This document shows positions 1 through 64,000 of a DNA stretch of 64,000 nt, one piece after another. This stretch comes from Desulfovibrio sp. An276 (GTDB lineage Bacteria > Desulfobacterota > Desulfovibrionia > Desulfovibrionales > Desulfovibrionaceae): the NCBI RefSeq assembly GCF_002159665.1, contig NZ_NFJC01000011.1, positions 1-64,000 on the forward strand, in the 5' to 3' direction. Below the pieces are notes generated by a model. That model ran no database searches, had not been told where the DNA came from, and was given only the letters and a program-made list of their open reading frames with translations. Position 1 is the stretch's first letter. Every line of letters starts with the position of its first letter. The position numbers and the translations under genes were made by a program.

Positions 1-2
1 GT

Positions 3-98
3 GTGGTTGTTTCCAAAATGGAAATAACCACTTTTACGTCCAGGCTGTGCCGGAATGCATCTCGTTTGGCTGCACCTGATTCTGGATGTTGCAGGGCC
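3..98. repeat. Diverged repeat unit A with palindromic head
   Basis: The unit opens with a perfect 12-bp inverted repeat (GTGGTTGTTTCC, 5-nt loop AAAAT, GGAAATAACCAC; one arm differs by a G/A transition) at 3-31. It continues with a stretch (CTTTTACGTCCAGGCTGTGC and onward) that recurs in unit B at 168. No convincing gene overlaps it. It lies beyond the 3' end of tilS. Function unknown; it could be a protein-binding site or an RNA hairpin. Confidence 0.7.
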
Positions 99-167
99 TT
101 CCTCTGTGTTGCCAGCATGGCTTCACAAAGAAGGCCTTTTGTTTTGTCAGGGATGATAACGTGTTGC

Positions 168-262
168 GTGGTTATTTCCCAAATGGAAATAACCACTTTT
201 TCGTCCAGGCTGTGCAGGGATGCACCTTGTTTGGATGCACCTGGATTGGGTGCACTTTGGTC
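168..262. repeat. Diverged repeat unit B with palindromic head
   Basis: This is the second copy of the unit at 3-98, offset by 165 bp. It opens with GTGGTTATTTCC, loop CAAAT, GGAAATAACCAC (168-196), a perfect 12-bp inverted repeat, followed by the same CGTCCAGGCTGTGC core. The palindrome arms are better conserved between copies than the spacer, which suggests the hairpin or palindrome is the selected part. Confidence 0.7.
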
Positions 263-275
263 TGGGTGCACCCGG
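217..275. repeat. Four short tandem GGTGCACC-type repeats
   Basis: The core TGCAC occurs at 221, 236, 251 and 267, giving a 15-16 bp period with variable spacers. It directly follows the palindrome of unit B and abuts the tilS stop codon. A related, weaker TGCACC occurs in unit A. Confidence 0.6.
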
Positions 276-279
276 GCGT

Positions 280-1398
280 TCAGGCACTGGCCGTTTTGCG
301 TGTCCCCTGTCCGCTCTTTTTTCCCTGCAGAATAATTTCCTTCCCGGTCAGGATCAGGGAAATTCCGCCCGGCAGCTGAAACGTCCTTGGCCTCTGGGCT
401 TTTCGCAGGGCCTGATCTATCCCGAAGAGCGTCCCGGACCTCGCCTGTCCGGCAACACCTTCCCTGTTCATCCTGTGTACAAGCTTCAAGTACAGGCGCA
501 GGCTGAGGCTTGGGGCAAGTCCCTTCACTGCCTTTTCCGGCAGCGCCATGGTCACTGTTCCGCAGTTTTCCTCAAGCCTGCACAGGGCAAGCACAGGGGC
601 AAGCTGCTCCTCAAAAAACGCTGCATCCTCCCTTGCGAGCAGGGCAAGGCCTTGCAGGGACTTTGGAAGTCCCGGATTCTCCCTTTCAAGCAGGGGCAGG
701 ATCGTGTGGCGTACCCTGTTGCGCAGATAGCGCGTGTCCTGATTGCTCGGATCCTCGCAGTGGGGGATGCCAAGTTCCAGCAAAAAGCTTCGCAGCTCCC
801 CTGGCTCCACAAAGAGCAGTGGGCGCAGGATGTGCCGCTCCTCATCTTTTTGCGCCATGCCGCCAAGCCCTGGCCAGCCTGTGCCGCGACAAAGGCGCAT
901 CACAATGTCCTCGGCAAGATCTTTTGCGTGGTGGGCAAGGACCATGTAGCGAGCACTTACTCTCTTTCGCGCTTCCTCAAGGGCCGCGTAGCGCGCCTTG
1001 CGTGCCCTCTCCTCGATGCCTGCGCCATCCTTTGGAAACGTCAGGGCGCACGTCTCGCAGGGGATGTCCAAAAGCTCCCCCAGCGCCTGCACAAAACGAA
1101 TCTCGGCAGCGCTTTCCGGGCGCAGGCCGTGGTCGCAGGCAAGCATGCCAAGCTTTAAGGGAAAGCGCTCCCGCAAAAGTGCGCACAAGGAAGCCAGGGC
1201 AACAGAGTCTGCTCCGCCGGACACTGCGAGAAGGAGCCTCTCCCCACGCCGTACCCCCAGTTCCTCAAGGCTCTTTTGCAAGGCAAGTGCAAGCCTTGCA
1301 CAGGCGGAAGGAGCTTCGTGCAGGGAGGGAAAATGCTCTGGCAAATCCCTGCCCGAGGGTGTGTTCACCCCCGGGTTTTGCCCTGCGCTAGAAGGCAA
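280..1398 (-). CDS. tilS: tRNA(Ile)-lysidine synthase TilS
   Basis: This ATP-dependent enzyme adds lysine to C34 of the CAU-anticodon tRNA-Ile so that it reads AUA. The PP-loop motif SGGADS is visible near residue 62, followed by typical N-type ATP pyrophosphatase sequence (ACDHGLRPES, AHHAKDLAEDIVMRLCRGTG). At 372 residues it fits the shorter TilS versions with a reduced C-terminal region. The start at 1398 overlaps the stop of the preceding small gene by 11 nt, so the two are probably translationally coupled at the end of the hemA operon. The family call is secure; the exact start is less certain because several residues precede the first conserved motif. Confidence 0.93.
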   Translation of the reverse strand: MPSSAGQNPGVNTPSGRDLPEHFPSLHEAPSACARLALALQKSLEELGVRRGERLLLAVSGGADSVALASLCALLRERFPLKLGMLACDHGLRPESAAEIRFVQALGELLDIPCETCALTFPKDGAGIEERARKARYAALEEARKRVSARYMVLAHHAKDLAEDIVMRLCRGTGWPGLGGMAQKDEERHILRPLLFVEPGELRSFLLELGIPHCEDPSNQDTRYLRNRVRHTILPLLERENPGLPKSLQGLALLAREDAAFFEEQLAPVLALCRLEENCGTVTMALPEKAVKGLAPSLSLRLYLKLVHRMNREGVAGQARSGTLFGIDQALRKAQRPRTFQLPGGISLILTGKEIILQGKKSGQGTRKTASA

Positions 1399-1714
1399 TA
1401 TCGAGCTCCTGCAGGATGTTGTGCAGGCTTTGCATGAGCGCAGCCGTCTGTTTTGCGTCCGCCATGGCTATGCACTCGCAGCGCAGGGCGTTGCGTGCGC
1501 GCACCAAAAGTTCCATGCGCAGCGTGGTTCCGTCCACGTCCAGGGCCGCCACGTGGGGGCCGCAGGCAGCGTGCCTTTCCTGCACAGGCGAAAGAAGCGG
1601 GCAGGGCAGCCAGTACAGATGCTCTATACCTGCCCCCATGCCCCTGTCTGCCAGATACTGCTCAAGTTTTGCGACATCTCCTTCGCGCAACTCGCTTATG
1701 ACGTACTCACGCAT
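1388..1714 (-). CDS. Conserved-looking hypothetical protein, 108 aa
   Basis: A small soluble protein I do not recognise. The start at 1714 is supported by a GGAGG ribosome-binding site. The gene overlaps the hemA stop by 19 nt and the tilS start by 11 nt, so it sits in a coupled translational chain. The sequence begins MREYVISELREGD and has a C-terminal alpha-helical stretch (QTAALMQSLHNILQELDIAF). There are no transmembrane segments or clear metal ligands; three Cys are scattered. The arrangement hemA - small gene - tilS suggests co-transcription, not a shared pathway. Confidence 0.75.
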   Translation of the reverse strand: MREYVISELREGDVAKLEQYLADRGMGAGIEHLYWLPCPLLSPVQERHAACGPHVAALDVDGTTLRMELLVRARNALRCECIAMADAKQTAALMQSLHNILQELDIAF

Positions 1715-3201
1715 GGCATTCCTCCGTCCGTACAGGACTTGCTGTCTGTGCTTCTTGTGTCGTTCTCGGAGCACTGTCTGCTCTTCGCCTCTTCCATGGC
1801 TGCGTCCAAATCCCTTGTCACCTCGGCGTTCCTTGCAGCTGCCCTGGCAGCGCCGGGACAGGTGAAGGAGGGAACAGCTGCCTGAGCCCTTTTCTCCTGC
1901 TCCGCCTGTTCGTGGTGGGAGAGGGCAAAGCGGCTCTGGCTGTGGCCGTCGAGGTTGAAGACCTGCTGTATGGTTAGGATATTGCGGCTTGCATTGGCGC
2001 TGTCCCCTTCCTTCAGGTAGGAGATGGGCGCGTGCAGAAATTTCTTGACCAGGGCCTGGCCCATGCATTCAAGGGCCTCGCGCACTGCCTCATCGTCTGT
2101 GCCAAGGCGGCGCATGGTGCGCGCCACCTCATCGTCTATGGTTTCCTGGCCTATGTGCACAAGCTGCTTGATGATGGGCTGAACACTCAATTTCTCCACC
2201 CAGGAGTGGAAGTTCTGCATCTCCTCTTCCACTATGGCCTGGGCCTTGATGGCCTCGCTGCGCCTGGCAGCCAGGTTCTCCTCGACAACTTCCTTCAGAT
2301 CGTCGATGTCGTAGAGGTAGATGTTGTCCAGGCTGTTCACATCCGGATCCACGTCCCTCGGCACTGCGATGTCGATGAAGAACATGGGCCTGTTGCGCCT
2401 GGCCTTCAGGACTGCCTTTATGTCGTTTGCGTGGATGATGGCCTCTGGAGCACCCGTGGAGGTGATGACAATGTCCACTTCGCGCAGGGCCTCGCAGAGC
2501 TTTTCGAAGGGCACTGCCCTGCCGTTGTAGAAGCGGGCAAGATCCTCGGCCCTGGAATAGGTCCTGTTGCTCACGAGGATTTCGGAGATGCCGTTTTGCA
2601 CAAGGTGGGTTGCGGCAAGCTCTGCCATTTCGCCAGCGCCTACCAGCATGGCCTTGTGGTTTTCCATGGTGCCGAAGATGCGCTTTGCAAGCTCCACTGC
2701 CGCGTAGCTGATGGACACTGCAGAGGAGGCCACTGCCGTTTCCGTGCGCACGCGCTTTGCCACGCTGAAGGCCTTGTGCAGAAGGTGGTTCAGGATGACA
2801 CCTGTGGCGTGGCTTGCTGCGGCCTTCCTGTAGGCGTCCTTGAGCTGGCCCAGGATCTGGGGCTCGCCAAGGACCATGGAGTCCAGGCTCGAGGCAACCG
2901 AGAAGAGGTGCCGCACAGCATCGTCGTTGTGGTAGGTGTAGACGTAGGGCTCGAGATCCCTGGGGGAGGCGTTCCTGGCGCTGGCCCACAGCTCAAGCAT
3001 GCGGGATCTGACGTCCCCTGTGCCCATGGCGAGCAGTTCCACCCTGTTGCAGGTGGAGAGGATGAGCGCCTCCTGGATGGGGCCGCCCAGGGGCAGTGCC
3101 CATTCCTCGGGAGAGGTGTGGTTCACGAGAGCAAAGCGTTCGCGCACATTCACCTGGGCCGTGCGGTGGTTCAGACCAACAAGTACAATTTCACAATCCA
3201 C
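1696..3201 (-). CDS. hemA: Glutamyl-tRNA reductase HemA
   Basis: HemA catalyses the NADPH-dependent reduction of glutamyl-tRNA to glutamate-1-semialdehyde, the committed step of the C5 route to heme, siroheme and cobalamin. N-terminal VGLNHRTAQVNVRERF and the catalytic Cys motif LSTCNRVELL are present, as are the NADP-binding segment (MLVGAGEMAELAATHL) and the dimerisation helix. The start is taken as GTG at 3201 (product VDCEIVLVGLNHRT) because AGGGGGAT lies just upstream and the HemA homology begins there; longer in-frame readings are not HemA-like. At 501 aa it exceeds the usual ~420 aa, with about 70 extra low-complexity, charged C-terminal residues. It follows the CcsA-like gene by 11 bp. 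Regulation is not visible. Confidence 0.95.
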   Translation of the reverse strand: MDCEIVLVGLNHRTAQVNVRERFALVNHTSPEEWALPLGGPIQEALILSTCNRVELLAMGTGDVRSRMLELWASARNASPRDLEPYVYTYHNDDAVRHLFSVASSLDSMVLGEPQILGQLKDAYRKAAASHATGVILNHLLHKAFSVAKRVRTETAVASSAVSISYAAVELAKRIFGTMENHKAMLVGAGEMAELAATHLVQNGISEILVSNRTYSRAEDLARFYNGRAVPFEKLCEALREVDIVITSTGAPEAIIHANDIKAVLKARRNRPMFFIDIAVPRDVDPDVNSLDNIYLYDIDDLKEVVEENLAARRSEAIKAQAIVEEEMQNFHSWVEKLSVQPIIKQLVHIGQETIDDEVARTMRRLGTDDEAVREALECMGQALVKKFLHAPISYLKEGDSANASRNILTIQQVFNLDGHSQSRFALSHHEQAEQEKRAQAAVPSFTCPGAARAAARNAEVTRDLDAAMEEAKSRQCSENDTRSTDSKSCTDGGMPCVSTS

Positions 3202-3212
3202 GGTATCCCCCT

Positions 3213-4043
3213 CTAGATGCGCACAAAGGCATGGTGGCTGTTCATGAACAGGTTGACGACAACAATGGAGAAGAGGCTCAAGGCAAAGATGGCCACCATG
3301 AGCCTTGCGGGCTTGCGCCCGCGCCAACCCTGGGCGATTCTCTTGTAGAAGAGGAAGGCAAAGCACACCCAGATGAGGATGCTGATGATTTCCTTGGGGT
3401 CGCCGTTCATGGTGCTGCCGTAGACGGGCTTGGCGTAGAAAAGCCCGCAGACAATGCCAATGGTGAAGAGCGGAAAGCCTGCCAGTGTGCCCCAGTTGTT
3501 GATGGAGTCAAGAATGTTGAGGGCCGGGATGTCGGAGAGAACGCGCGGCAAGTGCCTTTTGTTCTTCAGGCGCGTGTCGAGATAGAGGAAGAGCAGGCCT
3601 GACACAAAGCTGATGGCTATGAGCGCAAGGGAGATGTAGAGCGCGCCCACGTGCAGGGCATAGAAGGGCGCGGCAAGGCCCTTTGGTACTGCCACCACCA
3701 TCTCGAGCTGCCTTGCCGAGATGCCGAAGAGGATGAGGGCAAGGAGGGAGCCGAAGAGCAGGGGGATTTCCTGATGGACCACAACCCACAGCACAAGACC
3801 GCAGAGCATGAGAAACCAGGCGAGCATCTGCAGATAGGCGCCGACCGAGAGTCCGCCAGCTGCCTGGGTGTGGAAGCCCATGAACAGGATGACTGTCTGC
3901 AAAATGAAGCCGCAGGCCGCAACGCTGGCAGCAAGTGCGCGCAATGTCCTGTTCTTGACCATCATGCCCACAAGGCCTGCCACGCCGGCAAAAGCGTAGA
4001 GCACAAGTGTCATGAGAGTGGATATTTCGGGTGTGATAAGCAT
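3213..4043 (-). CDS. CcsA/HemX-like cytochrome c assembly membrane protein
   Basis: A polytopic inner-membrane protein of 276 aa with about eight predicted helices. It resembles the CcsA/HemX family, which in system II cytochrome c biogenesis handles heme export and ligation, or in HemX affects HemA level. Family-like features are the buried HTQAAGGLSVGAYL and ALHVGALYISLALI segments (conserved His) and a NNWGTLAGFPLFTIGIVCGL loop, the usual position of the tryptophan-rich WWD-like region, here much reduced. The position between Met8-like and hemA genes is typical of Desulfovibrio-type genomes and supports a tetrapyrrole role. I cannot tell true cytochrome c synthase activity from a HemX-type regulatory role. 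Confidence 0.82.
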   Translation of the reverse strand: MLITPEISTLMTLVLYAFAGVAGLVGMMVKNRTLRALAASVAACGFILQTVILFMGFHTQAAGGLSVGAYLQMLAWFLMLCGLVLWVVVHQEIPLLFGSLLALILFGISARQLEMVVAVPKGLAAPFYALHVGALYISLALIAISFVSGLLFLYLDTRLKNKRHLPRVLSDIPALNILDSINNWGTLAGFPLFTIGIVCGLFYAKPVYGSTMNGDPKEIISILIWVCFAFLFYKRIAQGWRGRKPARLMVAIFALSLFSIVVVNLFMNSHHAFVRI

Positions 4044-4058
4044 TGAAACCTCGTTGGG

Positions 4059-4787
4059 CTATGCATCCTGATTGTGACTTTCAGGCTGCCCCGGGCCGGT
4101 GGAATCTACAAGGGCAAGGGCCCGCTCATGAAGAGAGGGGGGCAGGAGGGAGACAAGAATGTGGCCTGCCTTCCCTGTGTCATTGCTGGCAAGGGCCTGC
4201 TCGAGGCCGCTTGCAGCGAGGGCGCGGAAAAGCTTGGCATTCTGGTCGGAGGGAAGGTTTTGGGCAAGGATCAGGGGGCGAAGGTCGCCCATGAGCTGTG
4301 CCATGGCTTCCTTTGGCTCAAGAAAGGCGCAAAGCTCCTCCTTCCAGCGCCGTGCAAGAGCAGGGCTTGCCCTTTCCGTGGAAAGGGCTGCTGCAAGGGA
4401 GGGCGTGCGCGCAACTGCAGGAACATGGAAGGATCCGAGCGACGGGTTGTCCGCGCAGTTGCACAGGATGTGGCGCTCGCGGCAAAGGCTTGCCAGGTGT
4501 GCGTTGAGCTCATGATCGCTTCCCGCAAGGAAGACAAGATTCATGCCATCCAAATCCGCATCGTGAGGGTTTCTCTGGCTGAAGGAACAGGAGACATGCT
4601 CCTGCCTTGCCCTTTCGAGAAGCCGTTTCCCTTCCGCGGACGGAGGGAAGGGATCCACGATGTGTACGTGGCCTGGCCTGCAGGGAAGAAGCATGGCGAG
4701 CTTGCGCATGCCCACCCGGCCAAAACCGGCGATGAGGATATGCTGCTCCTCAAGGCTCAAAAATATGGGGTAGCTTGGGACGTGCAT
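4059..4787 (-). CDS. Precorrin-2 dehydrogenase / sirohydrochlorin ferrochelatase (Met8/CysG N-terminal type)
   Basis: It oxidises precorrin-2 with NAD+ to sirohydrochlorin and may insert iron to give siroheme, the cofactor of dissimilatory sulfite reductase. The N-terminus has the family pattern YPIFLSLEEQHILIAGFGRVGMRKL (a GxGxxG nucleotide fold), then the NCADNPSLGSFHVPAV segment that carries the Met8/CysG active-site region. It has no SUMT methyltransferase domain, so uroporphyrinogen methylation is encoded elsewhere. AAGGAGAAGGC precedes the ATG at 4787. It heads the operon Met8-like, CcsA-like, hemA, small gene, tilS. Confidence 0.88.
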   Translation of the reverse strand: MHVPSYPIFLSLEEQHILIAGFGRVGMRKLAMLLPCRPGHVHIVDPFPPSAEGKRLLERARQEHVSCSFSQRNPHDADLDGMNLVFLAGSDHELNAHLASLCRERHILCNCADNPSLGSFHVPAVARTPSLAAALSTERASPALARRWKEELCAFLEPKEAMAQLMGDLRPLILAQNLPSDQNAKLFRALAASGLEQALASNDTGKAGHILVSLLPPSLHERALALVDSTGPGQPESHNQDA

Positions 4788-5319
4788 GCCTTCTCCTTGT
4801 CTGAAAATCCTGGTCCCTTCATGCCCCGAAACTCGGGAGATGTTAAGGGGACCGGGGCGAAGTATGCCCTATTGGCGTCTGATTTGCAAAGAGGAAGTCT
4901 TGCTGAAACCGGGGAGTCTACCAATTGAGAATGACCGACCTTTCCCTGCTTTCCGGCTTTTGCGGGACAGGGACTTTTGGGGATTTTGCCTGTCCTTTGG
5001 GGCTCTGTTTGCGGTCTAGTGGTTGTATGCGCAACTGGAGTTTTTTCTCCCAAATTGCTCGTGGTGTGCTCAGGGCAAAAAAAAGAGACGCTCCAGATTC
5101 GCCTCTCGTACTCCGTCAGATTTCGCGCCTTTTTTCCGCCCTTGTTTCCCTCGCCTGTCCATGGTACAAGGATAAACTCGTTTTGCAGGCTTTTTTGAGG
5201 GCCTGCGGGATACAAACGTGCCGCTCACGGCCAAGCCAGGCTTTCCGGGGCGCACGATACTTCCTTTCACTTGCGCCTTGCGGGCAAAGATCCGGGAGGC
5301 GACGGAGTCAATTTTCGGC
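4788..5319. other. Divergent intergenic region, with hairpin at 4812-4853
   Basis: This 530-bp stretch separates the minus-strand siroheme/heme operon from metNIQ. A nested hairpin lies 35-75 nt upstream of the Met8-like start: outer arms GGTCCCTT / AAGGGGACC and an inner CCGA/TCGG pair. It lacks a U-run, so it is a leader structure at best. No S-box (SAM-I) signature is visible on the metN side. Short open frames here show no family resemblance. Confidence 0.4.
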
Positions 5320-6354
5320 ATGAGCGAACAGACGAAAGACAACACATCCACTTCTCCCATCATTGTCATCGAGAATCTGGGCAAGAAGTTCATGCAGGGC
5401 AAGACAGAGGTGCATGCCCTGCGCGATATCAATCTGACTATTGAGCGGGGGGAGATCTACGGCATCATTGGCCGCAGCGGTGCCGGCAAGAGCACGCTTG
5501 TTCGCTGCATCAACATGCTGGAGCCCCCAACGGAAGGCCGCGTCCTCTTCGAAGGCCGGGACGTGACAAAACTTTCCAAGAGCGAGCTCAACATTGTGCG
5601 CAGATCCATGGGCATGATCTTCCAGCAGTTCAATCTGCTCATGCAGCGCACTGCCCTGGACAACGTGACCTTTCCCCTGGAGCTTGCCGGCATGAAGCGC
5701 GACGCTGCCAAAAAGCGCGGCCTTGAAATGCTGGAGCTCGTGGGCCTAGCCAACAGGGCCAATGCCTATCCTGCCCAGCTCTCGGGCGGCCAGAAGCAGC
5801 GCGTAGCCATTGCCCGCGCCCTTGCCCCAAATCCCAAGGCCCTCTTGTGCGACGAGGCAACCTCAGCCCTTGACCCCGAGACAACGGACTCCATCCTGAA
5901 CCTCATCCGCCAGATCAACCGCGACATGGGCATTACGGCCGTGGTCATCACCCACGAAATGGATGTCATCGAAAAGATCTGTCACAAGGTCGCCATCATC
6001 AGCAAGGGTGTTATCGCCGAGACAGGGCGCGTCAACCAGGTCTTCTTCCATCCCCAGTCGGACATTGCCCGCAGACTGGTTGTGCCCGAGGCTCTGCATC
6101 CGGACAAGATGACCGAAGATCGCCTCTACCGCCTCATCTTCGATGGCCAGTCGAGCTACGAGCCTGTCCTTGCGAACCTTGTCCTTGCCTGCGGCCAGCC
6201 AGTCAACGTCATGTACGCGAGCACCAGGGACATTGGCGGCCTTGCCTTTGGCCAGATGGTGCTGAAACTGCCCGAGGATCCCGAAGCCAGACAGAAGATC
6301 CTGGACTACGCTGCAGAAAACCTGATCTACATGGAGGAATTCACCCGTGTTTAA
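5320..6354 (+). CDS. metN: Methionine ABC importer, ATPase MetN
   Basis: ATP-hydrolysing subunit of the D/L-methionine importer, with MetI and MetQ. Walker A GRSGAGKST, signature LSGGQKQR and Walker B LLCDEATSALD are intact, and there is a C-terminal regulatory NIL/ACT-like domain (about residues 260-344) that in this family binds methionine and inhibits transport. Length 344 aa matches the family (about 343). The ATG at 5320 is chosen because the preceding residues are non-homologous and GGAG lies 11 nt upstream. The stop overlaps the metI start by 8 nt. Confidence 0.96.
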   Translation: MSEQTKDNTSTSPIIVIENLGKKFMQGKTEVHALRDINLTIERGEIYGIIGRSGAGKSTLVRCINMLEPPTEGRVLFEGRDVTKLSKSELNIVRRSMGMIFQQFNLLMQRTALDNVTFPLELAGMKRDAAKKRGLEMLELVGLANRANAYPAQLSGGQKQRVAIARALAPNPKALLCDEATSALDPETTDSILNLIRQINRDMGITAVVITHEMDVIEKICHKVAIISKGVIAETGRVNQVFFHPQSDIARRLVVPEALHPDKMTEDRLYRLIFDGQSSYEPVLANLVLACGQPVNVMYASTRDIGGLAFGQMVLKLPEDPEARQKILDYAAENLIYMEEFTRV

Positions 6355-7009
6355 CGAGGCGCTTGTGGATCTCTTGTGGGAAGGGACCCTGGACACGCTC
6401 TACATGACCCTGGTCTCCACCTTCTTTTCCTATGTCTTCGGCATGATCATGGCCATGGTACTGGTCATCACCCGCGGGGACGGCATCCACCCCATGCCCG
6501 TGGTCTACCGCGTCCTCGACGTGGTGGTGAATCTGACAAGATCCTTTCCCTTCCTCATCCTCATGATTGCCGTGATACCCTTCACTCGCTTCCTTGTGGG
6601 CACAACCATAGGCAACAACGCCACAGTCGTGCCCCTGGTCATTGCCGCAGCACCCTTTGTGGCAAGGCTCATTGAGCAGTCCCTGCTTGAGGTGGACAAG
6701 GGCGTCATCGAGGCTGCCCAGTCCATGGGCGCCAGCACCTGGCAGATCATGTACAAGGTCTACATCCCCGAGGCCAGGCCAAGCCTTGTGAACGGCTCGG
6801 CCATTGCGGCCACCACCATCCTCGGCTATTCCGCCATGTCCGGCGCTGTTGGCGGCGGCGGTCTTGGCAAGCTCGCCATCATGTACGGCTACAACCGCTA
6901 CCAGACGGACATCATGTTCGCGACAGTCGTTTTGCTCATCATCGTAGTCCAGCTTCTGCAAAGCTTTGGCGACTGGGCAACACGCAAGTCGGACAAGAGG
7001 AACGGCTAA
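6347..7009 (+). CDS. metI: Methionine ABC importer, permease MetI
   Basis: Integral membrane subunit with five predicted helices. It carries the typical binding-protein-dependent transport EAA loop (VIEAAQSMGASTWQIMYKVYIPEA), which contacts MetN, and 220 aa is the normal size. It overlaps metN by 8 nt and is followed, after 110 bp, by metQ. The substrate is inferred from the complete metN-I-Q set. Confidence 0.95.
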   Translation: MFNEALVDLLWEGTLDTLYMTLVSTFFSYVFGMIMAMVLVITRGDGIHPMPVVYRVLDVVVNLTRSFPFLILMIAVIPFTRFLVGTTIGNNATVVPLVIAAAPFVARLIEQSLLEVDKGVIEAAQSMGASTWQIMYKVYIPEARPSLVNGSAIAATTILGYSAMSGAVGGGGLGKLAIMYGYNRYQTDIMFATVVLLIIVVQLLQSFGDWATRKSDKRNG

Positions 7010-7048
7010 TCCTGCGAATCCCAAACGACATCAAACACCCCTTGCAGA

Positions 7049-7063
7049 GCCCGAGGCTCGGGC
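7049..7063. repeat. GC-rich palindrome between metI and metQ
   Basis: GCCCGAGGCTCGGGC is a perfect palindrome in the metI-metQ gap, with a further GGGCGCCC-type repeat about 20 nt downstream. No U-run follows, so it is not a terminator. Such hairpins can stabilise or cut mRNA to raise the binding-protein level; that role is inferred. Confidence 0.5.
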
Positions 7064-7119
7064 CCTTGGGGGGACATATACCGGGCGCCCACGCGCCCCT
7101 TTCCTTAGGGGGAAACATC

Positions 7120-7914
7120 ATGCGCAAACTTCTCTTTGCCCTTGCCGCCCTGTGCCTTGGCCTGGCTGTGGGTACCTCTGCCGAAGCTGCAGACAAAACC
7201 ATACGCGTCGGCGCCTCGCCTACGCCCCATGCCGAAATCCTGCGCGCCTGCGAGCCTATCCTGAAAGAGCAGGGCTATACCCTGGAAATCGTCGAATACG
7301 CGGACTACGTGCAGCCCAACGTGGCCCTGGAAAGCGGCGAGCTTGACGCCAACTACTTCCAGCACAAGCCCTACCTCGACGACTTCAACGCCCAGAAGGG
7401 CACGCACCTTGTGCCCATTGCCTTCGTGCACTACGAGCCCTTCGGCATCTACGCCGGCCGCACCAAGTCCCTGAAGGACCTCAAGAAGGGTGCCATTGTC
7501 TCTGTTCCCAACGACACCACCAACGAGGCCCGCGGCCTGCTCCTGCTCCAGGCAAACGGCCTTATCAAGCTGAAGAACACCAGCCTCTCCGCGACCAGGC
7601 TCGACATCGTGGAAAATCCCCTGAAGCTCAAGATCGAGGAGCTCGAGGCTGCCCAGCTTGTGCGCTCCCTGCCTGACGTGGACATTGCCACCATCAACGG
7701 CAACTACGCCCTGCTCGGCGGCCTGAACGCTGCCGACGCCCTGGCTGTGGAAGCTTCCGATTCCGAGGCTGCCAATGCCTATGCCAACGTCCTTGTGGTG
7801 CGCAAGGGCGACGAGCAGCGTCCCGAACTGGTGGCCCTTGCCAAGGCCCTCAAGAGCGATGCTGTGAAGGACTACATGATCAAGACCTACAAGGGCGCTG
7901 TCCTGCCCAAGTAG
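7120..7914 (+). CDS. metQ: Methionine-binding periplasmic protein MetQ
   Basis: Solute-binding protein of the NlpA/MetQ family, 264 aa. The start at 7120 follows TTAGGGGGAAACATC and gives a clean signal peptide (MRKLLFALAALCLGLAVG, cleavage near AEAA-D). It lacks a convincing lipobox just before the cleavage region, so it may be periplasmic instead of lipid-anchored as in E. coli; the Cys at position 12 lies within the hydrophobic core. Family sequence IRVGASPTPHAEIL, ELDANYFQHKPYLDDF and the C-terminal KTYKGAVLPK are present. Third gene of metNIQ. Confidence 0.94.
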   Translation: MRKLLFALAALCLGLAVGTSAEAADKTIRVGASPTPHAEILRACEPILKEQGYTLEIVEYADYVQPNVALESGELDANYFQHKPYLDDFNAQKGTHLVPIAFVHYEPFGIYAGRTKSLKDLKKGAIVSVPNDTTNEARGLLLLQANGLIKLKNTSLSATRLDIVENPLKLKIEELEAAQLVRSLPDVDIATINGNYALLGGLNAADALAVEASDSEAANAYANVLVVRKGDEQRPELVALAKALKSDAVKDYMIKTYKGAVLPK

Positions 7915-7936
7915 TTGCGCCGCAACCAAAGTCGAA

Positions 7937-7984
7937 AAGGCCCGATTCGGCCCAGTGTGGGCCGGATCGGGCCTTCTCGTTTTG
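7937..7984. terminator. Bidirectional intrinsic terminator
   Basis: An 18-bp near-perfect inverted repeat, AAGGCCCGATTCGGCCCA and its partner (7937-7975), is followed by a T-rich tract on the plus strand and by TTTTCG on the minus strand. It terminates metQ and the convergent glycosyltransferase gene. Confidence 0.85.
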
Positions 7985-8001
7985 GGGGAAGGGAAAAGGC
8001 T

Positions 8002-9180
8002 TCAGCCCATGCGCAGGACCCTGGCAAAGGGAGAAGCCTTTGCGCAGCTTGCCATGGGACTTTTGGTTGCGCGCACCGCAAGCTCGCCTATGTCCCTTGC
8101 GGCATTGGGCCTTGCAAGGTTTTTGCAGGCCATGCGCATGCGTTCAAGGCGCGATGGCTCGCAGGCAAGCGCGTGCAGACTGCTGCCAAGGCTTCCCTTC
8201 GCAAAGCAGGCAAGGCCTGCCCCTGCCTCTTCGAGAATGCGAGCGTTTTGCACCTCGTGCAGGGGGATGGGAGCCACAAAAAGCATGGGAATATGCTGCA
8301 CAAGGCCCTCGGTCACTGTGATGCCGCCGGGCTTTGTGATCATGAGGTCGCAGGCCCGCATGAGGGCTGCCACATCCCGCACAAACCCGTGGGGAACGAG
8401 AGTGATGTTTTGTGCCTTCGGGGGATTGCGCTCAAGCTGCCTGCAAAGACCTGTGTTTCTGCCTGTCACAAGGTGCACCGTGCAGGAGACTCCGCACTGG
8501 TCCATCTCGGAAAGCATGTTCAGGCACTCCCCATGGCGCAGGGAGCTTGCCATGAAGAGCACCGAGAGTGTGCCCTTCTTGTCTGTCCTTTCTGCGTCTG
8601 CCTGGCAATTGCCTCTTTTTTCAGCGCAAAAATCCCTGCGCACGGGTATGCCGCTCAAATGTATCCTGCTTCTTTCCACGCCAAGGGATGCCAGTTTTTC
8701 CACAGCCCTTTGCGAGGCCACATGGTAGAGATCCACGTCCGGGTCGAACCAGAAGCCGTGCACGTCGTAGTCGGTCACGCACACATGGATACTGCCGTGG
8801 TAGAGGCTCTTTCTGCGCAGCCTGCACATGAGGGCAACAGGCAGAAAGTGGGTGCAAAGGACTGTGTTTACCCCGTTGTCCCGCACAAGGGAGAACACTT
8901 CCTGCACGGCAGCACAGGTCGCTTCCTCGCTGAAGTTGACAAGACGGCTTTGGGTGCAGGGGTGATCCGTGAGGGCAAAGACCATGTGCACGAACCAGCG
9001 CATGTACTTGGCGCTGAACTCGTAGCCTCTGCCGTAGAGTGTGCGAAAAAGAGGGGAGCCAAAGCTCAGGATGTCCGCGACAAGGGCCTGTGCCGTATCG
9101 GGCATGGCATCTGCTATGGCCCTTGCCACAGAGCGGTGGCCGCTTCCGGCCGAGGCGTGGAGGATGAGAACTCTGTCCAT
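8002..9180 (-). CDS. Family 28 glycosyltransferase, MGDG-synthase/UgtP-like
   Basis: A GT-B fold sugar transferase of 392 aa. The N-terminal LILHASAGSGHRSVARAIADAM matches the lipid-acceptor domain of monogalactosyldiacylglycerol synthases and processive diacylglycerol glucosyltransferases. The C-terminal half has the nucleotide-sugar site DLMITKPGGITVTEGL and PIPLHEVQNARIL. The likely reaction is transfer of a hexose from UDP-sugar to diacylglycerol at the inner membrane. It ends 9 bp after the LpxH-like gene on the same strand, so the two form an envelope-lipid pair. Sugar and acceptor cannot be fixed from sequence; a MurG-like role is less likely given the N-terminal motif. Confidence 0.85.
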   Translation of the reverse strand: MDRVLILHASAGSGHRSVARAIADAMPDTAQALVADILSFGSPLFRTLYGRGYEFSAKYMRWFVHMVFALTDHPCTQSRLVNFSEEATCAAVQEVFSLVRDNGVNTVLCTHFLPVALMCRLRRKSLYHGSIHVCVTDYDVHGFWFDPDVDLYHVASQRAVEKLASLGVERSRIHLSGIPVRRDFCAEKRGNCQADAERTDKKGTLSVLFMASSLRHGECLNMLSEMDQCGVSCTVHLVTGRNTGLCRQLERNPPKAQNITLVPHGFVRDVAALMRACDLMITKPGGITVTEGLVQHIPMLFVAPIPLHEVQNARILEEAGAGLACFAKGSLGSSLHALACEPSRLERMRMACKNLARPNAARDIGELAVRATKSPMASCAKASPFARVLRMG

Positions 9181-9189
9181 TGCTCTTTG

Positions 9190-10116
9190 CTAGGCCTCCC
9201 TGGGACAGGGCTGGGCAGCCTTTTCCTTGCGGGCCTCAACATGCGCCTCGACCTGCGAGCCTATCTGCGAACCAATCTGTGCACCTAGTTGCGCGCCTAT
9301 CTGGGCAACCAGGGAGGAGGCGTTTTGCAGGCTTGCCTGGCCGGCTTCGAGGGCCTTGTCTGCCTGCTCCCAGGCCTGCCCCCAGAGTCTCAGCTGGAAG
9401 GACCCATCCATGGTCTCAAGCAGGGCGTGGCAGGGCCCTGTCCAGTAGCCGCAGTTGGCGTAGAGCATGCCGTCGCATTCCTGCAGGGAAGCCAGGTGGG
9501 TGTGTCCGCAGATGGCGCCGTCGAGCCCAAGGCGCCTGGCCTCGGCAAGGATGGCGTTGCGGGAATCGCTCAAAAAGTCCGTGAACCATGTCTGCCAGCG
9601 CAACACCCTGGCTTCGGTGCGGGCTGGGCTTAAGATACGCCCCGAGGTGGCTGCGCTGATGCGGCTCAGGATATTGCGGCCGACCTCGTAGCACAGGGTA
9701 GCTGCACAGGTGAGGGTGCGGGATTTGAGGGCAGCGTCGTAGGCGTCGCCGTGCTCTACGAGGTAGCGCTTGCCGTTGGCTGCAGTGTGGATGGCGCGCC
9801 TGCAGACATGCATGCCGGCAAAGGCCTGGCGAAAGACCGCGTAGTAGGGCTGACCCTCGTCCAGGAAGGCGTCGTGGTTGCCGACAAGGTAGTAGACGTC
9901 CCTGGTCCTTGAGATTTCTAAAAGCCTCTCCCAGACCAGAAGCTGGTTTCTGCTCAGCCTGTGGCCGCGGCGAAGGTGCCAGTTGTCCAGGACATCTCCT
10001 GCCAGATAGAGTTTCTCGAAGGTCACGTTTTCCAGGAAATTCAAGAGATTCCTGGCCCTGCACCAGGGGGAACCCAGGTGCAGATCGGAGAGAAAGACCG
10101 AGCGGTAGCAATCCAC
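9190..10116 (-). CDS. LpxH-like UDP-2,3-diacylglucosamine diphosphatase / metallophosphoesterase
   Basis: A calcineurin-like phosphoesterase. The five metal-binding blocks are visible: SDLHLG, AGDVLDNW, LVGNHDAF, VEHGD and CGHTHLAS. LpxH removes UMP from UDP-2,3-diacylglucosamine in lipid A synthesis; homologues in this group can act on other substrates. The start is GTG at 10116, with GGAGG seven bases upstream. Oddly, the last ~60 residues carry tandem tetrapeptides (QIGA, QLGA, QIGS, QIGS, QVEA) after an Ala/Gln-rich helix. This tail is absent from ordinary LpxH and may be an amphipathic or coiled-coil membrane or self-association segment. Confidence 0.85.
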   Translation of the reverse strand: MDCYRSVFLSDLHLGSPWCRARNLLNFLENVTFEKLYLAGDVLDNWHLRRGHRLSRNQLLVWERLLEISRTRDVYYLVGNHDAFLDEGQPYYAVFRQAFAGMHVCRRAIHTAANGKRYLVEHGDAYDAALKSRTLTCAATLCYEVGRNILSRISAATSGRILSPARTEARVLRWQTWFTDFLSDSRNAILAEARRLGLDGAICGHTHLASLQECDGMLYANCGYWTGPCHALLETMDGSFQLRLWGQAWEQADKALEAGQASLQNASSLVAQIGAQLGAQIGSQIGSQVEAHVEARKEKAAQPCPREA

Positions 10117-10296
10117 GGCAGTGCCTCCTGCAGCTCAAGCTTGGTATGGGGGCAAGCATTTTCCCCCAGGATGACAGGTTCCTTTTGTCTTGTGTGCAAA
10201 ATAGCGGTCACTCTTTGCGGACAGGTTGAGAAGAGATGGAGAAGGGATGAAGAAGAGGTGAAGATCCTGTGACCGACAACGCCCTGTACCGGGGCG

Positions 10297-10345
10297 AAAA
10301 AAAGGGCCGGATCTTCCCCGGCTTGTCCTCGGGAAGGTCCGGCCC
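10297..10345 (-). terminator. Intrinsic terminator of the ornithine-lipid synthase gene
   Basis: On the minus strand, a GGGCCGGACCTTCCC arm pairs with GGGAAGATCCGGCCC and is followed by seven T residues. It lies just past the stop codon at 10366. Confidence 0.88.
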
Positions 10346-10365
10346 CTGGCCAGAGGAAGTTTCTC

Positions 10366-12177
10366 TCAGGCAGCCATGCGTGCGAGGTAGTCCTTTGCTG
10401 CCTCATCGCCCATGTAGCGGCGAAGCTTTGCCCTGGGGGCCTTCGGCAGATCCACGAAGAGGAAGGCGTCGAGGGAGTTGAAGTCCTTGTCCTCGTGGAA
10501 GGCCGCTATCTTTCCGTTGAGCTGCAGGTAGTGCCTGAAGAGCACCGGGATGCCGCGGCCCATGTCCAGGCCGCGTACTATCCTGTCCACGCAGCGGAAG
10601 TCTATTTCCCCTCGCTCTATGGCAGCAAGAATCATGGCCCTTGCCCTGTCCGGCTTGCCGAAGGAGGGGGTGTTGCGGCCCTGGATGTGGCCTTCAAGGC
10701 TTTCGGATGCGTACTGGCTTGCGAGCAGGGTGGTGACAAGCTCAAGGCTTGCATTTGATGCCGCAAGGCTCAGGCTGGCTGGGCCGAAGAGGTGGCGCAG
10801 GTTGTGCCTGTAGATGAAGGTGGCTATGCCCTTCCACAAAAGGAGCAGGGGGTAGAAGTCGCGCTGGTAGGGGGCTGTGACAAGTGCCCTGCCAAGTTCA
10901 AGCCCTTCCCTGCCACAGGTTGCGAGAAAGTTCTCGTCCATCTGGAAGAGGGTTGAGCTGTAGAGGCCCTGCACGCCCTGCGTTTCAAGGATTTCCCCGA
11001 CTTTCCCCAGACGGTAGGCGCCTGCAATGGCCCTGTCCTTTGAGTTCCAGAGCAGCAGGTGGTAGTAGTGGGGATCATATTCGTCGAGGTCGCGCTCCTT
11101 TCCGCTCCCCTCGTCGCAGGGTCTGAAGGTCTCCTCGCGGGCTATGCCTATTTCCGAAAGCAGAAATTCCTGCTCGCTTCCCTTGAAGACATGGACCGCG
11201 TAGTCGCCCTGGCTTGCGAGAAGGCTCGATTCAGGCAGGGCCTTCAGGGCCCGTTCCACTGCGGCAGATTCGGCGTGGGGAGCTATGGGCTTTTCGTATG
11301 TCCTTGTCTTGCCTCCCTGAACGTTATCCTTCAGGGCGTAGCAGCTCATGCGCAGACAGGCGTTGCGCAGCCTCTGCGAGGGCAGGAAGGCCAGGGTCTC
11401 GGCGTCCATGGGGCTTCCCGTACGCACCGTGACTGTCGAGCCCCTCTTGTTCAGGAGCTGTCTTGGGAGAAGGAATGTGCGAAGGGCAGGGTTCACAAGG
11501 CCAGCCAGATTGAAGGCAAGGGAGTTTCTGCCCTCAAAGAAAATGGGCACAACCTGCGCCTTGCTTTTTTCGCTCAAGCGCAGTGCTGTGGTGTGCCAGC
11601 GGGGATCGCATACCCCCTGCCCCCTTTGCCAGTGGGAGACAGTCCCTGCAGGAAAGACAACGACTGCCCCGCCCTTTTCAAGGTGGCGCAGCGAGGCGCG
11701 CAGGCCGGGGAGATTGTTGGCAGCACCTGCGCCTTCGGCAACGTCGATGGGCACAAGGCGCTCTGCAAGCACCTTAAGCTCCGCAAGGGAGGCCATGCGG
11801 TCCAGAATGTTGTTGGCAAGGATGCGCACATCGGGGCGCGCTTTTGCAAGATGCGCCATGAGGACCAGGCCTTCCAGCATGCCAAAGGGGTGGTTGGAGA
11901 CAAGGAGCAGGGGGCCTTCCTTGGGGATGGCGGAGAAGTCGGCCTCGACTGTGATGTCCAGGGCCTGGAGTGTCCTTTGGGCCAGTTCCTCTGCTCTCAG
12001 GCTGTCCTGAACCTGGCAGTATATCTCGCCCAGGGCATTCAGGCCGAGCAGCCCTGAAGCAAGCTGGGCAACCGGCGCCGGCAGGGAGACATTGCTTGCC
12101 TCGAACAGGGCAGCCACAAGGCGCTGACCACCCTCAAGGGACAGGGAAAGGGGAAGGGCAGAGACCTGCTGCGACAT
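10366..12177 (-). CDS. OlsF-like bifunctional ornithine lipid synthase (acyltransferase + GNAT)
   Basis: A two-domain protein of 603 aa. Residues ~70-300 are a PlsC-type lysophospholipid acyltransferase domain (LLVSNHPFGMLEG with N95-H96, and a downstream FEGRNS motif); NHPFG is the hemolysin-like variant of NHxxxxD. Residues ~330-530 form an OlsB-like acyl-transferring GNAT domain (AGAYRLGKV, LELGRALV, KGIATFIY, FGPASLS). This architecture matches OlsF, which makes ornithine lipids in two acylation steps; domain order and function are inferred from that family. The start at 12177 follows GGAGGACGTC. It has its own terminator and a long upstream region with nested palindromes. The phosphorus-free lipid product fits the neighbouring glycolipid enzyme. 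Confidence 0.8.
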   Translation of the reverse strand: MSQQVSALPLSLSLEGGQRLVAALFEASNVSLPAPVAQLASGLLGLNALGEIYCQVQDSLRAEELAQRTLQALDITVEADFSAIPKEGPLLLVSNHPFGMLEGLVLMAHLAKARPDVRILANNILDRMASLAELKVLAERLVPIDVAEGAGAANNLPGLRASLRHLEKGGAVVVFPAGTVSHWQRGQGVCDPRWHTTALRLSEKSKAQVVPIFFEGRNSLAFNLAGLVNPALRTFLLPRQLLNKRGSTVTVRTGSPMDAETLAFLPSQRLRNACLRMSCYALKDNVQGGKTRTYEKPIAPHAESAAVERALKALPESSLLASQGDYAVHVFKGSEQEFLLSEIGIAREETFRPCDEGSGKERDLDEYDPHYYHLLLWNSKDRAIAGAYRLGKVGEILETQGVQGLYSSTLFQMDENFLATCGREGLELGRALVTAPYQRDFYPLLLLWKGIATFIYRHNLRHLFGPASLSLAASNASLELVTTLLASQYASESLEGHIQGRNTPSFGKPDRARAMILAAIERGEIDFRCVDRIVRGLDMGRGIPVLFRHYLQLNGKIAAFHEDKDFNSLDAFLFVDLPKAPRAKLRRYMGDEAAKDYLARMAA

Positions 12178-12390
12178 GACGTCCTCCTCATGCTGACCGT
12201 ATGTCTGATGGTTTTCTGACGGTCCGCATACTCCTGGGCGCAAGCGACAGACTGATGGCGCAAGCTTCACAATTCCCGGTATTTCCCGTGGCAAATGTGT
12301 TGTCTCGCGTGACACTTTTGTGAAGATCGATCGGTTGTTGGAGGCTGCCTTTCGTTCGCAGGCCTCCGCCCTGCACGTGCCGCATACTTT

Positions 12391-12492
12391 TGTGTACACG
12401 CCAGTTGGGACAACGAAGTTTGTTTACAAAAAACGCCCGTTTTTTGTAAACAAAGCCGAATTTTTTCCTTTGACCCAACTGGGGTGTACACA
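12391..12492. repeat. Nested palindromes upstream of the OlsF-like gene
   Basis: Outer arms TGTGTACACGCCAGTTGGG (12391-12409) and CCCAACTGGGGTGTACACA (12474-12492) pair with one mismatch in 19. Inside them, TTTGTTTACAAAAAACG (12419-12435) and CGTTTTTTGTAAACAAA (12438-12454) pair perfectly over 17 bp with a 2-nt loop. The inverted repeats also contain the small palindromes GTGTACAC and TTGTTTACAA. The block lies 214-315 bp upstream of the OlsF-like start and downstream of the next gene's terminator. It could be a regulator site cluster, a cruciform or a small mobile remnant. Confidence 0.75.
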
Positions 12493-12509
12493 ACATCTGA
12501 CTTTGAGCA

Positions 12510-12553
12510 AGAGAAAAGGCCCCGCCTGTCCCTTGTGGGAAAGGCGGGGCCTT
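12510..12553 (-). terminator. Intrinsic terminator of the membrane protein gene
   Basis: AAGGCCCCGCCT pairs with AGGCGGGGCCTT around a 14-nt loop (12516-12553). On the minus strand it is followed by TTTTCTC, just past the stop at 12578. Confidence 0.8.
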
Positions 12554-12577
12554 GAGCATGTCCTGTATCTGGAATAG

Positions 12578-13534
12578 CTAGAAAACGAAGCCTGTCGCAC
12601 AGGTATAGAGGTAGTGTGATGCGCCCAGGGCCAGGAAGAAGCAGACGATAAGGTAGGGCTTCATGCGCATGGGAAGCTCAGCCCTCTTGGTCAGCCAAAG
12701 GACAAGGCAGATAACGAGGGGCAAAAGGACGCGCACTGTGGGCTCGACAAGGGCCATGGGGGCCACGGGTGTCGCAGCTCCAAGGAGAGGACGGATGTCC
12801 ATCCAGGCAGTTCCGGCAAGCACAAGTGTTACCAGGGGCCAGAAGACAAGGCCCCAAGAGGCGCACCACTTGACCAGTGCGTTGTAGTAGTCACGGCCGT
12901 AGTCTTCCTTCTGGCGGCGCACGAAAATCCAGCAGATGGCTGCAAGCGGCGGCACGGCAAGCCCCAGGGGCAGGATGAGCGCAAGGGCGGCTATCTGCGG
13001 CGAAGGCACCTGGGAGAAGTTGTAGATGTCGTTTAAGGAGAGCTGGGCCGCGTTGGGAAGCTCTGCAGCTGCCATGAGGCGGATTGCGCCCATGAGGGCA
13101 AAGAGGGCGAAAAGGCCGTTGATGCCGGAAAAATAGGCCAGGAAGGCGTGCCCTATCTTGTGGTTCGCAAGGGGCTTCCACACGGCAAAATGTATGCTCG
13201 AGGCAATGACTGCAAAGCCGAACACACCCCAGCTCAGTTCGACCACCACTGCAAGAAAGGACTGGGGAACATAGCCCTCGGACTGGACGAAGAGCCAGAC
13301 GCGGCTGCCGATGAGCAGTGTCCAGCCAAGGACAAGGCCTGCCGTGGCGAGCTGTTTTGCAGCCCTGTCGAACAGGGCTCTGCCGCTGCGCGCGCCCTTG
13401 ATTTCGAGCGAGCCCACCATGAAGCCGAAGGTCGCGTAGGCGAACAGAAAGAGCATGGGGAGCGCCACTGTTATGAAGGGCACAAGCACCTGCAGGACGG
13501 GGTTTGAGCCGAAGAGTATCTCAAATTTGTCCAT
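12578..13534 (-). CDS. Polytopic membrane protein of unknown function, 318 aa
   Basis: Eight or so hydrophobic helices with short polar loops; I do not recognise the family. The start MDKFEILFGSNPVLQVLV at 13534 is where the hydrophobic pattern begins; upstream in-frame residues are low-complexity. Notable features are several His in membrane-flanking positions (SIHFAVWKPLANHKIGHAFL) and conserved-looking Trp/Pro loops, a pattern seen in quinone- or heme-interacting membrane subunits, though no specific motif proves this. It is a single gene with its own terminator, divergent from xerC. The 212-bp divergent region has a perfect 7-bp hairpin (CCGGGCC/GGCCCGG, 13644-13673). Confidence 0.75.
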   Translation of the reverse strand: MDKFEILFGSNPVLQVLVPFITVALPMLFLFAYATFGFMVGSLEIKGARSGRALFDRAAKQLATAGLVLGWTLLIGSRVWLFVQSEGYVPQSFLAVVVELSWGVFGFAVIASSIHFAVWKPLANHKIGHAFLAYFSGINGLFALFALMGAIRLMAAAELPNAAQLSLNDIYNFSQVPSPQIAALALILPLGLAVPPLAAICWIFVRRQKEDYGRDYYNALVKWCASWGLVFWPLVTLVLAGTAWMDIRPLLGAATPVAPMALVEPTVRVLLPLVICLVLWLTKRAELPMRMKPYLIVCFFLALGASHYLYTCATGFVF

Positions 13535-13746
13535 AGAATTCTCAATCCTTGCATTTTCAGCAAACAAGGGGCATTTGGGGAGTGTTTGCCGCAGGGGCCT
13601 TTTTGCCCCAAAAGGCAGGGCAAGGCAAGTGTTCTCTTTTGGCCCGGGCCTTTGAGCCGGGTGCATGGCCCGGTATGTGCTTTTGGGTGCGGGGAAGGTC
13701 TGCAAGAACTTGAAGGAGAACTTGAAGATTTTTTGGGAGAGAAAGC

Positions 13747-14808
13747 ATGCTCTGGGGAAGAAAAAAGGGGCAAGACACAAACGAAGGGAAGGGTGGACAG
13801 GAAGGTATCGCGCAAAGGGGGGAAACCCTAGGGGAGCTGCCACAAAAAAGAGGGGAAATTTCTGCTGTTGCTGCCTATCTTGAGGACCTTCGCGCAGCGA
13901 AGAACGCTTCGCCTGCGACAATTGCCTCCTACAGAAACGACCTTCAAGATCTTGAAGCATTCCTTGAATCCCTGGGACTCTCCCTGGAAAGACCAGGGGA
14001 CATTGGGCGCGGCGATCTGCAGGCCTGGCTTGCCTCGCTCTTTCGCAAGGGTCTTGCCCGCTCCTCCATGGCGCGGCGCCTTTCCTCCGCACGGGGCTTT
14101 TTCCGCTTTCTTAACGAGAGGGGGGAAATTTCCTCCCTTGCTGTCATACAGATACGCAATCCAAAGCAGGAGCAGCGTACACCCGAGGCCCTCAACGTGG
14201 ACGAAGCCTGCGACTTGCTTGACAGGGCAGCAGAAACACCCAAGCCAAGAGCCAGGGGGACGGATGAGGCAAAGGCCAGGGCTCTTGAGCGCAGGGATCT
14301 GGCCCTTGCGGAACTTCTCTACGGTTCCGGTTTGCGCATCTCCGAGGCGCTTTCCCTAAACGCTCGCGAGACAAGCCCCAGGGCCGGCTATGTGCGTGTC
14401 ATGGGCAAGGGCAGTCGCGAGCGTCTGGCGCCGCTTTCGGACACCTGTATCGTAGCCCTTGAGGCCTGGCTGATGGTGCGCCCTCTCGTGGCCCTGGAGG
14501 GTGAGCCTGCGCTCTTCACAGGGGCTCGCGGCAAGCGCCTCGACCGCAGGGAAGCCAGGCGCATCATCGAGAGCCTGTGCGAGCGGGCAGGGCTGTCCCG
14601 CACTGTGTCTCCGCACGTTTTGCGCCACTCCTTTGCAACCCACCTTCTGGCTGCAGGTGCGGATTTGCGTGCCGTACAGGAACTTCTGGGGCACAGGCGT
14701 CTTTCAACCACCCAGCGCTACACCCAGGTGAGCCTTGGCCACCTTGTCGCGACCTACGATGCGGCCCATCCCCTCTCTGACGAGAAGGGCAAAAAGGAAA
14801 AGCCCTAG
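13747..14808 (+). CDS. Xer-type tyrosine recombinase
   Basis: Site-specific recombinase of the XerC/XerD family that resolves chromosome dimers at dif, probably with a partner encoded elsewhere. The N-terminal SAM-like domain (YLEDLRAAKNASPATIASYRNDLQ) and the full catalytic set are present: Arg in SGLRISEAL, Lys in MGKGSRERL, HVLRHSFATHLL, GHRRLSTTQ and Tyr in RYTQV. At 353 aa it is longer than the usual ~300 because of a charged insert before the first catalytic Arg (PKPRARGTDEAKARALERRD) and a basic N-terminal tail. The neighbourhood has no phage or integron genes, so a housekeeping role is favoured. XerC versus XerD cannot be settled here. Confidence 0.9.
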   Translation: MLWGRKKGQDTNEGKGGQEGIAQRGETLGELPQKRGEISAVAAYLEDLRAAKNASPATIASYRNDLQDLEAFLESLGLSLERPGDIGRGDLQAWLASLFRKGLARSSMARRLSSARGFFRFLNERGEISSLAVIQIRNPKQEQRTPEALNVDEACDLLDRAAETPKPRARGTDEAKARALERRDLALAELLYGSGLRISEALSLNARETSPRAGYVRVMGKGSRERLAPLSDTCIVALEAWLMVRPLVALEGEPALFTGARGKRLDRREARRIIESLCERAGLSRTVSPHVLRHSFATHLLAAGADLRAVQELLGHRRLSTTQRYTQVSLGHLVATYDAAHPLSDEKGKKEKP

Positions 14809-15171
14809 GCCCGCAATGCGCTCTCTTGAAGCCCTTGAGAAAAAATGCGCATGTGAAATCCTGCCTTTTGTGGGGCAGCAAAAGGACAGGTGCAATGAGC
14901 AGAGTGTTGAGAAAAGATTGGTGATTTCAAGAGGTTTTTCTGCCTGGGAAGGGTTGTTGTCGCGCCCTGTTTCGGAAAGTGTGGGCAATCCCGGCGCAAA
15001 AAGTTGTCAGGGGGGACTTGGCAAAACTTGTTGCTTGTGCTATCCCGAACAAGGTCTTTTGGTGAGACCGGTTTGCAGAAAATTTTCTGCCCAAAATTGC
15101 AAAAAATGCTCCCGGGCCGCCAGCGCGTGCCCCAAGGGAACACAAAATCCTATTCCTGGAGGAATGATAGT
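14809..15171. other. Intergenic region between xer gene and ppaC
   Basis: A 363-bp stretch without a recognisable gene. It becomes A/T-rich (AAAAAATGC, GAAAAGATTGG) towards a possible promoter for ppaC at 15018-15046. No clear terminator for the xer gene is seen. Confidence 0.4.
15018..15046 (+). promoter_or_regulatory. Possible sigma-70 promoter of ppaC
   Basis: TTGGCA (-35), 17-bp spacer and TATCCC (-10), about 125 bp upstream of the ppaC start. The -10 match is modest. Confidence 0.3.
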
Positions 15172-16092
15172 ATGTCTGCTCTTGTTCTTGGTCATATGAA
15201 TCCCGATACGGACAGCATCATGGCTGCCATTGCAGTTGCCGACCTGTACAAGAAACGCGGTCTGGACGTGAAGGCCGCTGCCCAGGGCAAACCCACCCCC
15301 GAAAGCGAATTCGTGCTGCAGAAGTTCGGCCTCACCGCTCCCGAAGTGGTGGACGACGTCGCCGGCCAGGACATCTATCTCGTTGACTTCTCCGACCTCG
15401 CCCAGGCCCCCAAGGGCATCGACCAGGCCAACGTGCTCGGCATTGCCGACCACCACAAGCTGGGTGACATCACCACCTCCAGCCCCCTTCTGTGCTGGAT
15501 CTGGCCCGTGGGCTGCTCCTGTACTGTGATCAAGAACATGTACGACTTCTACGGCGTGGAAATTCCTGCTTCCATCGCCGGCGGCATGCTCTGCGCCATC
15601 CTCTCCGACACCGTTATCTTCAAGTCCGTCACCTGCACCGAGGAAGACAAGAAGGCCGTGGCCGATCTCGCCAAGATTGCCGGTGTTGACGATGTGAAGG
15701 CCCTGGGCCTCGAGATGTTCAAGGTGAAGAGCGCTCTCGAAGGCGCCACCATGGACGAGCTGGTCCATCGCGACTACAAGGACTTCAACATGAACGGCAA
15801 CAAGGTTGGCATCGGCCAGCTGGAAGTTGTTGATCTGTCCATGCTCGACAAGTACCGCGATGGTCTGCAGGCCGAGATCGAGAAGATCAAGGGCGAGGGT
15901 CGCCACAGCGTGTTCCTGCTCCTCACCGACATCATGAAAGAAGGCTCCGACATGCTCATCGCCTCCGACGATCCCGCCATCGTCGAGAAGGCTTTCGGCA
16001 AGGCCCCAGAAGGCACCCATGTGTGGCTGGACGGCGTCATGAGCCGCAAGAAGCAGGTTGTGCCCAACTTTGAGAAGGCCTTCAAGGAATAG
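15172..16092 (+). CDS. ppaC: Manganese-dependent inorganic pyrophosphatase (family II)
   Basis: Hydrolyses pyrophosphate to phosphate in the cytoplasm; in sulfate reducers it pulls ATP-sulfurylase forward. DHH-family motifs are clear: GHMNPDTDS, LVDFSD and the signature ADHHK, with a DHHA2 C-terminal domain ending in SRKKQVVP. Length 306 aa matches family II enzymes without CBS domains. The start at 15172 has GGAGG with good spacing. Single gene with its own terminator. Confidence 0.96.
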   Translation: MSALVLGHMNPDTDSIMAAIAVADLYKKRGLDVKAAAQGKPTPESEFVLQKFGLTAPEVVDDVAGQDIYLVDFSDLAQAPKGIDQANVLGIADHHKLGDITTSSPLLCWIWPVGCSCTVIKNMYDFYGVEIPASIAGGMLCAILSDTVIFKSVTCTEEDKKAVADLAKIAGVDDVKALGLEMFKVKSALEGATMDELVHRDYKDFNMNGNKVGIGQLEVVDLSMLDKYRDGLQAEIEKIKGEGRHSVFLLLTDIMKEGSDMLIASDDPAIVEKAFGKAPEGTHVWLDGVMSRKKQVVPNFEKAFKE

Positions 16093-16122
16093 TCTGCTCG
16101 AAGCAGCATCCTCTTGAATTTC

Positions 16123-16161
16123 AAAGCCGCCCTCGTGCCCAAGTGGCCCCGGGCGGCTTTT
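16123..16161 (+). terminator. Intrinsic terminator of ppaC
   Basis: AAAGCCGCCC pairs with GGGCGGCTTT, followed by TTCC; 30 bp after the ppaC stop. Confidence 0.75.
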
Positions 16162-16188
16162 CCTGCGTCATTACCCCGGGAGACATGC

Positions 16189-17118
16189 ATGCCCCCCATT
16201 TCGCGCGTCTTTTTGTTCCTGTTTCCTCTCCTTTGTGTTCTTCTTGGGACAGCCTGCCCGGCAAAGGGGGCCCATTGTTCCGAAATTGCCCCAACTCTTG
16301 CCGACCTGGAGCGCAGGTTCGCCTGCGACATCTCTCTGGCTGCCCTTGATGTGCAGGGCGGACAAAAGGTCCTCTATCGTGCAGACAATCGCTTTGCCTT
16401 TTGCAGCACCTTCAAGTTCTTCCTTGTGGCAGAGGTCTTGAGAAAGGCAGATGCGGACAGAAGCCTTGTTGGGAAAAGGCTTTTCTGGAAGGAGAACGAA
16501 GAGCAGGAGTGGTCTCCCGCAACCAGGGGCAGAGGAGGGGAAGGCATGAGTGTGATCGCTTTGTGCGAGGCAGCCATGACCTTGAGCGACAATACTGCTG
16601 CCAACCTTCTCTTGCGCCTTCTTGGGGGGCCTTTTGCCATGACAAAATGCATGCGTGCCCTCGGGGACAGGGACTTTCTCTTGTGCGACTACGAGCCCAG
16701 GCTCAACTACACAGGGACAGAGCTTGCAAACCGCGGGGAAAATCGTTTGCCCCAGGCCAACACCGCAACAGCCGCAGGCTTTTTGCAGGCCATGCGCACC
16801 CTGTTGTTTGATAGATCCTATCCGGATTTTTCGCGCAATCTTCTCCTGCAGCTCGCAGGCAAAACAAGGACAGGGACTGGTCGCATCCAGGCTTCCCTGC
16901 CAAAGGGGGCTACCCTCTTCCACAAGACTGGCACGGGCTTTGGCAACGTGCACGACCTTGCCCTTGTGCGATACCCAAACGGAAGGGAGTGTCTTCTTGT
17001 GATCTTCACGAAAAACACCCAAAACGTGGAGAAAGAGGATCAGGCAGGGCGCGTTGCCCGCCAGGAAAGGGCTATGTCCGAGGCTGTCTGGACAGTGCTG
17101 GAATATCTGGGAATGTGA
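16189..17118 (+). CDS. Class A serine beta-lactamase
   Basis: A periplasmic beta-lactam hydrolase of 309 aa. The start at 16189 gives a signal peptide (MPPISRVFLFLFPLLCVLLG...). All catalytic motifs are in place: S73-T-F-K76, S133-D-N135, the omega-loop Glu E169 in YEPRLN, and K246-T-G-T-G. Cys precedes the active Ser (FCSTFK), as in several broad-spectrum class A enzymes, but no partner Cys follows the KTG motif. The gene stands alone between the ppaC terminator and a tRNA-Lys promoter, with no regulator or mobile element beside it, so it looks like an intrinsic gene. The spectrum cannot be predicted from sequence alone. Confidence 0.92.
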   Translation: MPPISRVFLFLFPLLCVLLGTACPAKGAHCSEIAPTLADLERRFACDISLAALDVQGGQKVLYRADNRFAFCSTFKFFLVAEVLRKADADRSLVGKRLFWKENEEQEWSPATRGRGGEGMSVIALCEAAMTLSDNTAANLLLRLLGGPFAMTKCMRALGDRDFLLCDYEPRLNYTGTELANRGENRLPQANTATAAGFLQAMRTLLFDRSYPDFSRNLLLQLAGKTRTGTGRIQASLPKGATLFHKTGTGFGNVHDLALVRYPNGRECLLVIFTKNTQNVEKEDQAGRVARQERAMSEAVWTVLEYLGM

Positions 17119-17212
17119 GGCCAGGGTATCGGATTTCCCCGCTCTTTTGGGCTGTTCTTTTGGGGTGGCAGAACTTCTTTTGCAGGAAATGTTTCTTTTT
17201 GCAAAAAAGTTG

Positions 17213-17241
17213 TTGACAAGACGGGGCTTCAAGCGTAGACA
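17213..17241 (+). promoter_or_regulatory. Sigma-70 promoter of tRNA-Lys
   Basis: Perfect -35 TTGACA (17213-17218), 17-bp spacer and -10 TAGACA (17236-17241), 15 bp before the tRNA 5' end. Confidence 0.7.
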
Positions 17242-17255
17242 CATTTTCACTTCAC

Positions 17256-17331
<76 letters not shown>

Positions 17332-17344
17332 TTTTTCAAATAAG

Positions 17345-17375
17345 GCCTGTACAAGCTATTGTGCAGGCTTTTTTT
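17345..17375 (+). terminator. Intrinsic terminator of tRNA-Lys
   Basis: GCCTGTACAA pairs with TTGTGCAGGC (one wobble) and is followed by seven T residues. Confidence 0.88.
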
Positions 17376-17522
17376 GTAGGTATATTGTGCCTGCCTCGCT
17401 TCTACCTGCCCCGGGCCTTGCAGAAACTCTTCCGCAAGATCACCCTGACAATGGAGAAGCCGGAAGCAGCACGGATGTACTTTTCCTTCCTTTCACCTCA
17501 AAGTATCCAGGGGGATATAACA

Positions 17523-18461
17523 GTGAAGATTGTTTTGCTCGAAGGCCTTGGCGTTGACGCAGCCCTTGTTGCCTCAAAGGTGCAGAAACTCGAGAGCATG
17601 GGCCACACCTTCCAGGAATTTGCCAAGAACACGGATCCGGAAGTTCAGCTTGAAGAAGCGAAGGACGCGGACGTGATCATGATCGCCAACATGCCCCTGG
17701 CCAAGAAAGTAGTGGAAGAGTGCCCCAACCTGAAGTTCATAGATGTTGCCTTCACTGGTGTTGACCACATTCCCGTGGCCGAGGCCAAGGCCCGCGGCAT
17801 TGCCGTGAGCAACGCCTCCGGCTACGCGGACACCGGCGTGGCAGAGCTTGCCATAGGCTTCATGATCGATCTTCTGCGCAACGTTCCCGGCCAGGAAAAG
17901 AGCGTGCGTCAGGGCGGCACCAAGCTTCCCGGAAGACTTCTTCAGGGCAAGACCGTGGGCATCGTAGGTGCCGGCCACATCGGCAAGAAGACCGCTGCCC
18001 TGTGCAAGGCCTTCGGCTGCAGGCTTCTGGCCTACAATCGCTCCAAGGTGACCGATCCCGTCTTCGACAGGCAGGTGAGCCTCGAAGAGCTTCTTAAGGA
18101 ATCCGACATCGTGTCCCTGCACTGCCCCCTGAACGACGGCACGCGCAACCTCATCAACGCCGATGCCCTGAAGCTCATGAAGAAGACCGCCTACCTCATC
18201 AACACGGCCAGAGGACCGGTCGTGGATGGCGAGGCTCTGGCGAAGGCCCTGGAGGATGGCGTCATCGCAGGCGCTGCCCTCGACGTCTTCGACATCGAGC
18301 CCCCGCTGCCCACAGACCACGTGCTGCTCAAGGCTCCCAACTGCATCGTGACCCCGCACATGGCCTTTGCAAGCGTGGAGTCCATGGAAGCCCGCTGCGA
18401 CATCGTTTTTGATAACCTCTTCTCCTGGCTCGAAGGCAAGCAGCAAAACGTCATCTGCTAG
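17523..18461 (+). CDS. D-isomer-specific 2-hydroxyacid dehydrogenase
   Basis: An NAD(P)-dependent oxidoreductase interconverting 2-oxo acids and D-2-hydroxy acids. The nucleotide fold VGIVGAGHIGKKTA and the catalytic Arg (NTARGPVVD), Glu (FDIEPPLP) and His (TPHMAF) are all present, and 312 aa is typical. The start is GTG at 17523, preceded by GGGGG; family homology (MKIVLLEGLG) begins exactly there. It may act on glycerate, lactate or hydroxypyruvate; the substrate is not determined. It has its own terminator and no operon partner. Confidence 0.88.
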   Translation: MKIVLLEGLGVDAALVASKVQKLESMGHTFQEFAKNTDPEVQLEEAKDADVIMIANMPLAKKVVEECPNLKFIDVAFTGVDHIPVAEAKARGIAVSNASGYADTGVAELAIGFMIDLLRNVPGQEKSVRQGGTKLPGRLLQGKTVGIVGAGHIGKKTAALCKAFGCRLLAYNRSKVTDPVFDRQVSLEELLKESDIVSLHCPLNDGTRNLINADALKLMKKTAYLINTARGPVVDGEALAKALEDGVIAGAALDVFDIEPPLPTDHVLLKAPNCIVTPHMAFASVESMEARCDIVFDNLFSWLEGKQQNVIC

Positions 18462-18487
18462 TTCTTTCTGCCTCTGAATCATCATAG

Positions 18488-18530
18488 GGCCCTTCGCGCG
18501 CTTTTTGTCCCGCGAGGGGCCTTTCCTTTT
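18488..18530 (+). terminator. Probable intrinsic terminator
   Basis: GGCCCTTCGCG pairs with CGCGAGGGGCC (one wobble) around a loop, followed by TTTCCTTTT, after the 2-hydroxyacid dehydrogenase. Confidence 0.7.
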
Positions 18531-18600
18531 GCAAAAGTGTTTTTTTCCGCAAAATCGGATACTTCACCCTACCGATTTTACTTCTTTTTTTTCTGCCCCC

Positions 18601-18630
18601 TTGCCAAGAAGCCAAGAGAAGAACTAGTAT
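18601..18630 (+). promoter_or_regulatory. Possible promoter of the NAD salvage operon
   Basis: TTGCCA (-35), 18-bp spacer and TAGTAT (-10), about 90 bp upstream of the nicotinamidase start. Confidence 0.4.
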
Positions 18631-18718
18631 ACTCCGAATTCATTGTACCTTGGCCCGGGCAGCCTGTCCCCTTCCGGGAGCTTTAGCCTTGCCCGGCTTT
18701 CTTTCAGGAATTTTTCAA

Positions 18719-19258
18719 ATGGCGCAAAACTATCTTGTCGTGGTGGATGTGCAAAACGACTTTGTCACCGGAGCTTTGGGAAGCAGCGAGGCCAGGGCCA
18801 TTGTGCCCGGGATCGTTGCCAGAGCACGGGATTTTTCAGGCACGGTTTTTCTCACCCGCGACACGCACTACGCGGACTATCTTTCCACCAGGGAGGGACA
18901 GCTTCTTCCCGTGGTGCACTGCGTGGAGGGAAGCGAGGGTTGGCAGTTCGTGCCAGAACTCGAGGCCCTGCGAGCTGCGCGTGACTTCAGGGTCTTTGAC
19001 AAGGAAACCTTTGGCAGCGCAGCCCTTGCAAGGGCGCTTGGCGAGGCGGCTTCCAGGGGCGAGGTCGCAAGCGTGGAATTTGTCGGCCTGTGTACGGACA
19101 TCTGCGTTGTCAGCAACGCCCTGCTTGCGCGAAGCTTTGCCCCCCAGGCGCGCGTTGTCGTAAACGCCAGCCTGTGCGCAGGCTCGACACCCGAGCTGCA
19201 CAGGGCTGCCCTTGCCACCATGAAAAGCTGCCAGGTCGAAGTCATCGAAGCCTGCTGA
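18719..19258 (+). CDS. pncA: Nicotinamidase (isochorismatase-like)
   Basis: Deamidates nicotinamide to nicotinate, the first step of NAD salvage. The catalytic triad is visible: Asp10 in VVVDVQNDF, Lys in FDKETFGS and Cys in GLCTDICV; metal-site Asp and His lie in TRDTHYADY. Length 179 aa matches compact PncA proteins. The start at 18719 follows AGGAA. Together with pncB and nadE downstream it forms a complete nicotinamide-to-NAD route apart from nadD. Confidence 0.9.
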   Translation: MAQNYLVVVDVQNDFVTGALGSSEARAIVPGIVARARDFSGTVFLTRDTHYADYLSTREGQLLPVVHCVEGSEGWQFVPELEALRAARDFRVFDKETFGSAALARALGEAASRGEVASVEFVGLCTDICVVSNALLARSFAPQARVVVNASLCAGSTPELHRAALATMKSCQVEVIEAC

Positions 19259-19315
19259 ACGCCATCGCCTGTCCTTTAGGCCGCACGCCGCAGGGCACGG
19301 TCCGGGAGAAAAAAC

Positions 19316-20782
19316 ATGAGTCAATTTGATGAGCGCAACCTCTCCATGATCATGGATCTCTATGAAATGACCATGGCCAACGGCTATCACGGCCTTGTGA
19401 CCGGCAATACCAATGTGACCTTCGACGTCTTTTTTCGCCACAATCCGGACAACGGCGGCTTTTCCATCTTCGCGGGTCTTGAGCAGGTGCTCGAATTCCT
19501 CGAAAACCTGCACTTCGATCCGGACGACATAGAGTATCTGCGCTCGCTCGGCATCTTTCCCGACGACTTTTTGCAAAGGCTCGCCTCCTTCCGCTTTTCG
19601 GGCGACATCGACGCCTTCCCCGAAGGCACCATCATGTATCCCAACGAGCCGGTCCTGACAGTCAACGCCCCCCTGGTGGACGCGCAGCTCGTGGAAACCG
19701 CCATCCTGAACCAGATCAACCACCAGTCCCTCATCGCCACCAAGGCCCAGCGCATCGTGCACGCTGCCAGGGGCCGGAGCGTCGCGGACTTTGGCGCACG
19801 GCGCGCCCACAACGCCGACGCTGCCGTCTACGGGGCCAGGGCCGCCTACATAGGCGGCATTGTGAGCACTGCAACGCTTCTCGCAGGCAAGATGTTCGGC
19901 ATCCCGGTCACCGGCACCATGGCCCACAGTTGGGTCATGTACCACAAGGACGAGTTTTCCGCCTTCAAGCACTTTGCCGAGGCCTACCCGGACGGGGCTG
20001 TACTCCTTGTGGACACCTACAACGTGCTCCACTCCGGCATTCCCAACGCCATCCGTACAGCCAGGGAAGTGCTCGAGCCCATGGGCAAGCGCCTGAAGGG
20101 CGTGCGCATAGACTCTGGCGACCTCGCCTATCTCTCGAAGCGGGCCCGCGCCATGCTCGACGAGGCAGGCCTTAAGGACTGCAAGATCTCCGTGTCCAAC
20201 AGCCTCGACGAGTACACCATCAATTCTCTCATCGACCAGGGTGGCTGCATAGACAGCTTTGGCGTGGGCGAAAGGCTCATCACTGCCAGAAGCGAGCCTG
20301 TCTTTGGTGCCGTGTACAAGCTCGTGTCCGTGGATGAGGCCGGCAGGGCCGAGCCGCGCATCAAGATTTCCGAAACAGTGGAGAAAATCACCAACCCCGG
20401 CAGAAAGTGCGTGTACCGCGTCTACAACCAGTCCGGCCACGCCATTTCCGATCTCATCACCCTGCAAGGGGAAAGCGTGGACATGTCGCAGCCCTACCGT
20501 TATGTGAACCCCATGAAGCCCTGGCGCAGCAGATGCTACCAGGACGTGACCGTGCGCGCCCTGCAGCATCCTGTCATGCGCAGGGGAAAGCGCGTGGGAA
20601 AAAGTCCCTCCTTAAGGGAGATCCGCGACTACGTGCACAGGCAGCTTACTCAGGAAATCTGGGAGGAAGAGCAGCGCTTCGACAATCCCCACCTGCACAA
20701 GCTCGTCATGAGCCCTGCCTACTACGAGGCCAAGATGGATTTGCTCTACAAGATGGGCGAAGACTTTTCGCCGAAAATCTAG
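19316..20782 (+). CDS. pncB: Nicotinate phosphoribosyltransferase
   Basis: Joins nicotinate and PRPP to give nicotinate mononucleotide, driven by ATP. Family features: DLYEMTMANGY at the N-terminus, the phosphate-binding VADFGARRAHNADAA, the GTMAHSWV segment with the phosphorylated His, and VRIDSGDLAYL. At 488 aa it fits the longer PncB2-like group with a C-terminal extension. GGAGA precedes the ATG. It lies 57 bp after pncA and 15 bp before nadE. Confidence 0.95.
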   Translation: MSQFDERNLSMIMDLYEMTMANGYHGLVTGNTNVTFDVFFRHNPDNGGFSIFAGLEQVLEFLENLHFDPDDIEYLRSLGIFPDDFLQRLASFRFSGDIDAFPEGTIMYPNEPVLTVNAPLVDAQLVETAILNQINHQSLIATKAQRIVHAARGRSVADFGARRAHNADAAVYGARAAYIGGIVSTATLLAGKMFGIPVTGTMAHSWVMYHKDEFSAFKHFAEAYPDGAVLLVDTYNVLHSGIPNAIRTAREVLEPMGKRLKGVRIDSGDLAYLSKRARAMLDEAGLKDCKISVSNSLDEYTINSLIDQGGCIDSFGVGERLITARSEPVFGAVYKLVSVDEAGRAEPRIKISETVEKITNPGRKCVYRVYNQSGHAISDLITLQGESVDMSQPYRYVNPMKPWRSRCYQDVTVRALQHPVMRRGKRVGKSPSLREIRDYVHRQLTQEIWEEEQRFDNPHLHKLVMSPAYYEAKMDLLYKMGEDFSPKI

Positions 20783-20797
20783 GGCAGGGGAGAGGCA

Positions 20798-22678
20798 ATG
20801 AACAGCAAATTCGGCCTTGTGCGGGTAGCGTGCGGCCTCATCGACGTGGAGATAGGAAATCCCGAAGTCAACGGGGCAAGGGTTGCGGAACTTCTTGCTT
20901 GTGCAGAGAAGGAGGCGGACGTCCTCCTTTTGCCGGAGCTTGCCCTCACAGGCTACACCTGCGGCGATCTCTTCCTGCAAAAAAGCCTGCATGTACGCTG
21001 CGAAAAAGCCCTGGCCACACTTCTTGAGCGCGCTGGGGATGAACGGCGCATCGTCTGCCTCGGCATGCCCGTTGTGCAAAACGGGACCCTTTTCAATGCT
21101 GCCGTCTTCTTCCAGGGGCGGACCATCCTGGGTGTCGTGCCAAAGACCTTTGTCCCCAACAGCCAGGAATTCTACGAAAGGCGCTGGTTTGCCCCTTCCT
21201 ACGCAAGGACAGCGAACGAGATTTGCTTGTGCGGACAGACTGTGCCCTTTACCCCGAATCTTCTGGTGGAGGCAGGGGACCTGGTCCTTGCCTGCGAAAT
21301 CTGTGAGGATCTGTGGGTCAACATGCCTCCGAGCTCGCGGCACACGGCCTTTGGAGCAAACCTTGTCCTCAACCCCTCGGCCTCCAACGAGGTGGCAACC
21401 AAGGCCCGCTACAGGAGAGACCTTGTGCGCATGCAGTCCGGAAGGTGTCTGTGCGCCTATGCCTACGCCTCCTCCGGGGCAGGCGAGAGCACAACGGACC
21501 TTGTCTTCAGCGGCCACTGCCTCATTGCCGAAAACGCCCGCCTGGCAGCAGAGAGCAGGGACAGGATGGGCCTGACCTCGGCCGTCATCGACCTTGAGCG
21601 CCTTGCAAACGATCGCCTGAAGGACCCCTGCTTTGCGCAAAGCCCCGTGGACGAAGAAGCAAGAAAATCCTATCTCCGTGTGAGGGCCCTGCCCCTTCCG
21701 GAAACAGGGATCATGCCGGAGCAGGTGGATCCCTCGCCCTTTGTACCCAAGGGGGCAGAGCTCGACGAGCGCTGCAGGGAAATACTGCGCCTGCAGGCTG
21801 CGGGCCTTGCAAGGCGCTATGCCAGAGCTAGGGCCAAATGCATGGTCCTTGGGATCTCCGGGGGACTAGACAGCACACTCGCCCTGCTTGTGGCAGCCTC
21901 TGCCTGCGACAGGCTGGGGCTTGATCGCAGCCACATCCTGGCAGTGACCATGCCGGGCTTTGGCACAACAAATCACACGAAGGACAATGCCCTGACCCTA
22001 ATGACACAGCTTGGGGTGCGGCAGAAGACCATTGATATCAGGGAGGCCTGCCTTGGGCATTTCAGGGACATAGGCCACGACAGCACCTGTTACGACGTGA
22101 CCTACGAGAATGCCCAGGCGCGCGAGCGCACCCAGATCCTCATGGATCTTGCCAACAGCGAGGACGGCCTTGTGGTGGGCACAGGCGACATGTCCGAACT
22201 GGCCCTTGGCTGGGCGACCTACAACGGCGATCACATGTCCATGTACGGCGTCAACGCCGGTGTCCCGAAGACCCTGGTCCGCTTCCTGGTGGAGGAGTAT
22301 GCGAGGATGCACGAGGAAGTGCGCGACGTGCTCCTCTCCATTGCCGCAACGGAGATTAGTCCAGAGCTTTTGCCCCCGGACGCCCAGGGCAATCGCCAGT
22401 CTACGGAAGGCACCATAGGCAAGTACGTCCTGCACGACTTCTTCCTCTACCACTTTGTGCGCAACGGCTTTGCCAGGGAGAAGATCCTGGCCCTGGCAAG
22501 GATTGCCTTCCCGGGAGAGGAAGAGATGGTGGAGCGGACCCTGGACACGTTTTTCAGGCGCTTCTTTGCCCAGCAGTTCAAGCGCAGCTGCCTGCCGGAT
22601 GGCCCCAAGGTGGGGACGGTGTCCCTGTCCCCGCGCGGGGACTGGCGCATGCCCTCGGACATGGACTGCAGCATGTGA
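20798..22678 (+). CDS. nadE: Glutamine-dependent NAD+ synthetase
   Basis: Amidates nicotinate adenine dinucleotide using glutamine. Residues 1-~280 are a nitrilase-type glutaminase domain (Glu in LLLPELALTGYTCGD, Lys in VVPKTFVPN, Cys in CEICEDLW). The C-terminal half is the ATP pyrophosphatase synthetase domain with GISGGLDSTLALLV and GTGDMSELALGW. Length 626 aa is normal for the two-domain form. Third gene of the NAD salvage operon; GGGGAGAGG precedes the ATG. Confidence 0.96.
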   Translation: MNSKFGLVRVACGLIDVEIGNPEVNGARVAELLACAEKEADVLLLPELALTGYTCGDLFLQKSLHVRCEKALATLLERAGDERRIVCLGMPVVQNGTLFNAAVFFQGRTILGVVPKTFVPNSQEFYERRWFAPSYARTANEICLCGQTVPFTPNLLVEAGDLVLACEICEDLWVNMPPSSRHTAFGANLVLNPSASNEVATKARYRRDLVRMQSGRCLCAYAYASSGAGESTTDLVFSGHCLIAENARLAAESRDRMGLTSAVIDLERLANDRLKDPCFAQSPVDEEARKSYLRVRALPLPETGIMPEQVDPSPFVPKGAELDERCREILRLQAAGLARRYARARAKCMVLGISGGLDSTLALLVAASACDRLGLDRSHILAVTMPGFGTTNHTKDNALTLMTQLGVRQKTIDIREACLGHFRDIGHDSTCYDVTYENAQARERTQILMDLANSEDGLVVGTGDMSELALGWATYNGDHMSMYGVNAGVPKTLVRFLVEEYARMHEEVRDVLLSIAATEISPELLPPDAQGNRQSTEGTIGKYVLHDFFLYHFVRNGFAREKILALARIAFPGEEEMVERTLDTFFRRFFAQQFKRSCLPDGPKVGTVSLSPRGDWRMPSDMDCSM

Positions 22679-22741
22679 GACCTGATGCTGGAATACCGTT
22701 TTGGGGAACAGGACAAGACGTCTTTTGCTTGACAGACCATA

Positions 22742-23935
22742 ATGGTGCAGAGGGAGAACAGAAAGGCAATTGGGAAGGAGTGTACGGCTCCCGTTTGCCG
22801 GATTTGCCTTGTGATGCACAGCTTTGGAGGTGGCGCGGAAAAGGTGGCCCTGCTGCTTGCCCGCGAGCTTGTCTTGCGCGGCTGGGCCGTCAGTATTGCC
22901 TGTCTGCGCAAAAGCAGCGAGCTTGCCAGGCATGTTCCCGCGGCCGTGAGGCTCTTCATGCCTGCAGGTCCGGGACGCCTTGCCAGCCTGCGCTTTCTTG
23001 GCAGGCTCCGGACAATCGTTCGGCAGTCGTCCGTTGTCGTTGGTACCCTTGAGCTGCAGAGCCTTTTTGTGGCTGCGCTCCTTGCCCCGGGCAGGGCCAT
23101 AGGCTGGCTCCACAAGGATCTTCAGGGTTATTTTGCCACCAGATCTCGGCGGTTTGTTCGCCTGTACAAGGCCTTGATGACGTTTGCTGTCAGGCGCAGC
23201 CAATGCATTGTCTGCGTGAGCGATGGCATAGTTGCCTCTTCGAGGGCGCTTTGGCCTGGGTACGCGCAGCACTTTGTGCGCATCTACAATCCATTGGACA
23301 CAGGAGAGATAGAGAGGCTTTCCCTGGAAGAGATGCGACAAGACGTGGCGGACTTCTTTGCGAAACACAAAAAGGTCGTTCTCGCAGTGGGGAGGCTCGA
23401 AGATCAGAAGAATTTTGTCCTGTTGCTTGAGGGCTTTGCCATCCTGAAACGAGAAATGCCTGATGTCGCCCTGTGTATTGCCGGTGAGGGTAGTCAGAGG
23501 CGCATGCTGGAAGAAAGGGCGCGCACCCTCGGAGTCGAGGTCTTCATGCCGGGTCTTGTGACTCCATATCCTCTCATGCGCGCATCATCGGTGCTGACGC
23601 TGACGTCCCGTTATGAGGGATTTTCGCTGGTGCTTGCGGAAGGCCTTGCACTTGGACTGCCCATTGTGGCTGTGGATTGTCCGAGTGGGCCCGCCGAAGT
23701 GCTGGAGCAGGGACGCTTTGGCCGCTTGGTCGAGGCTGACGCCACAAGGATTGCCAGCTCCCTGAAGGAGACTTTGCTCACTCGGGAAGAGGTGGAAGAG
23801 CACCAGGGCAGGGTGCACAGGGCAGAAGCTTTTTCCCTTGAGAATCAGATGCCCCGCTGGATGGAGCTTTTGCGAACAGCGCAAGCGGCTGGTGCCAGGA
23901 ACAAGACGCTATGCCGTGAAGAGCACCTGCAATAA
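22742..23935 (+). CDS. GT4-family glycosyltransferase
   Basis: A GT-B fold retaining glycosyltransferase of 397 aa, likely in polysaccharide or LPS assembly on the cytoplasmic side. N-terminal MHSFGGGAEKVALLLARELVLRGW and C-terminal VLAVGRLEDQKNF, AGEGSQRRMLEERA and the E-x7-E motif region ERYEGFSLVLAEGLALGLPIV (read here as SRYEGFSLVLAEG) match the family. It lies 63 bp after nadE, with a weak ribosome-binding site, and may be transcribed by read-through. There is no sugar-pathway neighbour, so donor and acceptor are unknown. A short hairpin (AGGGCT/AGCCCT) lies 30 bp downstream but lacks a U-run. Confidence 0.87.
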   Translation: MVQRENRKAIGKECTAPVCRICLVMHSFGGGAEKVALLLARELVLRGWAVSIACLRKSSELARHVPAAVRLFMPAGPGRLASLRFLGRLRTIVRQSSVVVGTLELQSLFVAALLAPGRAIGWLHKDLQGYFATRSRRFVRLYKALMTFAVRRSQCIVCVSDGIVASSRALWPGYAQHFVRIYNPLDTGEIERLSLEEMRQDVADFFAKHKKVVLAVGRLEDQKNFVLLLEGFAILKREMPDVALCIAGEGSQRRMLEERARTLGVEVFMPGLVTPYPLMRASSVLTLTSRYEGFSLVLAEGLALGLPIVAVDCPSGPAEVLEQGRFGRLVEADATRIASSLKETLLTREEVEEHQGRVHRAEAFSLENQMPRWMELLRTAQAAGARNKTLCREEHLQ

Positions 23936-24225
23936 TTCAGGATTGCTGTAATTCATCTCCCAAAAGGGCTTCTGTCAGCCCTGCCACGTTGAAGTGGGAT
24001 GCTCCTGAATATCACAGGTGAAAACCTTGCCTTTCAGGGAACAAATTGGCTACACTACGTACAAAAGGCATCCTGACTGGATTTGTTTTCAGCCTGTGCA
24101 AGGACAAAAAGACCCTGCTCCCTGTCTGACTTGGGGGATGCCGCTTCTTCCCACGCTCTTCTCACCCTCCTGTCCATGTCTTCTCAGAGAATTGCAGAAA
24201 ATTTGAAGAAGCTCGGAGGTTTCGC

Positions 24226-25719
24226 ATGACACATGAACCCTTCAAATTTTGTGAAGATTTTGAACGCTTTGCGGAGGGGTTGCATGTTGGGCTTTTTGAC
24301 CTGCTGCATACCGGTGTCGCGCTTTTGTCCAACAAGGGCGTCTTTTTGTACTGCAACAAGGCCTTTCTGGAAATGTTCGGCTTTACCAACGGCGTCATAG
24401 GCAAAAGCGTCACGGATGTGTTCATTACCGGCGAGCGTGGCGTCATGGACGTCATACGGACAGAAAAACCTGTGATTTCCTCATCACTCACAGTCAACAA
24501 CGAGCAGGGGATTTCCTTCAGGTATCCCATTCACAGCAAAAGTGGAGAGCTTTGCGGCGTCGTCATAGAAAGCATCCCTCTTTCCCTGGGCAAGGAAAAG
24601 CTGCAGATGCTCATGGATACGATTCACAATCTGGAAGAGGCAGCCCAGCACTTTGAGCAGGCACGTTCCAAGCATGTGGGCAGGCTCTTTACCTTTGCGG
24701 ACATTGTGGGTGAAAGTGCTGCGCTTATGCATATGAAGCAGCTGGGACAGCGTTTTGCTCAAAGCAACGAACCCATTCTTTTGTGGGGCGAGTCTGGCAG
24801 CGGCAAGGAGCTGGCTGCCCAGGCATTGCATATGGCCAGTCCCAGATCCGCAAAACCATTTGTGGCTGTCAACTGTGCTGCACTGCCACCGGATCTTATT
24901 GAATCAGAGCTGTTTGGCTATGATGCGGGTGCCTTTACCGGGGCTCGTTCAGGTGGCCTTGTGGGCAAGTTTGAACTTGCCAATGGCGGAACTCTTTTCC
25001 TGGATGAAATAGGAGAATTGCCTCTTTTTGTGCAGGCAAAGCTCCTGCGTGTACTGGAAACTGGCGAGATCCAGAAAATTGCTCATAGAGGACCCCTGTT
25101 TTCGAATTTCAGACTCATAGGAGCGACCAACAGAAACCTGCAGCAAATGGTGCAGGATGGCAAGTTCCGCGAGGATCTGTACCACAGGATCAATATTTTC
25201 GAGATTCGCATTCCCCCTCTGCGGGACAGACTGGAAGACTTGCCTCTGCTGGTCCGCTATTTTGTCGAGCAGATCCTTGGGGGAAGCAGGGCCAAGGATT
25301 TCTATGTTAGCCGTGAGGTCTTTGAGCTTTTCAACAAATACCATTGGCCCGGCAACATTCGCGAACTCAAGAATGTGCTGACCTATTCGCTCTATTCACT
25401 GCCCCCAGAGAGCAATGTTCTGACATCCTCTGGACTACCCATGCGCTTTATCAAGGGATTGGACAATTCCCACGTGGCAGAACATGAAAGAGCCGGAAAG
25501 CAGGCATATCAACAGGCACAGCCGTCTGCTGCTACAGCACCACGTGTTGCAGCCAAGAACAAGAAGCTCTCTGAAGTAAGCGCCCAGGCAGAAAAGGAAG
25601 CCATTGAACAGGCGCTTGACAGATTTCACTACAACAAGTCTCTTGTGGCCAAGTTTCTGGGAATATCGCGTAACAAATTGTACAAAAAACTCCACGATTA
25701 CAATTTGTTGGACAAATAG
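24226..25719 (+). CDS. PAS-containing sigma-54-dependent activator (EBP 1)
   Basis: An enhancer-binding protein of 497 aa. Residues ~25-125 form a PAS sensor ([24 protein letters not shown]). Residues ~155-390 are the AAA+ domain with Walker A GESGSGKE, sigma-54 contact loop [14 protein letters not shown] and [10 protein letters not shown]. The C-terminal Fis helix-turn-helix ends in [20 protein letters not shown]. There is no response-regulator receiver, so it probably senses a small ligand or redox state directly. GGAGG precedes the ATG. It is about 35-45% identical by eye to EBP 2 (27309-28775); the two flank a purine permease. Target promoters are unknown, but sigma-54 elements in the GRE locus are candidates. 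Confidence 0.92.
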
Positions 25720-25849
25720 TACGGGCTCTGGCACGGAAATTCTACTTCCTGTACCCGGATCCTGCATTGTTCTTTCGCTGGTGTTCGCGTTTTGTTTGCG
25801 GCTACAGGAAGACTGGATCACCAAGGAGACGTCAGGAAAAGGCTGAGCG

Positions 25850-27175
25850 TCAGGCCCGCATGAAGAAGTTGAGTCCGAAGAGTGCCGCAATAATCCAGGT
25901 GCAGGCTGTAACCTCCCTGGCTCTGCCTGCCAGTGTCTTGATGATGACATAGCTTATGAAGCCGAAACCGAAACCACTGGCAACGCTGCAGGTCATGGGC
26001 ATCATGATAATGGTCAGAAAGGCAGGAAAGCCCTCGGTGTAGTCGTTAAAGTTGATGTTGGCTACTTCTGTCATCATATTGGCGCCGACAATCAACAGAG
26101 CCGGTGCAGTGGCACAAGCAGGTACAAGGCCGATCAGGGGTGAAAAAAACAGGGACAGTGCAAAAAGGAGAGCCACTGTGATGCTCGTAAGTCCTGTTCT
26201 GCCACCCTGAGCTATGCCGGCAGCGCTTTCTATGTAGGTGGTGATGGTCGAAGTGCCGAGAAAACTGCTGACAATGGTACCTGTGGAATCTGTAGTCAGA
26301 GCCCGTTCAAGCCCCCTGATGCGACCGTCTGCGTCCATAAAGCCAGCTTTGCGGGAAAGCCCTATGAGAGCACCCATGTTGTCAAAAAGCTCCACAATGG
26401 TGAAGGTCAGTACAATGGAGATGAGGCCGTAGTGCAGGGCACCGCGTATATCAAGCTGCATGAGTACAGGGGCAATGCTTGGAATTTCCAGGCTGACAAG
26501 GCTCTGAAGCCCGGCAGGAGCTGGACTTGCGCCGCAGCACATGGAAACCAGGGTTGTTGCCACAATGCCGAAAAGGATCGCAGCTGGCACCTTGCGCGCC
26601 ATGAGCCCACAACTTACGACGATGCCAAAACAGGCAAGCAGTGGAGCTGGAGAGGACAAATCGCCCAGTGTCACCAGCGTTGCTTCATTATAAGCAATGA
26701 TACCGGCATTTTTGAGACCTATCATGGCAATGAACATGCCTACGCCTGCTACCAGCGCGTACTTGATGCTCATGGGCACGCCATTGAAGAGGAATTCTCG
26801 CACCTTTGTCAAAGTCAGGATCAGGAAAATCACTCCGGAAATGAAAACCGCACCCAGGGCCACAGTCCAGTGCAGGCCAAGGGTGCCGCAGACGTAGTAG
26901 GCAAAAAAGGCATTCAGTCCCATGCCCGGCGCCAGGGCTATGGGATAGTTCACCCACAGCCCCATGAGCAGGTTGCCCAGCACGGTAGCGTATATGGTGG
27001 CTGCAAAGGCTGCCTCTTTGGGAATGCCGGCATCGGCCATGATACTCGGATTCACAAAGATGATGTAGGACATGGTCACAAAGGTGGTGAGTCCTGCTGC
27101 AAGTTCTGTCTGGACGCAGCTGCCTCTTTCCCTGATTTTGAACATCCGTTCAACAATGGTTTGCGCCCTGGTCAT
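25850..27175 (-). CDS. NCS2-family purine permease (AzgA/PbuG-like)
   Basis: A proton-coupled nucleobase importer of 441 aa with 12-14 membrane segments. Family features are TTFVTMSYIIFVNPSIM, APGMGLNAFFAYYVCG and the LGTSTITTYIESAAGIAQGGRTGLTS motif, which places it in the AzgA hypoxanthine/guanine/adenine group instead of the uracil/xanthine group. The start at 27175 is where homology begins (MTRAQTIVERMF). It lies downstream of EBP 2 on the same strand, with a folded RNA element between them. Purine supply is its likely role; sigma-54 control is possible but no -24/-12 element is seen. Confidence 0.9.
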   Translation of the reverse strand: MTRAQTIVERMFKIRERGSCVQTELAAGLTTFVTMSYIIFVNPSIMADAGIPKEAAFAATIYATVLGNLLMGLWVNYPIALAPGMGLNAFFAYYVCGTLGLHWTVALGAVFISGVIFLILTLTKVREFLFNGVPMSIKYALVAGVGMFIAMIGLKNAGIIAYNEATLVTLGDLSSPAPLLACFGIVVSCGLMARKVPAAILFGIVATTLVSMCCGASPAPAGLQSLVSLEIPSIAPVLMQLDIRGALHYGLISIVLTFTIVELFDNMGALIGLSRKAGFMDADGRIRGLERALTTDSTGTIVSSFLGTSTITTYIESAAGIAQGGRTGLTSITVALLFALSLFFSPLIGLVPACATAPALLIVGANMMTEVANINFNDYTEGFPAFLTIIMMPMTCSVASGFGFGFISYVIIKTLAGRAREVTACTWIIAALFGLNFFMRA

Positions 27176-27216
27176 ACTGCACCATTTTCCCGGTTTTGGA
27201 GAAGTGTTGTTGACAT

Positions 27217-27297
27217 ACAAAAAGTCGGGCAGACGTACAGGGAAGTCCGGATACCGGTCTTTCCTGTGCGCTTTCCTCTTGGCGAGGAATGCCCGAC
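27217..27297 (-). ncRNA. Three-way-junction leader RNA or complex terminator before the purine permease
   Basis: On the minus strand, GTCGGGCA and TGCCCGAC (27290-27297 and 27224-27231) close a 74-nt fold. It contains one hairpin TTCCTC/GAGGAA and a second longer hairpin (ACAGG/CCTGT, AAG/CTT, CCGG/CCGG). The closing stem is followed directly by TTTTTGT, so it can act as an intrinsic terminator. It lies 42 nt upstream of the permease start and 12 nt after the EBP 2 stop. It may simply terminate EBP 2, or it may be a ligand-responsive leader. It does not match the guanine riboswitch consensus. Confidence 0.5.
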
Positions 27298-27308
27298 AGT
27301 GAAACGCA

Positions 27309-28775
27309 CTACTTGTCTGCGGTGAGGAGGCCGTATTTGCGCAGGTCGCGGTAGAGCTTGCTGCGCGAGATACCCAGTTCCTTGGTGACGCGTACCTTGT
27401 TGTACTGACAGCGGATGAGCGCTTCCTGCAAAGCCTCGCGTTCATTCTGGGGTGGAAGGGTGCTGTGCAGCTGTGTTTCGGAAACGACAGGTGGTACAGG
27501 CTGCTGCACAGTGGTATATGTATGCGTGGGATGCATGGTTCTCTGGAATCTGGGTGGTAAAAGGTGTATGCCGAGCGTCATTTCAGAGTCGTCCATGAGG
27601 AAGAGCGCATGCGTCATGATGTTTTTGAGCTCGCGCACGTTTCCTGGCCACGAATAGCTGTGCAATGCGGCAATCAGGCTGTCTTCCAGCTTTACCTTGA
27701 GCGCACGCTCCATGCCAATGGAGGTTTCCATAAAGTATTTGATAAGCAGATACAGGTCGTCTCCCCGCTCGCGCAATGGGGGAATGGTTAGTTCGAAGAC
27801 GTTGAGGCGGTGGTACAGATCCTCGCGGAACTGGCCGTGGCGTACCATGTCCAGCAGGTTCTTGTTGGTGGCAGCAACCAGGCGGAAATTTGAGCTCAGA
27901 CGTCCCTTGTGTCCTATTTTCTGGATCTCGCCGCTTTCCAGTACGCGCAGGAGCTTGGCCTGTACGGCAAGAGGCATTTCCCCTATTTCGTCAAGGAAAA
28001 TGGTGCCGTTGTTGGCTTCTTCAAACTTGCCCTTCATGCCCGTGGCCCTGGCGCCCGTAAAGGAACCAGATTCGTAGCCGAACAGTTCCGACTCCATGAG
28101 ATCGGCAGGCAGGGCAGCACAGTTCACACAGACAAAGGCTTCTTCGGCACGTGGACTTGCCATGTGTATGGCCTGGGCAACCAGTTCCTTGCCTGTTCCG
28201 GATTCGCCGTAGACAAGAACCGGTTCATTGCTGCGTGCAATCTTGCGGCCCATGCTGATCATGGTCCTCATCTGCAGGGAATTTCCAATGATAGAGTCAA
28301 AGGTGTGTAGTGATCCATGCTTTCCCTTTTCGTTGTGCTTTTTGTCCGGCGCGTAGGTCTTCATCTCTACAGTGCGCATGCTGTCCATTAGCTCGGCAAT
28401 TGTTTCCTTGCCACTTGCCATGGGCAACACTTCGATAAAGGCTCCGCGGTAGCGTTGACTGCTGTCATAGACCGGGTAGCTCATGAAGATGCAGTACACA
28501 TCCTTTTGTGGCTGGCTTATACAGGCCACAACCTTTGGCTGCTTCAGACTTGCAAGCATGCATTTTCTGAATGGCAGGATAAGGTTGTCTATTTTTTTTC
28601 CTGTAACATTGTCAGGAAGATCATACATTCTTGCAAAGGAGTCATTGCAGTAGATGATGTCCAGATTTTCCGAAATAAGTGCCACACCCATGTGCAGTTT
28701 ATCAAATATTCCTACTTCGATACTGCTCTTGATGCGCTCATAGGAAATTTTGTCTATCTGGATACCGGATCTCAT
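27309..28775 (-). CDS. PAS-containing sigma-54-dependent activator (EBP 2)
   Basis: An enhancer-binding protein of 488 aa, paralogous to EBP 1. It has an N-terminal PAS domain (MGVALISENLDIIYCNDSFARMY), an AAA+ domain with GESGTGKE, GSFTGA (variant of GAFTGA) and DEIGEMPL, and a C-terminal Fis helix-turn-helix (VRVTKELGISRSKLYRDLRKYGLL). The GSFTGA variant occurs in functional activators. The start at 28775 has AGGAGGGA; an upstream extension is not PAS-like. The promoter must lie in the AT-rich region beyond 28776. It is a candidate activator of the GRE or purine genes. Confidence 0.92.
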   Translation of the reverse strand: MRSGIQIDKISYERIKSSIEVGIFDKLHMGVALISENLDIIYCNDSFARMYDLPDNVTGKKIDNLILPFRKCMLASLKQPKVVACISQPQKDVYCIFMSYPVYDSSQRYRGAFIEVLPMASGKETIAELMDSMRTVEMKTYAPDKKHNEKGKHGSLHTFDSIIGNSLQMRTMISMGRKIARSNEPVLVYGESGTGKELVAQAIHMASPRAEEAFVCVNCAALPADLMESELFGYESGSFTGARATGMKGKFEEANNGTIFLDEIGEMPLAVQAKLLRVLESGEIQKIGHKGRLSSNFRLVAATNKNLLDMVRHGQFREDLYHRLNVFELTIPPLRERGDDLYLLIKYFMETSIGMERALKVKLEDSLIAALHSYSWPGNVRELKNIMTHALFLMDDSEMTLGIHLLPPRFQRTMHPTHTYTTVQQPVPPVVSETQLHSTLPPQNEREALQEALIRCQYNKVRVTKELGISRSKLYRDLRKYGLLTADK

Positions 28776-29711
28776 TGTCCCTCCTTTGTCTCTCCTATAT
28801 ACAAAGTATGGGTATGGCCTGTTCAAATTTATATGAAAGAATAAATTTTGTGTAGAAATATATTGAAAAATATGAATATAAAAATGGCATCTGTTGGATA
28901 ACAGTGGGGGAACAAGCCAGTTTAGTTATAATATAGGCAAGTATCTCCTGTATTAAGGAAAAGACAGTATTTGCAAAAAAAATTTATTAAATACTGTTCA
29001 GATATAAAAAAACGCAGAAAAATTTAGACAATGATACACATAATTTATTTTTAAATCAATACACGGCAATTAGAAAATTGGCATAAAAGATGAAATTGTA
29101 CTAATGCAGTGTACTGTAAGCTACCCCCCCCCCTTATAATATATTGATATTATTAAAATATGTTGTGTGACTTCCTATATCAATCCAATGTTTTCCAGAA
29201 GATATCGGGAATGTTGAAAAAAGTATCTGCCGAGTGATAGATCGGAAACAGGCTAGGTTATACAGAGTTCATATGATGCACTACGCTCCTCGGATCACGT
29301 GATGCAAGTCTCGCCTGATTCATGTTTGACAAAAGCTGGACAAACAGGACAGGAGAGGAGAGGGAGATTATACCGGGAAACTTGCATGATGACACAAATG
29401 CTCCCTTTCAAAATCTGTACCATTTCGGGTGCATATTGTGCGACACCGAGAGGAAAAAGAAAAAGGAAACAGATTTTTTTTATCGCATTTCCAGAAAGTT
29501 GCTTGATTACAAGCGCTCTTTGATGCTCATGACACGTTATGTCTCGATATCGTGACACAAAATTGTAGGGTGACAAAAAAAGGCAATTGAGGGTTAAGTG
29601 TGCCTGCTGAGACAAAAGGGAAACTATGTCGGAGTTGGAACATTTTGTTGTAAAACTGTATCAAAATCATGACAAAGTGTCCTTTCTGCCTTTTTGCTTA
29701 CAGTCAGTCCG
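28776..29711. other. AT-rich intergenic region with C10 tract and TGTCA-type sites
   Basis: About 940 bp with no convincing gene. Base composition drops sharply compared with the flanking genes. A run of ten C (29124-29133) precedes an A/T stretch. Dyads GACACGTTATGTC (29531-29543) and GACAAAGTGTCC (29671-29682) resemble sites found in the cbi and GRE promoter regions. It provides the promoter region for EBP 2. Short open frames here (up to ~106 codons) look random. Confidence 0.6.
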
Positions 29712-29737
29712 AAAAAAAACCGACAGGGGACTGTCGG
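29712..29737 (-). terminator. Intrinsic terminator of the cobalamin operon
   Basis: CCGACAG pairs with CTGTCGG around a 4-nt loop and is followed on the minus strand by eight T residues. It lies 50 bp after the last gene of the operon. Confidence 0.9.
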
Positions 29738-29789
29738 CTGTCAGGCATGTACAGGATGAGATGGAAGGAGCTTGCCTTGCCATGAAGGC

Positions 29790-30110
29790 TCAGTCCTGAT
29801 CCGGGGGGAACTTGTCTGGTCTGTCCGTCGGGCAGTCCCTTGCCCTGGGCAGGACATGGCTGCGGATTTTTTGCAGTATCATGCTGTAGTTGTCTTTGTG
29901 GTGCGGAAAGGAACAGTGCTTGCATACCTTGATGCCTCTTTCCGTGTAGAAGAAGTTTCCTCCACATTTGTTGCCCAGAATATACAGGGGGCAATAGCAG
30001 AACAGGCAGTTGAAGTTTTCTTCTGCCACTCCAGTGTGGCAGGGAAAATATTCGCAATCCTTGTTTGTGAAAAAGGCGTACTGTTTTCCTGCGTGTTCCC
30101 TGTCGGACAT
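29790..30110 (-). CDS. Cysteine-rich small domain protein, cobalamin-associated
   Basis: A 106-aa protein with a dense Cys/His pattern: CEYFPCHTG, FNCLFCYCPLY, KCGGNF and KVCKHCSFPHH. This matches the cysteine-rich small domain (zinc-ribbon-like, PF04071-type) often found beside or fused to cobalamin genes; its biochemical role is not established. The start at 30110 has CGGAGGAAAC. Last gene of the cbi operon. Metal binding (Zn or Fe-S) is inferred from the Cys spacing. Confidence 0.8.
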   Translation of the reverse strand: MSDREHAGKQYAFFTNKDCEYFPCHTGVAEENFNCLFCYCPLYILGNKCGGNFFYTERGIKVCKHCSFPHHKDNYSMILQKIRSHVLPRARDCPTDRPDKFPPDQD

Positions 30111-30177
30111 GTTTCCTCCGGGTGGCCTCATCCGGTGAGCCTCTGTTGCAATGTTAGAAAATGCGGGTACGGAATGT

Positions 30178-31377
30178 TCAGATTTTCCTGGCACGTCGCA
30201 GCGTCAGACAGGCTGCGCCGGCGAGGAAGCACAAGGCGATGTCGGCATACCAGATACCGCTGTAGTCTCCTGTGTACCTGAGGCAGAGGCCACCGCTCCA
30301 TGCGCTGCAAAAAGCCCCCAGCTGGTGAAGCAGGTAGGTGAAACCGAACAGCGTTGCCAGGCGGCGAGGGCCGAACAGGGTGCCGATAAGGTTGGATGTG
30401 GGGGCAACTGTCGCAACACCGGTCAGCCCCAGACAGAAGATGACAGCAAACAGCGCCCAGTACGGCAGGGGGAGCAACATCAGGGCTACCCACAGACAGC
30501 GAGAACTGTACAGACAGCCAAGTATGCGTTCCATGGGGAAGTAGCGACAGGCCATGCCGCTGCTGATGGAGCCTGCTATGACACCCAGCCCGTATACGGA
30601 AAGCCCCCAGGAAGCCAGCCTGTCCGGAATTCCGAAGGCAGTCAGCTGAGAGAAAAGATGCGTCTGGATGAGGGCCATATGAAATCCGCAGGTGAAAAAG
30701 CCGAAGGATACACGTCTGTACGCAGGGGAAGCTGCTGCAAGGCGCAGCATGTCCGCAAAGCTTTCTCTCGTGCTCTCCACAACCTTCATGGCAGCCTTGC
30801 CGACATGGGTCAGGAAGATGGCGACCGGTACCAGAAGAATGATGGGCGTGGAAAGTAGGAACAGCGTTGTCACAAGCCCCCTGGATGCAAGGCTGTACTG
30901 GAGGAGAGGCGCCAGCAGACAGATGCTGAGACCTATGCCTGCGGCAATGAATCCCGATGCAGTATGGGCCTGTCTGTCAGAAAATACCGGCAGGAGGCAG
31001 CTCATGATGATGCCAAAGGATGCGGCTGCCGTGCCCGAGGGCAAGAGAATCCCCATGGCGATGGTCAGCAGGGTGGCGGAGTGTGTCACAGCACTTGTGG
31101 CAAGGCCTGCCAGCATGAGGAATATGCCGCTGAACAGCACAAAGCGCGGTGACTTGCGTACAGACAGAAAGCCGAAAACAGGCTGCATCAGCCCGAAAAA
31201 CAGCTGTCCCAGGGCAATGATGAAGCTGACCGTTGCGTAGGACAGTCCTCGCTCAGCCACTATGGCTGGCAGCATGATGCCAAAGTTGTCCCTGAATCCT
31301 GCACAAATTGCATACAGGAATGTACCGCACAGGGTACACAGGACAAATGTCGTGCCTGGACATTTCTGCTTTGCCAT
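30178..31377 (-). CDS. MFS transporter in the cobalamin operon
   Basis: A major facilitator of 399 aa with 12 predicted helices and the family loop GFLSVRKSPRFVLFSG after helix 2. AAGGAGCGAGGC precedes the ATG. The position inside a riboswitch-controlled cbi operon suggests a corrinoid precursor, cobalt-related or lower-ligand substrate; nothing in the sequence proves this. The helices are rich in Ser/Thr and Cys (about a dozen Cys), more than is usual for MFS proteins. Confidence 0.8.
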   Translation of the reverse strand: MAKQKCPGTTFVLCTLCGTFLYAICAGFRDNFGIMLPAIVAERGLSYATVSFIIALGQLFFGLMQPVFGFLSVRKSPRFVLFSGIFLMLAGLATSAVTHSATLLTIAMGILLPSGTAAASFGIIMSCLLPVFSDRQAHTASGFIAAGIGLSICLLAPLLQYSLASRGLVTTLFLLSTPIILLVPVAIFLTHVGKAAMKVVESTRESFADMLRLAAASPAYRRVSFGFFTCGFHMALIQTHLFSQLTAFGIPDRLASWGLSVYGLGVIAGSISSGMACRYFPMERILGCLYSSRCLWVALMLLPLPYWALFAVIFCLGLTGVATVAPTSNLIGTLFGPRRLATLFGFTYLLHQLGAFCSAWSGGLCLRYTGDYSGIWYADIALCFLAGAACLTLRRARKI

Positions 31378-31467
31378 AGCCTCGCTCCTTGTCTTGGGTG
31401 GTTTCCGGCTTGCGCACCGTCACTTCCATATCCGTTGTTCAGCAAGAAGCGTTCCAACTTGAGGCTC

Positions 31468-32466
31468 TCAGAGCACAATGCCCATGGCCACAATGAGTGA
31501 GAAGAGGGTGGCACAGGTCCATGTTGTGGCAAACATGAGGTCAATGGCTACGGAAATGTCTGCCGGTGTGGCATTGGGAGTGCCTGTTCCAAGCAAGGGG
31601 TGGTTGACTGTTCTGCCAGCGTAGATGGCTGGCCCTCCCAGTTTCAAATGGAGTGCTCCTGCAAAGGCCGCTTCGCTCCAGGCGCTGTTGGGGCTTTCGT
31701 GGGCTGCGTGAAAGCGATAGCCAATACGCAAGGCCTGTGCCGCATCCGTACCCTTTACAAAAAGACAGGCAAGAGCAATGCAAAAGAGGGACACTCTTGC
31801 CGGCAGGTAGTTGAAGACATCGTCCAGTCTGGCAGCACAGCAGCCAAAATAGATGTAGCGTTCGTTTTTTTTGCCCCACATGGCATCCAGGGTGTTGGCA
31901 ACGCGCTGGGCAACGGGAAGAGCTGCTGCCAGGGGCAGTCCCCCCAGAAGGTAGCCCGCAAAGGCCCAGAACAGTGTCGAGAGCACGCCGTCCGTGCAGT
32001 TTTCCGCAACGGATTCCACGCTTGCCCTGGCAATACCTGCCTCGTCCAGCACGTTTGTGTTTCTGCCCACAATCCAGGAGAGCTTAAGCCTCGCTGTTTC
32101 CAGGTTGCCCCTGTGCAGCGGTGCAAGGACAGCCCTTGCGTGCCTTGCAAGGGAATGTGGCGCAAGACAGAGCCAGATACATATAGCAGCTGCGCACCAT
32201 CCCAGCGGCAGCCACAGATTTTGGCAAAGCACTACCAGGATAAGTGCGGGGAGTACAAAGCAGGCTTCCATGCAGAGGAGGGCGGCAAGGCCCCGTAACC
32301 GCATGCCCACAGGCGAGTTTTTGTCTCTGCGCAGGGTCCGCTCCCAGAAATCGGCCGCCTGCCCCATCCAGCACACAGGATGGAGGGCTGGCCTTGGTTC
32401 CTCGAAAAGCCTGTCCAAAACAAGGGCAGCGGCAAGCAGCAGCACTGGCAAAAGCATCGTGATCAT
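31468..32466 (-). CDS. cbiB: Adenosylcobinamide-phosphate synthase CbiB
   Basis: Membrane enzyme that attaches (R)-1-amino-2-propanol phosphate to adenosylcobyric acid. Family motifs HPVCWMGQAADFWE, SWIVGRNTNVLDEAGIARASVESVAENCTDG and SPNSAWSEAAFAGAL are present, with 332 aa and four or more membrane segments. Its ATG overlaps the stop of the CobD-CbiP fusion gene (ATGA), so they are coupled; CobD provides its aminopropanol phosphate substrate and CbiP its corrinoid substrate. Confidence 0.95.
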   Translation of the reverse strand: MITMLLPVLLLAAALVLDRLFEEPRPALHPVCWMGQAADFWERTLRRDKNSPVGMRLRGLAALLCMEACFVLPALILVVLCQNLWLPLGWCAAAICIWLCLAPHSLARHARAVLAPLHRGNLETARLKLSWIVGRNTNVLDEAGIARASVESVAENCTDGVLSTLFWAFAGYLLGGLPLAAALPVAQRVANTLDAMWGKKNERYIYFGCCAARLDDVFNYLPARVSLFCIALACLFVKGTDAAQALRIGYRFHAAHESPNSAWSEAAFAGALHLKLGGPAIYAGRTVNHPLLGTGTPNATPADISVAIDLMFATTWTCATLFSLIVAMGIVL

Positions 32467-35177
32467 TTGATCCCCAGCAGGCGGTAAATGGTGTTCATGT
32501 CAACGTGCTCGCGGACTGTGGCAGCCAGCTTGTCCAGAGACGTATCTATATCCCAGGTTGCCAGAATGCGTCCCTGTGGCTTTTTGCCAAGACTTGTTCT
32601 CACCAGATCCAGGAAGCGTCTGCGGAAGGCGTCGTTGTCAAAGAGGCCGTGCAGATAGGTGCCAAGAACGTGCCCATGGAGCACGCCAAGGAAGCCAGTG
32701 CTTCCTTCTTCTTCGGCAAGCCGGAACAGTGCCGGTTCACTGCCAAGCAGCGTGGTCTGGCCATGATGGATCTCGTACCCCTGGCAGGGAACACCCAGGG
32801 GGGTGAGGACGTGTTCGCGGTAGTGCAGGGCCTTGCCTGGTTCCAGGGTCGTGCGCAGGGGCAATAGCCCCAGACCCGGCATGGTGTCGAATTCCGACTC
32901 CATGTGCAGGGGATCGCAGACTTCCTCGCCCAGCATCTGCATGCCGCCGCAGATGCCCACGAGCCAGCCTCCCTTGTGGGCGTGTTCAAGGATTTTCTCA
33001 GTCAGTCCCTTTTCGTCCAGCTTCCTGGCGTCCAGCGCGACCGAACGGGAGCCCGGAAGGATAATAATGTCCGGATTTCCCCATTCTTCGACAGAATGCA
33101 CTGGACGCAGGGTCACGTCCGGTTCCAGGGCCAGAGGGGCCATGTCCGTGAAGTTGGATGTACGGCCAAGCACGATCAGGGCCACATCCAGGGAATCCGG
33201 CATGGTTGCCGCATGCACCATGGAGGTGGAAAGGGACAGGCTGTCTTCTTCGGGCAGATCCAGGTGCGGTACAAAGGGCACAACACCGAGGACAGGCACG
33301 CCCGTAGCCTGTTCGACGTACTCGTGCGCCGGCTGCAAAAGCGATGCGTCTCCGCGGAAGCGATTGACCAGGAATCCGGAAAGCAGGCTGCGTTCCCGCG
33401 CGGTAAAGGTGAGCCAGGTGCCGAGGAAGGAGGCGTAGACGCCACCGCGGTCAATGTCGCCCACAAGCAGTACCCTGGCTTTTGCTTCCATGGCCATATT
33501 CATGTTGACAAGGTCCGAGGTTTTCAGGTTGACCTCGCCAGGGGACCCGGCACCTTCCAGCACCATGATGTCGTGCTCTCTTGCAAGAGAGTGGTATGCT
33601 TCGCAGATGGGCTCGCGCAGATGGGTCCTTGCTTCCAGAAAGGCCCTGGCGTCCAGCACGGCATGGGGCTTGCCCATGAGGATGACTTGGGAGCCCCTGT
33701 CGGAGAGGGGCTTCAGGAGCACAGGATTCATGCGCACGTCAGGCGCTATGCCTGCAGCACGTGCCTGCAGGATCTGCGCACGGCTCATTTCCATCTCGTC
33801 CCAGGTGACGCCGGAATTGAGCGACATGTTTTGTGCCTTGAAGGGGGCCACATTGTAGCCATCCTGTCGGAAAATGCGGCAAAAGGCCGCTGCCATGAGT
33901 GTCTTGCCTGCGCCAGAGCTCGTTCCCTGCAGCATGAGGGCAGGGACGGGTTTTTCCTGCAAAAATGCCGGTGCGGATTTCGGGACATCCCTGGCAAGGC
34001 CCACTGTTTCTTGCAGGGCCCTTGCCAGACGAACATTGTCCTCGCGGGTGCGTACGGCTACGCGGAACCATGTGCCGTCCTGCAGGGTCGGATAGGTCGC
34101 ACAGTCCCGGATGGCAATGCCGTACTTTTTAAGAAGCATTCTTGCCAGATCCGGCATGGGCGTATCCAGACGCAGCAGAAGATAATTGGCACAGGAGCGG
34201 CATGGAGTCAGTGCCAGATAAGCCAGCATTTCGAGCAGCTCACGGCGGTTTTTCCTGTTGCTGGCCCTTGTCGCACGCTCGTCGGCTGTATTGGCTCTCG
34301 AAGGTGTGAGAACTGCGCAGGATGCGGCTATGGCAAAGCAGTTAACGTTCCACAGTGGCACTTCCTGCTGAACTTTTCCTGCAAGATCCGGAGTCGCGGC
34401 CATAAATCCGGCACGAACTCCTGCCAGAGCATGGAATTTGGTGAGCGAGCGCACCACAACGCAGCGCAGCCCGGTCGGCAGGGGCGAATGGGCGGGGGTG
34501 CGCAGATGGGCGCCAAGCTGTGGCAAAAAGGAGACCAGATTGTCCCTGGCAACATAGAGCAGGAAGGCTTCGTCCAGGATCCAGACAATGTCCAGCCTCT
34601 TGTTCATAAGGGCTACCAGCTGACCCGGGGCCAGGAAGGTGCCAGCTGGATTGCCGGGATTGGCCAAAAATACGGCAGCGCCTCCGGGAAGAGCCATCAA
34701 GGCGTCTACCGGTAGCTCCCAGTCAAGCAGGGTACGCCTGCCTGATGGAGCGTAGCGTCGTTTGGAGTCCTTCAGGACACAGGCCGGATGCACAGTCGCA
34801 AGGCCAGCCTTGTGGCAGGCTGCGGCGTAATCGCCAAAGGCTGGTTCTGCTATGGCAGCCACAGGGCAGCCGCTTTCCTTGAGCGCACGGGCAAGGGCGA
34901 CAAAGAGTTCGCTTGTGCCGTTGCCAAAGACAAGGCAGTTTTCCGGAAGACCATAGCGCCTTGCACAGGCAGCTCTTGCCTCCTCGGCACAGGGAGACGG
35001 ATAGGTGTCTGCCGCGCACAGGGTCTGGACAAGGGAGAGACGGATGTAGTCCGGAGGTCCATCCGGGCGGACATTGACGCTGAAATCACAGATATCCTGT
35101 ACCTTGGTGCCGCAAAATGCGGCCATGGCCAGCTTGTCGCCACCGTGCTGTGGCAGGAATGGAGCTTGATCGTACAT
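32463..35177 (-). CDS. Threonine-phosphate decarboxylase / cobyric acid synthase fusion (CobD-CbiP)
   Basis: Two enzymes in one 904-aa chain. Residues ~1-405 are a PLP-dependent fold-type I domain (NGTSELFVALARAL, Lys in SLTKFHALAG) like CobD, which makes aminopropanol phosphate. Residues ~415-904 are CbiP/CobQ: an ATP site (LMLQGTSSGAGKTLM), NLKTSDLVNMNMA, and a class I glutamine amidotransferase with Cys in GICGGMQMLG and His in GYEIHHGQT. CbiP amidates positions b, d, e and g of the corrin ring. The start at 35177 is chosen because AAGGAAGAACGC precedes it. The two products are both substrates of CbiB, which is encoded next. Confidence 0.93.
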   Translation of the reverse strand: MYDQAPFLPQHGGDKLAMAAFCGTKVQDICDFSVNVRPDGPPDYIRLSLVQTLCAADTYPSPCAEEARAACARRYGLPENCLVFGNGTSELFVALARALKESGCPVAAIAEPAFGDYAAACHKAGLATVHPACVLKDSKRRYAPSGRRTLLDWELPVDALMALPGGAAVFLANPGNPAGTFLAPGQLVALMNKRLDIVWILDEAFLLYVARDNLVSFLPQLGAHLRTPAHSPLPTGLRCVVVRSLTKFHALAGVRAGFMAATPDLAGKVQQEVPLWNVNCFAIAASCAVLTPSRANTADERATRASNRKNRRELLEMLAYLALTPCRSCANYLLLRLDTPMPDLARMLLKKYGIAIRDCATYPTLQDGTWFRVAVRTREDNVRLARALQETVGLARDVPKSAPAFLQEKPVPALMLQGTSSGAGKTLMAAAFCRIFRQDGYNVAPFKAQNMSLNSGVTWDEMEMSRAQILQARAAGIAPDVRMNPVLLKPLSDRGSQVILMGKPHAVLDARAFLEARTHLREPICEAYHSLAREHDIMVLEGAGSPGEVNLKTSDLVNMNMAMEAKARVLLVGDIDRGGVYASFLGTWLTFTARERSLLSGFLVNRFRGDASLLQPAHEYVEQATGVPVLGVVPFVPHLDLPEEDSLSLSTSMVHAATMPDSLDVALIVLGRTSNFTDMAPLALEPDVTLRPVHSVEEWGNPDIIILPGSRSVALDARKLDEKGLTEKILEHAHKGGWLVGICGGMQMLGEEVCDPLHMESEFDTMPGLGLLPLRTTLEPGKALHYREHVLTPLGVPCQGYEIHHGQTTLLGSEPALFRLAEEEGSTGFLGVLHGHVLGTYLHGLFDNDAFRRRFLDLVRTSLGKKPQGRILATWDIDTSLDKLAATVREHVDMNTIYRLLGIK

Positions 35178-35279
35178 GCGTTCTTCCTTGGGCAGAAGTG
35201 GGAGGGAAATGTGCACCAGCGAGATTCTTAGGACGTGCAGGACAGGGGAAAGAGGGAAAAGGGACGTGTGCCCCTGGTT

Positions 35280-37349
35280 TCAGACTGAAAGAATATGCCG
35301 TTGCGCAAGGAGCTGCATCAGCTCCTGACACAATTGCAGGGGATTTTCCTCTTGGGAGGACAGCTGCGTGGTGCCAGCCAGAGGCAGGCGGTTGTTCTTC
35401 TGGGCTCGGGCCTGCACCAGGGCGTGTTCTGTTGCCGCGGGCCTATCCGTGCGGTTGATTTCCCTGAGTATCAGGGTTTCCTCTGCGCAGGAGAGCTCTA
35501 CGGGGATGACAGAAGTCTCGCCCAGAGTCGCGCGCAAGTCCTCGATCCAGTCCCTGCGTCCGCACAGGACATGATCGCAGATCACAAGGCTGCTTGATTT
35601 GGCAGCCTCCTTAAGCAGGCAATGGTAGCTGTGCGCGCTCCACATGCCCTGCTTCTCTGCCTCTTCCAGCGTGAAACAGGCGTGATTGTCCCTGCGGAAG
35701 CTGGCCAGAAGGCCGTCCAGGCTAATCAGGACATGATCGATATTGCGCGTGCCAAGCTCCCTGGCCAAGGCCCTGCCAAGGCTGGTTTTGCCGACACTGG
35801 AAGGCCCCGTGAGCACAATGACATGTCCGCCTGAGGGCCGGGCCTGCTTTCCGGTTTTTTCCCGGGACAGGGCCAAGGGCGCAGATTCCTCCAGTCCCTG
35901 CCCGGGAGCCTGATCGGTCTTGTGCCTGCCATTGAGAAAGGCAAGCGAGGGAAAGTAGGCGTGTAAATAGCTTGCCTGTACATTGTTGCAGGGGCCTGTG
36001 AGCACACCGGCAGTCACAGCTTCTCCCTTGCGGTCTGTCATGCTGTAGAGCGGGGGAAGGTTTCCTGAAAGCTCCATGCCGGACCAGTGGAACTCGTGTC
36101 CGCGCACAACGCGTCCATCGGGCGAGAAGGCATCCAGTCCGAAGGGCAGAGGCGTAAGGAAGGTCGCTTCCCTGTAGCCCAGAGAGTGCAGACTTGTGCC
36201 CATGCGGGCAAGGCCATCGACAACACCTGCCAGGGGGAAGATATCTCCCTCGGGTGTTTCCAGGGCTTTTGCAAGGTACATGTATCCGCCACATTCCGCG
36301 TATATGGGGAGCCCCTCTTGGGCAGCCTTGTGTATCTGGGAACACATGCCTTTGTTTGCGGAAAGGTCTCTTGCAAAGACCTCGGGGTAGCCGCCGCCAA
36401 GGTAGAGTGCCTCGGCGGCAGGCAAATCCCTGTCACGCATGGGCGAGAAAAAGATCAGTTCCCAACCAAGCTTTTGGAAAAGCCTGAAGTTTTCCTCGTA
36501 GTAGAAGCAGAAGGCCTCGTCCCTTGCTATGGCAAGGCGCCCCGGAGATGTTTTGAGCAGGGGAGAGGATGCCGTTGCTGCCTCTTTTTGTACGTCCGCG
36601 CACTGTGTTGCCGATTGTTGCAGTGAAGGACTTCCATCATCGGGCTGGGGCAGGCCTTGCAGATAGTCGACAAAGGCCTGCACGTCCTTTTGGGGGAGTG
36701 CCTCGCCCAGTCTTTGCAGGGTCGCGGCAAAGGAAGAGACCTCCTCTGCCGGCACAAGACCAAGCTGCCTTGACGGAAGAGCCAAATCGTCGTTTCGCTG
36801 CAGGCTGAGCAGCAGTGGGGGAAGGTTGTTGTGTTCAAGACTGCCTTGCAACACCCTGCGGTGCGAGTCCGAGCCTGTACAGGTGGCAATGACACCGGCA
36901 AGGCGCACGCTCTCTGCCGCGCAGGCTCTGGTGAAGCCGTCGACAAGGGGGGCAATGGATCTGGCAAGCCCCCTTGCCCTGACCACAAGCACAACTGGAA
37001 GCCCGAGCACTCGGGCCACATCCAGGGTGCTGCCGGCAAGGGATTCGGGATCTCTGCCGTCCAAAAGCCCCATGACTCCCTCGATCAGGACAATGTCTGC
37101 GCCTTCGGCCTGCCTTTGAAAGACATTGCGTACGCCTTCCTCGCCCATAAGCCAGGTATCAAGGTTGAGGCAGGGATGGCCGCAGGCCTGGCTCATGAAG
37201 GTGGGATCAACATAGTCCGGTCCGCATTTGCAGCCGTGCACAGTGTAGCCAAGACGCCCAAGCGCAACGGCAAGTGCCAGAGAGGCTGTTGTCTTGCCGC
37301 CGCCGGAATGCGGGGCGGCAAGCACAAACGCGAGCGGTGTTCTAGGCAT
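35280..37349 (-). CDS. cbiA: Cobyrinate a,c-diamide synthase fused to a CPT-like kinase domain
   Basis: Residues 1-~480 are CbiA: ATP site LAAPHSGGGKTT, CGPDYVDP, IEGVMGLLDG, and an amidotransferase domain with Cys in YAECGGYMYL and His in GHEFHWS. It amidates the a and c carboxylates. Residues ~507-689 are an unexpected P-loop kinase domain (VLTGPSSVGKTS, ISLDGLLAS, VICDHVLCGRRDWIEDL) resembling chloramphenicol 3-O-phosphotransferase, not CobU. The start at 37349 overlaps the CbiFGH stop by 8 nt. No CobU gene occurs in this operon, so the extra kinase could act on cobinamide or another intermediate; that is speculation. Confidence 0.9.
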   Translation of the reverse strand: MPRTPLAFVLAAPHSGGGKTTASLALAVALGRLGYTVHGCKCGPDYVDPTFMSQACGHPCLNLDTWLMGEEGVRNVFQRQAEGADIVLIEGVMGLLDGRDPESLAGSTLDVARVLGLPVVLVVRARGLARSIAPLVDGFTRACAAESVRLAGVIATCTGSDSHRRVLQGSLEHNNLPPLLLSLQRNDDLALPSRQLGLVPAEEVSSFAATLQRLGEALPQKDVQAFVDYLQGLPQPDDGSPSLQQSATQCADVQKEAATASSPLLKTSPGRLAIARDEAFCFYYEENFRLFQKLGWELIFFSPMRDRDLPAAEALYLGGGYPEVFARDLSANKGMCSQIHKAAQEGLPIYAECGGYMYLAKALETPEGDIFPLAGVVDGLARMGTSLHSLGYREATFLTPLPFGLDAFSPDGRVVRGHEFHWSGMELSGNLPPLYSMTDRKGEAVTAGVLTGPCNNVQASYLHAYFPSLAFLNGRHKTDQAPGQGLEESAPLALSREKTGKQARPSGGHVIVLTGPSSVGKTSLGRALARELGTRNIDHVLISLDGLLASFRRDNHACFTLEEAEKQGMWSAHSYHCLLKEAAKSSSLVICDHVLCGRRDWIEDLRATLGETSVIPVELSCAEETLILREINRTDRPAATEHALVQARAQKNNRLPLAGTTQLSSQEENPLQLCQELMQLLAQRHILSV

Positions 37350-39996
37350 GAGCCGTGTTCTCCCTGGCGGTCCCGGCCTGGTCAGCAAGCTTGTCGGCAT
37401 ACTTGTCCGCATAGCCACGGGTTTCAAACAGGTAGCCGTCAACGTACTGTGTCCGCCTGCCGCCTATGATAAGCAGTGTTGACATATCGACCCTGTCTTC
37501 GGGCAGATCCTTCAGATGGCCAACCCAGACACTCTGTTCCGGTCTGCCTGCGTGGCGCACCATGGCGCACCACGTGTCGCCGCCACGCTTTTGCATTGCA
37601 ATGACGAGTGCTTCGTGCAGCAATTCGCGGCGCTTGCGGCCGGCAGGGTTGTAGAGAGCAACGGACAATTCGCTTGAAAGTGTTGCAGCAAGGTTGCTGC
37701 GCACTTCCTCTGCCGGAACAAGCTGATCCGAGAGACTGAGAAGAATGGCGCCATTTTGCAATGGAGCGCCAAGGCTTGCCGCGGCAAGCAGGGCAGCCGA
37801 AACACCGGGCAGCACCCGGACAGGCACCCCGGAAAATTCCTCAAGCATTGTGCGCATCTCCAGCACCAGACCTGCCATGGCCAAAAGGCCTGGGTCGCCG
37901 CTGCACACAAGGCAGACATTTTTGCCGGCCTTTGCCAGTTCCAGCGCCTTGCGGCAGCGTTCTATTTCGCTGCGCATGCCGCTTTGCACAAATTCCTTGT
38001 GCACACCGGCCCTTTCCAGCAGGGGACGGACAAAGTCGGTGTAGGCAGTGTAGCCCACAATGACGTCTGCGCGAAGCAAAGCCTCGTGCACTTCGGGCGT
38101 GATGCTCTCGGGCTGTCCGGACCCAAGTCCTGCCACAACCACAATACCCCTGTGCGAGGCTTGAGAGGCATTGTGTCCTATGCGTGCCAGGGCAAAGGTC
38201 ATGACCCTTTCCCTTGTTTCCCTGGGGATTTCCAGTGTGCCGCTGCTGCCGACACTGCGGGCTGCCGCAAGGGCGGCAGCCTCGCTGACCGAAGGCGTGC
38301 CCATATACTTTGCCACAGTGGAGGATGTGGTTACGACACCTTCGGTTGCGGCCAGCTCATCGCTTTCAAAGCCCATGAAGGGACAGTCGAGCTTGTCTGC
38401 AAGGGCCTGCACGGAAAGCTCGCTGCCCTTGGAAGTGAGGCTTGCCACTGCGGTCACGCGTCCGGGGGCAATGTTGTGCGCCGCAAGGAAGTTCATGGCT
38501 TCCCTTGTGAAAACCTTGGGATCCAGGCCATTGTGGCAGCCTACACCCAGCACAAGGCAGCGCGAGGTGATGACAAGAGCGTGGCTTTTCTCTGGTGCAG
38601 GCACATCCCAGTACACCCTGATACGGACAGGGTCGGCTGGAGCCGACTCGCCAGCACACAGGCGGACATTGTCCGTCTGTGACCAGTATTTTTTCCAGAT
38701 TCCTTCCGGGCCGTGGAAATCTATTGCCCTTCCTTCCAAAAGGCCCCTGTTGCAGGGCATGATGGCAGAGGTGTCCAGAATACGGGCTCCTTCCCTGGCT
38801 GCAGCTTCATCGAAGGCAACAAGGCCGCCCCCATCTGTTGCAGTGCTCACTACTGCCTGCCCACCGGTGATGCGGGCAACTCGTCTGGCAAGCCTGTTGG
38901 CGCCACCGAGATGGCCGCTGCACAGGCTGACGGCAAAGCGGCCGCGATCGTCAATGCTTACAAGGGCCGGATCCGTTGCCTTGCTGGTCAGAAGCGGCGC
39001 TGCAAGGCGCATGGCAATGCCGGTTGCGCCTACGCAGACAATGCCCGCGTATTTGCCCCAGCAGTCGGCAAGCCTTGTGCCCGCAGGCATGAGTCTTGCC
39101 TGATCGCCAAGCCCCTGCCGCAATTCCTCTGCCTTGATGCGCCCCTGGGAAGAGTAGGCCAGAATGGCCACAGATCCCGTGAAGCTCTCGTCTTCCAGGG
39201 TGTTGCGGTAGCCGTGCGAGAAGGGAGCCGCATAGAGAAGGGATTTTGTGTCGTTGGCATCTGCCAGAGCCTGACCGACAAGCAGCAATGCCTGACGCTG
39301 GATGCCGGCCGCCTCGGCCTGAGCCGCTATGTCTTGAAGTGTACCACGCAGGATGCGCTGATCGTCCCAGCTGGCCCTGCTGACTATGGCACAGGGCGTA
39401 TCGGGCGCAAGGCCGCCTTCTTCCCGCAGTTCGCGGGTGAGCTCCCCAAAGTGCGCGGAGCTTAAGTAGAACACAAGGCTTGCTCCTGTCTTGGCAAAGG
39501 CTGCCGGACACTGGGATTCTGGCAGGGGTGTTCTGCCTCTGGAGCGCGTGAAGACAAGGCTCTGGGTGACATTGGGCACCGTATACTCGAGCGCCAGGGC
39601 TGCGGCTGCAGCAAAGGCGCTGGTCACACCGGGAATGACCTCGCAGCTCACGCCTGCTCTTTCCAGTCCCTGGATCTGTTCGCGAATGGCACCGTACAGC
39701 GAGGGATCGCCGGAATGCAGGCGCACCACATTCAGACCTTCCCTGGCAGCCCTTGTCATGACATCGACCTGTTCCTCAAGATTCATGTGCGAGGAATCTT
39801 CGAAGCGGCAGCTCTTTTTGCAGGGTGCGAGAAGTTCGGGATTGACCAGGGAGCCTGCGTAGACCACGAGATCTGCGTTGTCCAGAGCGCGGCGGCCGCG
39901 CAGTGTGATAAGGTCCGGGGCTCCCGGGCCTGCGCCTGCAAAGACGACTTTCGGGGCCTGGGAGGAAGAACAAGACTGGGATGCGTGAGTGGGCAT
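37342..39996 (-). CDS. Triple fusion CbiF-CbiG-CbiH
   Basis: An 884-aa protein catalysing three consecutive steps of corrin ring contraction. Residues ~10-265 are the cobalt-precorrin-4 C11-methyltransferase (VVFAGAGPGAPDLITLRG, LHSGDPSLYGA). Residues ~275-610 are CbiG, the cobalt-precorrin-5A hydrolase (GATGIAMRLAAPLL, CSGHLGGANRLAR, VLGVGCHNG). Residues ~620-884 are CbiH, the C17-methyltransferase (VVAGLGSGQPESIT, VCSGDPGLLAMAGL, LYNPAGRKRRELL). The start ATG at 39996 follows AGAGG. Substrate channelling is plausible since pathway order is CbiH, CbiF, CbiG. Neighbours complete the set. Confidence 0.94.
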   Translation of the reverse strand: MPTHASQSCSSSQAPKVVFAGAGPGAPDLITLRGRRALDNADLVVYAGSLVNPELLAPCKKSCRFEDSSHMNLEEQVDVMTRAAREGLNVVRLHSGDPSLYGAIREQIQGLERAGVSCEVIPGVTSAFAAAAALALEYTVPNVTQSLVFTRSRGRTPLPESQCPAAFAKTGASLVFYLSSAHFGELTRELREEGGLAPDTPCAIVSRASWDDQRILRGTLQDIAAQAEAAGIQRQALLLVGQALADANDTKSLLYAAPFSHGYRNTLEDESFTGSVAILAYSSQGRIKAEELRQGLGDQARLMPAGTRLADCWGKYAGIVCVGATGIAMRLAAPLLTSKATDPALVSIDDRGRFAVSLCSGHLGGANRLARRVARITGGQAVVSTATDGGGLVAFDEAAAREGARILDTSAIMPCNRGLLEGRAIDFHGPEGIWKKYWSQTDNVRLCAGESAPADPVRIRVYWDVPAPEKSHALVITSRCLVLGVGCHNGLDPKVFTREAMNFLAAHNIAPGRVTAVASLTSKGSELSVQALADKLDCPFMGFESDELAATEGVVTTSSTVAKYMGTPSVSEAAALAAARSVGSSGTLEIPRETRERVMTFALARIGHNASQASHRGIVVVAGLGSGQPESITPEVHEALLRADVIVGYTAYTDFVRPLLERAGVHKEFVQSGMRSEIERCRKALELAKAGKNVCLVCSGDPGLLAMAGLVLEMRTMLEEFSGVPVRVLPGVSAALLAAASLGAPLQNGAILLSLSDQLVPAEEVRSNLAATLSSELSVALYNPAGRKRRELLHEALVIAMQKRGGDTWCAMVRHAGRPEQSVWVGHLKDLPEDRVDMSTLLIIGGRRTQYVDGYLFETRGYADKYADKLADQAGTARENTAHA

Positions 39997-40028
39997 GAGC
40001 AAAACCTCTGGGGATGGAGCTTGAGGGC

Positions 40029-41309
40029 TTAGACTCTGGGACGAAACGAGAAAATGTGTATACGGTTCAGGGGTGCAAGATGGGAGTATCTGCCGGCAAT
40101 CATGTCCGTGCGCACGGCAATGTCCAGGGAAAGGGCTTCCTCGCAGACGCCGCCGGTGTACTGGGTCAGCAGGGCAACGGTTTCCATGGTGATGGCGGTA
40201 ACCACCAGACTGGCGTCCGGGTCTGCGGCATCAAGACGCGCCAGCGCCTGATCCAGGATGTACTGCAAATCCTTGCCTCCGCCACCCACGAAGATGCGGG
40301 CAGGGTCTGGCAGGTTCGGCATGGCATCGAGGATGTTTCCTTCGTGCAATGTGAGGTTGGGGACGCCAAGGCGCTCGGCATTGGCCCTGATATTGGCGCA
40401 GCGATCAGGAAACTGTTCGACCGCGTGCACAGCAAGATCCTGTTGCAGCAGGGCAGCCTCCAGACCTACAGAGCCAGAACCGGCACCCAGATCCCAGAGT
40501 ACACCGAAGCTTGGCAGACGCAGGCAGGAAAGAACCACCGGACGGACATAGCGGTTGGTCAGACAGTGGTTTTCAAAGTGAAAGTGTTCGTCTGCAAGCC
40601 CCAGTGGCAAGGAAACCTGTTGTGCGCCATGGGGCAGCAGCACCAGAATGCTGGTGGGCCCCATCTGGCAGTCGCAGGCCTCCTGCAGGGTACAAAGGAC
40701 AATGCGCTCGTCCTTTGTGTCGATATTTTCTGCAACTATGCAGGAGCGTGATCCGGATCGGGGATCCGCGTTGCACAGTCTGCGGGCAATGAGCGGAGCA
40801 GTGAGGGGGAGGCCCGCATAGATGATGGCGGTTTTGGCCTGCAGTATGCGCAGAGGCTGGATGTCCTTGTGGTGCGCACTGAAAAGCTGTGCCTCGCTCC
40901 AGACTATGCCTGCCTTGTGGCACAGACTCTGAAATGCTGTGATTCCCGGGTGGAAGTTGAGTGCAAAGGGAAGGTCGTCCCTTTGCTTGTCCGGAAAGGT
41001 CTTGGAAAGGAGATCCAGAAGTGTGCTGCCGAGTCCATGGTAGAGGGCATCGCCCGTGGAAAGGAGAGCAACATGGGATCCTTGGGCTGCCAGTTCCATG
41101 GCGAACTGCAGAGCCTTGCGCGGCGAGGGGGCGAGATTGTGGCAAACAGCATTTGTGTCGCCAAGGGCGCTCAGCAGCTTGTCCGACGCAAAGACATGGT
41201 CGCTCTTTTGACAGGCGTCGAGCACGTGGCGGGAAACTTTGGTGCCACAGGAATAGACGTCCAGAGTGCCTTTGGCATGGGATTGGCAAAAAACGGGTGT
41301 TTGGGGCAT
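40029..41309 (-). CDS. Cobalt-precorrin-7 C5-methyltransferase / precorrin-6B C15-methyltransferase (CbiE-CbiT fusion)
   Basis: CobL-type fusion of 426 aa. The N-terminal ~210 residues are CbiE-like (FASDKLLSAL, LSTGDALYHGLG, FHPGITAFQSL). The C-terminal ~210 are CbiT-like with the SAM motif LWDLGAGSGSVGLEAA and IFVGGGGKDL. Together they methylate C5 and C15 and decarboxylate the acetate side chain. The ribosome-binding site is weak. It lies between cbiD and the triple fusion. Confidence 0.93.
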   Translation of the reverse strand: MPQTPVFCQSHAKGTLDVYSCGTKVSRHVLDACQKSDHVFASDKLLSALGDTNAVCHNLAPSPRKALQFAMELAAQGSHVALLSTGDALYHGLGSTLLDLLSKTFPDKQRDDLPFALNFHPGITAFQSLCHKAGIVWSEAQLFSAHHKDIQPLRILQAKTAIIYAGLPLTAPLIARRLCNADPRSGSRSCIVAENIDTKDERIVLCTLQEACDCQMGPTSILVLLPHGAQQVSLPLGLADEHFHFENHCLTNRYVRPVVLSCLRLPSFGVLWDLGAGSGSVGLEAALLQQDLAVHAVEQFPDRCANIRANAERLGVPNLTLHEGNILDAMPNLPDPARIFVGGGGKDLQYILDQALARLDAADPDASLVVTAITMETVALLTQYTGGVCEEALSLDIAVRTDMIAGRYSHLAPLNRIHIFSFRPRV

Positions 41310-41390
41310 AGGGTATCCGGATGGGAATGGGATGACGGCAATGGAGGCTGGAAATAGAACCTTGAGTGGTGTTTGCTGACAGACAGGATA

Positions 41391-42710
41391 TCAGTCCTGG
41401 AGCAGGGAGGAAAAGCGGGTGTCGGGAAAAAAGTGTTCGGGCGTCCCGTTGAAGTCAGTAAGAAGAATGGCAAAGGCAGGAGGGGTTCTTGTATCTGAGG
41501 CAGCCGCAAGAGCCGCGAAATTCTGCAGGGAGGCTTTGGCAAGACTGGTGAAGAGTCTTGTCTGCTCCTCCCTTGAGAAGAAGGGCAGCATGGCGCGCAT
41601 GCTGGGGAGATCTGCCAGCTCCCTTTCCAGATTTTGGCGTTCCGGAAAAAGGTTCACAATGGCCTTGAGCAGCAGCTCCATTGCCTGGGCGACCTTGTGT
41701 GCGTGCGTATTGTCGTATCCTGCGGCGTATTTCAAAAGCTTGCCCGGCATGCAGCAGACAATGACGCGTTCCATGCGGCATTTACTTGCCTCACGCAGGC
41801 TGTCGCCCAGAAAATCGGCTATGGACACAAAACATTCTGCAGGAAGATCTGCAGGAACGGCCTTCATGCCGGAGTTGGCAACCCACTGCCTTGCTGCGGC
41901 CATGGTCCTGGTCCCTGTGCACAGGAAGGCAGTCTTGGCAAGCTTGGCTGCACAGCGCAGGGCAAGGCGCACACTGGCAATATAGGCTTCATGACTGAAG
42001 GGGCGCACAAGTCCTGTAGTGCCCAGAAGGGAGAGTCCACCCTTGACGCCAAGAGTCTTGTTGAGGGTCCTGGAAGCCAGGGACTCGCCGTCGGGAATGG
42101 CGATTTCCGCAATCCAGGTTCCCCCGGACAAGCCTGCACGTTCAAGATTGGCAGCTATCATGCGCACAACACCCGGGTTGATGGCCCAGTGCCCTTTTGC
42201 GCAGTCAAGACCGTCCAGGGTGACAAGGCCCACACCGCACAGGGCGTGCAGGTATATGTCAGCTTCCCCCACGCGACAGAGCACATCTTTTGAATCGATG
42301 GCCTCGTTGGGCATTGCGCGACGAAGGCGGGCGGCAATGAGGATGCCGTGGGTGCAGTCCGGATCGTCTCCTCCGTTTTTGCGAATGACACTGAAGCCGG
42401 GAAACTCTGCCATTTCAGGGCCAAGGGGCAGGGATCGCACCCTGCCATCCCCAAAGAGCAGGGAAACTGAACTGGCCCGCTGATCCGGGGAAAGTCCCAG
42501 GGCTCCTGTGTCGTTCATTGAAAGCAACGAGGCCACAAGTGCTCCGGCAGCGCAGGCGCCGGTCGTATAGCCCCAGCGCAGAAGATCTGTTCTGGGCTGG
42601 GGCGTACCATCCCAGTACTCCCAGACGTCAGGGACAGGAGCCAGTCCCCTGTGCCCGTCGGCGGCTGATTCGGCGCTCTGCAGCGTTGGTGAAGCATCCT
42701 GCTTTTGCAT
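41391..42710 (-). CDS. cbiD: Cobalt-precorrin-5B C1-methyltransferase CbiD
   Basis: SAM-dependent methylation at C1 in the anaerobic pathway. The characteristic LRWGYTTGACAAGALVASLL near residue 45, NPGVVRMIAANLE, TLNKTLGVKGGLSLLGTTGLVRPFS and PGKLLKYAAG motifs are present. At 439 aa it is somewhat longer than typical CbiD (~370). The start at 42710 lies 5 bp after the cbiC stop. Its presence marks the oxygen-independent route. Confidence 0.95.
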   Translation of the reverse strand: MQKQDASPTLQSAESAADGHRGLAPVPDVWEYWDGTPQPRTDLLRWGYTTGACAAGALVASLLSMNDTGALGLSPDQRASSVSLLFGDGRVRSLPLGPEMAEFPGFSVIRKNGGDDPDCTHGILIAARLRRAMPNEAIDSKDVLCRVGEADIYLHALCGVGLVTLDGLDCAKGHWAINPGVVRMIAANLERAGLSGGTWIAEIAIPDGESLASRTLNKTLGVKGGLSLLGTTGLVRPFSHEAYIASVRLALRCAAKLAKTAFLCTGTRTMAAARQWVANSGMKAVPADLPAECFVSIADFLGDSLREASKCRMERVIVCCMPGKLLKYAAGYDNTHAHKVAQAMELLLKAIVNLFPERQNLERELADLPSMRAMLPFFSREEQTRLFTSLAKASLQNFAALAAASDTRTPPAFAILLTDFNGTPEHFFPDTRFSSLLQD

Positions 42711-42715
42711 GGTAT

Positions 42716-43435
42716 CTAGTCCCTGAGTGCGATTTCGATGAGTGCATGCACTGTGGCAACAGCCAGGGGAGAGCCTCCACGCCGACCTTCCAGTACAATG
42801 TGTGGCGTCTGGCACAATGCCAAAAGTTCTTTGGATTCGCAGACATTGACGAAACCTACTGGCATGCCGACGATGAGTGCCGGCTCGACTGCGCCTTCGA
42901 AAATGAAGCGCACAAGTTGCGCCAGCGCCAGAGGTGCGTTGCCTATCAGCACGATTGCTCCGTTCAATTCATCCAGGTCTCTTGCCTTTTCCATGGCACA
43001 CAGGGCACGGGTACGGCCTGTCTGCCTGGCTTTTTCCGCAACGTCCGTATCGGCAATGTGGCAGACGATGCTCTCCCTGGAGTAGGAGGCATTGCAGCGT
43101 GCAAGTTTGGGCACGGAAAGACCTGCCTGAATCATGCGCGAATCGCTCAGGATGCGTGCGCCGCTTTTCAGGGCCTGCACGCCCTTTGCGATGGCATCGT
43201 TGCGGAAGGCCAGGAGTGGGGCAATGCCGGTGTCTGCCGTAGTGTGTATGAGCCTGCGAGCCACAAACCAGCACTCGGGCGACATGGAGCGCTTCACATC
43301 TGCGCATTCTTCCTCGATGCGTCGAAAACTCTCCTTTTCGACTGCGATGCCGGGCAAGTCCCAGCTGATGCGGGCAAGCGCCTGTTCCATCTGTGGAGAA
43401 AGCATGTGTTTCGGTTGGGAAGAGGATAGGGACAT
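42716..43435 (-). CDS. cbiC: Precorrin-8X / cobalt-precorrin-8 methylmutase CbiC
   Basis: Moves the methyl group from C11 to C12 to give cobyrinate. The catalytic His is in RRLIHTTADTG, with the conserved GFVNVCESKELL and GRRGGSPLAVATVHAL blocks. At 239 aa it carries a short N-terminal extension relative to the ~210 aa norm. It is 5 bp upstream of cbiD. Confidence 0.95.
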   Translation of the reverse strand: MSLSSSQPKHMLSPQMEQALARISWDLPGIAVEKESFRRIEEECADVKRSMSPECWFVARRLIHTTADTGIAPLLAFRNDAIAKGVQALKSGARILSDSRMIQAGLSVPKLARCNASYSRESIVCHIADTDVAEKARQTGRTRALCAMEKARDLDELNGAIVLIGNAPLALAQLVRFIFEGAVEPALIVGMPVGFVNVCESKELLALCQTPHIVLEGRRGGSPLAVATVHALIEIALRD

Positions 43436-43462
43436 AATTTTTTCGCTCGTTGGTTTTGTTCG

Positions 43463-44713
43463 TTAGGCAATGTTTATCTGCATCCAGACCATGAGCAATA
43501 TGGCTGCCGTCACCACAATGATGAAGCGGGCCAGCTGCATGCCAAGGACAATGATGAGAGCTGTGCGCATCGGGAAAATGGCTAGGGCAGTCGGCAGGTT
43601 GCGACGAAGGGTGCGGATGGGGCTGCTGGCAGCGCTGGAGATGAGCATTGCAAGCAGCACCTGGGGGCCGGTGATGAGGTTTTCGGCCAATAGGCCAGCG
43701 GAAACAGTGGCTGACTGGATAAGACCGCCTATCTGGGCAGCCATGATGGTCAAAAGCTGTTCCGGAATGAACTGGCTGACAATCTGGGGCATCATCTGAT
43801 CCCAGAAATCCAGGGCGCCAGAACGGATAATCCATTCCATGGCCAGAATCATGGGCACGGAGACGCAGGAAAGACGGAAGAGGAGGGACAGGGCCCGGAG
43901 GATACCCTTGTGCAGGGTCTTGTTCCAGGGAAGGGGAGTATGTGAGCCGCCGGCCAGCTGAAGGGATGCGGGAGAAGTGTCCTGCAGCATCCCTTCCTTT
44001 TTGGCAACAATCAGTCTGTGCCACAAAAGCACGCCGAAGGCAGTGAGTGCTCCTCCTCCGAGCTGAATGAGAAAGTAGACGACGCCAGGCAGACCTATGG
44101 CTGCAATGACTGGGTACATGACACGCAAGGAATGGGAGAGGTGGGAGAAAAAGCTGTTGAGCATACCGCCCGCTATAAGGGCGGTATTGGAAATTTCTCC
44201 CCTTCCGTGGCTGGCAACAAGCATGCTGTCCGCAGCGGCAGAGGAGGCAAAGGCCGTGGGCATGGCTATGCCAACTATGTTGGGCAGGCGGGCAGCACGG
44301 GCAATACGGCCAAGAGAGTTGGTGAAAACCCTGTACCAGCAGCGTCCTTCGATGACTGTGCCAAGCAGCGCGCCTACGCCAACAAAGAAGAACAGCTTGC
44401 CAAAGATTCTGGCACGGTGCTCAAGCCTTGAGAGAGCAGTCTGCTCCTTTTTGGGGCTGTGCATGGCACTTTTGGCCTGCTGAAGATGCGCATCGCTGGT
44501 TTGCAGGGAAGGGGAGGCCTTTACTGTCTGTGTCTGGACAGTTGCTCTGGCAGGAGGCCTGTAATTGGGCATATTGACGGTCAGCCATCCCGAAAGCAGC
44601 AGGGCTATCACGAACCACACGCAATAGTACGGGTTCTTCCATGGCAGTTTGCGCTCGCCATGACGCCTGCGCGGGCGTACCTGTTCCTTGGAAAGAGTGA
44701 GAGCTGCTTGCAT
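43463..44713 (-). CDS. Nucleoside-recognition (Gate) domain membrane protein in the cobalamin operon
   Basis: A 416-aa polytopic membrane protein. A basic N-terminus and one helix precede a ~60-residue polar linker rich in Gln/Ser. Paired Gate-like domains follow (VGALLGTVIEG..., NIVGIAMPTAFASSAAADSMLVA, and a second repeat LISSAASSPIRTLRRNLPTALAIF). This resembles SpmA/FeoB-gate proteins. The start at 44713 follows AGAGG. Lying between cbiL and cbiC in a riboswitch-controlled operon, it is a candidate cobalt or corrinoid transporter; no established cobalt importer gene (CbiMNQO) is present in the operon. Substrate unknown. Confidence 0.78.
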   Translation of the reverse strand: MQAALTLSKEQVRPRRRHGERKLPWKNPYYCVWFVIALLLSGWLTVNMPNYRPPARATVQTQTVKASPSLQTSDAHLQQAKSAMHSPKKEQTALSRLEHRARIFGKLFFFVGVGALLGTVIEGRCWYRVFTNSLGRIARAARLPNIVGIAMPTAFASSAAADSMLVASHGRGEISNTALIAGGMLNSFFSHLSHSLRVMYPVIAAIGLPGVVYFLIQLGGGALTAFGVLLWHRLIVAKKEGMLQDTSPASLQLAGGSHTPLPWNKTLHKGILRALSLLFRLSCVSVPMILAMEWIIRSGALDFWDQMMPQIVSQFIPEQLLTIMAAQIGGLIQSATVSAGLLAENLITGPQVLLAMLISSAASSPIRTLRRNLPTALAIFPMRTALIIVLGMQLARFIIVVTAAILLMVWMQINIA

Positions 44714-44768
44714 GGGCGAACCTCTTGCACTGAAAGCGGTTGGCAATGTCCGTCAGGGGACAACGAGG

Positions 44769-45473
44769 CTATTTTTTTGTCTTGATCATCATGAGTGAAA
44801 GATAGGTGTCGGGTCGTTTTTCAATGTCATCCAGGGAGGAGGAGACGAATTCGCCTTCCTGGGTCAGCTTTTCGCCGTAGACAACCTCGATGTCCTTTTC
44901 CCTGCGCAGCCTGGCAAGCAGAGCGTTTCTGCTGCGATAGGTCTTGAGCAGAACATGTGTGGTGTCGGGTTCAAGCACAATCTTTTCGGCCATGTCTTCT
45001 GTAAAGGACGGGATGATACGCAGATTCTGCCTGTTTTCTACCAAAACCTCGCCGGCTTTTGCCGCAAGGGTACTCCAGGAAGTGATACCTGGAACAATTT
45101 CAATGCTGAGTCCGGGTATTGCCTTGCGCAGCAGGGGCAACACGTAGCCAAAGGTGGAGTAGGAGAGAGCATCGCCCAGGGTGGTGAAGACGCAGGAGTG
45201 TCCCTGTTTCAGTTCTGCTGCGATGGTGTCCGCGTTATCCTGGACCTGTTGGCGGCGTTTTTCCCTGTCTTTGGACATACTGAAGACCAGGCGCACTATG
45301 CGGCCTCTGGGCTGCAGCGGTTTCACAATATTTTCGGAAACGCTGTCCTGGACATTGGCAGAGACCACAGTGAAGATAACATCACAGGACCGCAGGATGC
45401 GTGCTGCCTTGAGAGTCAGAAGTTCCGGATCTCCCGGGCCAAGGCCAATTCCATAAAAAACGCCTGGTTGCAT
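44769..45473 (-). CDS. cbiL: Cobalt-precorrin-2 C20-methyltransferase CbiL
   Basis: Transfers a methyl group from SAM to C20 of cobalt-precorrin-2. The SAM-methylase motifs FYGIGLGPGDPELLTLKA, FTTLGDALSYSTFGYV and VPGITSWSTLAA are present; 234 aa is typical. The start at 45473 is set by TAGGAGAGACCTTC. It follows cbiK by 233 bp, a gap holding inverted repeats. Confidence 0.95.
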   Translation of the reverse strand: MQPGVFYGIGLGPGDPELLTLKAARILRSCDVIFTVVSANVQDSVSENIVKPLQPRGRIVRLVFSMSKDREKRRQQVQDNADTIAAELKQGHSCVFTTLGDALSYSTFGYVLPLLRKAIPGLSIEIVPGITSWSTLAAKAGEVLVENRQNLRIIPSFTEDMAEKIVLEPDTTHVLLKTYRSRNALLARLRREKDIEVVYGEKLTQEGEFVSSSLDDIEKRPDTYLSLMMIKTKK

Positions 45474-45589
45474 GAAGGTCTCTCCTAAAGAATGGTGTAA
45501 AGGGTGACGTATGAAACGAATCCGGGATTTGTTTTCCGGCTTTGGCTCTATGCCAGGAAGGCGCCTGACAGGAAATGATTGCATATGGG

Positions 45590-45678
45590 GTGGTGCCTGT
45601 TGGTGATGGTGCGTTTTGCATGTGTTGCTCAGCCAAAAGGCACCACTCCCTGCGCTGTATCCGCACAACGCGGATACC
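45590..45678. repeat. Two inverted repeats in the cbiK-cbiL gap
   Basis: GTGGTGCCT (45590-45598) pairs perfectly with AGGCACCAC (45638-45646). A second short dyad GTATCCG/CGGATAC spans 45658-45678. No U-run follows on the minus strand, so these are more likely mRNA-processing or stability elements than terminators. Confidence 0.5.
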
Positions 45679-45706
45679 CTGGAGAAGGCAATACTCCTTT
45701 CAGAGC

Positions 45707-46594
45707 CTAGTCGTCTGTCTTTTTGGGATTGGCAAGGTCATCCCTGGTGTCCCTTGTATGGCGCAGAAAAACCTTCTGAATGCCGTCAAGAGACCCCAGT
45801 CCCGTCAACTGGGCTTCAACCTGCATGCCGGCGGCCTTGAGCTGGGAAGCCCAGGAGTCCGGCTCGGGTCCTGCAAGATCGTTGATGGCATGATCTCCTG
45901 CCACGATCATGAAGGGCTGAAGGTACACTTTTGTGACATTGCGCTTTTTGAGCTCGGGAATAATGCTGTCAAAGGTATTGGAGCCCTCGACTGCGGCCAG
46001 GAAGACCAGGGGATCTCTCTGATTGAAGGCTGTCGCTACCTGGGCAATGGCCAAATCGCCCGGGCCTCTGTTGTTGCCATGGCCCATGAGCACGACAGCT
46101 TCATTTGACTTGCGTTCTTTCGGAAAGCTGGCAAAAATCGCGTCCATGACATCCTGCAGGTCCTGGCCGGATTCCAGCAGGGGCGCTCCCAGCCAGACAT
46201 GGTCGAAACGGTTGGGGAATCTGCTCAGATCCCGCACCAGCATGCGCTGAGTCATGGCGTATTCTTCCGCTCCGGTAACATGGAGGCTCTGAACACGCAG
46301 GTCGACAATGCCCAGTCTTGCACATTCGTCCAGAGCCTGCTTGACCGACAGGACCCTGCTTCCCTGCTTGTTCAGTTTTTTGCGAATAATGTCTGATGTG
46401 TACGCCCAGACTATGGGCTTGTCCGGATAGGCTTTCCGGTAGGCCTTGTCTATGCTCTGCAGCGCCGGTTCGGCTGATTCCATGGTGGTGCCAAAGGCTA
46501 CGAGCAGGATGCCGCTTGCGGATGCTGCCTGTACTGCAGCGGCACAGCACAGGATGAGGAGGGTAGAAACAAGGAGTGAAGCAAGATGTCTCAT
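45707..46594 (-). CDS. cbiK: Periplasmic-type sirohydrochlorin cobaltochelatase CbiK
   Basis: Inserts Co2+ (or Fe2+) into sirohydrochlorin. The family fold is shown by ILLVAFGTTMESAEPAL, VWAYTSDIIRKKL, MGHGNN (metal-binding His) and VAGDHAINDLAG (second His). An N-terminal signal peptide (MRHLASLLVSTLLILCCAAAVQA-AS) predicts export, as described for the periplasmic CbiK-P of Desulfovibrio vulgaris. With a tetrapyrrole pathway otherwise cytosolic, an exported chelatase is puzzling and may serve heme or metal handling. 295 aa. GGAGAG precedes the ATG. First gene after the cobalamin riboswitch. Confidence 0.93.
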   Translation of the reverse strand: MRHLASLLVSTLLILCCAAAVQAASASGILLVAFGTTMESAEPALQSIDKAYRKAYPDKPIVWAYTSDIIRKKLNKQGSRVLSVKQALDECARLGIVDLRVQSLHVTGAEEYAMTQRMLVRDLSRFPNRFDHVWLGAPLLESGQDLQDVMDAIFASFPKERKSNEAVVLMGHGNNRGPGDLAIAQVATAFNQRDPLVFLAAVEGSNTFDSIIPELKKRNVTKVYLQPFMIVAGDHAINDLAGPEPDSWASQLKAAGMQVEAQLTGLGSLDGIQKVFLRHTRDTRDDLANPKKTDD

Positions 46595-46729
46595 GGAAAC
46601 TCTCCAAAAAAAATGAAGGGAACATGAGGCACCCGCAGGTGAAAACGCGATGCGCTTTCTTGGCTACAGTAGTCTACGTACGGCTAAAGTCGACGAAGGT
46701 GCAGCGGCCCAGAAACCCGTGGGTGCAGC

Positions 46730-46920
46730 CAGCAAGGGCGATCAGGTCGGTCTTCCGACTTCCGGGTCTGTCTTCACCAGCGTCTTCCCACTGTTCTTGG
46801 ATGAACGGCAGTGACATGGTGCTGGTGTCGTCACCGGTTACGGCGGCGGGTCCGTGCCGGTCTTGCACCGGCTTCCCAAGGCAGCCCAAATGCTGCCTGA
46901 ACCTGACCACTCCGAGACAG
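46730..46920 (-). promoter_or_regulatory. Cobalamin riboswitch
   Basis: On the minus strand the conserved core is visible in order: GGGAAGCCGGTGCAAGACC, CGGCACGGACCCGCCGCCG then TAA, GTCACTG, a GTGGGAAG stretch and AGTCGGAAGACCGACC. These match the adenosylcobalamin aptamer (the GGTGNNANNCC and AGYCNGGANACCNGCC-type boxes). It lies 140-330 nt upstream of cbiK and should repress the operon when cobalamin is plentiful. An expression-platform hairpin GGTGCAGCGGCCCAGAAACC-type fold (46690-46725) follows. Confidence 0.93.
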
Positions 46921-46940
46921 GAAGAAAAACTTCTTCCCTG

Positions 46941-46968
46941 AGTAGAACTCCCGCAAGGGAATTCTACT
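46941..46968. repeat. Hairpin just upstream of the cobalamin riboswitch
   Basis: AGTAGAACTCCC and GGGAATTCTACT pair (one mismatch in 12) around a GCAA tetraloop. On the minus strand it lies immediately 5' of the aptamer. Confidence 0.6.
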
Positions 46969-47093
46969 GAAAACCTATTTCAAGATTTGTACCATTTTCA
47001 CAAACAACGGTGCCAAGCTTGTGTAATCCATAAAAAATCACAAAGTTCAACTCCGAACACGGAAGAGGGAAGTCGAGTTCTCTCTACAGGAAG

Positions 47094-47110
47094 TGGCACA
47101 GAGTGTGCCA
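47094..47110. promoter_or_regulatory. Perfect dyad upstream of the cbi operon
   Basis: TGGCACAGAGTGTGCCA has 7-bp perfect arms with a 3-bp centre, a likely transcription-factor site about 80 bp upstream of the -24-like element. Confidence 0.55.
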
Positions 47111-47180
47111 CATTTTGCTGGCAAAAGAAAGGTGATCATAAAATATTGTGTAATTACAAATAGTTGAGAAAATTTTGCGA

Positions 47181-47193
47181 GACAAAGTGTGTC
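47181..47193. promoter_or_regulatory. GACAAARTGTGTC operator-like site, cbi side
   Basis: GACAAAGTGTGTC: GACA and TGTC half-sites with a 5-bp spacer. It differs by one base from the site at 55138 in the GRE promoter region. Confidence 0.5.
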
Positions 47194-47513
47194 AAAAGGA
47201 AGTGTTCTGTTTTCATGACACGTCGTACAGCAGTGAATGGCTTGGCGTACAGATTGTCCGCATTTGTATACATTGTTAGCATGTTCTCTTTTTCACAAAA
47301 GAACGCAAGGCCCCGGATATGAGGAACCCTGTCTTGCCAAAAGGCCGGAGTGCCTCATATCGGGGAACAGGTTTTGGGAAGAGGGAGGCTGAGTCTTAGA
47401 CAGTCTAGTACTCCGATTTTGAGATTCGTTAACAGCCAAAGGATGCTAAAAATCCAATTTTCCCTTCCCTATAGGGAGTTTTTGACTAGTTAACGAACTT
47501 TCAGAACGCTATA

Positions 47514-48944
47514 CTAGTAGACAGTCTTGTGCACGCTGTAGCCCTGCGCGGCAAGCAGTTTGCGAGCATCGGCAATGGTAAAGTTTTTCCACTCGGTATG
47601 GGCTTCTTCGCTGTCTCTTGGCACTGCACCGGTCTCGACAACAACGACATTGGCACCCCACGCAAGCGCCTGGGGCACAGGAGGATGCACGCAGATCCAG
47701 GGCATTTTCAATCCACCGCACAAGCGGGTGACAGCGGCAACCTGTGCCAGGCGCTTGTCTGGCAGGGTGGGACTTTTTTCAAAGGGAGTGCCTGGCACGT
47801 TGTTGCGAGCCATAACGCCGCACACGCCTGCTCCCGCGGCCTGGGCGGCCATGAAGCAGGCTGCAATTTCCTCGTTGCTGTGTTCGATGCCCAAGGGCTC
47901 AACCAGATGTGCCAGCACGAGTCCGGCCCTTGGAATACGAGCCAGCGCCTTGCGGCGTTTTTCCGCTACAAAGGGCGTGTCCCTGCCCTCGCCAAGCCTC
48001 AGGGCGTGGTAGATCCCCTGCACACCGGTTTCCTTGAGCGATGTCAGGGCATCAAGAGAGAGCTGGCTCGTGTTGGCAACCAGAATGCAGCCCTCTGGCA
48101 GCATGGTACTGACCTGGCGCATAAGCACACGCAGTCTTTCTTCTCCGTAGTGCTCCGTAGTGCGCAAAATAATCCAGGCAGCTCCATCGTCCACAAAATG
48201 CTTGACTTCCTTTACTATTTCTTCCTGAGACCATTCATGTGGTCTGGTAATGACTCCCCATTTGTCACCAAAGGCGCAGAAGGAACAGTTCATGGTACAG
48301 GGCACGCAGTCGACGCCAATGGCGGCCCATATGGTGGCGGCATTGCCGCTGACACGGGTAGCCACATCCCTGGCCTGACGTCCCAATTCGGCTGCTTCTG
48401 CAGAATCGGGATCAACTGCCAAAAGTCGCAGAATGTCCTCTTTGCGAGCCGGGAGCCCTGCCAGACCTCTTTTTTTTACTGTTTGCACAAATGCCGCAAA
48501 GTCCGGATCACAGGAGTTTCGACAGCTGCAGGCAGGCGCCGGGGCCATGTTCAGCCGGATTACCTTTTCTGGAGCACTGCACTTTCCCGTTTCCCGGATG
48601 AAGGCAATGACACTTTCCAGGTGCTCTACAGAGCTTGCAAGCGAGCTTTGCCAGCGTTCAATGCACTGCATGCCAAGTTCTGTCACGGAATAGATTTTTC
48701 TGGATGGCCCTATGGCGCTGTTTTCTGTTTTTGTAGCAAGTACGCCGCTGCGCTCCATTTCGCGCAGCTTGCGATAGATACCCGTGACATCTGGCGTTCC
48801 TCCGGAAAAAAGGTTCAGATCGGACATTGTCTGAATCAGGCTGTAGCCATACATGGGTTCCCTTGCCAGCAAAGCCAGCAGAATAGGCTGAACATAACGG
48901 GGCAGATTCGCGCCGGTGCAGGGACAAGAGTCAAGCTTGGACAT
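47514..48944 (-). CDS. PadR-like HTH fused to a BioB-like radical SAM domain
   Basis: A 476-aa fusion. Residues ~10-115 are a PadR-type winged helix (LLALLAREPMYGYSLIQTM, GIYRKLREMERSGVL, KIYSVTELGM). A linker carries a Cys cluster (C139, C141, C145). Residues ~150-476 form a radical SAM barrel with C216-TMN-C220-SF-C223 and a BATS-like tail, closest to the biotin-synthase/HydE-type group. Its product is unknown; it may synthesise or modify a cofactor and sense it. The start at 48944 follows GGAGG. It is last of the same-strand genes running from the GRE, although a terminator separates it from the DUF169 gene. Confidence 0.85.
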   Translation of the reverse strand: MSKLDSCPCTGANLPRYVQPILLALLAREPMYGYSLIQTMSDLNLFSGGTPDVTGIYRKLREMERSGVLATKTENSAIGPSRKIYSVTELGMQCIERWQSSLASSVEHLESVIAFIRETGKCSAPEKVIRLNMAPAPACSCRNSCDPDFAAFVQTVKKRGLAGLPARKEDILRLLAVDPDSAEAAELGRQARDVATRVSGNAATIWAAIGVDCVPCTMNCSFCAFGDKWGVITRPHEWSQEEIVKEVKHFVDDGAAWIILRTTEHYGEERLRVLMRQVSTMLPEGCILVANTSQLSLDALTSLKETGVQGIYHALRLGEGRDTPFVAEKRRKALARIPRAGLVLAHLVEPLGIEHSNEEIAACFMAAQAAGAGVCGVMARNNVPGTPFEKSPTLPDKRLAQVAAVTRLCGGLKMPWICVHPPVPQALAWGANVVVVETGAVPRDSEEAHTEWKNFTIADARKLLAAQGYSVHKTVY

Positions 48945-49058
48945 AGGGCCTCCGGTTCCCATATGAACGGGTAAAGTGATGACTGCAGGAAATGAAAAGG
49001 GAAAGAGACAGACACACCTGGCGTACCTGTCTAATGGATATGCACCAATAGAGAAGTG

Positions 49059-49110
49059 AAAAAAAAGCCCTGCGCAAGGATATGTATCCGAAGAAGGTGT
49101 GCGGCAGGGC
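49059..49110 (-). terminator. Intrinsic terminator after the DUF169 gene
   Basis: On the minus strand GCCCTGC and GCAGGGC arms (with flanking CGC pairs) enclose a loop and are followed by eight T residues. Confidence 0.8.
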
Positions 49111-49173
49111 CCAAAGAAGGAGACTGCTTCCTCATGCTAATCCAGGTTGGAGAGGAGGGACAGAAATGCAGCT

Positions 49174-49998
49174 TCACGTTTGGCTTTTGTCCGCTTGTTT
49201 TGTCTTGGGACAATTCGAGCAGGATGTGCCTTTTTTGAAAATGATAAGCGGACAGTTCTTGCAGATGTCACTGCCGGGGAAGCAGTCTCCCGGACGGGTG
49301 ATGGAAGACGAGGCAGTGTGCACACGGGTAGCAAGTCGTTTGACAACGGCTTCGATACGCGCGCCGGGAATAAAGACGTTGCTTTCCCCGCGTTCGGTTT
49401 TGCCTGCGTTGTAGGAACCGGAGCAGGGGGTGCAGAAGTTGAAGGCCGTGTTTTGCCAGCTCCAGATGCTGCCGCCACAGGCGGATGAACTCATCAAAAG
49501 CTGTGTCGGCAGGGGATGTGTATTCGTTGCCGCCATGTAGTCGCAGGCAAGGTGGTAGGCCTGCATGGAATCGCAGTACATGTGCACAACAGATGGCGGA
49601 AGGACAGCCTTTCCCAGTGGACCGACGGCAACGGCAAGCACGCTGTTTGCTGGCAGACGCGGCTTGCTTTCAAGAAAGCGTATGGTCTGCTCTCTGTCAG
49701 TGCAGTATTTCAGGTGCGAGGCTATTTCCTGCTCGTCTATTTTCTGCCATCCAAAGCCAATGCGGGCACTCGAACAGGCAAGTTTTTCCGCTGTGCCGAG
49801 CACGTTTTTGCCCTGCATGCGTGCGGCTATTTCCCACTGGCAGAAGGTGAGTGGTTTGACTGGTTCGAGAAACTCGTTGTTCCTTTTGTAGTTTTCGACT
49901 TCTTCTGGCGTGCAGAGGAAGGTTACTGCTATCGGGTGATGGTAAAGCCTCAGTTCCTCATACAGCAGTGCATCCATTTCTGCGTAGGAAAAGGTCAT
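49174..49998 (-). CDS. DUF169-family protein
   Basis: A 274-aa soluble protein of the DUF169 group (function unknown). Recognisable family features: LRLYHHPIAVTFLCTPEEV, LTFCQWEIAARMQGKNVLG, SSSACGGSIWSWQNTAFN. It has 14 Cys, including a C-terminal CFPGSDICKNCPL...CSNCPK arrangement suited to an Fe-S cluster or zinc. CCGGAGTCTTTC precedes the ATG. It is 74 bp downstream of the DUF4125 gene in the GRE-side gene set. A redox or C1 role is possible but not shown. Confidence 0.82.
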   Translation of the reverse strand: MTFSYAEMDALLYEELRLYHHPIAVTFLCTPEEVENYKRNNEFLEPVKPLTFCQWEIAARMQGKNVLGTAEKLACSSARIGFGWQKIDEQEIASHLKYCTDREQTIRFLESKPRLPANSVLAVAVGPLGKAVLPPSVVHMYCDSMQAYHLACDYMAATNTHPLPTQLLMSSSACGGSIWSWQNTAFNFCTPCSGSYNAGKTERGESNVFIPGARIEAVVKRLATRVHTASSSITRPGDCFPGSDICKNCPLIIFKKGTSCSNCPKTKQADKSQT

Positions 49999-50072
49999 GA
50001 AAGACTCCGGCGTTCGGTTTTCTGGAGAAAATATGGCTCACCTCACGTTGGGGACTGGCCGAGCAAAGCTGC

Positions 50073-50696
50073 CTACACCATTTTTTTCTGATACTCTTCA
50101 GCTTCTTCAAGGCTCGAGAAGCCGCACTGCTGTACTTGGGCAAGCAGTGTGGCCATGGCATCGTTTCGCCCCTGTTTTTTGTGCTGCATTGTATCCTCGT
50201 GTACAAGAGCAATGGTGGCAGGAGAGTAGGTCTTGAGTTCGGCACGCATGTAGGTCTCAAGAGAAGGCATGCCCATCCTGTCTCCCGTGGAACGTGCGGC
50301 ACGTCCAAGTGTTCCAAGTACAGGGTATTTGCTGTTCAGCTCTTCCTTCCAGAGTACATGCTGGGTAACAATGTCTTCAATCAGCTGCATGCTTGCCGGG
50401 GAGACTGTGGGCAGCTGGTCCGCAATGCCTGCGAATTCGTCCGGAAAGGTTGATTCCATCATGAAGCCGTATTTTTCGCTCATGAGGTTGCGGCGATCCT
50501 GCTGTGCCTTGACAAGATCGGCAAGATAGCTGGCCAGCGTGTCGTCCCCCCAGATGGAAAACTGGCTCTTGCGCATGATGACAAAGTCTTCCCTATCATT
50601 CTGGCAGCTGGCCTTGCCACCTGTGTTGTGCACATTGGAAAACATGTCCCATTCAATGCCAATGATGTCCTGGACAAGTTGCGTACGGCTAGACAT
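50073..50696 (-). CDS. DUF4125-family protein
   Basis: A 207-aa soluble protein. The N-terminus (LVQDIIGIEWDMFSNVHNTGGKASCQNDREDFVIMRKSQF) matches the DUF4125 family signature, whose function is unknown. It contains few Cys and no known catalytic motif. The start overlaps the TPR gene by 8 nt with CGGAGGAGACAAC upstream, so both are made together. Its placement between a TPR scaffold and DUF169 beside a GRE suggests an accessory role; this is inference. Confidence 0.85.
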   Translation of the reverse strand: MSSRTQLVQDIIGIEWDMFSNVHNTGGKASCQNDREDFVIMRKSQFSIWGDDTLASYLADLVKAQQDRRNLMSEKYGFMMESTFPDEFAGIADQLPTVSPASMQLIEDIVTQHVLWKEELNSKYPVLGTLGRAARSTGDRMGMPSLETYMRAELKTYSPATIALVHEDTMQHKKQGRNDAMATLLAQVQQCGFSSLEEAEEYQKKMV

Positions 50697-51501
50697 TGTT
50701 GTCTCCTCCGCTCAGATGTTTGCGGCATTCGTCCATATACTGGAGAAAGGTTGCCCTGTCCGGTCTGGCTTCATCTCCGCACTGTTCCAGTATGCGCAAA
50801 GCCTGGGCAAGGCGCTCGCTGGCAACAGACCAGTTTTCCTGCTTTGTCTCGGCTATTCCTACGGCACCACAGGCAAGTGCTGTGTCGAGACGTTCTCCCA
50901 AAAGCTCCAGCTTGATTTCCAGTGCATCAGTATGGAAGTCAGTCCCCTCGCGGTGTTCGCCACACAGGTTGCGCAGGACACCAAGGGCATCAAGACACAT
51001 GGCGACCTGAAGAGAATTGCGGCCATGCAGTTCGGTCCAGGCATCCATGGCCTGACGGACCAGATCCTCCGATTCTGCCAGACGTTCGGAGGCCTGCGCA
51101 CCACCAGCCAGAAAGAATGCTGCCGTTGCTGTCTGATCGTGATTTTTCCCGTAGAGGCTTTCAAGGGTTTTCAGGGCACTGCGTCCTACTTCCATGCCCG
51201 TGTCCATGCTGCCCATGGCAAAGAGGGCACGGGACAACATGACCATGACCCTGGCTGTGAAGGGATGCTGCATGCCGACGGAAGCATAGAGAATTTCCCA
51301 GGACCTCTGCAAAGAGGCTGCGGCCTTGCTGGCTTTGCCTGCAAGAAATTCGCAGGTGCCGAGCCCAAAGAGACTGTTGGCGCGCTCTTCGTCCGTCAAA
51401 TGCTCCATGGCGCAGAGATCTGCGTATATGGCGGCAGCTTCCTCGGGGTGCTCCGAAGACATGAGTTCCTCTGCCTTGTTGAGAAGCTGTGATGCGTCCA
51501 T
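50689..51501 (-). CDS. Tetratricopeptide-repeat protein
   Basis: A 270-aa all-helical protein with about five TPR-like helical hairpins (for example AAAIYADLCAMEHLTDEERANSLFGLGTCEFLAG, then later 40-residue units typical of the TPR_12 type). No signal peptide or membrane segment. An in-frame TGA sits 9 nt before the ATG at 51501, which fixes the start; the ribosome-binding site is poor. It overlaps the DUF4125 gene. Likely a protein-interaction scaffold or chaperone for the neighbouring enzymes. Confidence 0.85.
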   Translation of the reverse strand: MDASQLLNKAEELMSSEHPEEAAAIYADLCAMEHLTDEERANSLFGLGTCEFLAGKASKAAASLQRSWEILYASVGMQHPFTARVMVMLSRALFAMGSMDTGMEVGRSALKTLESLYGKNHDQTATAAFFLAGGAQASERLAESEDLVRQAMDAWTELHGRNSLQVAMCLDALGVLRNLCGEHREGTDFHTDALEIKLELLGERLDTALACGAVGIAETKQENWSVASERLAQALRILEQCGDEARPDRATFLQYMDECRKHLSGGDNNV

Positions 51502-51612
51502 TTTGTGTCAGCGATGGATGTCTGGCACAAGGCCAGAAAACGCTGTCCTCCTTAGCTTGCCGGAATGTCGGGTATGCCCTGACGCTCGTTGGCACTGTTT
51601 TTTCTCGCGTGT

Positions 51613-51640
51613 AGGCCTTGCCTCTGAATCGGCAAGGCCT
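51613..51640. repeat. Perfect hairpin upstream of the TPR gene
   Basis: AGGCCTTGCC and GGCAAGGCCT pair over 10 bp around an 8-nt loop, between the HesB terminator and the TPR start. No U-run; possible leader structure. Confidence 0.5.
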
Positions 51641-51691
51641 GATAGGACAGCCGGGAGAGACGACTGCCACTTTTCACATGGCCCATGACAG

Positions 51692-51724
51692 AAAAAGGGT
51701 CTGCCGGGTTTCCCCGGCAGACCG
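51692..51724 (-). terminator. Intrinsic terminator of the GRE-HesB transcript
   Basis: On the minus strand GGTCTGCCGG pairs with CCGGCAGACC around a short loop and is followed by TTTTT, just past the second HesB-like gene. Confidence 0.9.
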
Positions 51725-51735
51725 GAGCAGCCAGA

Positions 51736-52032
51736 TTAGCCCAGAGCACGAACTGCGGGCATTCCCTTGTCCGTGTCTGTGTAGATTTCATAGGAGGAAC
51801 CGTAGGAGTCAATGACGTCCTCTGAAATGACGAAGGGCAGACCGTCAACCTGCAGCTGCTGATCTTCGTCCTCGACTTCGTCAATGCCTACCAGAAGTTC
51901 CATGTGGCTTTTGCAGCCACCGCCTACCTTTGTTTCCTTGATACGGAAGACTGCGTCTTCATCGTTTTCGCTGGCCAGGATCTGCCTGAACTTTTCCACA
52001 ATGGCGGGATCAACAATCTTGATGGAAACCAT
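51736..52032 (-). CDS. HesB-like protein, cysteine form
   Basis: A 98-aa HesB/IscA-like protein. It keeps the first family cysteine (C40 in KVGGGCKSHMELLVG) but lacks the C-terminal CGC pair of IscA, so it is not a canonical Fe-S carrier. About 60% of positions match the selenocysteine paralog encoded 73 bp upstream. CAAGGAGCACTC precedes the ATG at 52032. A strong terminator follows. A role in protecting, repairing or delivering a cofactor to the GRE or its activase is possible. Confidence 0.85.
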   Translation of the reverse strand: MVSIKIVDPAIVEKFRQILASENDEDAVFRIKETKVGGGCKSHMELLVGIDEVEDEDQQLQVDGLPFVISEDVIDSYGSSYEIYTDTDKGMPAVRALG

Positions 52033-52105
52033 GAGTGCTCCTTGAAGAATGGTTGGATGTTCATGATCCCCGGCCAGCGACAAATTTATGTTACTGGCTT
52101 GGGAA

Positions 52106-52405
52106 TCAGTTTAATGCTCGAACGCCAGGAATGTTATGCTCTTTGTCAGTATAAATTTCGAAAGTTTCGCCGTAGGAATCTATAACATCATTGGAGACCA
52201 CAAAGGGCAGTCCTTCTACCTTGATGTAGACTTCTTCATCGGGATCTTCTGCTTCATCCAAGCTTACACGAAGCTCGAGATGGCTTTTTCATCCACCTCC
52301 TACCTTGACTTCCTTTATACGAAAGAGAGCCTCATCATTGTCTTCTTCCTCGAAGAGAGCCTTGAATCTCTCGACGATTTCAGGTTCTATACCGATCTTG
52401 AGCAT
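52106..52405 (-). CDS. HesB-like selenoprotein with in-frame TGA (Sec39)
   Basis: A 99-residue reading frame from ATG 52405 (CAGGAGATATCT upstream) to TGA 52106, interrupted by TGA at 52289-52291. The interruption falls exactly where the neighbouring paralog has its conserved Cys: KVGGG-[TGA]-KSHLELRV versus KVGGG-C-KSHMELLV. Homology continues on both sides (EGLPFVVSNDVIDSYG; IYTDKEHNIPGVRAL), so this is not a pseudogene end. A SECIS-like hairpin lies directly downstream of the TGA. HesB-like selenoproteins are a described bacterial family; function is unknown, and redox or metal binding is likely. Standard gene finders would miss or truncate it. Confidence 0.9.
52255..52282 (-). promoter_or_regulatory. 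Bacterial SECIS-like element
   Basis: Counting the TGA as 1-3, bases 10-37 fold into CATC-T-CGAGCTT, loop CGTGT, AAGCTTG-GATG: an 11-bp stem with one bulged T and a loop with G23-T24. This mirrors the E. coli fdhF element, which has a bulged U and a GU in the apical loop at the same distance. Confidence 0.8.
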
Positions 52406-52453
52406 AGATATCTCCTGGTGGAGTTTTCCACCTGAGGTTTGAAGTTACGAACG

Positions 52454-52494
52454 AACGATTGCGGGAAATTTCAGGGAAAAAACCCGCAATCGTT
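52454..52494. repeat. Strong intercistronic hairpin between the GRE and HesB-Sec genes
   Basis: AACGATTGCGGG and CCCGCAATCGTT pair perfectly over 12 bp. It lies between the GRE stop and the selenoprotein start. No U-run follows, so it may set relative mRNA levels. Confidence 0.65.
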
Positions 52495-52531
52495 GCCAGA
52501 AGGAAAGAATGCTACTCAGAAAGAGCAGGGT

Positions 52532-54934
52532 TTAATTGTATTCGGTACGCTTGATGATTTCGTCCTGCACACCCTTGTACAGACGGGTGAAGTAGGAGGA
52601 GAAGCCAGCCACGCGCACAACCAGATCCTTGTAGTTCTGCGGCTTGACCTGGGCATCCTTGAGGGTTTCGGAAGAAACGCAGTTGAACTGGATATGGCCG
52701 CCCCCAAGGTCGAAGTAGGTCTTGACAAGATTGAGCAGCATGCGCGTTCCCTTGGGGCCTTCGAGAGCCTCGGGCAGGAACTTCATGTTCATGTGGTTGC
52801 AGTTGTTCCGGACTGTATCAATGGCCTGGGCAGCGGACTTGATGAGAGCCGTGCTGCCATGGGTATCTGTGCCGGGCATTGCAGACACGCTGGCGTCGGT
52901 CAGGGCAACGCCCTTTCTGCGGCCGTTGGGCAGCGCACCTGTCATGGGTGCGAAGTAGTTGTGGTAGGACAGGGAGAAGGGATCCATGTGTGCTTCGTAG
53001 CCGAAGTAGTCCGGGCCGTGAGAGCGATAGGTGCGCTCGACGTCACGGAAGAAGCGGCGGGTCAGCTGGTCAACATCCTCGATGTCGTTGCCGTGCTTGG
53101 GTGCCTCGTAGCACATCTTTTCGATGTCTTCGTGGCCCTCGAAGTTGGCGGCCAGGGCTTCCTTGAGCATATCCCAGGTCAGCTTCTTGGTGTCGTAGAT
53201 GAGGTACTTGATGGCGTAGAGGGAGTTGACAGCGTCAATACCGGTAGCAGTGATGCACAGGGACTGGGAGTACTTGGGACCGCCGGCTTCCTCGCACAGG
53301 CCGGATTCGATGCAGCCGTCAAGCAGGCAGGAGCGGAAGATGTTGGGAACAATCTGTTCGCGGGTACTGTTGCCGAGATCGCTTATCTTGCGCTGGGCGT
53401 CATAGGCGTGATCCATGTGCTGCAGCAGGGCCTGGTAGACTTCCTCAAAGGTATCGCATTCTTCGACAGGCTTCACTTCGGGGAAGACCTGCTTGCGGGT
53501 ATGCGGATCGTAGCCATTGTACATGGTGAATTCCACAAGCTTGGCCAGATTTGGCTGACCTTCGAAGGTCACGTAGGAGCCGCAACCCTGCATGCCTGTG
53601 CCCACGCAGCCGAAGATGACGGGCTTGGTGCGGGCTTCGTCCAGGGTGATGCCACGAGAGGCGAAGCGAACCAGGGAGCGGGCCACTGCTGCGTCCATGT
53701 TCATGAACTGGGGCTGACCGGAGCCGCCGCGCACAACGTCCACAGCCTTTTCGAGGTATTCGGGCTTCATCTTCGGAGTGTAGAAGAGGGCCAGGGTGGG
53801 CTGGATGTTGTGCATGGCGATCTGGGTATCCATCAGCAGCATTTCCAGATCGTTGGAAGCGTCGTCACCATCGGCAGTGTAGCCACCAAGGGAGATGGTC
53901 TGGCCGGTGTGGCCGGAGAAGGCCTTGGCGTAGGCATCGCCCTGGTAGACCGCGATTTCAAGATGCTTCACCCACTGGCACTTCAGCAGGGAGAGGACCT
54001 GTTCCTTGGTCAGGGTGCCTTCGTCAATGTCCTTCTTGTAGAAGGGATACATGTACTGGCCGTAGCGACCAAGAGAGTGACCGCAGCCACACTGCTCGAT
54101 TTCGATGCAGCAGTGGGTGAACCAGAAGGACTGCACGGCTTCACGGAAGTTGCGGGCAGGATACTCGGGAACACGGCGGCAGACTTCGGCGATTTCCAGA
54201 AGCTCGGCCTTCATCTTGGGATCCGTTTCCTTGGCGGCCGTTTCTTCGGCCAGATCGGCGTAACGGTGGGCGTAGGTGATGACCGCATTCAGAGCAATCT
54301 TGCAGGCACGGTAGAATTCTATCTTGGTCCAGTTGGTGGCGTGCTTGGGCAGGGCCTTGTAGGCAGCGTCAACTTCCTCCAGAATGCCGCGCAGACCCTT
54401 GTTGAGGACCGTAGGATAGTTGGCAACGCCGGAACCCGTAGAGTTGTCGTTCACAGGGTAGATCCAGCCGCACTTTACGAGCAGTTCGGCATTGCCGCCA
54501 TACAGTTCCTTGTAGAGCTTGTTGGCGCGATCGTAGGTAGTCTTGCCCTTCCAGGTCTTGTAGACCTGCTTCAGAATGGCCTTGGTCTCGTCGGAGAAGC
54601 GGACTTCACCGAGAGAGGACAGAGCGAGCTTTTCGGAATCCAGGTCGTCCTTGATCCAGTTGCACTGCCATTCGGGGTAGGCATAGATCATGGCCATGCC
54701 GCCTGCCAGGCTGCCGACAATGGGATTGCCGTCAAGGTAAATCTTCTTGTTGGTCAGGACCTTCTCGAAGAGGCGGGCGCGGGTGATGAATACGCTTTCG
54801 CCCTTGCACTCGTCGTAGGTTTCGGCAAGGAACTTCAGACGCTCCGGATCCATCTTCTGATCGGTATCTAGAAGGGCCTGCTTCTGGGTGTTGATGCGTT
54901 CGTCCAGGGTTTCCCAGTTGATTGCGTAAGCCAT
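52532..54934 (-). CDS. Glycyl radical enzyme of unassigned substrate class
   Basis: An 800-aa PFL-like glycyl radical enzyme. The radical Gly is G777 in LVVRVAGFSSYF near the C-terminus; the thiyl Cys is C443 in VIFGCVGTGMQGC. PFL-like landmarks such as GRYGQYMYPFY and SGQPQFMN are present. GRE eliminases (diol, glycerol, choline, isethionate) and aryl-acetate decarboxylases have Glu two residues after this Cys; here it is Gly445, and the stretch is glycine-rich. There is also a Cys-rich strand (C275, C276, C282, C284) and 20 Cys in all. The start at 54934 has ATGGAGACC. A sigma-54 promoter lies upstream. A new reaction is plausible; the imported substrate may be a sulfonate-like anion, from the nearby transporter only. 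Confidence 0.92.
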   Translation of the reverse strand: MAYAINWETLDERINTQKQALLDTDQKMDPERLKFLAETYDECKGESVFITRARLFEKVLTNKKIYLDGNPIVGSLAGGMAMIYAYPEWQCNWIKDDLDSEKLALSSLGEVRFSDETKAILKQVYKTWKGKTTYDRANKLYKELYGGNAELLVKCGWIYPVNDNSTGSGVANYPTVLNKGLRGILEEVDAAYKALPKHATNWTKIEFYRACKIALNAVITYAHRYADLAEETAAKETDPKMKAELLEIAEVCRRVPEYPARNFREAVQSFWFTHCCIEIEQCGCGHSLGRYGQYMYPFYKKDIDEGTLTKEQVLSLLKCQWVKHLEIAVYQGDAYAKAFSGHTGQTISLGGYTADGDDASNDLEMLLMDTQIAMHNIQPTLALFYTPKMKPEYLEKAVDVVRGGSGQPQFMNMDAAVARSLVRFASRGITLDEARTKPVIFGCVGTGMQGCGSYVTFEGQPNLAKLVEFTMYNGYDPHTRKQVFPEVKPVEECDTFEEVYQALLQHMDHAYDAQRKISDLGNSTREQIVPNIFRSCLLDGCIESGLCEEAGGPKYSQSLCITATGIDAVNSLYAIKYLIYDTKKLTWDMLKEALAANFEGHEDIEKMCYEAPKHGNDIEDVDQLTRRFFRDVERTYRSHGPDYFGYEAHMDPFSLSYHNYFAPMTGALPNGRRKGVALTDASVSAMPGTDTHGSTALIKSAAQAIDTVRNNCNHMNMKFLPEALEGPKGTRMLLNLVKTYFDLGGGHIQFNCVSSETLKDAQVKPQNYKDLVVRVAGFSSYFTRLYKGVQDEIIKRTEYN

Positions 54935-55023
54935 ATTGGTCTCCATATGTATAATATAGGGTCGGATGCTATGCTGCGAATTTGCCATTGTGGACGTATG
55001 GCAGCTTGTCTTGTCTGGTAAGT

Positions 55024-55039
55024 TGCAAGAAGCTTGCCA
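55024..55039 (-). promoter_or_regulatory. Sigma-54 promoter of the GRE operon
   Basis: On the minus strand TGGCAA, 5-bp spacer, TTGCA: GG and GC of the -24/-12 elements are 10 bp apart, as required. About 90 bp upstream of the GRE start. Confidence 0.75.
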
Positions 55040-55137
55040 ATCCGGGAACAGTTTAATAACCAATTGAAAATAACTATTATTTACGAAAAATGGGAATTTT
55101 CCAGAGTTTTTGCTTGTCTCTGAGCTGTTTTTGGGGA

Positions 55138-55169
55138 GACAAAATGTGTCAAATCAGACAAAATGTGTT
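55138..55169. promoter_or_regulatory. Tandem operator-like sites upstream of the GRE (possible enhancer)
   Basis: GACAAAATGTGTC (55138-55150) and GACAAAATGTGTT (55157-55169) are repeated 19 bp apart; a looser GACA/TGTC pair follows at 55178-55192. They lie about 100-130 bp upstream of the sigma-54 element, a usual place for enhancer-binding protein sites. Confidence 0.6.
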
Positions 55170-55529
55170 GATTTGGTGACAATATTTCTGTCTTTTCTGT
55201 GCGACGTTCTCTGACCAACCAGCGAAAATAACGAGCAAAGTTTTTGTTTGGCAGCACAGATAGGATACTTTTTCACAAATGGGTCCCCGTTTGTCCCGTG
55301 CATTTTGCCTGATGGAAGGGAACAGGCGAGGGTGGATGATGCGCTGTTTTTGGGGCTGTTTTTGTCCTTGTCGCATACCGGAAAGTACAAGGCAGGATTA
55401 CAGGGCATGATGCACATGTTTGCCTGAGTTTTTTGGGAGAAGGGGAAGAGTACTTCCAAAAGGCGCCAGCCATTTGCCTCTGGCTGCCTCAGGATGACAT
55501 TCTGCGGTTGCAGAAGGCGCTCTCAAAAC

Positions 55530-55545
55530 AGGTACGCAAATTGCA
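55530..55545 (+). promoter_or_regulatory. Sigma-54 promoter of the activase operon
   Basis: AGGTAC, 5-bp spacer, TTGCA with the GG-N10-GC spacing, 63 bp before the activase start on the plus strand. Confidence 0.65.
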
Positions 55546-55608
55546 TGATACCCTAAAAAGACCGGTCAGCACCTGCAGCCGGCACACGAAGATGGAAAAG
55601 GAGCACCC

Positions 55609-56505
55609 ATGAAAGGAATCGTCTACAATATTCAGCGCATGTCCACCAAGGACGGCCCGGGTCTGCGCACCACTGTTTTTCTCAAGGGCTGTCCCCTGCA
55701 CTGCCCCTGGTGCAGCAATCCCGAATCCCAGAGCTTCAAGCCCCAGCTCATGGTGTTCACCAATCTGTGTGTCGCGTGTGGCGCCTGTGCCGCGATCTGT
55801 CCCAACGGCGCTGTCGAGCAGGATGAAGACGGCAAGTACAACAGGGATCTTGCAAAGTGTACCAACTGTGGCGAATGCGCCAAGGTGTGTCCTTCCAAGG
55901 CGCGCGAAATGTCCGGCGAGTACATGACTGTGGAAGAAGTCATGAAGGTGGTTGATTCCGACAGTCTGTTCTACAACAATTCCGACGGTGGCGTGACCTT
56001 TGGCGGAGGCGAGCCAACCGCAGCCGGGGATTTTTTGCTGGAACTTCTGGATGCCTCCATCAGGCGCGGCTACCATATCTGCCTTGATACCTGTGGTGTC
56101 TGTTCGCATGAAATGTTTGCCAAGGTGTTGCCCAGAGTGGATATGTTCCTCTTTGACTGCAAGCACATGGATCCCGAGGAACACAAGCGTCTGACCGGAC
56201 GTGACAACAAGATTATTCTGGAGAATCTGGCAACGGCCCTGAATTCAAAAAAGGATGTGCACATCAGAATTCCGCTTATGCCGGGCATCAACGATACGGA
56301 GAAGAACATTGCTGCCATGGCGGAATTTCTGCATGCCCACGGCAAATACGAGGTTGATGTGCTGCCCTGTCACACGTTTGGGCTGAGCAAGTACGGGGCA
56401 CTCAAGCTGCCCGCTCCCACCATGGTGCCCTACAAGCCGGAAGAGCTTTCCGCAGCCCTCGAACGCTTTGCCAAAAACAATCTCAAGGTGGAACTTATCA
56501 AATAG
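55609..56505 (+). CDS. GRE-activating enzyme (radical SAM)
   Basis: A 298-aa radical SAM activase that abstracts hydrogen from Gly777 of its partner GRE. The SAM-cluster motif C28-PLH-C32-PW-C35 is followed by a ferredoxin insert with two 4Fe-4S sites (C54, C57, C60, C64 and C84, C87, C90, C94), as in activases of non-PFL GREs. GGGEPT (132-137) and DTCG follow. AAGGAG precedes the ATG. It is transcribed divergently from the GRE and has its own sigma-54 element. Confidence 0.95.
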   Translation: MKGIVYNIQRMSTKDGPGLRTTVFLKGCPLHCPWCSNPESQSFKPQLMVFTNLCVACGACAAICPNGAVEQDEDGKYNRDLAKCTNCGECAKVCPSKAREMSGEYMTVEEVMKVVDSDSLFYNNSDGGVTFGGGEPTAAGDFLLELLDASIRRGYHICLDTCGVCSHEMFAKVLPRVDMFLFDCKHMDPEEHKRLTGRDNKIILENLATALNSKKDVHIRIPLMPGINDTEKNIAAMAEFLHAHGKYEVDVLPCHTFGLSKYGALKLPAPTMVPYKPEELSAALERFAKNNLKVELIK

Positions 56506-56652
56506 ATGCATTGCACAGAGAAACATGCCACGTAGTCGGGAGAACTCCTCACCCGCAGGCCGCTCTGGATGCGAAAGGCTTGTCCCTCGTAACCGGAGCG
56601 GCCCATGGCGTTGCAAAAGGTGGGGCTGTGCCGGCAGCGTGAAGGAGGAAGT

Positions 56653-57177
56653 ATGCTGTACATAGAGGATAACAAGCTTGTGCTACGCGAAGAGAATGTC
56701 GCGATCCCGGATCACTTTGCCACAGTTTTGCATGGCAGAGCGGAGAAAATGTACAAGTCCGGCAGATTTCGCTGTGCCGAGGCTGTGGTGCGCTCCTTTA
56801 TAGATGTTACGGACCAGAAGCAGCTGCGCCCCCTGGTAGCCATGGCTTCCGGCTTTGGCGTGGGCATGGAGAATTCCAGAAGTCTCTGCGGTGCCCTTGC
56901 CGGTGGTGTCCTTGTGCTGGGCATGCTGTTCGGACGGGACAAGCCTGGAGATGCGAAAGTCGATCGCTGCCAGAAACTGGCAGGGGAACTGCACGATGTC
57001 TTTGTCAAAAAGCATGGCAGTGCCATCTGCTGTGCTCTTGTGGAAGGTTTGGCAGACGGAAGCCCGGAGCGTGAGGAACGTTGCGCTCTGTATTGTGCGG
57101 ACGCGGCTGCCATGTTGGGGACCATAGTGGAGCGCGAATGGTTTTCCGGCGCCTGCTGTCAGATAGGAGGTCATTAG
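56653..57177 (+). CDS. C_GCAxxG_C_C family protein
   Basis: A 174-aa soluble protein with the family cysteine pattern: FRCAEAVV, SLCGALAGGVLVLG, DRCQKLAGEL and GSAICCALVEG. Members are thought to be redox proteins, sometimes in electron-transfer clusters; the role is not proven. The start at 56653 follows AAGGAGGAAGT. A hairpin (GGCCGCTC/GAGCGGCC) lies in the 148-bp gap after the activase. It may provide low-potential electrons to the activase or act on a thiol/sulfur product. Confidence 0.83.
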   Translation: MLYIEDNKLVLREENVAIPDHFATVLHGRAEKMYKSGRFRCAEAVVRSFIDVTDQKQLRPLVAMASGFGVGMENSRSLCGALAGGVLVLGMLFGRDKPGDAKVDRCQKLAGELHDVFVKKHGSAICCALVEGLADGSPEREERCALYCADAAAMLGTIVEREWFSGACCQIGGH

Positions 57178-57242
57178 GAAGCGGACCCCTTCGGGGGGTA
57201 TACGGGAGGGGCGTGCCTGGCTGCGGAGCCTTGTGCGCCAGA

Positions 57243-58319
57243 ATGCCAATGAAATCAAAAAAGTACCTCTTTTTCGCTGTTTGTGCCGCCTTGCTTGTCG
57301 CAGGTCTCTCGTGCCTTGCCCCGGGCACGCCCGGGGCAGCCTCCGCAGGCGATCCTGCGCAGGAGAAAACCTGGAATCTGCGCGTGGGGCAGATGGGTAC
57401 AAACCTGAAACCGTCCATGGTGCTGCTGGCCTGGAAGCTTGGCTACTACCGCGACGAGGGCCTGAACGTCACCCTTGCGCAGTTTTCCGGTTTCAACGAC
57501 GCCATGGTAGCCCTGACCCTGGGCAAGATGGACATCCTGCCCTATGGCGTCATCCCCACGTGCAGCTTTGTTGCCCAGGGCGCGAAGCTCACCATTTTTG
57601 GCGGCACCATCTCCGAGGGCAGCGCCTGCGTGACGCTCCCGCAGCGGGCCAGGGAATTTTCCACCCTGGAGGCCTTCAGGGGCAAGACCATAGCCGTTGT
57701 GCGCGCAGAGACAGGGCACATGTTTCTGAAGCGCGAGCTGCGCAAGGCTGGCATCCCGCTTTCCGAAGTGCGCTTTGTGGAACTGCCCTATTTCCAGTCC
57801 GTGCTTGAGGCCGTGCACAAGAAGCAGGCCGACGCAGGCATCACCAACACGGGCTTTGAGCTCAACGCAAAAATCCAGGGCCTTGCCGTTCCCTTTGCCA
57901 TTGCCCAGTATGTGCCCAATTTCCCCTGCTGCAGGCAGACCTGTGCCACGGAGGCCCTGGAAAGGGATCGCGAGCCCTATGTCCGCTTCCAGCTGGCAAA
58001 TTTGCGGGCCATGAAGACCATGTACGACAATCCCGAACTGACCGTGAAGACTCTGGCAGAGTTTTCCGGACAGAGCGAGGAGTACGTGCGCTACTTTGTC
58101 TACGACAGCCTCATGCGGATCACCATGGATCCGGGCAGGGAGAAGGTCCTGGAATTCTACCAGGTCATGAAGGACAATGGCGATATCGATGCGAACACGC
58201 CCTTCGGGATGGAGGAGGCCATTGATACCTCCGTCTATCGCGATGCCCTGGACCGTGCCCTTGAGCGCTGGCCCAACGACAGGAATTTGCAGCGGATGAA
58301 GGCCGAATTCGGGGAGTAG
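57243..58319 (+). CDS. ABC transporter substrate-binding protein (SsuA/TauA/NMT1-like)
   Basis: A 358-aa exported solute-binding protein. The start is ATG 57243 (or ATG 57249, both weakly supported), giving a signal sequence (KKYLFFAVCAALLVAG, with a Cys two residues on). Family features: VGQMGTNLKPSMVLLAWKLGYYRDEGLNV, ALTLGKMDILPYG, GKTIAVVRAETGHMFLKREL. This family binds sulfonates, nitrate, taurine or pyrimidines. It starts the transporter set SBP, ATPase, permease behind the C_GCAxxG gene. Substrate unknown. Confidence 0.87.
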   Translation: MPMKSKKYLFFAVCAALLVAGLSCLAPGTPGAASAGDPAQEKTWNLRVGQMGTNLKPSMVLLAWKLGYYRDEGLNVTLAQFSGFNDAMVALTLGKMDILPYGVIPTCSFVAQGAKLTIFGGTISEGSACVTLPQRAREFSTLEAFRGKTIAVVRAETGHMFLKRELRKAGIPLSEVRFVELPYFQSVLEAVHKKQADAGITNTGFELNAKIQGLAVPFAIAQYVPNFPCCRQTCATEALERDREPYVRFQLANLRAMKTMYDNPELTVKTLAEFSGQSEEYVRYFVYDSLMRITMDPGREKVLEFYQVMKDNGDIDANTPFGMEEAIDTSVYRDALDRALERWPNDRNLQRMKAEFGE

Positions 58320-58498
58320 GGCGTACCTCTTCGGAATTTCGCGCGGCCGACTATTGGTGCAACACTCATAACAGAGCGCATCCAGTAGCTGGCATGGGCA
58401 GCCCAGGGCTGCAGGCTGTTGCCTTGCATATTGGCAAACAGGGGTCGGATCCACGAGGGATCCGGCCCTTTCCCAGGTTGAGGATAGAGGAGGAATCA

Positions 58499-59329
58499 AT
58501 GGGGTGCGTTGAGGTCAGGCATGTCAGCTTTGCCTACGGGGGAGCAAGCCCCCTGCTTTGCGATCTCGACTTTTGTGTGCCGGACGGGTCCTTCTTCTCC
58601 ATCTTGGGGCCGTCCGGCGGAGGAAAGACCACGCTCTTGCGGCTGCTGGCAGGATTGCTGCGGCCTTGCGCAGGCAGCGTAGTTTGCGCAGGCAGGGAAG
58701 TGCTTGCTCCGGGCAGGGACAGGGCCATAGTCTTTCAGCAGGGAGGCCTGTTTCCCTGGCTCACGGCCCTCGGAAATGTGGCTTTTGCAGCATCCAAGAC
58801 GCATCCGGGCATGTCCAGAAAGGAGTGCCGAAGCCTTGCCTCGTCCATGCTCGATCGGGTAGGGCTTTCCCAAGACATGAACAAGTGGCCGGTACAGCTT
58901 TCCGGAGGCATGCGCCAGCGCGTTTCCATTGCCAGGGCCCTGGCAATGGAAACGCAGGTGCTGCTCATGGATGAACCCTTTTCTGCCCTGGACTACAAGA
59001 ACCGCTGTCTTTTGCAGGATTTGCTGGGCGAGCTGTGGCTCGCAAGCCACAAGACCGTGATCTTTGTGACCCACGACATCGACGAGGCGCTGCTCTTGTC
59101 GGACAGCATTCTTTTTCTGGACGGCACAAGAAACATGCCGGCCATGGCAGTGCCCTATCCCCAGCCGCGCTCACGCTCGCTGCTCACCACAACAGCCTTT
59201 TGCGAGCTGCGCAGGCATTTTATTGCGCTCTTCAACAGGGAGCACAGTCCCCTGGGCATATCCGCGGACCAGCTGCTTTCCCTGCGTGATCAGGCTTCGG
59301 GCCAGGGGATACAAAGCGGGGAAGAATGA
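58499..59329 (+). CDS. ABC transporter ATPase (SsuB/TauB-like)
   Basis: A 276-aa nucleotide-binding subunit. Walker A GPSGGGKTT, Q-loop VFQQGGLFPWLTALGNV, signature LSGGMRQR, Walker B VLLMDEPFSALD and the switch His in FVTHDIDEA are intact. The PWLT segment is typical of nitrate/sulfonate/taurine importers. GAGGAGGAATCA precedes the ATG at 58499. The stop is 1 bp from the permease ATG. Confidence 0.93.
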   Translation: MGCVEVRHVSFAYGGASPLLCDLDFCVPDGSFFSILGPSGGGKTTLLRLLAGLLRPCAGSVVCAGREVLAPGRDRAIVFQQGGLFPWLTALGNVAFAASKTHPGMSRKECRSLASSMLDRVGLSQDMNKWPVQLSGGMRQRVSIARALAMETQVLLMDEPFSALDYKNRCLLQDLLGELWLASHKTVIFVTHDIDEALLLSDSILFLDGTRNMPAMAVPYPQPRSRSLLTTTAFCELRRHFIALFNREHSPLGISADQLLSLRDQASGQGIQSGEE

Positions 59330-59330
59330 G

Positions 59331-60290
59331 ATGAAACGCCATATTGCTGTCCACATGCTGTTTGTCCTGCTGATAGTCCTGACGATCTGCTCCAATCTCC
59401 AGGCCCTCCAGGGTGTGCGGGTTGCCGTGAGCGGTCTTACCGCGGCCAGTCCAGGGGGTGCCATGCTGACATCAAGGCACCCGGGCATGTTTCTGGGCGT
59501 GACAATTCTTCTGGAACTGATCGTTTGCCTGCGCCTGCGCGGCAGGGGAGATCGGCAGTCCGTTGCGGACGTAGGCTGTCTGCTTTTTTTCGCGCTTCTT
59601 GTCTGGGAGCTGATCGCCACAACACTGCGTGCCGGCCACCCCATTCTCTGTCCGCCCCCGGAAGCCGTCTTTGATGTCTTTCGCAGCCAATGGAAACTCA
59701 TGCTGCGGGGAATGGGCTCCTCCCTGCAGCTTCTTGGCGCAGGCTTTGCCATTGCCTTGCCCCTGAGCCTTGTGCTGGGGGCCCTGGCCGGATGGAACAG
59801 GCGTTTTCGGGGAGTGACTGTCCCTGTCGCCCGGGTAATGGCGCCTGTGCCAGCCATCATCTACGCGCCGTATATCATTGCCATTATGCCCACCTTTCGC
59901 TCCGCAGCGGCCATGGTCATCGTGCTGGGGATTTTCTGGCCGGCCTTTTTGCAGACAGTGAACCGCGTGCTGGCCATGGACAGGGAAATTCTCGACAACG
60001 CTCGCATGCTGTCGCTTTCCAGCGCGGAAATGATCTTTCAGGTCCTGATTCCCTGGATGTTGCCAGGGGTTGTGGCCGGGCTGAGGGTCACGCTGTCCAC
60101 CTCCTTCATGCTGCTCATTCTGGCGGAAATGATGGGAGCCACAAGCGGGCTTGGCTATTTCATCAAGAACTTTGCGGACTATGCCAACTACACCAATGTC
60201 CTGGCCGGCATTATTCTTGTGGGGTGTGTGGTCAACGTGCTGAACCTCATTCCCGCGCTGCTCGAGCGCTACATGAAATGCTGGCGCTGA
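59331..60290 (+). CDS. ABC transporter permease (SsuC/TauC-like)
   Basis: A 319-aa polytopic permease. The binding-protein-dependent transport region includes LILAEMMGATSGLGYFI and the EAA-type loop DNARMLSLSSAEMIFQVLIPWMLPGV. The N-terminus has two extra membrane helices (residues ~5-25 and ~55-75) compared with minimal SsuC. It ends at a strong bidirectional terminator. Completes the importer with the SBP and ATPase. Confidence 0.92.
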   Translation: MKRHIAVHMLFVLLIVLTICSNLQALQGVRVAVSGLTAASPGGAMLTSRHPGMFLGVTILLELIVCLRLRGRGDRQSVADVGCLLFFALLVWELIATTLRAGHPILCPPPEAVFDVFRSQWKLMLRGMGSSLQLLGAGFAIALPLSLVLGALAGWNRRFRGVTVPVARVMAPVPAIIYAPYIIAIMPTFRSAAAMVIVLGIFWPAFLQTVNRVLAMDREILDNARMLSLSSAEMIFQVLIPWMLPGVVAGLRVTLSTSFMLLILAEMMGATSGLGYFIKNFADYANYTNVLAGIILVGCVVNVLNLIPALLERYMKCWR

Positions 60291-60318
60291 GCGTGCCAGG
60301 CCTCGAAAAAGGAAAAAA

Positions 60319-60354
60319 CCTCCGCCTGAGGAACAGGCGGAGGCAGTGTCTTTT
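60319..60354. terminator. Bidirectional intrinsic terminator
   Basis: CCTCCGCCTG and CAGGCGGAGG pair perfectly (60319-60343). A T-rich tract follows on the plus strand (GTCTTTT), and TTTTTTCC follows on the minus strand. It ends the transporter and the convergent flavodoxin gene. Confidence 0.88.
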
Positions 60355-60399
60355 GGGAAACCGGGAGCTATCCCGAAGGGAGTACGAAGATGGTGTCAG

Positions 60400-60891
60400 C
60401 TAGAGTCCGAGGCTGGCTATCCATTCCCTGACTTCTTCAATGGAGGCCGTGGGGGCCAGGCGCTTGCATTCGCCTATCCAGTTGGCCTTGGGGCAGGCCT
60501 TCTTGACGGCATTGTCAACGCCGGCGGCTTCGGTCTTGGCGGAAGTGGCAAAGGAAATCATCTTCTTTCCGGAGAAGTCTGCGCTTTCCAGGAAGGTGAG
60601 GACCACGCGCGGTGCGGTTCCCCACCAGACAGGACAGCCGATAAAAATGATGTCGTAGTCCCTGATACAGTCCAGGCAGGGAGTGGGCTTGGACAGGGCA
60701 GGACGTGTCTCGGGATTCTTCATTTCCAGGGTCGAGCGGCTTTCGGGGTCCTGCCAGTTGAGATCTTCCTTGGTGTAGGGCTGGGCGGGATGAATGGCGC
60801 AGAGATTGCCGGAAGTGGCCCGGGCTATGGTCTTGGCCAGTTCCTCAGTCTGTCCGGTAGCGGAAAAGTAGACGACCAGTGTCTTGGACAT
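60400..60891 (-). CDS. Flavodoxin-like protein
   Basis: A 163-aa flavodoxin-fold protein. The FMN phosphate loop LVVYFSATGQTEELAKTIA starts at residue 4, and WWGTAPRVVLTFLE carries the isoalloxazine-contacting Trp/aromatic region. It looks like the YwrO/WrbA-unrelated flavodoxin group used as an oxidoreductase or electron carrier. GAGGTTTGTC precedes the ATG at 60891. Single gene ended by the bidirectional terminator. It is not in the GRE transcript, though flavodoxin could serve a radical SAM activase. Confidence 0.88.
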   Translation of the reverse strand: MSKTLVVYFSATGQTEELAKTIARATSGNLCAIHPAQPYTKEDLNWQDPESRSTLEMKNPETRPALSKPTPCLDCIRDYDIIFIGCPVWWGTAPRVVLTFLESADFSGKKMISFATSAKTEAAGVDNAVKKACPKANWIGECKRLAPTASIEEVREWIASLGL

Positions 60892-61587
60892 GACAAACCT
60901 CACAGTGCTGTGGTCGGCCTGTGGCCGGCCGGAAAGGATACATGTGGACACGCTTCCCCAGGGGAAACCTGCCCGTGTGCGAAGAATCTGTCGGCGAGCC
61001 ATCCTGGTGACAGGGTATATGTACAGGAACTGTCTCATACGTCCCCTTGTCCTGCGGTCGGCATGTACACAATACCATGCATACCATCCATCCCGTATGC
61101 CGAGACCTGAACATCAGGGGGATACATGAGACCAGACTCATTCTTTTTCTTAAAAAAGATACGCAAGGGATACAGGCAAGGCAAGAAGTATTATGGCAAA
61201 AAATTGCCTTTTTATGGCAGATGACATATATTCAGTAGTATATGTCCTGTCTTTGCATGACAGAGGCTCTGGAGAAGGTACTGCGTGCCGTGTCCTTCCC
61301 TGTCTTGCGCAAGACGGCATTCCTGACAGTATTTTTTTTTTCTTTTGTACTTGAAAAAATGACAAAATATTCTCTTGTTTCTTTGTGTTAATACTCTTGA
61401 ATAAATTCTATTAAGTCCTGAAAATGGACAATATAGTGTATTTTTGCTGTTGACAATTGCATGATATTTTGCCATTCTATAAAAAATATATAGAAAGAAT
61501 TGGTTAGTTTCTGTCAATGTTGCGGGTCATTGCGCATTTTCTGGCGCTGACCGAGGCAGACAACTGCGAGAACCAGGGAGAATCGCC
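60892..61587. other. Intergenic region, AT-rich towards the right
   Basis: About 700 bp without a recognisable gene. The right half is strongly A/T-rich. The dyad GTCTTGCGCAAGAC near 61302-61315 and a T10 run (about 61332-61341) behind CTGTC/GACAG arms could be an orphan terminator, hence a possible small RNA. TTGACA near 61452 may be part of a promoter for the gene at 61588. Confidence 0.4.
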
Positions 61588-61989
61588 ATGGAAATGATCG
61601 ATATCCAGAACATGCTCGATGCCCTTGCGCACAGCGAAAATCTGTCGGACATACCCGGCATGCAGAAGATGAAGGCGGATCAGAGCCACCACGACGCGGT
61701 GCACAAGGCCCCGGCCCTTGACCCGCAAGGCGAGGAGCAGTTCAGGCAGTGGCTGGCCGCGCGGGACGGGGAGGCCGAGGATCTGTCTGTGCTGCGCTCT
61801 GTCTTTGTCATGGAGCAGCAGCTTTTGGAACTGGAGGAGGGCCTTGCGGCCATGGATGATTCCGAGGACAGGGGCAGGGCCATGCACGCATTCTGGATAC
61901 GCTGGCGCAGCCTGCTTGGCAGCCATGCCCACCACATGGAGCGCTATATGAAGCTGCGCTCAAGGCTCTGGGAGGAAGGCGCAAACTAG
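61588..61989 (+). CDS. Hypothetical protein, 133 aa
   Basis: A small acidic helical protein I do not recognise. GGGAGAATCGCC precedes the ATG. It has many His (SHHDAVH, GSHAHHMERYM) and acidic residues, no Cys and no membrane segment. Its stop overlaps the stop of the convergent VWA gene by 4 bp. Metal binding by His clusters is possible. Confidence 0.7.
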   Translation: MEMIDIQNMLDALAHSENLSDIPGMQKMKADQSHHDAVHKAPALDPQGEEQFRQWLAARDGEAEDLSVLRSVFVMEQQLLELEEGLAAMDDSEDRGRAMHAFWIRWRSLLGSHAHHMERYMKLRSRLWEEGAN

Positions 61990-63635
61990 CGCTCCACCCC
62001 GAGCTTTCTGCGCAGCATGCGCAAAATTTCTGCCGCAAGCTCGTGGACCTCGCTGATGATGCAGCATTCGTCTTCGGGCAGGTACTGCAGGATATGTTCA
62101 TCCTGTATGCCGACGCCAAGAAATTCCACGCCCGCCCTGCGGGCCCGGGCGATGGCCTTTTCAAAGTCGTCGCCGTCGTTGGCATCCCCATCGGTGATCA
62201 TGATGACAATCTTGCGCATTTCCATGGAGGCAGAAAATGTCTGCATGGCGTACTTCAGGGCGCAGCCGCAGAGGGTTCCCCCATCCGGCAGAATACGCAT
62301 GCGTCCGCTGACCCGGTCTCCATGGCGCAGGATATCAACGACCTGATTGTCGAAAAAACCAATGATGCTGAAGTTGAGACCGCGTATCTTGCCCAGACAG
62401 CTGGCCAGGGAAAACAAGGCCTTGGAGGCCAGCAGTGCCTTGTTGGCAAAGCGCATGCTGCCACTCATGTCGATGCACAGTACAATTTCCGTATTGACCT
62501 TTCTGCGCTCCACTCTGCGGAAGAAGACATCGTCGCGGCAGATGAAGAGTTTGTGCAGGGTATTGGTATTCAGGCGACCCGTACGCATGGGGCCTGAACG
62601 GTTGAGCTCGAAGCTCTGCAAAAGAGCCTGCATCTGGGCATCCATCCTGGCCGACGCCTTGAGGGTTTCCAGCTGCTCCTCCCTGCTCAATTCAGCAATG
62701 CGATTTTCCCAGACCTCACTGCCTACTCCATTGTGCAGGGTAATCTGGTTGTCCACCAGCGCGGGATCAATGGTGCGTGCGACCTCGCCGACCATCAGTT
62801 CCGCGGCTCTGGCTATGTCTACTGTGTCCTTGGCAGAGCCGCCATTGCGCAGGATCCAGCGCAGAACGTTCAGCATCTGCTGGGTAAACCAGCTCTCTTG
62901 TGAGGCAAGGTCCTCGAAATAGCGCAGGGCAATCTCTATGACCTGCAGCGCCAGCTCCATGGTGGCTTGCGTTCCCTTTGCAGTGGCAACCTGTCTGAGG
63001 CAGGGTTCGACAAGGTCTGCAAGCCCGGGAGCAAAGCGCTCGACGGGTTCGCGGAAAATCTGCAAACGTTTTTCGAATCTGGGCAAAACGTCTGCCCGTG
63101 CGCGAAAGAGCAGGTACTGGGTGAAGGCAGTCCAGACGAGATACGGGATTTCTCTGGGGGCCAGCTCCCCTCTGGCAAGTCTTTCCAGCGCAGCCCTGGC
63201 ATCAACAGGCTCCAGTGGGGGAGGAAGGATGGGCGAAGAGTGCTCAAGGTAGAGAAGGGTGCTGAAGGTGCGCAGATTGCGGCGGCAGCCCGGAAAGCTT
63301 TCCCCCATGTCCCGTTCTATCACGATGTCCTCAAAAATGCCTGTGACATTCTTGAGGGAGCCTGCGTACTGGGGATAGCGAAGAGGGCCGTCCGTGAACA
63401 GTACCCTGTCCGAAAAGCGGACATGCCCAACCTCGTGATCCACGTAGCCACGCAGCAGGGCGCGGTAGTACCTGTCCTGGATGGGGATGGACGGAATGGT
63501 GATCACTGCCCTGCCGCTGTCCTGCTCAAAGGTTGTTTCCGCCATCTGGCCGTTGCAGATGACAGTGACACCATATTCCTCGGACATGGCAACGGCCAGC
63601 ATTTCCAGAGTGCGGCTTTCCATCTCCTGGTACAT
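61986..63635 (-). CDS. CobT-like VWA-domain protein
   Basis: A 549-aa protein resembling CobT/MoxR-associated VWA proteins. The N-terminal region has H67-E-V-G-H71 (HExxH, zinc-type) followed by FEDIVIERDM, a pattern seen in the CobT group. The C-terminal ~220 residues are a von Willebrand A domain with the MIDAS motif DMSGSM and ITDGDAND. Partner AAA+ ATPases insert metals or remodel enzymes. The start at 63635 follows GGGAGACTGCC, 11 bp after the AAA ATPase stop. Since the cobalamin pathway here is the anaerobic type, a cobaltochelatase role is unlikely; target unknown. Confidence 0.82.
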   Translation of the reverse strand: MYQEMESRTLEMLAVAMSEEYGVTVICNGQMAETTFEQDSGRAVITIPSIPIQDRYYRALLRGYVDHEVGHVRFSDRVLFTDGPLRYPQYAGSLKNVTGIFEDIVIERDMGESFPGCRRNLRTFSTLLYLEHSSPILPPPLEPVDARAALERLARGELAPREIPYLVWTAFTQYLLFRARADVLPRFEKRLQIFREPVERFAPGLADLVEPCLRQVATAKGTQATMELALQVIEIALRYFEDLASQESWFTQQMLNVLRWILRNGGSAKDTVDIARAAELMVGEVARTIDPALVDNQITLHNGVGSEVWENRIAELSREEQLETLKASARMDAQMQALLQSFELNRSGPMRTGRLNTNTLHKLFICRDDVFFRRVERRKVNTEIVLCIDMSGSMRFANKALLASKALFSLASCLGKIRGLNFSIIGFFDNQVVDILRHGDRVSGRMRILPDGGTLCGCALKYAMQTFSASMEMRKIVIMITDGDANDGDDFEKAIARARRAGVEFLGVGIQDEHILQYLPEDECCIISEVHELAAEILRMLRRKLGVER

Positions 63636-63646
63636 GGCAGTCTCCC

Positions 63647-64000
63647 TTAGCCAAAAATGCGCTGAAACAGTTCGCGCAGCGCCATGCGCGTTGCATGCGA
63701 GGCACGGAAGGTTATGGCCCGATCCAGCGCCCGTGATATTGCGTCTTCCCTGCCCATGTGCTGGTACTGTTCAGTCAGGCAGACCCAGCGGATAAGCGTT
63801 CTTGTGCTGAAGGTCACTTCGATGGCTGCGTCCATGTCCTCAGCGTCATAGCCCATGAACAGACGCCGGACCGCATTGGCAAAGCGTATCATCTGCCGCA
63901 GGGTACTGTTGTCGATACTCTCCGGGGCATGGCTTGCGAGCAGCTGTACTTCCTCCTCTTCCTCCATGTAGCCGCATTCTACCAGGGTAAAGCGATCCAT
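63647..64000 (-). CDS. CobS/MoxR-like AAA ATPase, C-terminal part (continues past the window)
   Basis: The last ~118 residues of an AAA+ ATPase. MDRFTLVECGYMEEEEEVQLL fits the segment after sensor 1 in MoxR/CobS proteins (DRF motif), so the Met at the window edge is probably internal. A helical lid (LRQMIRFANAVRRLF and SFS-like TRTLIRWVCL) follows. Pairs with the VWA protein downstream. The Walker motifs lie outside the window. Confidence 0.8.
   Translation of the reverse strand: MDRFTLVECGYMEEEEEVQLLASHAPESIDNSTLRQMIRFANAVRRLFMGYDAEDMDAAIEVTFSTRTLIRWVCLTEQYQHMGREDAISRALDRAITFRASHATRMALRELFQRIFG

Follow-up and report, generated by a model that had tools for sequence, protein, structure and literature searches.

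A glycyl radical enzyme associated with dedicated A-type-fold ErpA_rel proteins, often a selenocysteine/cysteine pair, in Desulfovibrio-type bacteria

Introduction

Glycyl radical enzymes (GREs) drive much of the anaerobic chemistry of gut and sediment, with TMA, H2S and p-cresol among the products, and the discovery of further GRE families has often brought new reactions with it. A 64,000-nucleotide stretch of contig NZ_NFJC01000011.1 from Desulfovibrio sp. An276, here termed the window, encodes a GRE amid an unusually mixed set of genes and thereby raises the question of which neighbours belong to the enzyme and what they may do for it. A first-pass annotation had regarded the GRE, its activase, a Sec/Cys pair of HesB-like proteins, several accessory proteins and an ABC importer as a single system. 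Every gene named there was recovered in place with Pfam and NCBIfam profiles, and a terminator-like hairpin does divide the minus-strand genes into units as had been suggested. The features are:

24226-25719, plus strand: PAS-sigma54 activator, probably the GRE's cognate regulator but encoded away from it
30178-31377, minus strand: MFS anion transporter, probable regulon member
31441-31456, minus strand: sigma-54 site upstream of the MFS transporter, 1 mismatch
about 47514-48962, minus strand: PadR-radical SAM (BioB-like) fusion, local addition
49174-49998, minus strand: DUF169 protein, occasional accessory (Pfam 152.7 bits)
50073-50696, minus strand: DUF4125 protein, recurrent GRE-locus accessory (Pfam 228 bits)
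50689-51501, minus strand: TPR protein, accessory; homologous cluster in loci L001, L002 and L035
51698-51723, minus strand: terminator-like hairpin 3' of the ErpA_rel pair
51736-52032, minus strand: ErpA_rel Cys copy, 98 aa (NF033940 126.2 bits, cut-off 65)
52106-52405, minus strand: ErpA_rel Sec copy, 99 aa, in-frame TGA at the VGGG-U-KSH position (NF033940 109.7 bits)
52244-52291, minus strand: UGA and SECIS hairpin GAGCUU-CGUGU-AAGCUU, which begins 12 nt past the UGA
52532-54934, minus strand: GRE, 800 aa from MAYAINW (Pfam PFL-like 528 bits, Gly_radical 97 bits)
55024-55039, minus strand: sigma-54 -24/-12 site of the GRE, TGGCAAGCTTCTTGCA, 1 mismatch
55530-55545, plus strand: weak candidate sigma-54 site 5' of the activase, AGGTACGCAAATTGCA, 10/12 matches
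55609-56505, plus strand: GRE activase, radical SAM with ferredoxin-type Fe-S motifs (TIGR02494 351 bits, cut-off 174)
about 56653-57177, plus strand: C_GCAxxG_C_C redox-type protein, occasional accessory (90 bits)
57249-60290, plus strand: SsuABC/NitT-like ABC importer (SsuA/NMT1-like protein, ATPase, permease), 3' of the activase

Results

The GRE falls outside the named families tested

The protein combines a PFL-like domain, an RVxG[FY]S loop and an active-site cysteine with an adjoining radical SAM activase, as is typical of the class. The glycyl radical residue is Gly777 in RVAGFSS, the catalytic cysteine is Cys443 in GCVG, and a second cysteine, Cys284, is invariant in the clade. The window GRE stays below every equivalog cut-off of the named NCBIfam GREs (CutC, HYPD, HpsG/HpfG, IAD, HPAD, PFL), scoring 87-484 bits against cut-offs of 994-1150; the CutC model yields 414 bits (cut-off 1050) and that for the HPAD large subunit 412 bits (cut-off 1150). 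By PDB scores, CutC and the dehydratases are the closest solved GREs, while entries for benzylsuccinate synthase reach 251-363 bits. In the tree, the clade is supported by an SH-aLRT value of 100 and is separate from CutC, HYPD, HpsG and dehydratase-type rows; HPAD is represented by its equivalog score and benzylsuccinate synthase by its PDB scores. Equivalog scores and tree thus support, for the named families tested, the earlier view of the GRE as divergent, and the protein is predicted to be an uncharacterised oxygen-sensitive radical enzyme of a sulfate-reducer genome.

Among 37 core sequences (at least 52% identity to the window GRE) Cys284 and Gly292 are strictly conserved (37/37 each). 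Residue 445, two positions past the catalytic cysteine, is acidic in none of these 37 (S 25, G 9, A 2, T 1), whereas the same column in 21 other GREs holds E 15, D 2, Q 3 and S 1. The dehydratase/lyase-type signature, a Glu or Asp at this position, is therefore absent from the clade, in which both the GCVE Glu and the RFDQ Asp are replaced. This, together with the additional Cys284, sets the enzyme apart from CutC and the glycerol/propanediol dehydratases in spite of their scoring best among solved GREs. By alignment to glycerol dehydratase, Cys284 probably sits where dehydratases have substrate-binding residues and would face Cys443, given the ligand numbering assumed for that enzyme. An equivalent of Cys284 also occurs in locus L016, which has no ErpA_rel gene.

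Isethionate lyase was considered as an identity and is ruled out, given that its sulfonate ligands Arg187, Gln191 and Arg676 are absent from the window GRE (aligned through HpsG-type proxies and not an isethionate lyase sequence itself) and that HpsG-type rows sit in a different part of the tree. Isethionate lyase (IslA/IseG) and the HpsG-type (sulfopropanediol) GREs resemble our case in combining GRE and activase in Desulfovibrionaceae, along with TRAP or MFS importers, and the part of the source available to us makes no mention of Sec/Cys partners for them (PMC6453916). The window GRE differs from both in having neither the sulfonate-binding residues nor the catalytic Glu.

Two ErpA_rel proteins, one of them a predicted selenoprotein

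The proposed Sec/Cys pair of HesB-like proteins was confirmed: both have the A-type fold, one is encoded with an in-frame TGA and the other carries Cys. Both pass the NF033940 (ErpA_rel) cut-off of 65 bits, and the Cys copy scores 126 bits on this model as opposed to 19 on NCBIfam IscA_HesB_Se (cut-off 85). The predicted ErpA_rel structure (pLDDT 94) matches IscA, SufA and the related-fold DsrR. Functional A-type Fe-S carriers use a three-Cys ligand set that includes a C-terminal CxC. Despite the matching fold, this CxC was found in none of 24 aligned ErpA_rel copies; most ErpA_rel proteins retain a single Cys or Sec and, unlike IscA, SufA and DsrR, they are tied to a GRE.

We read the TGA in 52106-52405 as a selenocysteine codon because the UGA falls in the aligned Cys column of the homologues, because the SECIS comparison agrees and because SelB and tRNA-Sec are present in the genome. 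The SECIS stem is intact in 34/37 Sec copies as compared to 3/24 Cys copies, in the best of 40 registers scanned in the Sec set and with copies scoring below 80, the duplicate L081, two unclear-site copies (L084/L103) and identical sequences left out. The stem moreover shows paired changes. Taken alone, the window's own hairpin is of modest stability (z -1.66; 10/200 shuffles equally good). A nonsense mutation is ruled out by the aligned column, the SECIS comparison and the paired stem changes.

Counting over-cut-off copies only and without copy-by-copy verification of the residue at the site, the 52 genomes with ErpA_rel comprise 24 with both TGA and TGA-free copies, 20 with TGA copies only and eight with TGA-free copies only. 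One of these eight, G106, has a TGA copy just under the cut-off. Since the remaining seven are without a TGA copy and third copies such as L001:6405-6674 lack both Cys and Sec at this position, selenocysteine is not essential.

GRE and ErpA_rel co-occur

In 348 genomes of the class, ErpA_rel exceeds the cut-off in 52 and the GRE (E<=1e-130) is present in 55, with 51 genomes common to both. The 52nd ErpA_rel genome, G167, is credited with a partial GRE because its contig C66 matches locus L035, in which the contig edge cuts the GRE. ErpA_rel lies within 3.5 kb of the GRE in 71/80 copies. In a phylum sample of 395 genomes all five with ErpA_rel also carry the GRE, and eight with GRE homologues at 36-49% have no ErpA_rel at the threshold used. 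Presence of the two is patchy yet matched within genera. Nearly all carriers belong to one bacterial family, so that the genomes are not independent, and we place no weight on Fisher values, which disregard shared ancestry. In a different family, locus L158 holds a DUF4037-activase-GRE-ErpA_rel x2-DUF4125 arrangement among transposase genes, pointing at transfer as a unit; the 19.9 kb surrounding this copy yielded no recognisable gene for transport or sulfur metabolism.

Neighbours were counted in 49 loci, some of them two reads of one genome, with a custom gene caller that overlooks some genes. An activase homologue is present in 46 and an ErpA_rel-like gene in 43. The latter is missing in two loci cut by contig ends and in L016-L019, which lie outside the GRE clade and encode GRE and activase but no ErpA_rel protein. 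The fixed unit of the family, as shown by sequence, consists of the GRE, its activase and at least one dedicated ErpA_rel protein of the A-type fold, often as a Sec/Cys pair. We are highly confident that GRE and selenoprotein form a distinct conserved system of Desulfovibrio-type bacteria.

Accessory and local genes

The neighbourhood search suggested with the first-pass annotation therefore ties the GRE to ErpA_rel (51 of 52 ErpA_rel genomes), while DUF4125 and DUF169 accompany it in only part of the 49 loci: DUF4125 in at least 18, the gene caller having overlooked the copies in L102 and L105, and DUF169 in 10. DUF4125 is not specific to the window GRE, because it occurs in 107/348 class genomes, often near other GREs, and CutC-type loci also have it nearby. 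The DUF4125-to-GRE distance test covered 22 copies in own-genus genomes, with a rough null of 2%. The predicted structure is all-helical (pLDDT 92.6), and no PDB fold match was found for it at E<=0.001. TauE/SafE-type genes are present in 18/49 loci (Pfam run on one) and TRAP importer parts in 6-9 of 49.

Matches to the C_GCAxxG_C_C protein were obtained in 15/161 loci, several of them overlapping. The importer's binding protein and permease found no match at E<=0.001 in any of the 161 loci, which rules it out as a core part; the ATPase alone gave weak matches (55-108 bits) in 9/161, as expected for any ABC ATPase. The importer itself is only distantly SsuABC-like (SsuA 71 bits against a cut-off of 163.5, weak NtrB/SsuC matches). 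The PadR-radical SAM fusion is likewise ruled out as core, since it is matched solely in L035 among the 161 loci and is full-length in 2/26 genomes (G000 and G167). Of the single system originally envisaged, the core of GRE, activase and ErpA_rel stands and the full set does not, ABC importer and PadR fusion being local. Importers for anions or amino acids are attached in a lineage-specific manner.

Sigma-54 control

The sigma-54 promoter claimed for the GRE is represented by the 1-mismatch site at 55024-55039 on the minus strand. It gains support from 44 upstream regions of related GREs (some of them duplicates, others from GRE ORFs that fall beyond the clade), 37 of which have a site of at least 10/12 matches as compared to 0.36 expected from mononucleotide shuffles. 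On its own, the window scan (two 1-mismatch sites observed, 1.22 expected) does not exceed chance, and we used it only together with this comparison. A sigma-54 activator is encoded near the GRE in 38/49 loci. The activator at 24226-25719, outside the range first annotated, shares 56% identity overall and 53% within its sensor with those next to the GRE in L101/L003, and 54% with the one in L152. PAS and Sigma54 domains are found in these proteins, and it is probably the cognate GRE regulator. The MFS protein at 30178-31377, likewise outside that range, shares 58% identity with an MFS protein from the GRE neighbourhood of L101 that itself bears a weak, sub-cut-off likeness to lactate/oxalate-formate MFS proteins. 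With a 1-mismatch sigma-54 site upstream, this anion transporter probably belongs to the GRE regulon.

Discussion

How could such a unit work? The activase would place a radical on Gly777, from where it would move on to Cys443. A Glu-assisted dehydratase/lyase mechanism is probably not used, as the enzyme has lost both this Glu and the RFDQ Asp; it also has Cys284 as a second cysteine. The ErpA_rel proteins may bind the GRE as thiol/selenol partners and either give or accept electrons or hydrogen in turnover or restore GRE thiols; we consider this mechanism a minority-to-even bet. The substrate would be a small imported anion or zwitterion. As a whole, a thiol/selenol-partnered GRE acting on such a compound is our best explanation, although we hold it tentatively and rate it somewhat short of an even chance. 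Benzylsuccinate synthase and 4-hydroxyphenylacetate decarboxylase are likewise GREs with small cysteine-bearing partner proteins; to our knowledge, these small subunits are not of the A-type fold. Class III ribonucleotide reductase is a GRE that in some cases uses thioredoxin as thiol reductant, and the part of the source available describes a second active-site Cys and a catalytic Glu that is rarely present (PMC4390871). The likeness is one of analogy only, as the window GRE is PFL-like and the candidate reductant a Sec/Cys A-type protein. A reductive GRE strikes us as rather improbable. Here the substrate would be attacked by Cys284 together with the thiyl form of Cys443, and a heterodimer of Sec and Cys A-type proteins would then return the oxidised thiols to the reduced state; if true, this would be a GRE that depends on a selenol without being a ribonucleotide reductase.

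Two other roles are about equally plausible to us, and both unlikely. The GRE might cleave a C-S bond in a sulfonate or other organosulfur compound, with the Sec/Cys proteins capturing or passing on the sulfur product and feeding sulfite reduction. Such a pathway would fit the TauE/SafE-type genes, the SsuABC-like importer of the window and the TRAP importer parts elsewhere, the presence of DsrA in 11/12 genomes tested and the match of ErpA_rel to DsrR, but G112, a 100% complete genome, carries the system without a DsrA match, and the surroundings of L158 offer neither a transporter nor a sulfur-metabolism gene. D. piger ATCC 29098, which harbours the locus (L006), is presumably the same strain as DSM 749. 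From the part of the published work available, isethionate cleavage in D. piger and Bilophila is the work of a GRE, yet taurine as acceptor gave no growth of D. piger DSM 749, and the Arg/Gln/Arg set that binds sulfonate in isethionate lyase is missing here by HpsG-type proxy alignment (PMC6453916). Alternatively, the ErpA_rel proteins may stand outside catalysis as dedicated Fe-S or maintenance factors for activase or GRE, delivering clusters or repairing the radical, a role to which their fold, their NCBIfam name and the extra Fe-S motifs on the activase would point. It is at odds with the missing C-terminal CxC (0/24) and with L016-L019, where GRE and activase manage without ErpA_rel. Selenocysteine would also be unusual for a cluster carrier.

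That the neighbours merely reflect lineage coincidence without shared function appears very improbable, even though nearly all of the non-independent carriers come from one family and several window neighbours are indeed local. Matched presence within genera, the adjacency of 71/80 ErpA_rel copies and the joint occurrence among transposase genes in another family contradict coincidence as far as GRE, activase and ErpA_rel are concerned; with regard to the ABC importer and the PadR fusion, it stands for now.

A HesB-like selenoprotein family described in 2006 also comprises HesB-type Sec proteins of Desulfovibrio species, and no GRE link is mentioned in the part of that source available (PMC1794560). 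Our literature search, with subscription papers outside its reach, found no GRE-HesB-like selenoprotein link. This long-known selenoprotein type thus gains a concrete partner, so that the functions of GRE and HesB-like protein become testable together. DUF4125 is pointed to as an accessory common to several GRE loci, and the GRE family itself is present in D. piger ATCC 29098 and in 55/348 genomes of the class.

Gene arrangement and relationships of the glycyl-radical enzyme

In the host assembly (3.2 Mb), the gene for the glycyl-radical enzyme (GRE) and its neighbors are arranged as follows:

52532-54934, minus strand, read from 54934 downward: GRE, first minus-strand gene
52106-52405 and 51736-52032, minus strand, after the GRE: Sec copy and Cys copy of ErpA_rel (NF033940), small proteins of A-type fold
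after the ErpA_rel pair and before the TPR gene, minus strand: terminator-like hairpin
beyond the hairpin, minus strand: TPR, DUF4125, DUF169 and PadR-radical SAM fusion, in that order
from 55609, plus strand: activase, then C_GCAxxG_C_C protein, then ABC importer

Elsewhere in the window, a cobalamin riboswitch (46728-46921, minus strand, 96 bits) precedes a CbiK-like gene and an extended run of cobalamin-biosynthesis-like genes (about 30-47 kb, as read from the ORFs).

The GRE scores well under the cut-offs of the NCBIfam enzyme equivalogs and its relatives of solved structure are distant. In a 30-row tree, built without benzylsuccinate synthase, PFL, HPAD and isethionate lyase, it resides in a nine-row clade with full SH-aLRT support; the nearest rows outside (L016-L019) are likewise uncharacterised, and CutC, HYPD, HpsG-type and dehydratase-type rows are placed away from it. 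Judged by these comparisons, the enzyme is distinct from the named GREs tested. In the 37 core sequences Cys284 is invariant, Gly stands in place of the Asp of RFDQ, and the second residue past the catalytic Cys varies among S, G, A and T; of 21 other GREs, one (L016) has an equivalent of Cys284. In the alignment, Cys284 occupies the column of the His in the NGHS motif of glycerol dehydratase, which we take to be a substrate ligand. Beside one clade locus, a second GRE (28% identical) is encoded with its own activase (L146:14287-16737).

Selenocysteine in ErpA_rel

Translated as a sense codon, the UGA of ErpA_rel sits at the aligned Cys column, mostly in the context VGGG[U/C], and is followed 12 nt further 3' by a SECIS stem of 6 bp with a 5-nt loop. 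The stem is intact in 34 of the 37 distinct Sec copies as opposed to 3 of 24 Cys copies, double changes occur at three of its six pairs, and registers slid by 1-3 columns score worse. In two weaker measures of the stem-covariation test, 13-16 of 500 shuffles did as well as the stem. Taken alone, the hairpin of the window has only modest stability. SelB (348 bits) and tRNA-Sec (75.6 bits) are present in the host genome. On this sequence evidence, the predicted selenocysteine is real. Counting copies above cut-off, TGA and TGA-free copies occur together in 24 of the 52 ErpA_rel genomes, TGA copies alone in 20 and TGA-free copies alone in eight; in one of these eight, G106, a TGA copy scores under the cut-off. 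A third ErpA_rel-like copy at L001:6405-6674 lacks both Cys and Sec at its reactive position.

Co-occurrence of ErpA_rel and the glycyl-radical enzyme

Among 348 genomes of the host's class, ErpA_rel was found above cut-off in 52 and the GRE (E<=1e-130) in 55, with 51 containing both. The partnership is specific, and the pairing of the GRE with Sec/Cys HesB-like proteins proposed in the first-pass annotation is borne out by these counts. The sole ErpA_rel genome without a GRE match at this threshold, G167, is the same genome as L035 (matching coordinates), the sequence of which starts within the GRE gene. Four GRE genomes have no ErpA_rel above cut-off: in G001 and G156 the matches are weaker, in G338 the gene is partial, and the fourth is G182. 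The carriers belong mostly to one family and are not independent, but presence of both genes is patchy inside genera. Out of 80 above-cut-off ErpA_rel copies, 71 lie at most 3.5 kb from the GRE and another lies 8.5 kb from it; for the other eight, no GRE is listed on the contig. An ErpA_rel-like gene occurs in 43 of 49 inspected loci and is absent from L016-L019, which fall outside the clade, and from L004 and L106, where contig ends cut the loci near the GRE. In a sample of 395 genomes of the phylum, all five with ErpA_rel also contain the GRE; in eight more with GRE homologues at 36-49%, ErpA_rel is absent at the threshold used.

One carrier (G361) stems from another family and has a GRE that is 89% identical. 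Its cassette (L158, G361:C1:158000-177900) unites DUF4037, activase, GRE, two ErpA_rel genes and DUF4125. It is flanked on one side by transposases of the ISL3 and DDE types together with an ABC-F-like ATPase, and on the opposite side by an IS200-like transposase and a subunit of a type I restriction system, and looks as if it had been transferred.

Accessory genes

DUF4125 is found in 107 of the 348 class genomes. Within the host's own genus, 12 of 22 copies are no more than 15 kb away from a GRE, eight of them near GREs outside the window GRE clade; distances of 6-10 kb to non-clade GREs are seen in G005, G013, G015, G016, G020, G023, G025 and G028. The GRE neighboring DUF4125 in G016 (L093) is CutC by NCBIfam, that of L094 has its active-site motif in common with CutC, and those of L092, L095 and L096 with HpsG-typed L091, suggesting that DUF4125 is a general accessory of GRE loci. 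A limonene ring-cleavage operon located after a GRE-activation gene has likewise been reported to express DUF4125 and DUF4037 proteins (PMC12583861). Among 26 genomes, two encode the PadR-radical SAM fusion at full length; otherwise its halves stand apart or one is absent. Separate PadR and radical SAM genes homologous to these halves lie about 2.1 kb apart at G329:C158:19818-23190. The first-pass annotation had proposed all genes from the PadR-radical SAM fusion to the importer as one candidate system. Its GRE-selenoprotein core is conserved, while the rarity of the intact fusion and the occurrence of DUF4125 near other GREs speak against the full list; the conserved system is smaller and sharper.

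Sigma-54 control and transporters

Of 44 GREs, 37 are preceded by a sigma-54 site that matches the consensus in at least 10 of 12 positions (expected 0.36), and a sigma-54 activator gene is present in 38 of 49 loci. That of the window is far from the GRE; the best counterpart of the GRE-adjacent activators is encoded at 24226-25719. Pfam detects PAS domains in the activators of the window, L101 and L152 and none in that of L153. A second activator, 46% identical to the first, is situated beside a permease-like ORF (27309-28775 and 25850-27445, both minus strand). An MFS transporter (30178-31377), which shares 58% identity with its counterpart near the GRE of L101, is preceded by one of the two best sigma-54 sites in the window. 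In other loci, transporter-type genes comprise amino-acid permeases (21/49), TauE/SafE-type proteins (18/49) and TRAP parts (6-9/49), and four of six inspected permease upstream regions contain a sigma-54 site of at least 10/12. The transporter set and the permease sites suggest small, anionic or zwitterionic substrates, with no single one fixed.

Possible mechanism and function

Gene set, co-occurrence, selenocysteine and sigma-54 sites can be read directly from the genomes. Mechanistically, a radical on Gly777 would give rise to a thiyl on Cys443, the substrate would be bound without a Glu/Asp pair, and Cys284 may provide a second thiol. Some class III ribonucleotide reductases, themselves GREs, use thioredoxin (PMC4390871), and by analogy the Sec and Cys ErpA_rel proteins are candidates for external thiol/selenol partners here. 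A role of ErpA_rel in Fe-S metabolism or repair remains a competing view: its predicted fold is that of IscA, SufA and DsrR, whereas the CxC of IscA/SufA-type carriers is absent from the aligned copies. Likewise, the GRE remains a contender for a C-S lyase, as DsrA is encoded in 11 of 12 tested genomes, the exception being G112; isethionate lyase, however, has sulfonate ligands that the window GRE, aligned by proxy, lacks.

The literature searched contained no description of a partnership between a GRE and a selenoprotein. HesB-like selenoproteins of Desulfovibrio have been catalogued since 2006 (PMC1794560); their partnership with a GRE, which is real and conserved as judged from the compared genomes, seems to be new.
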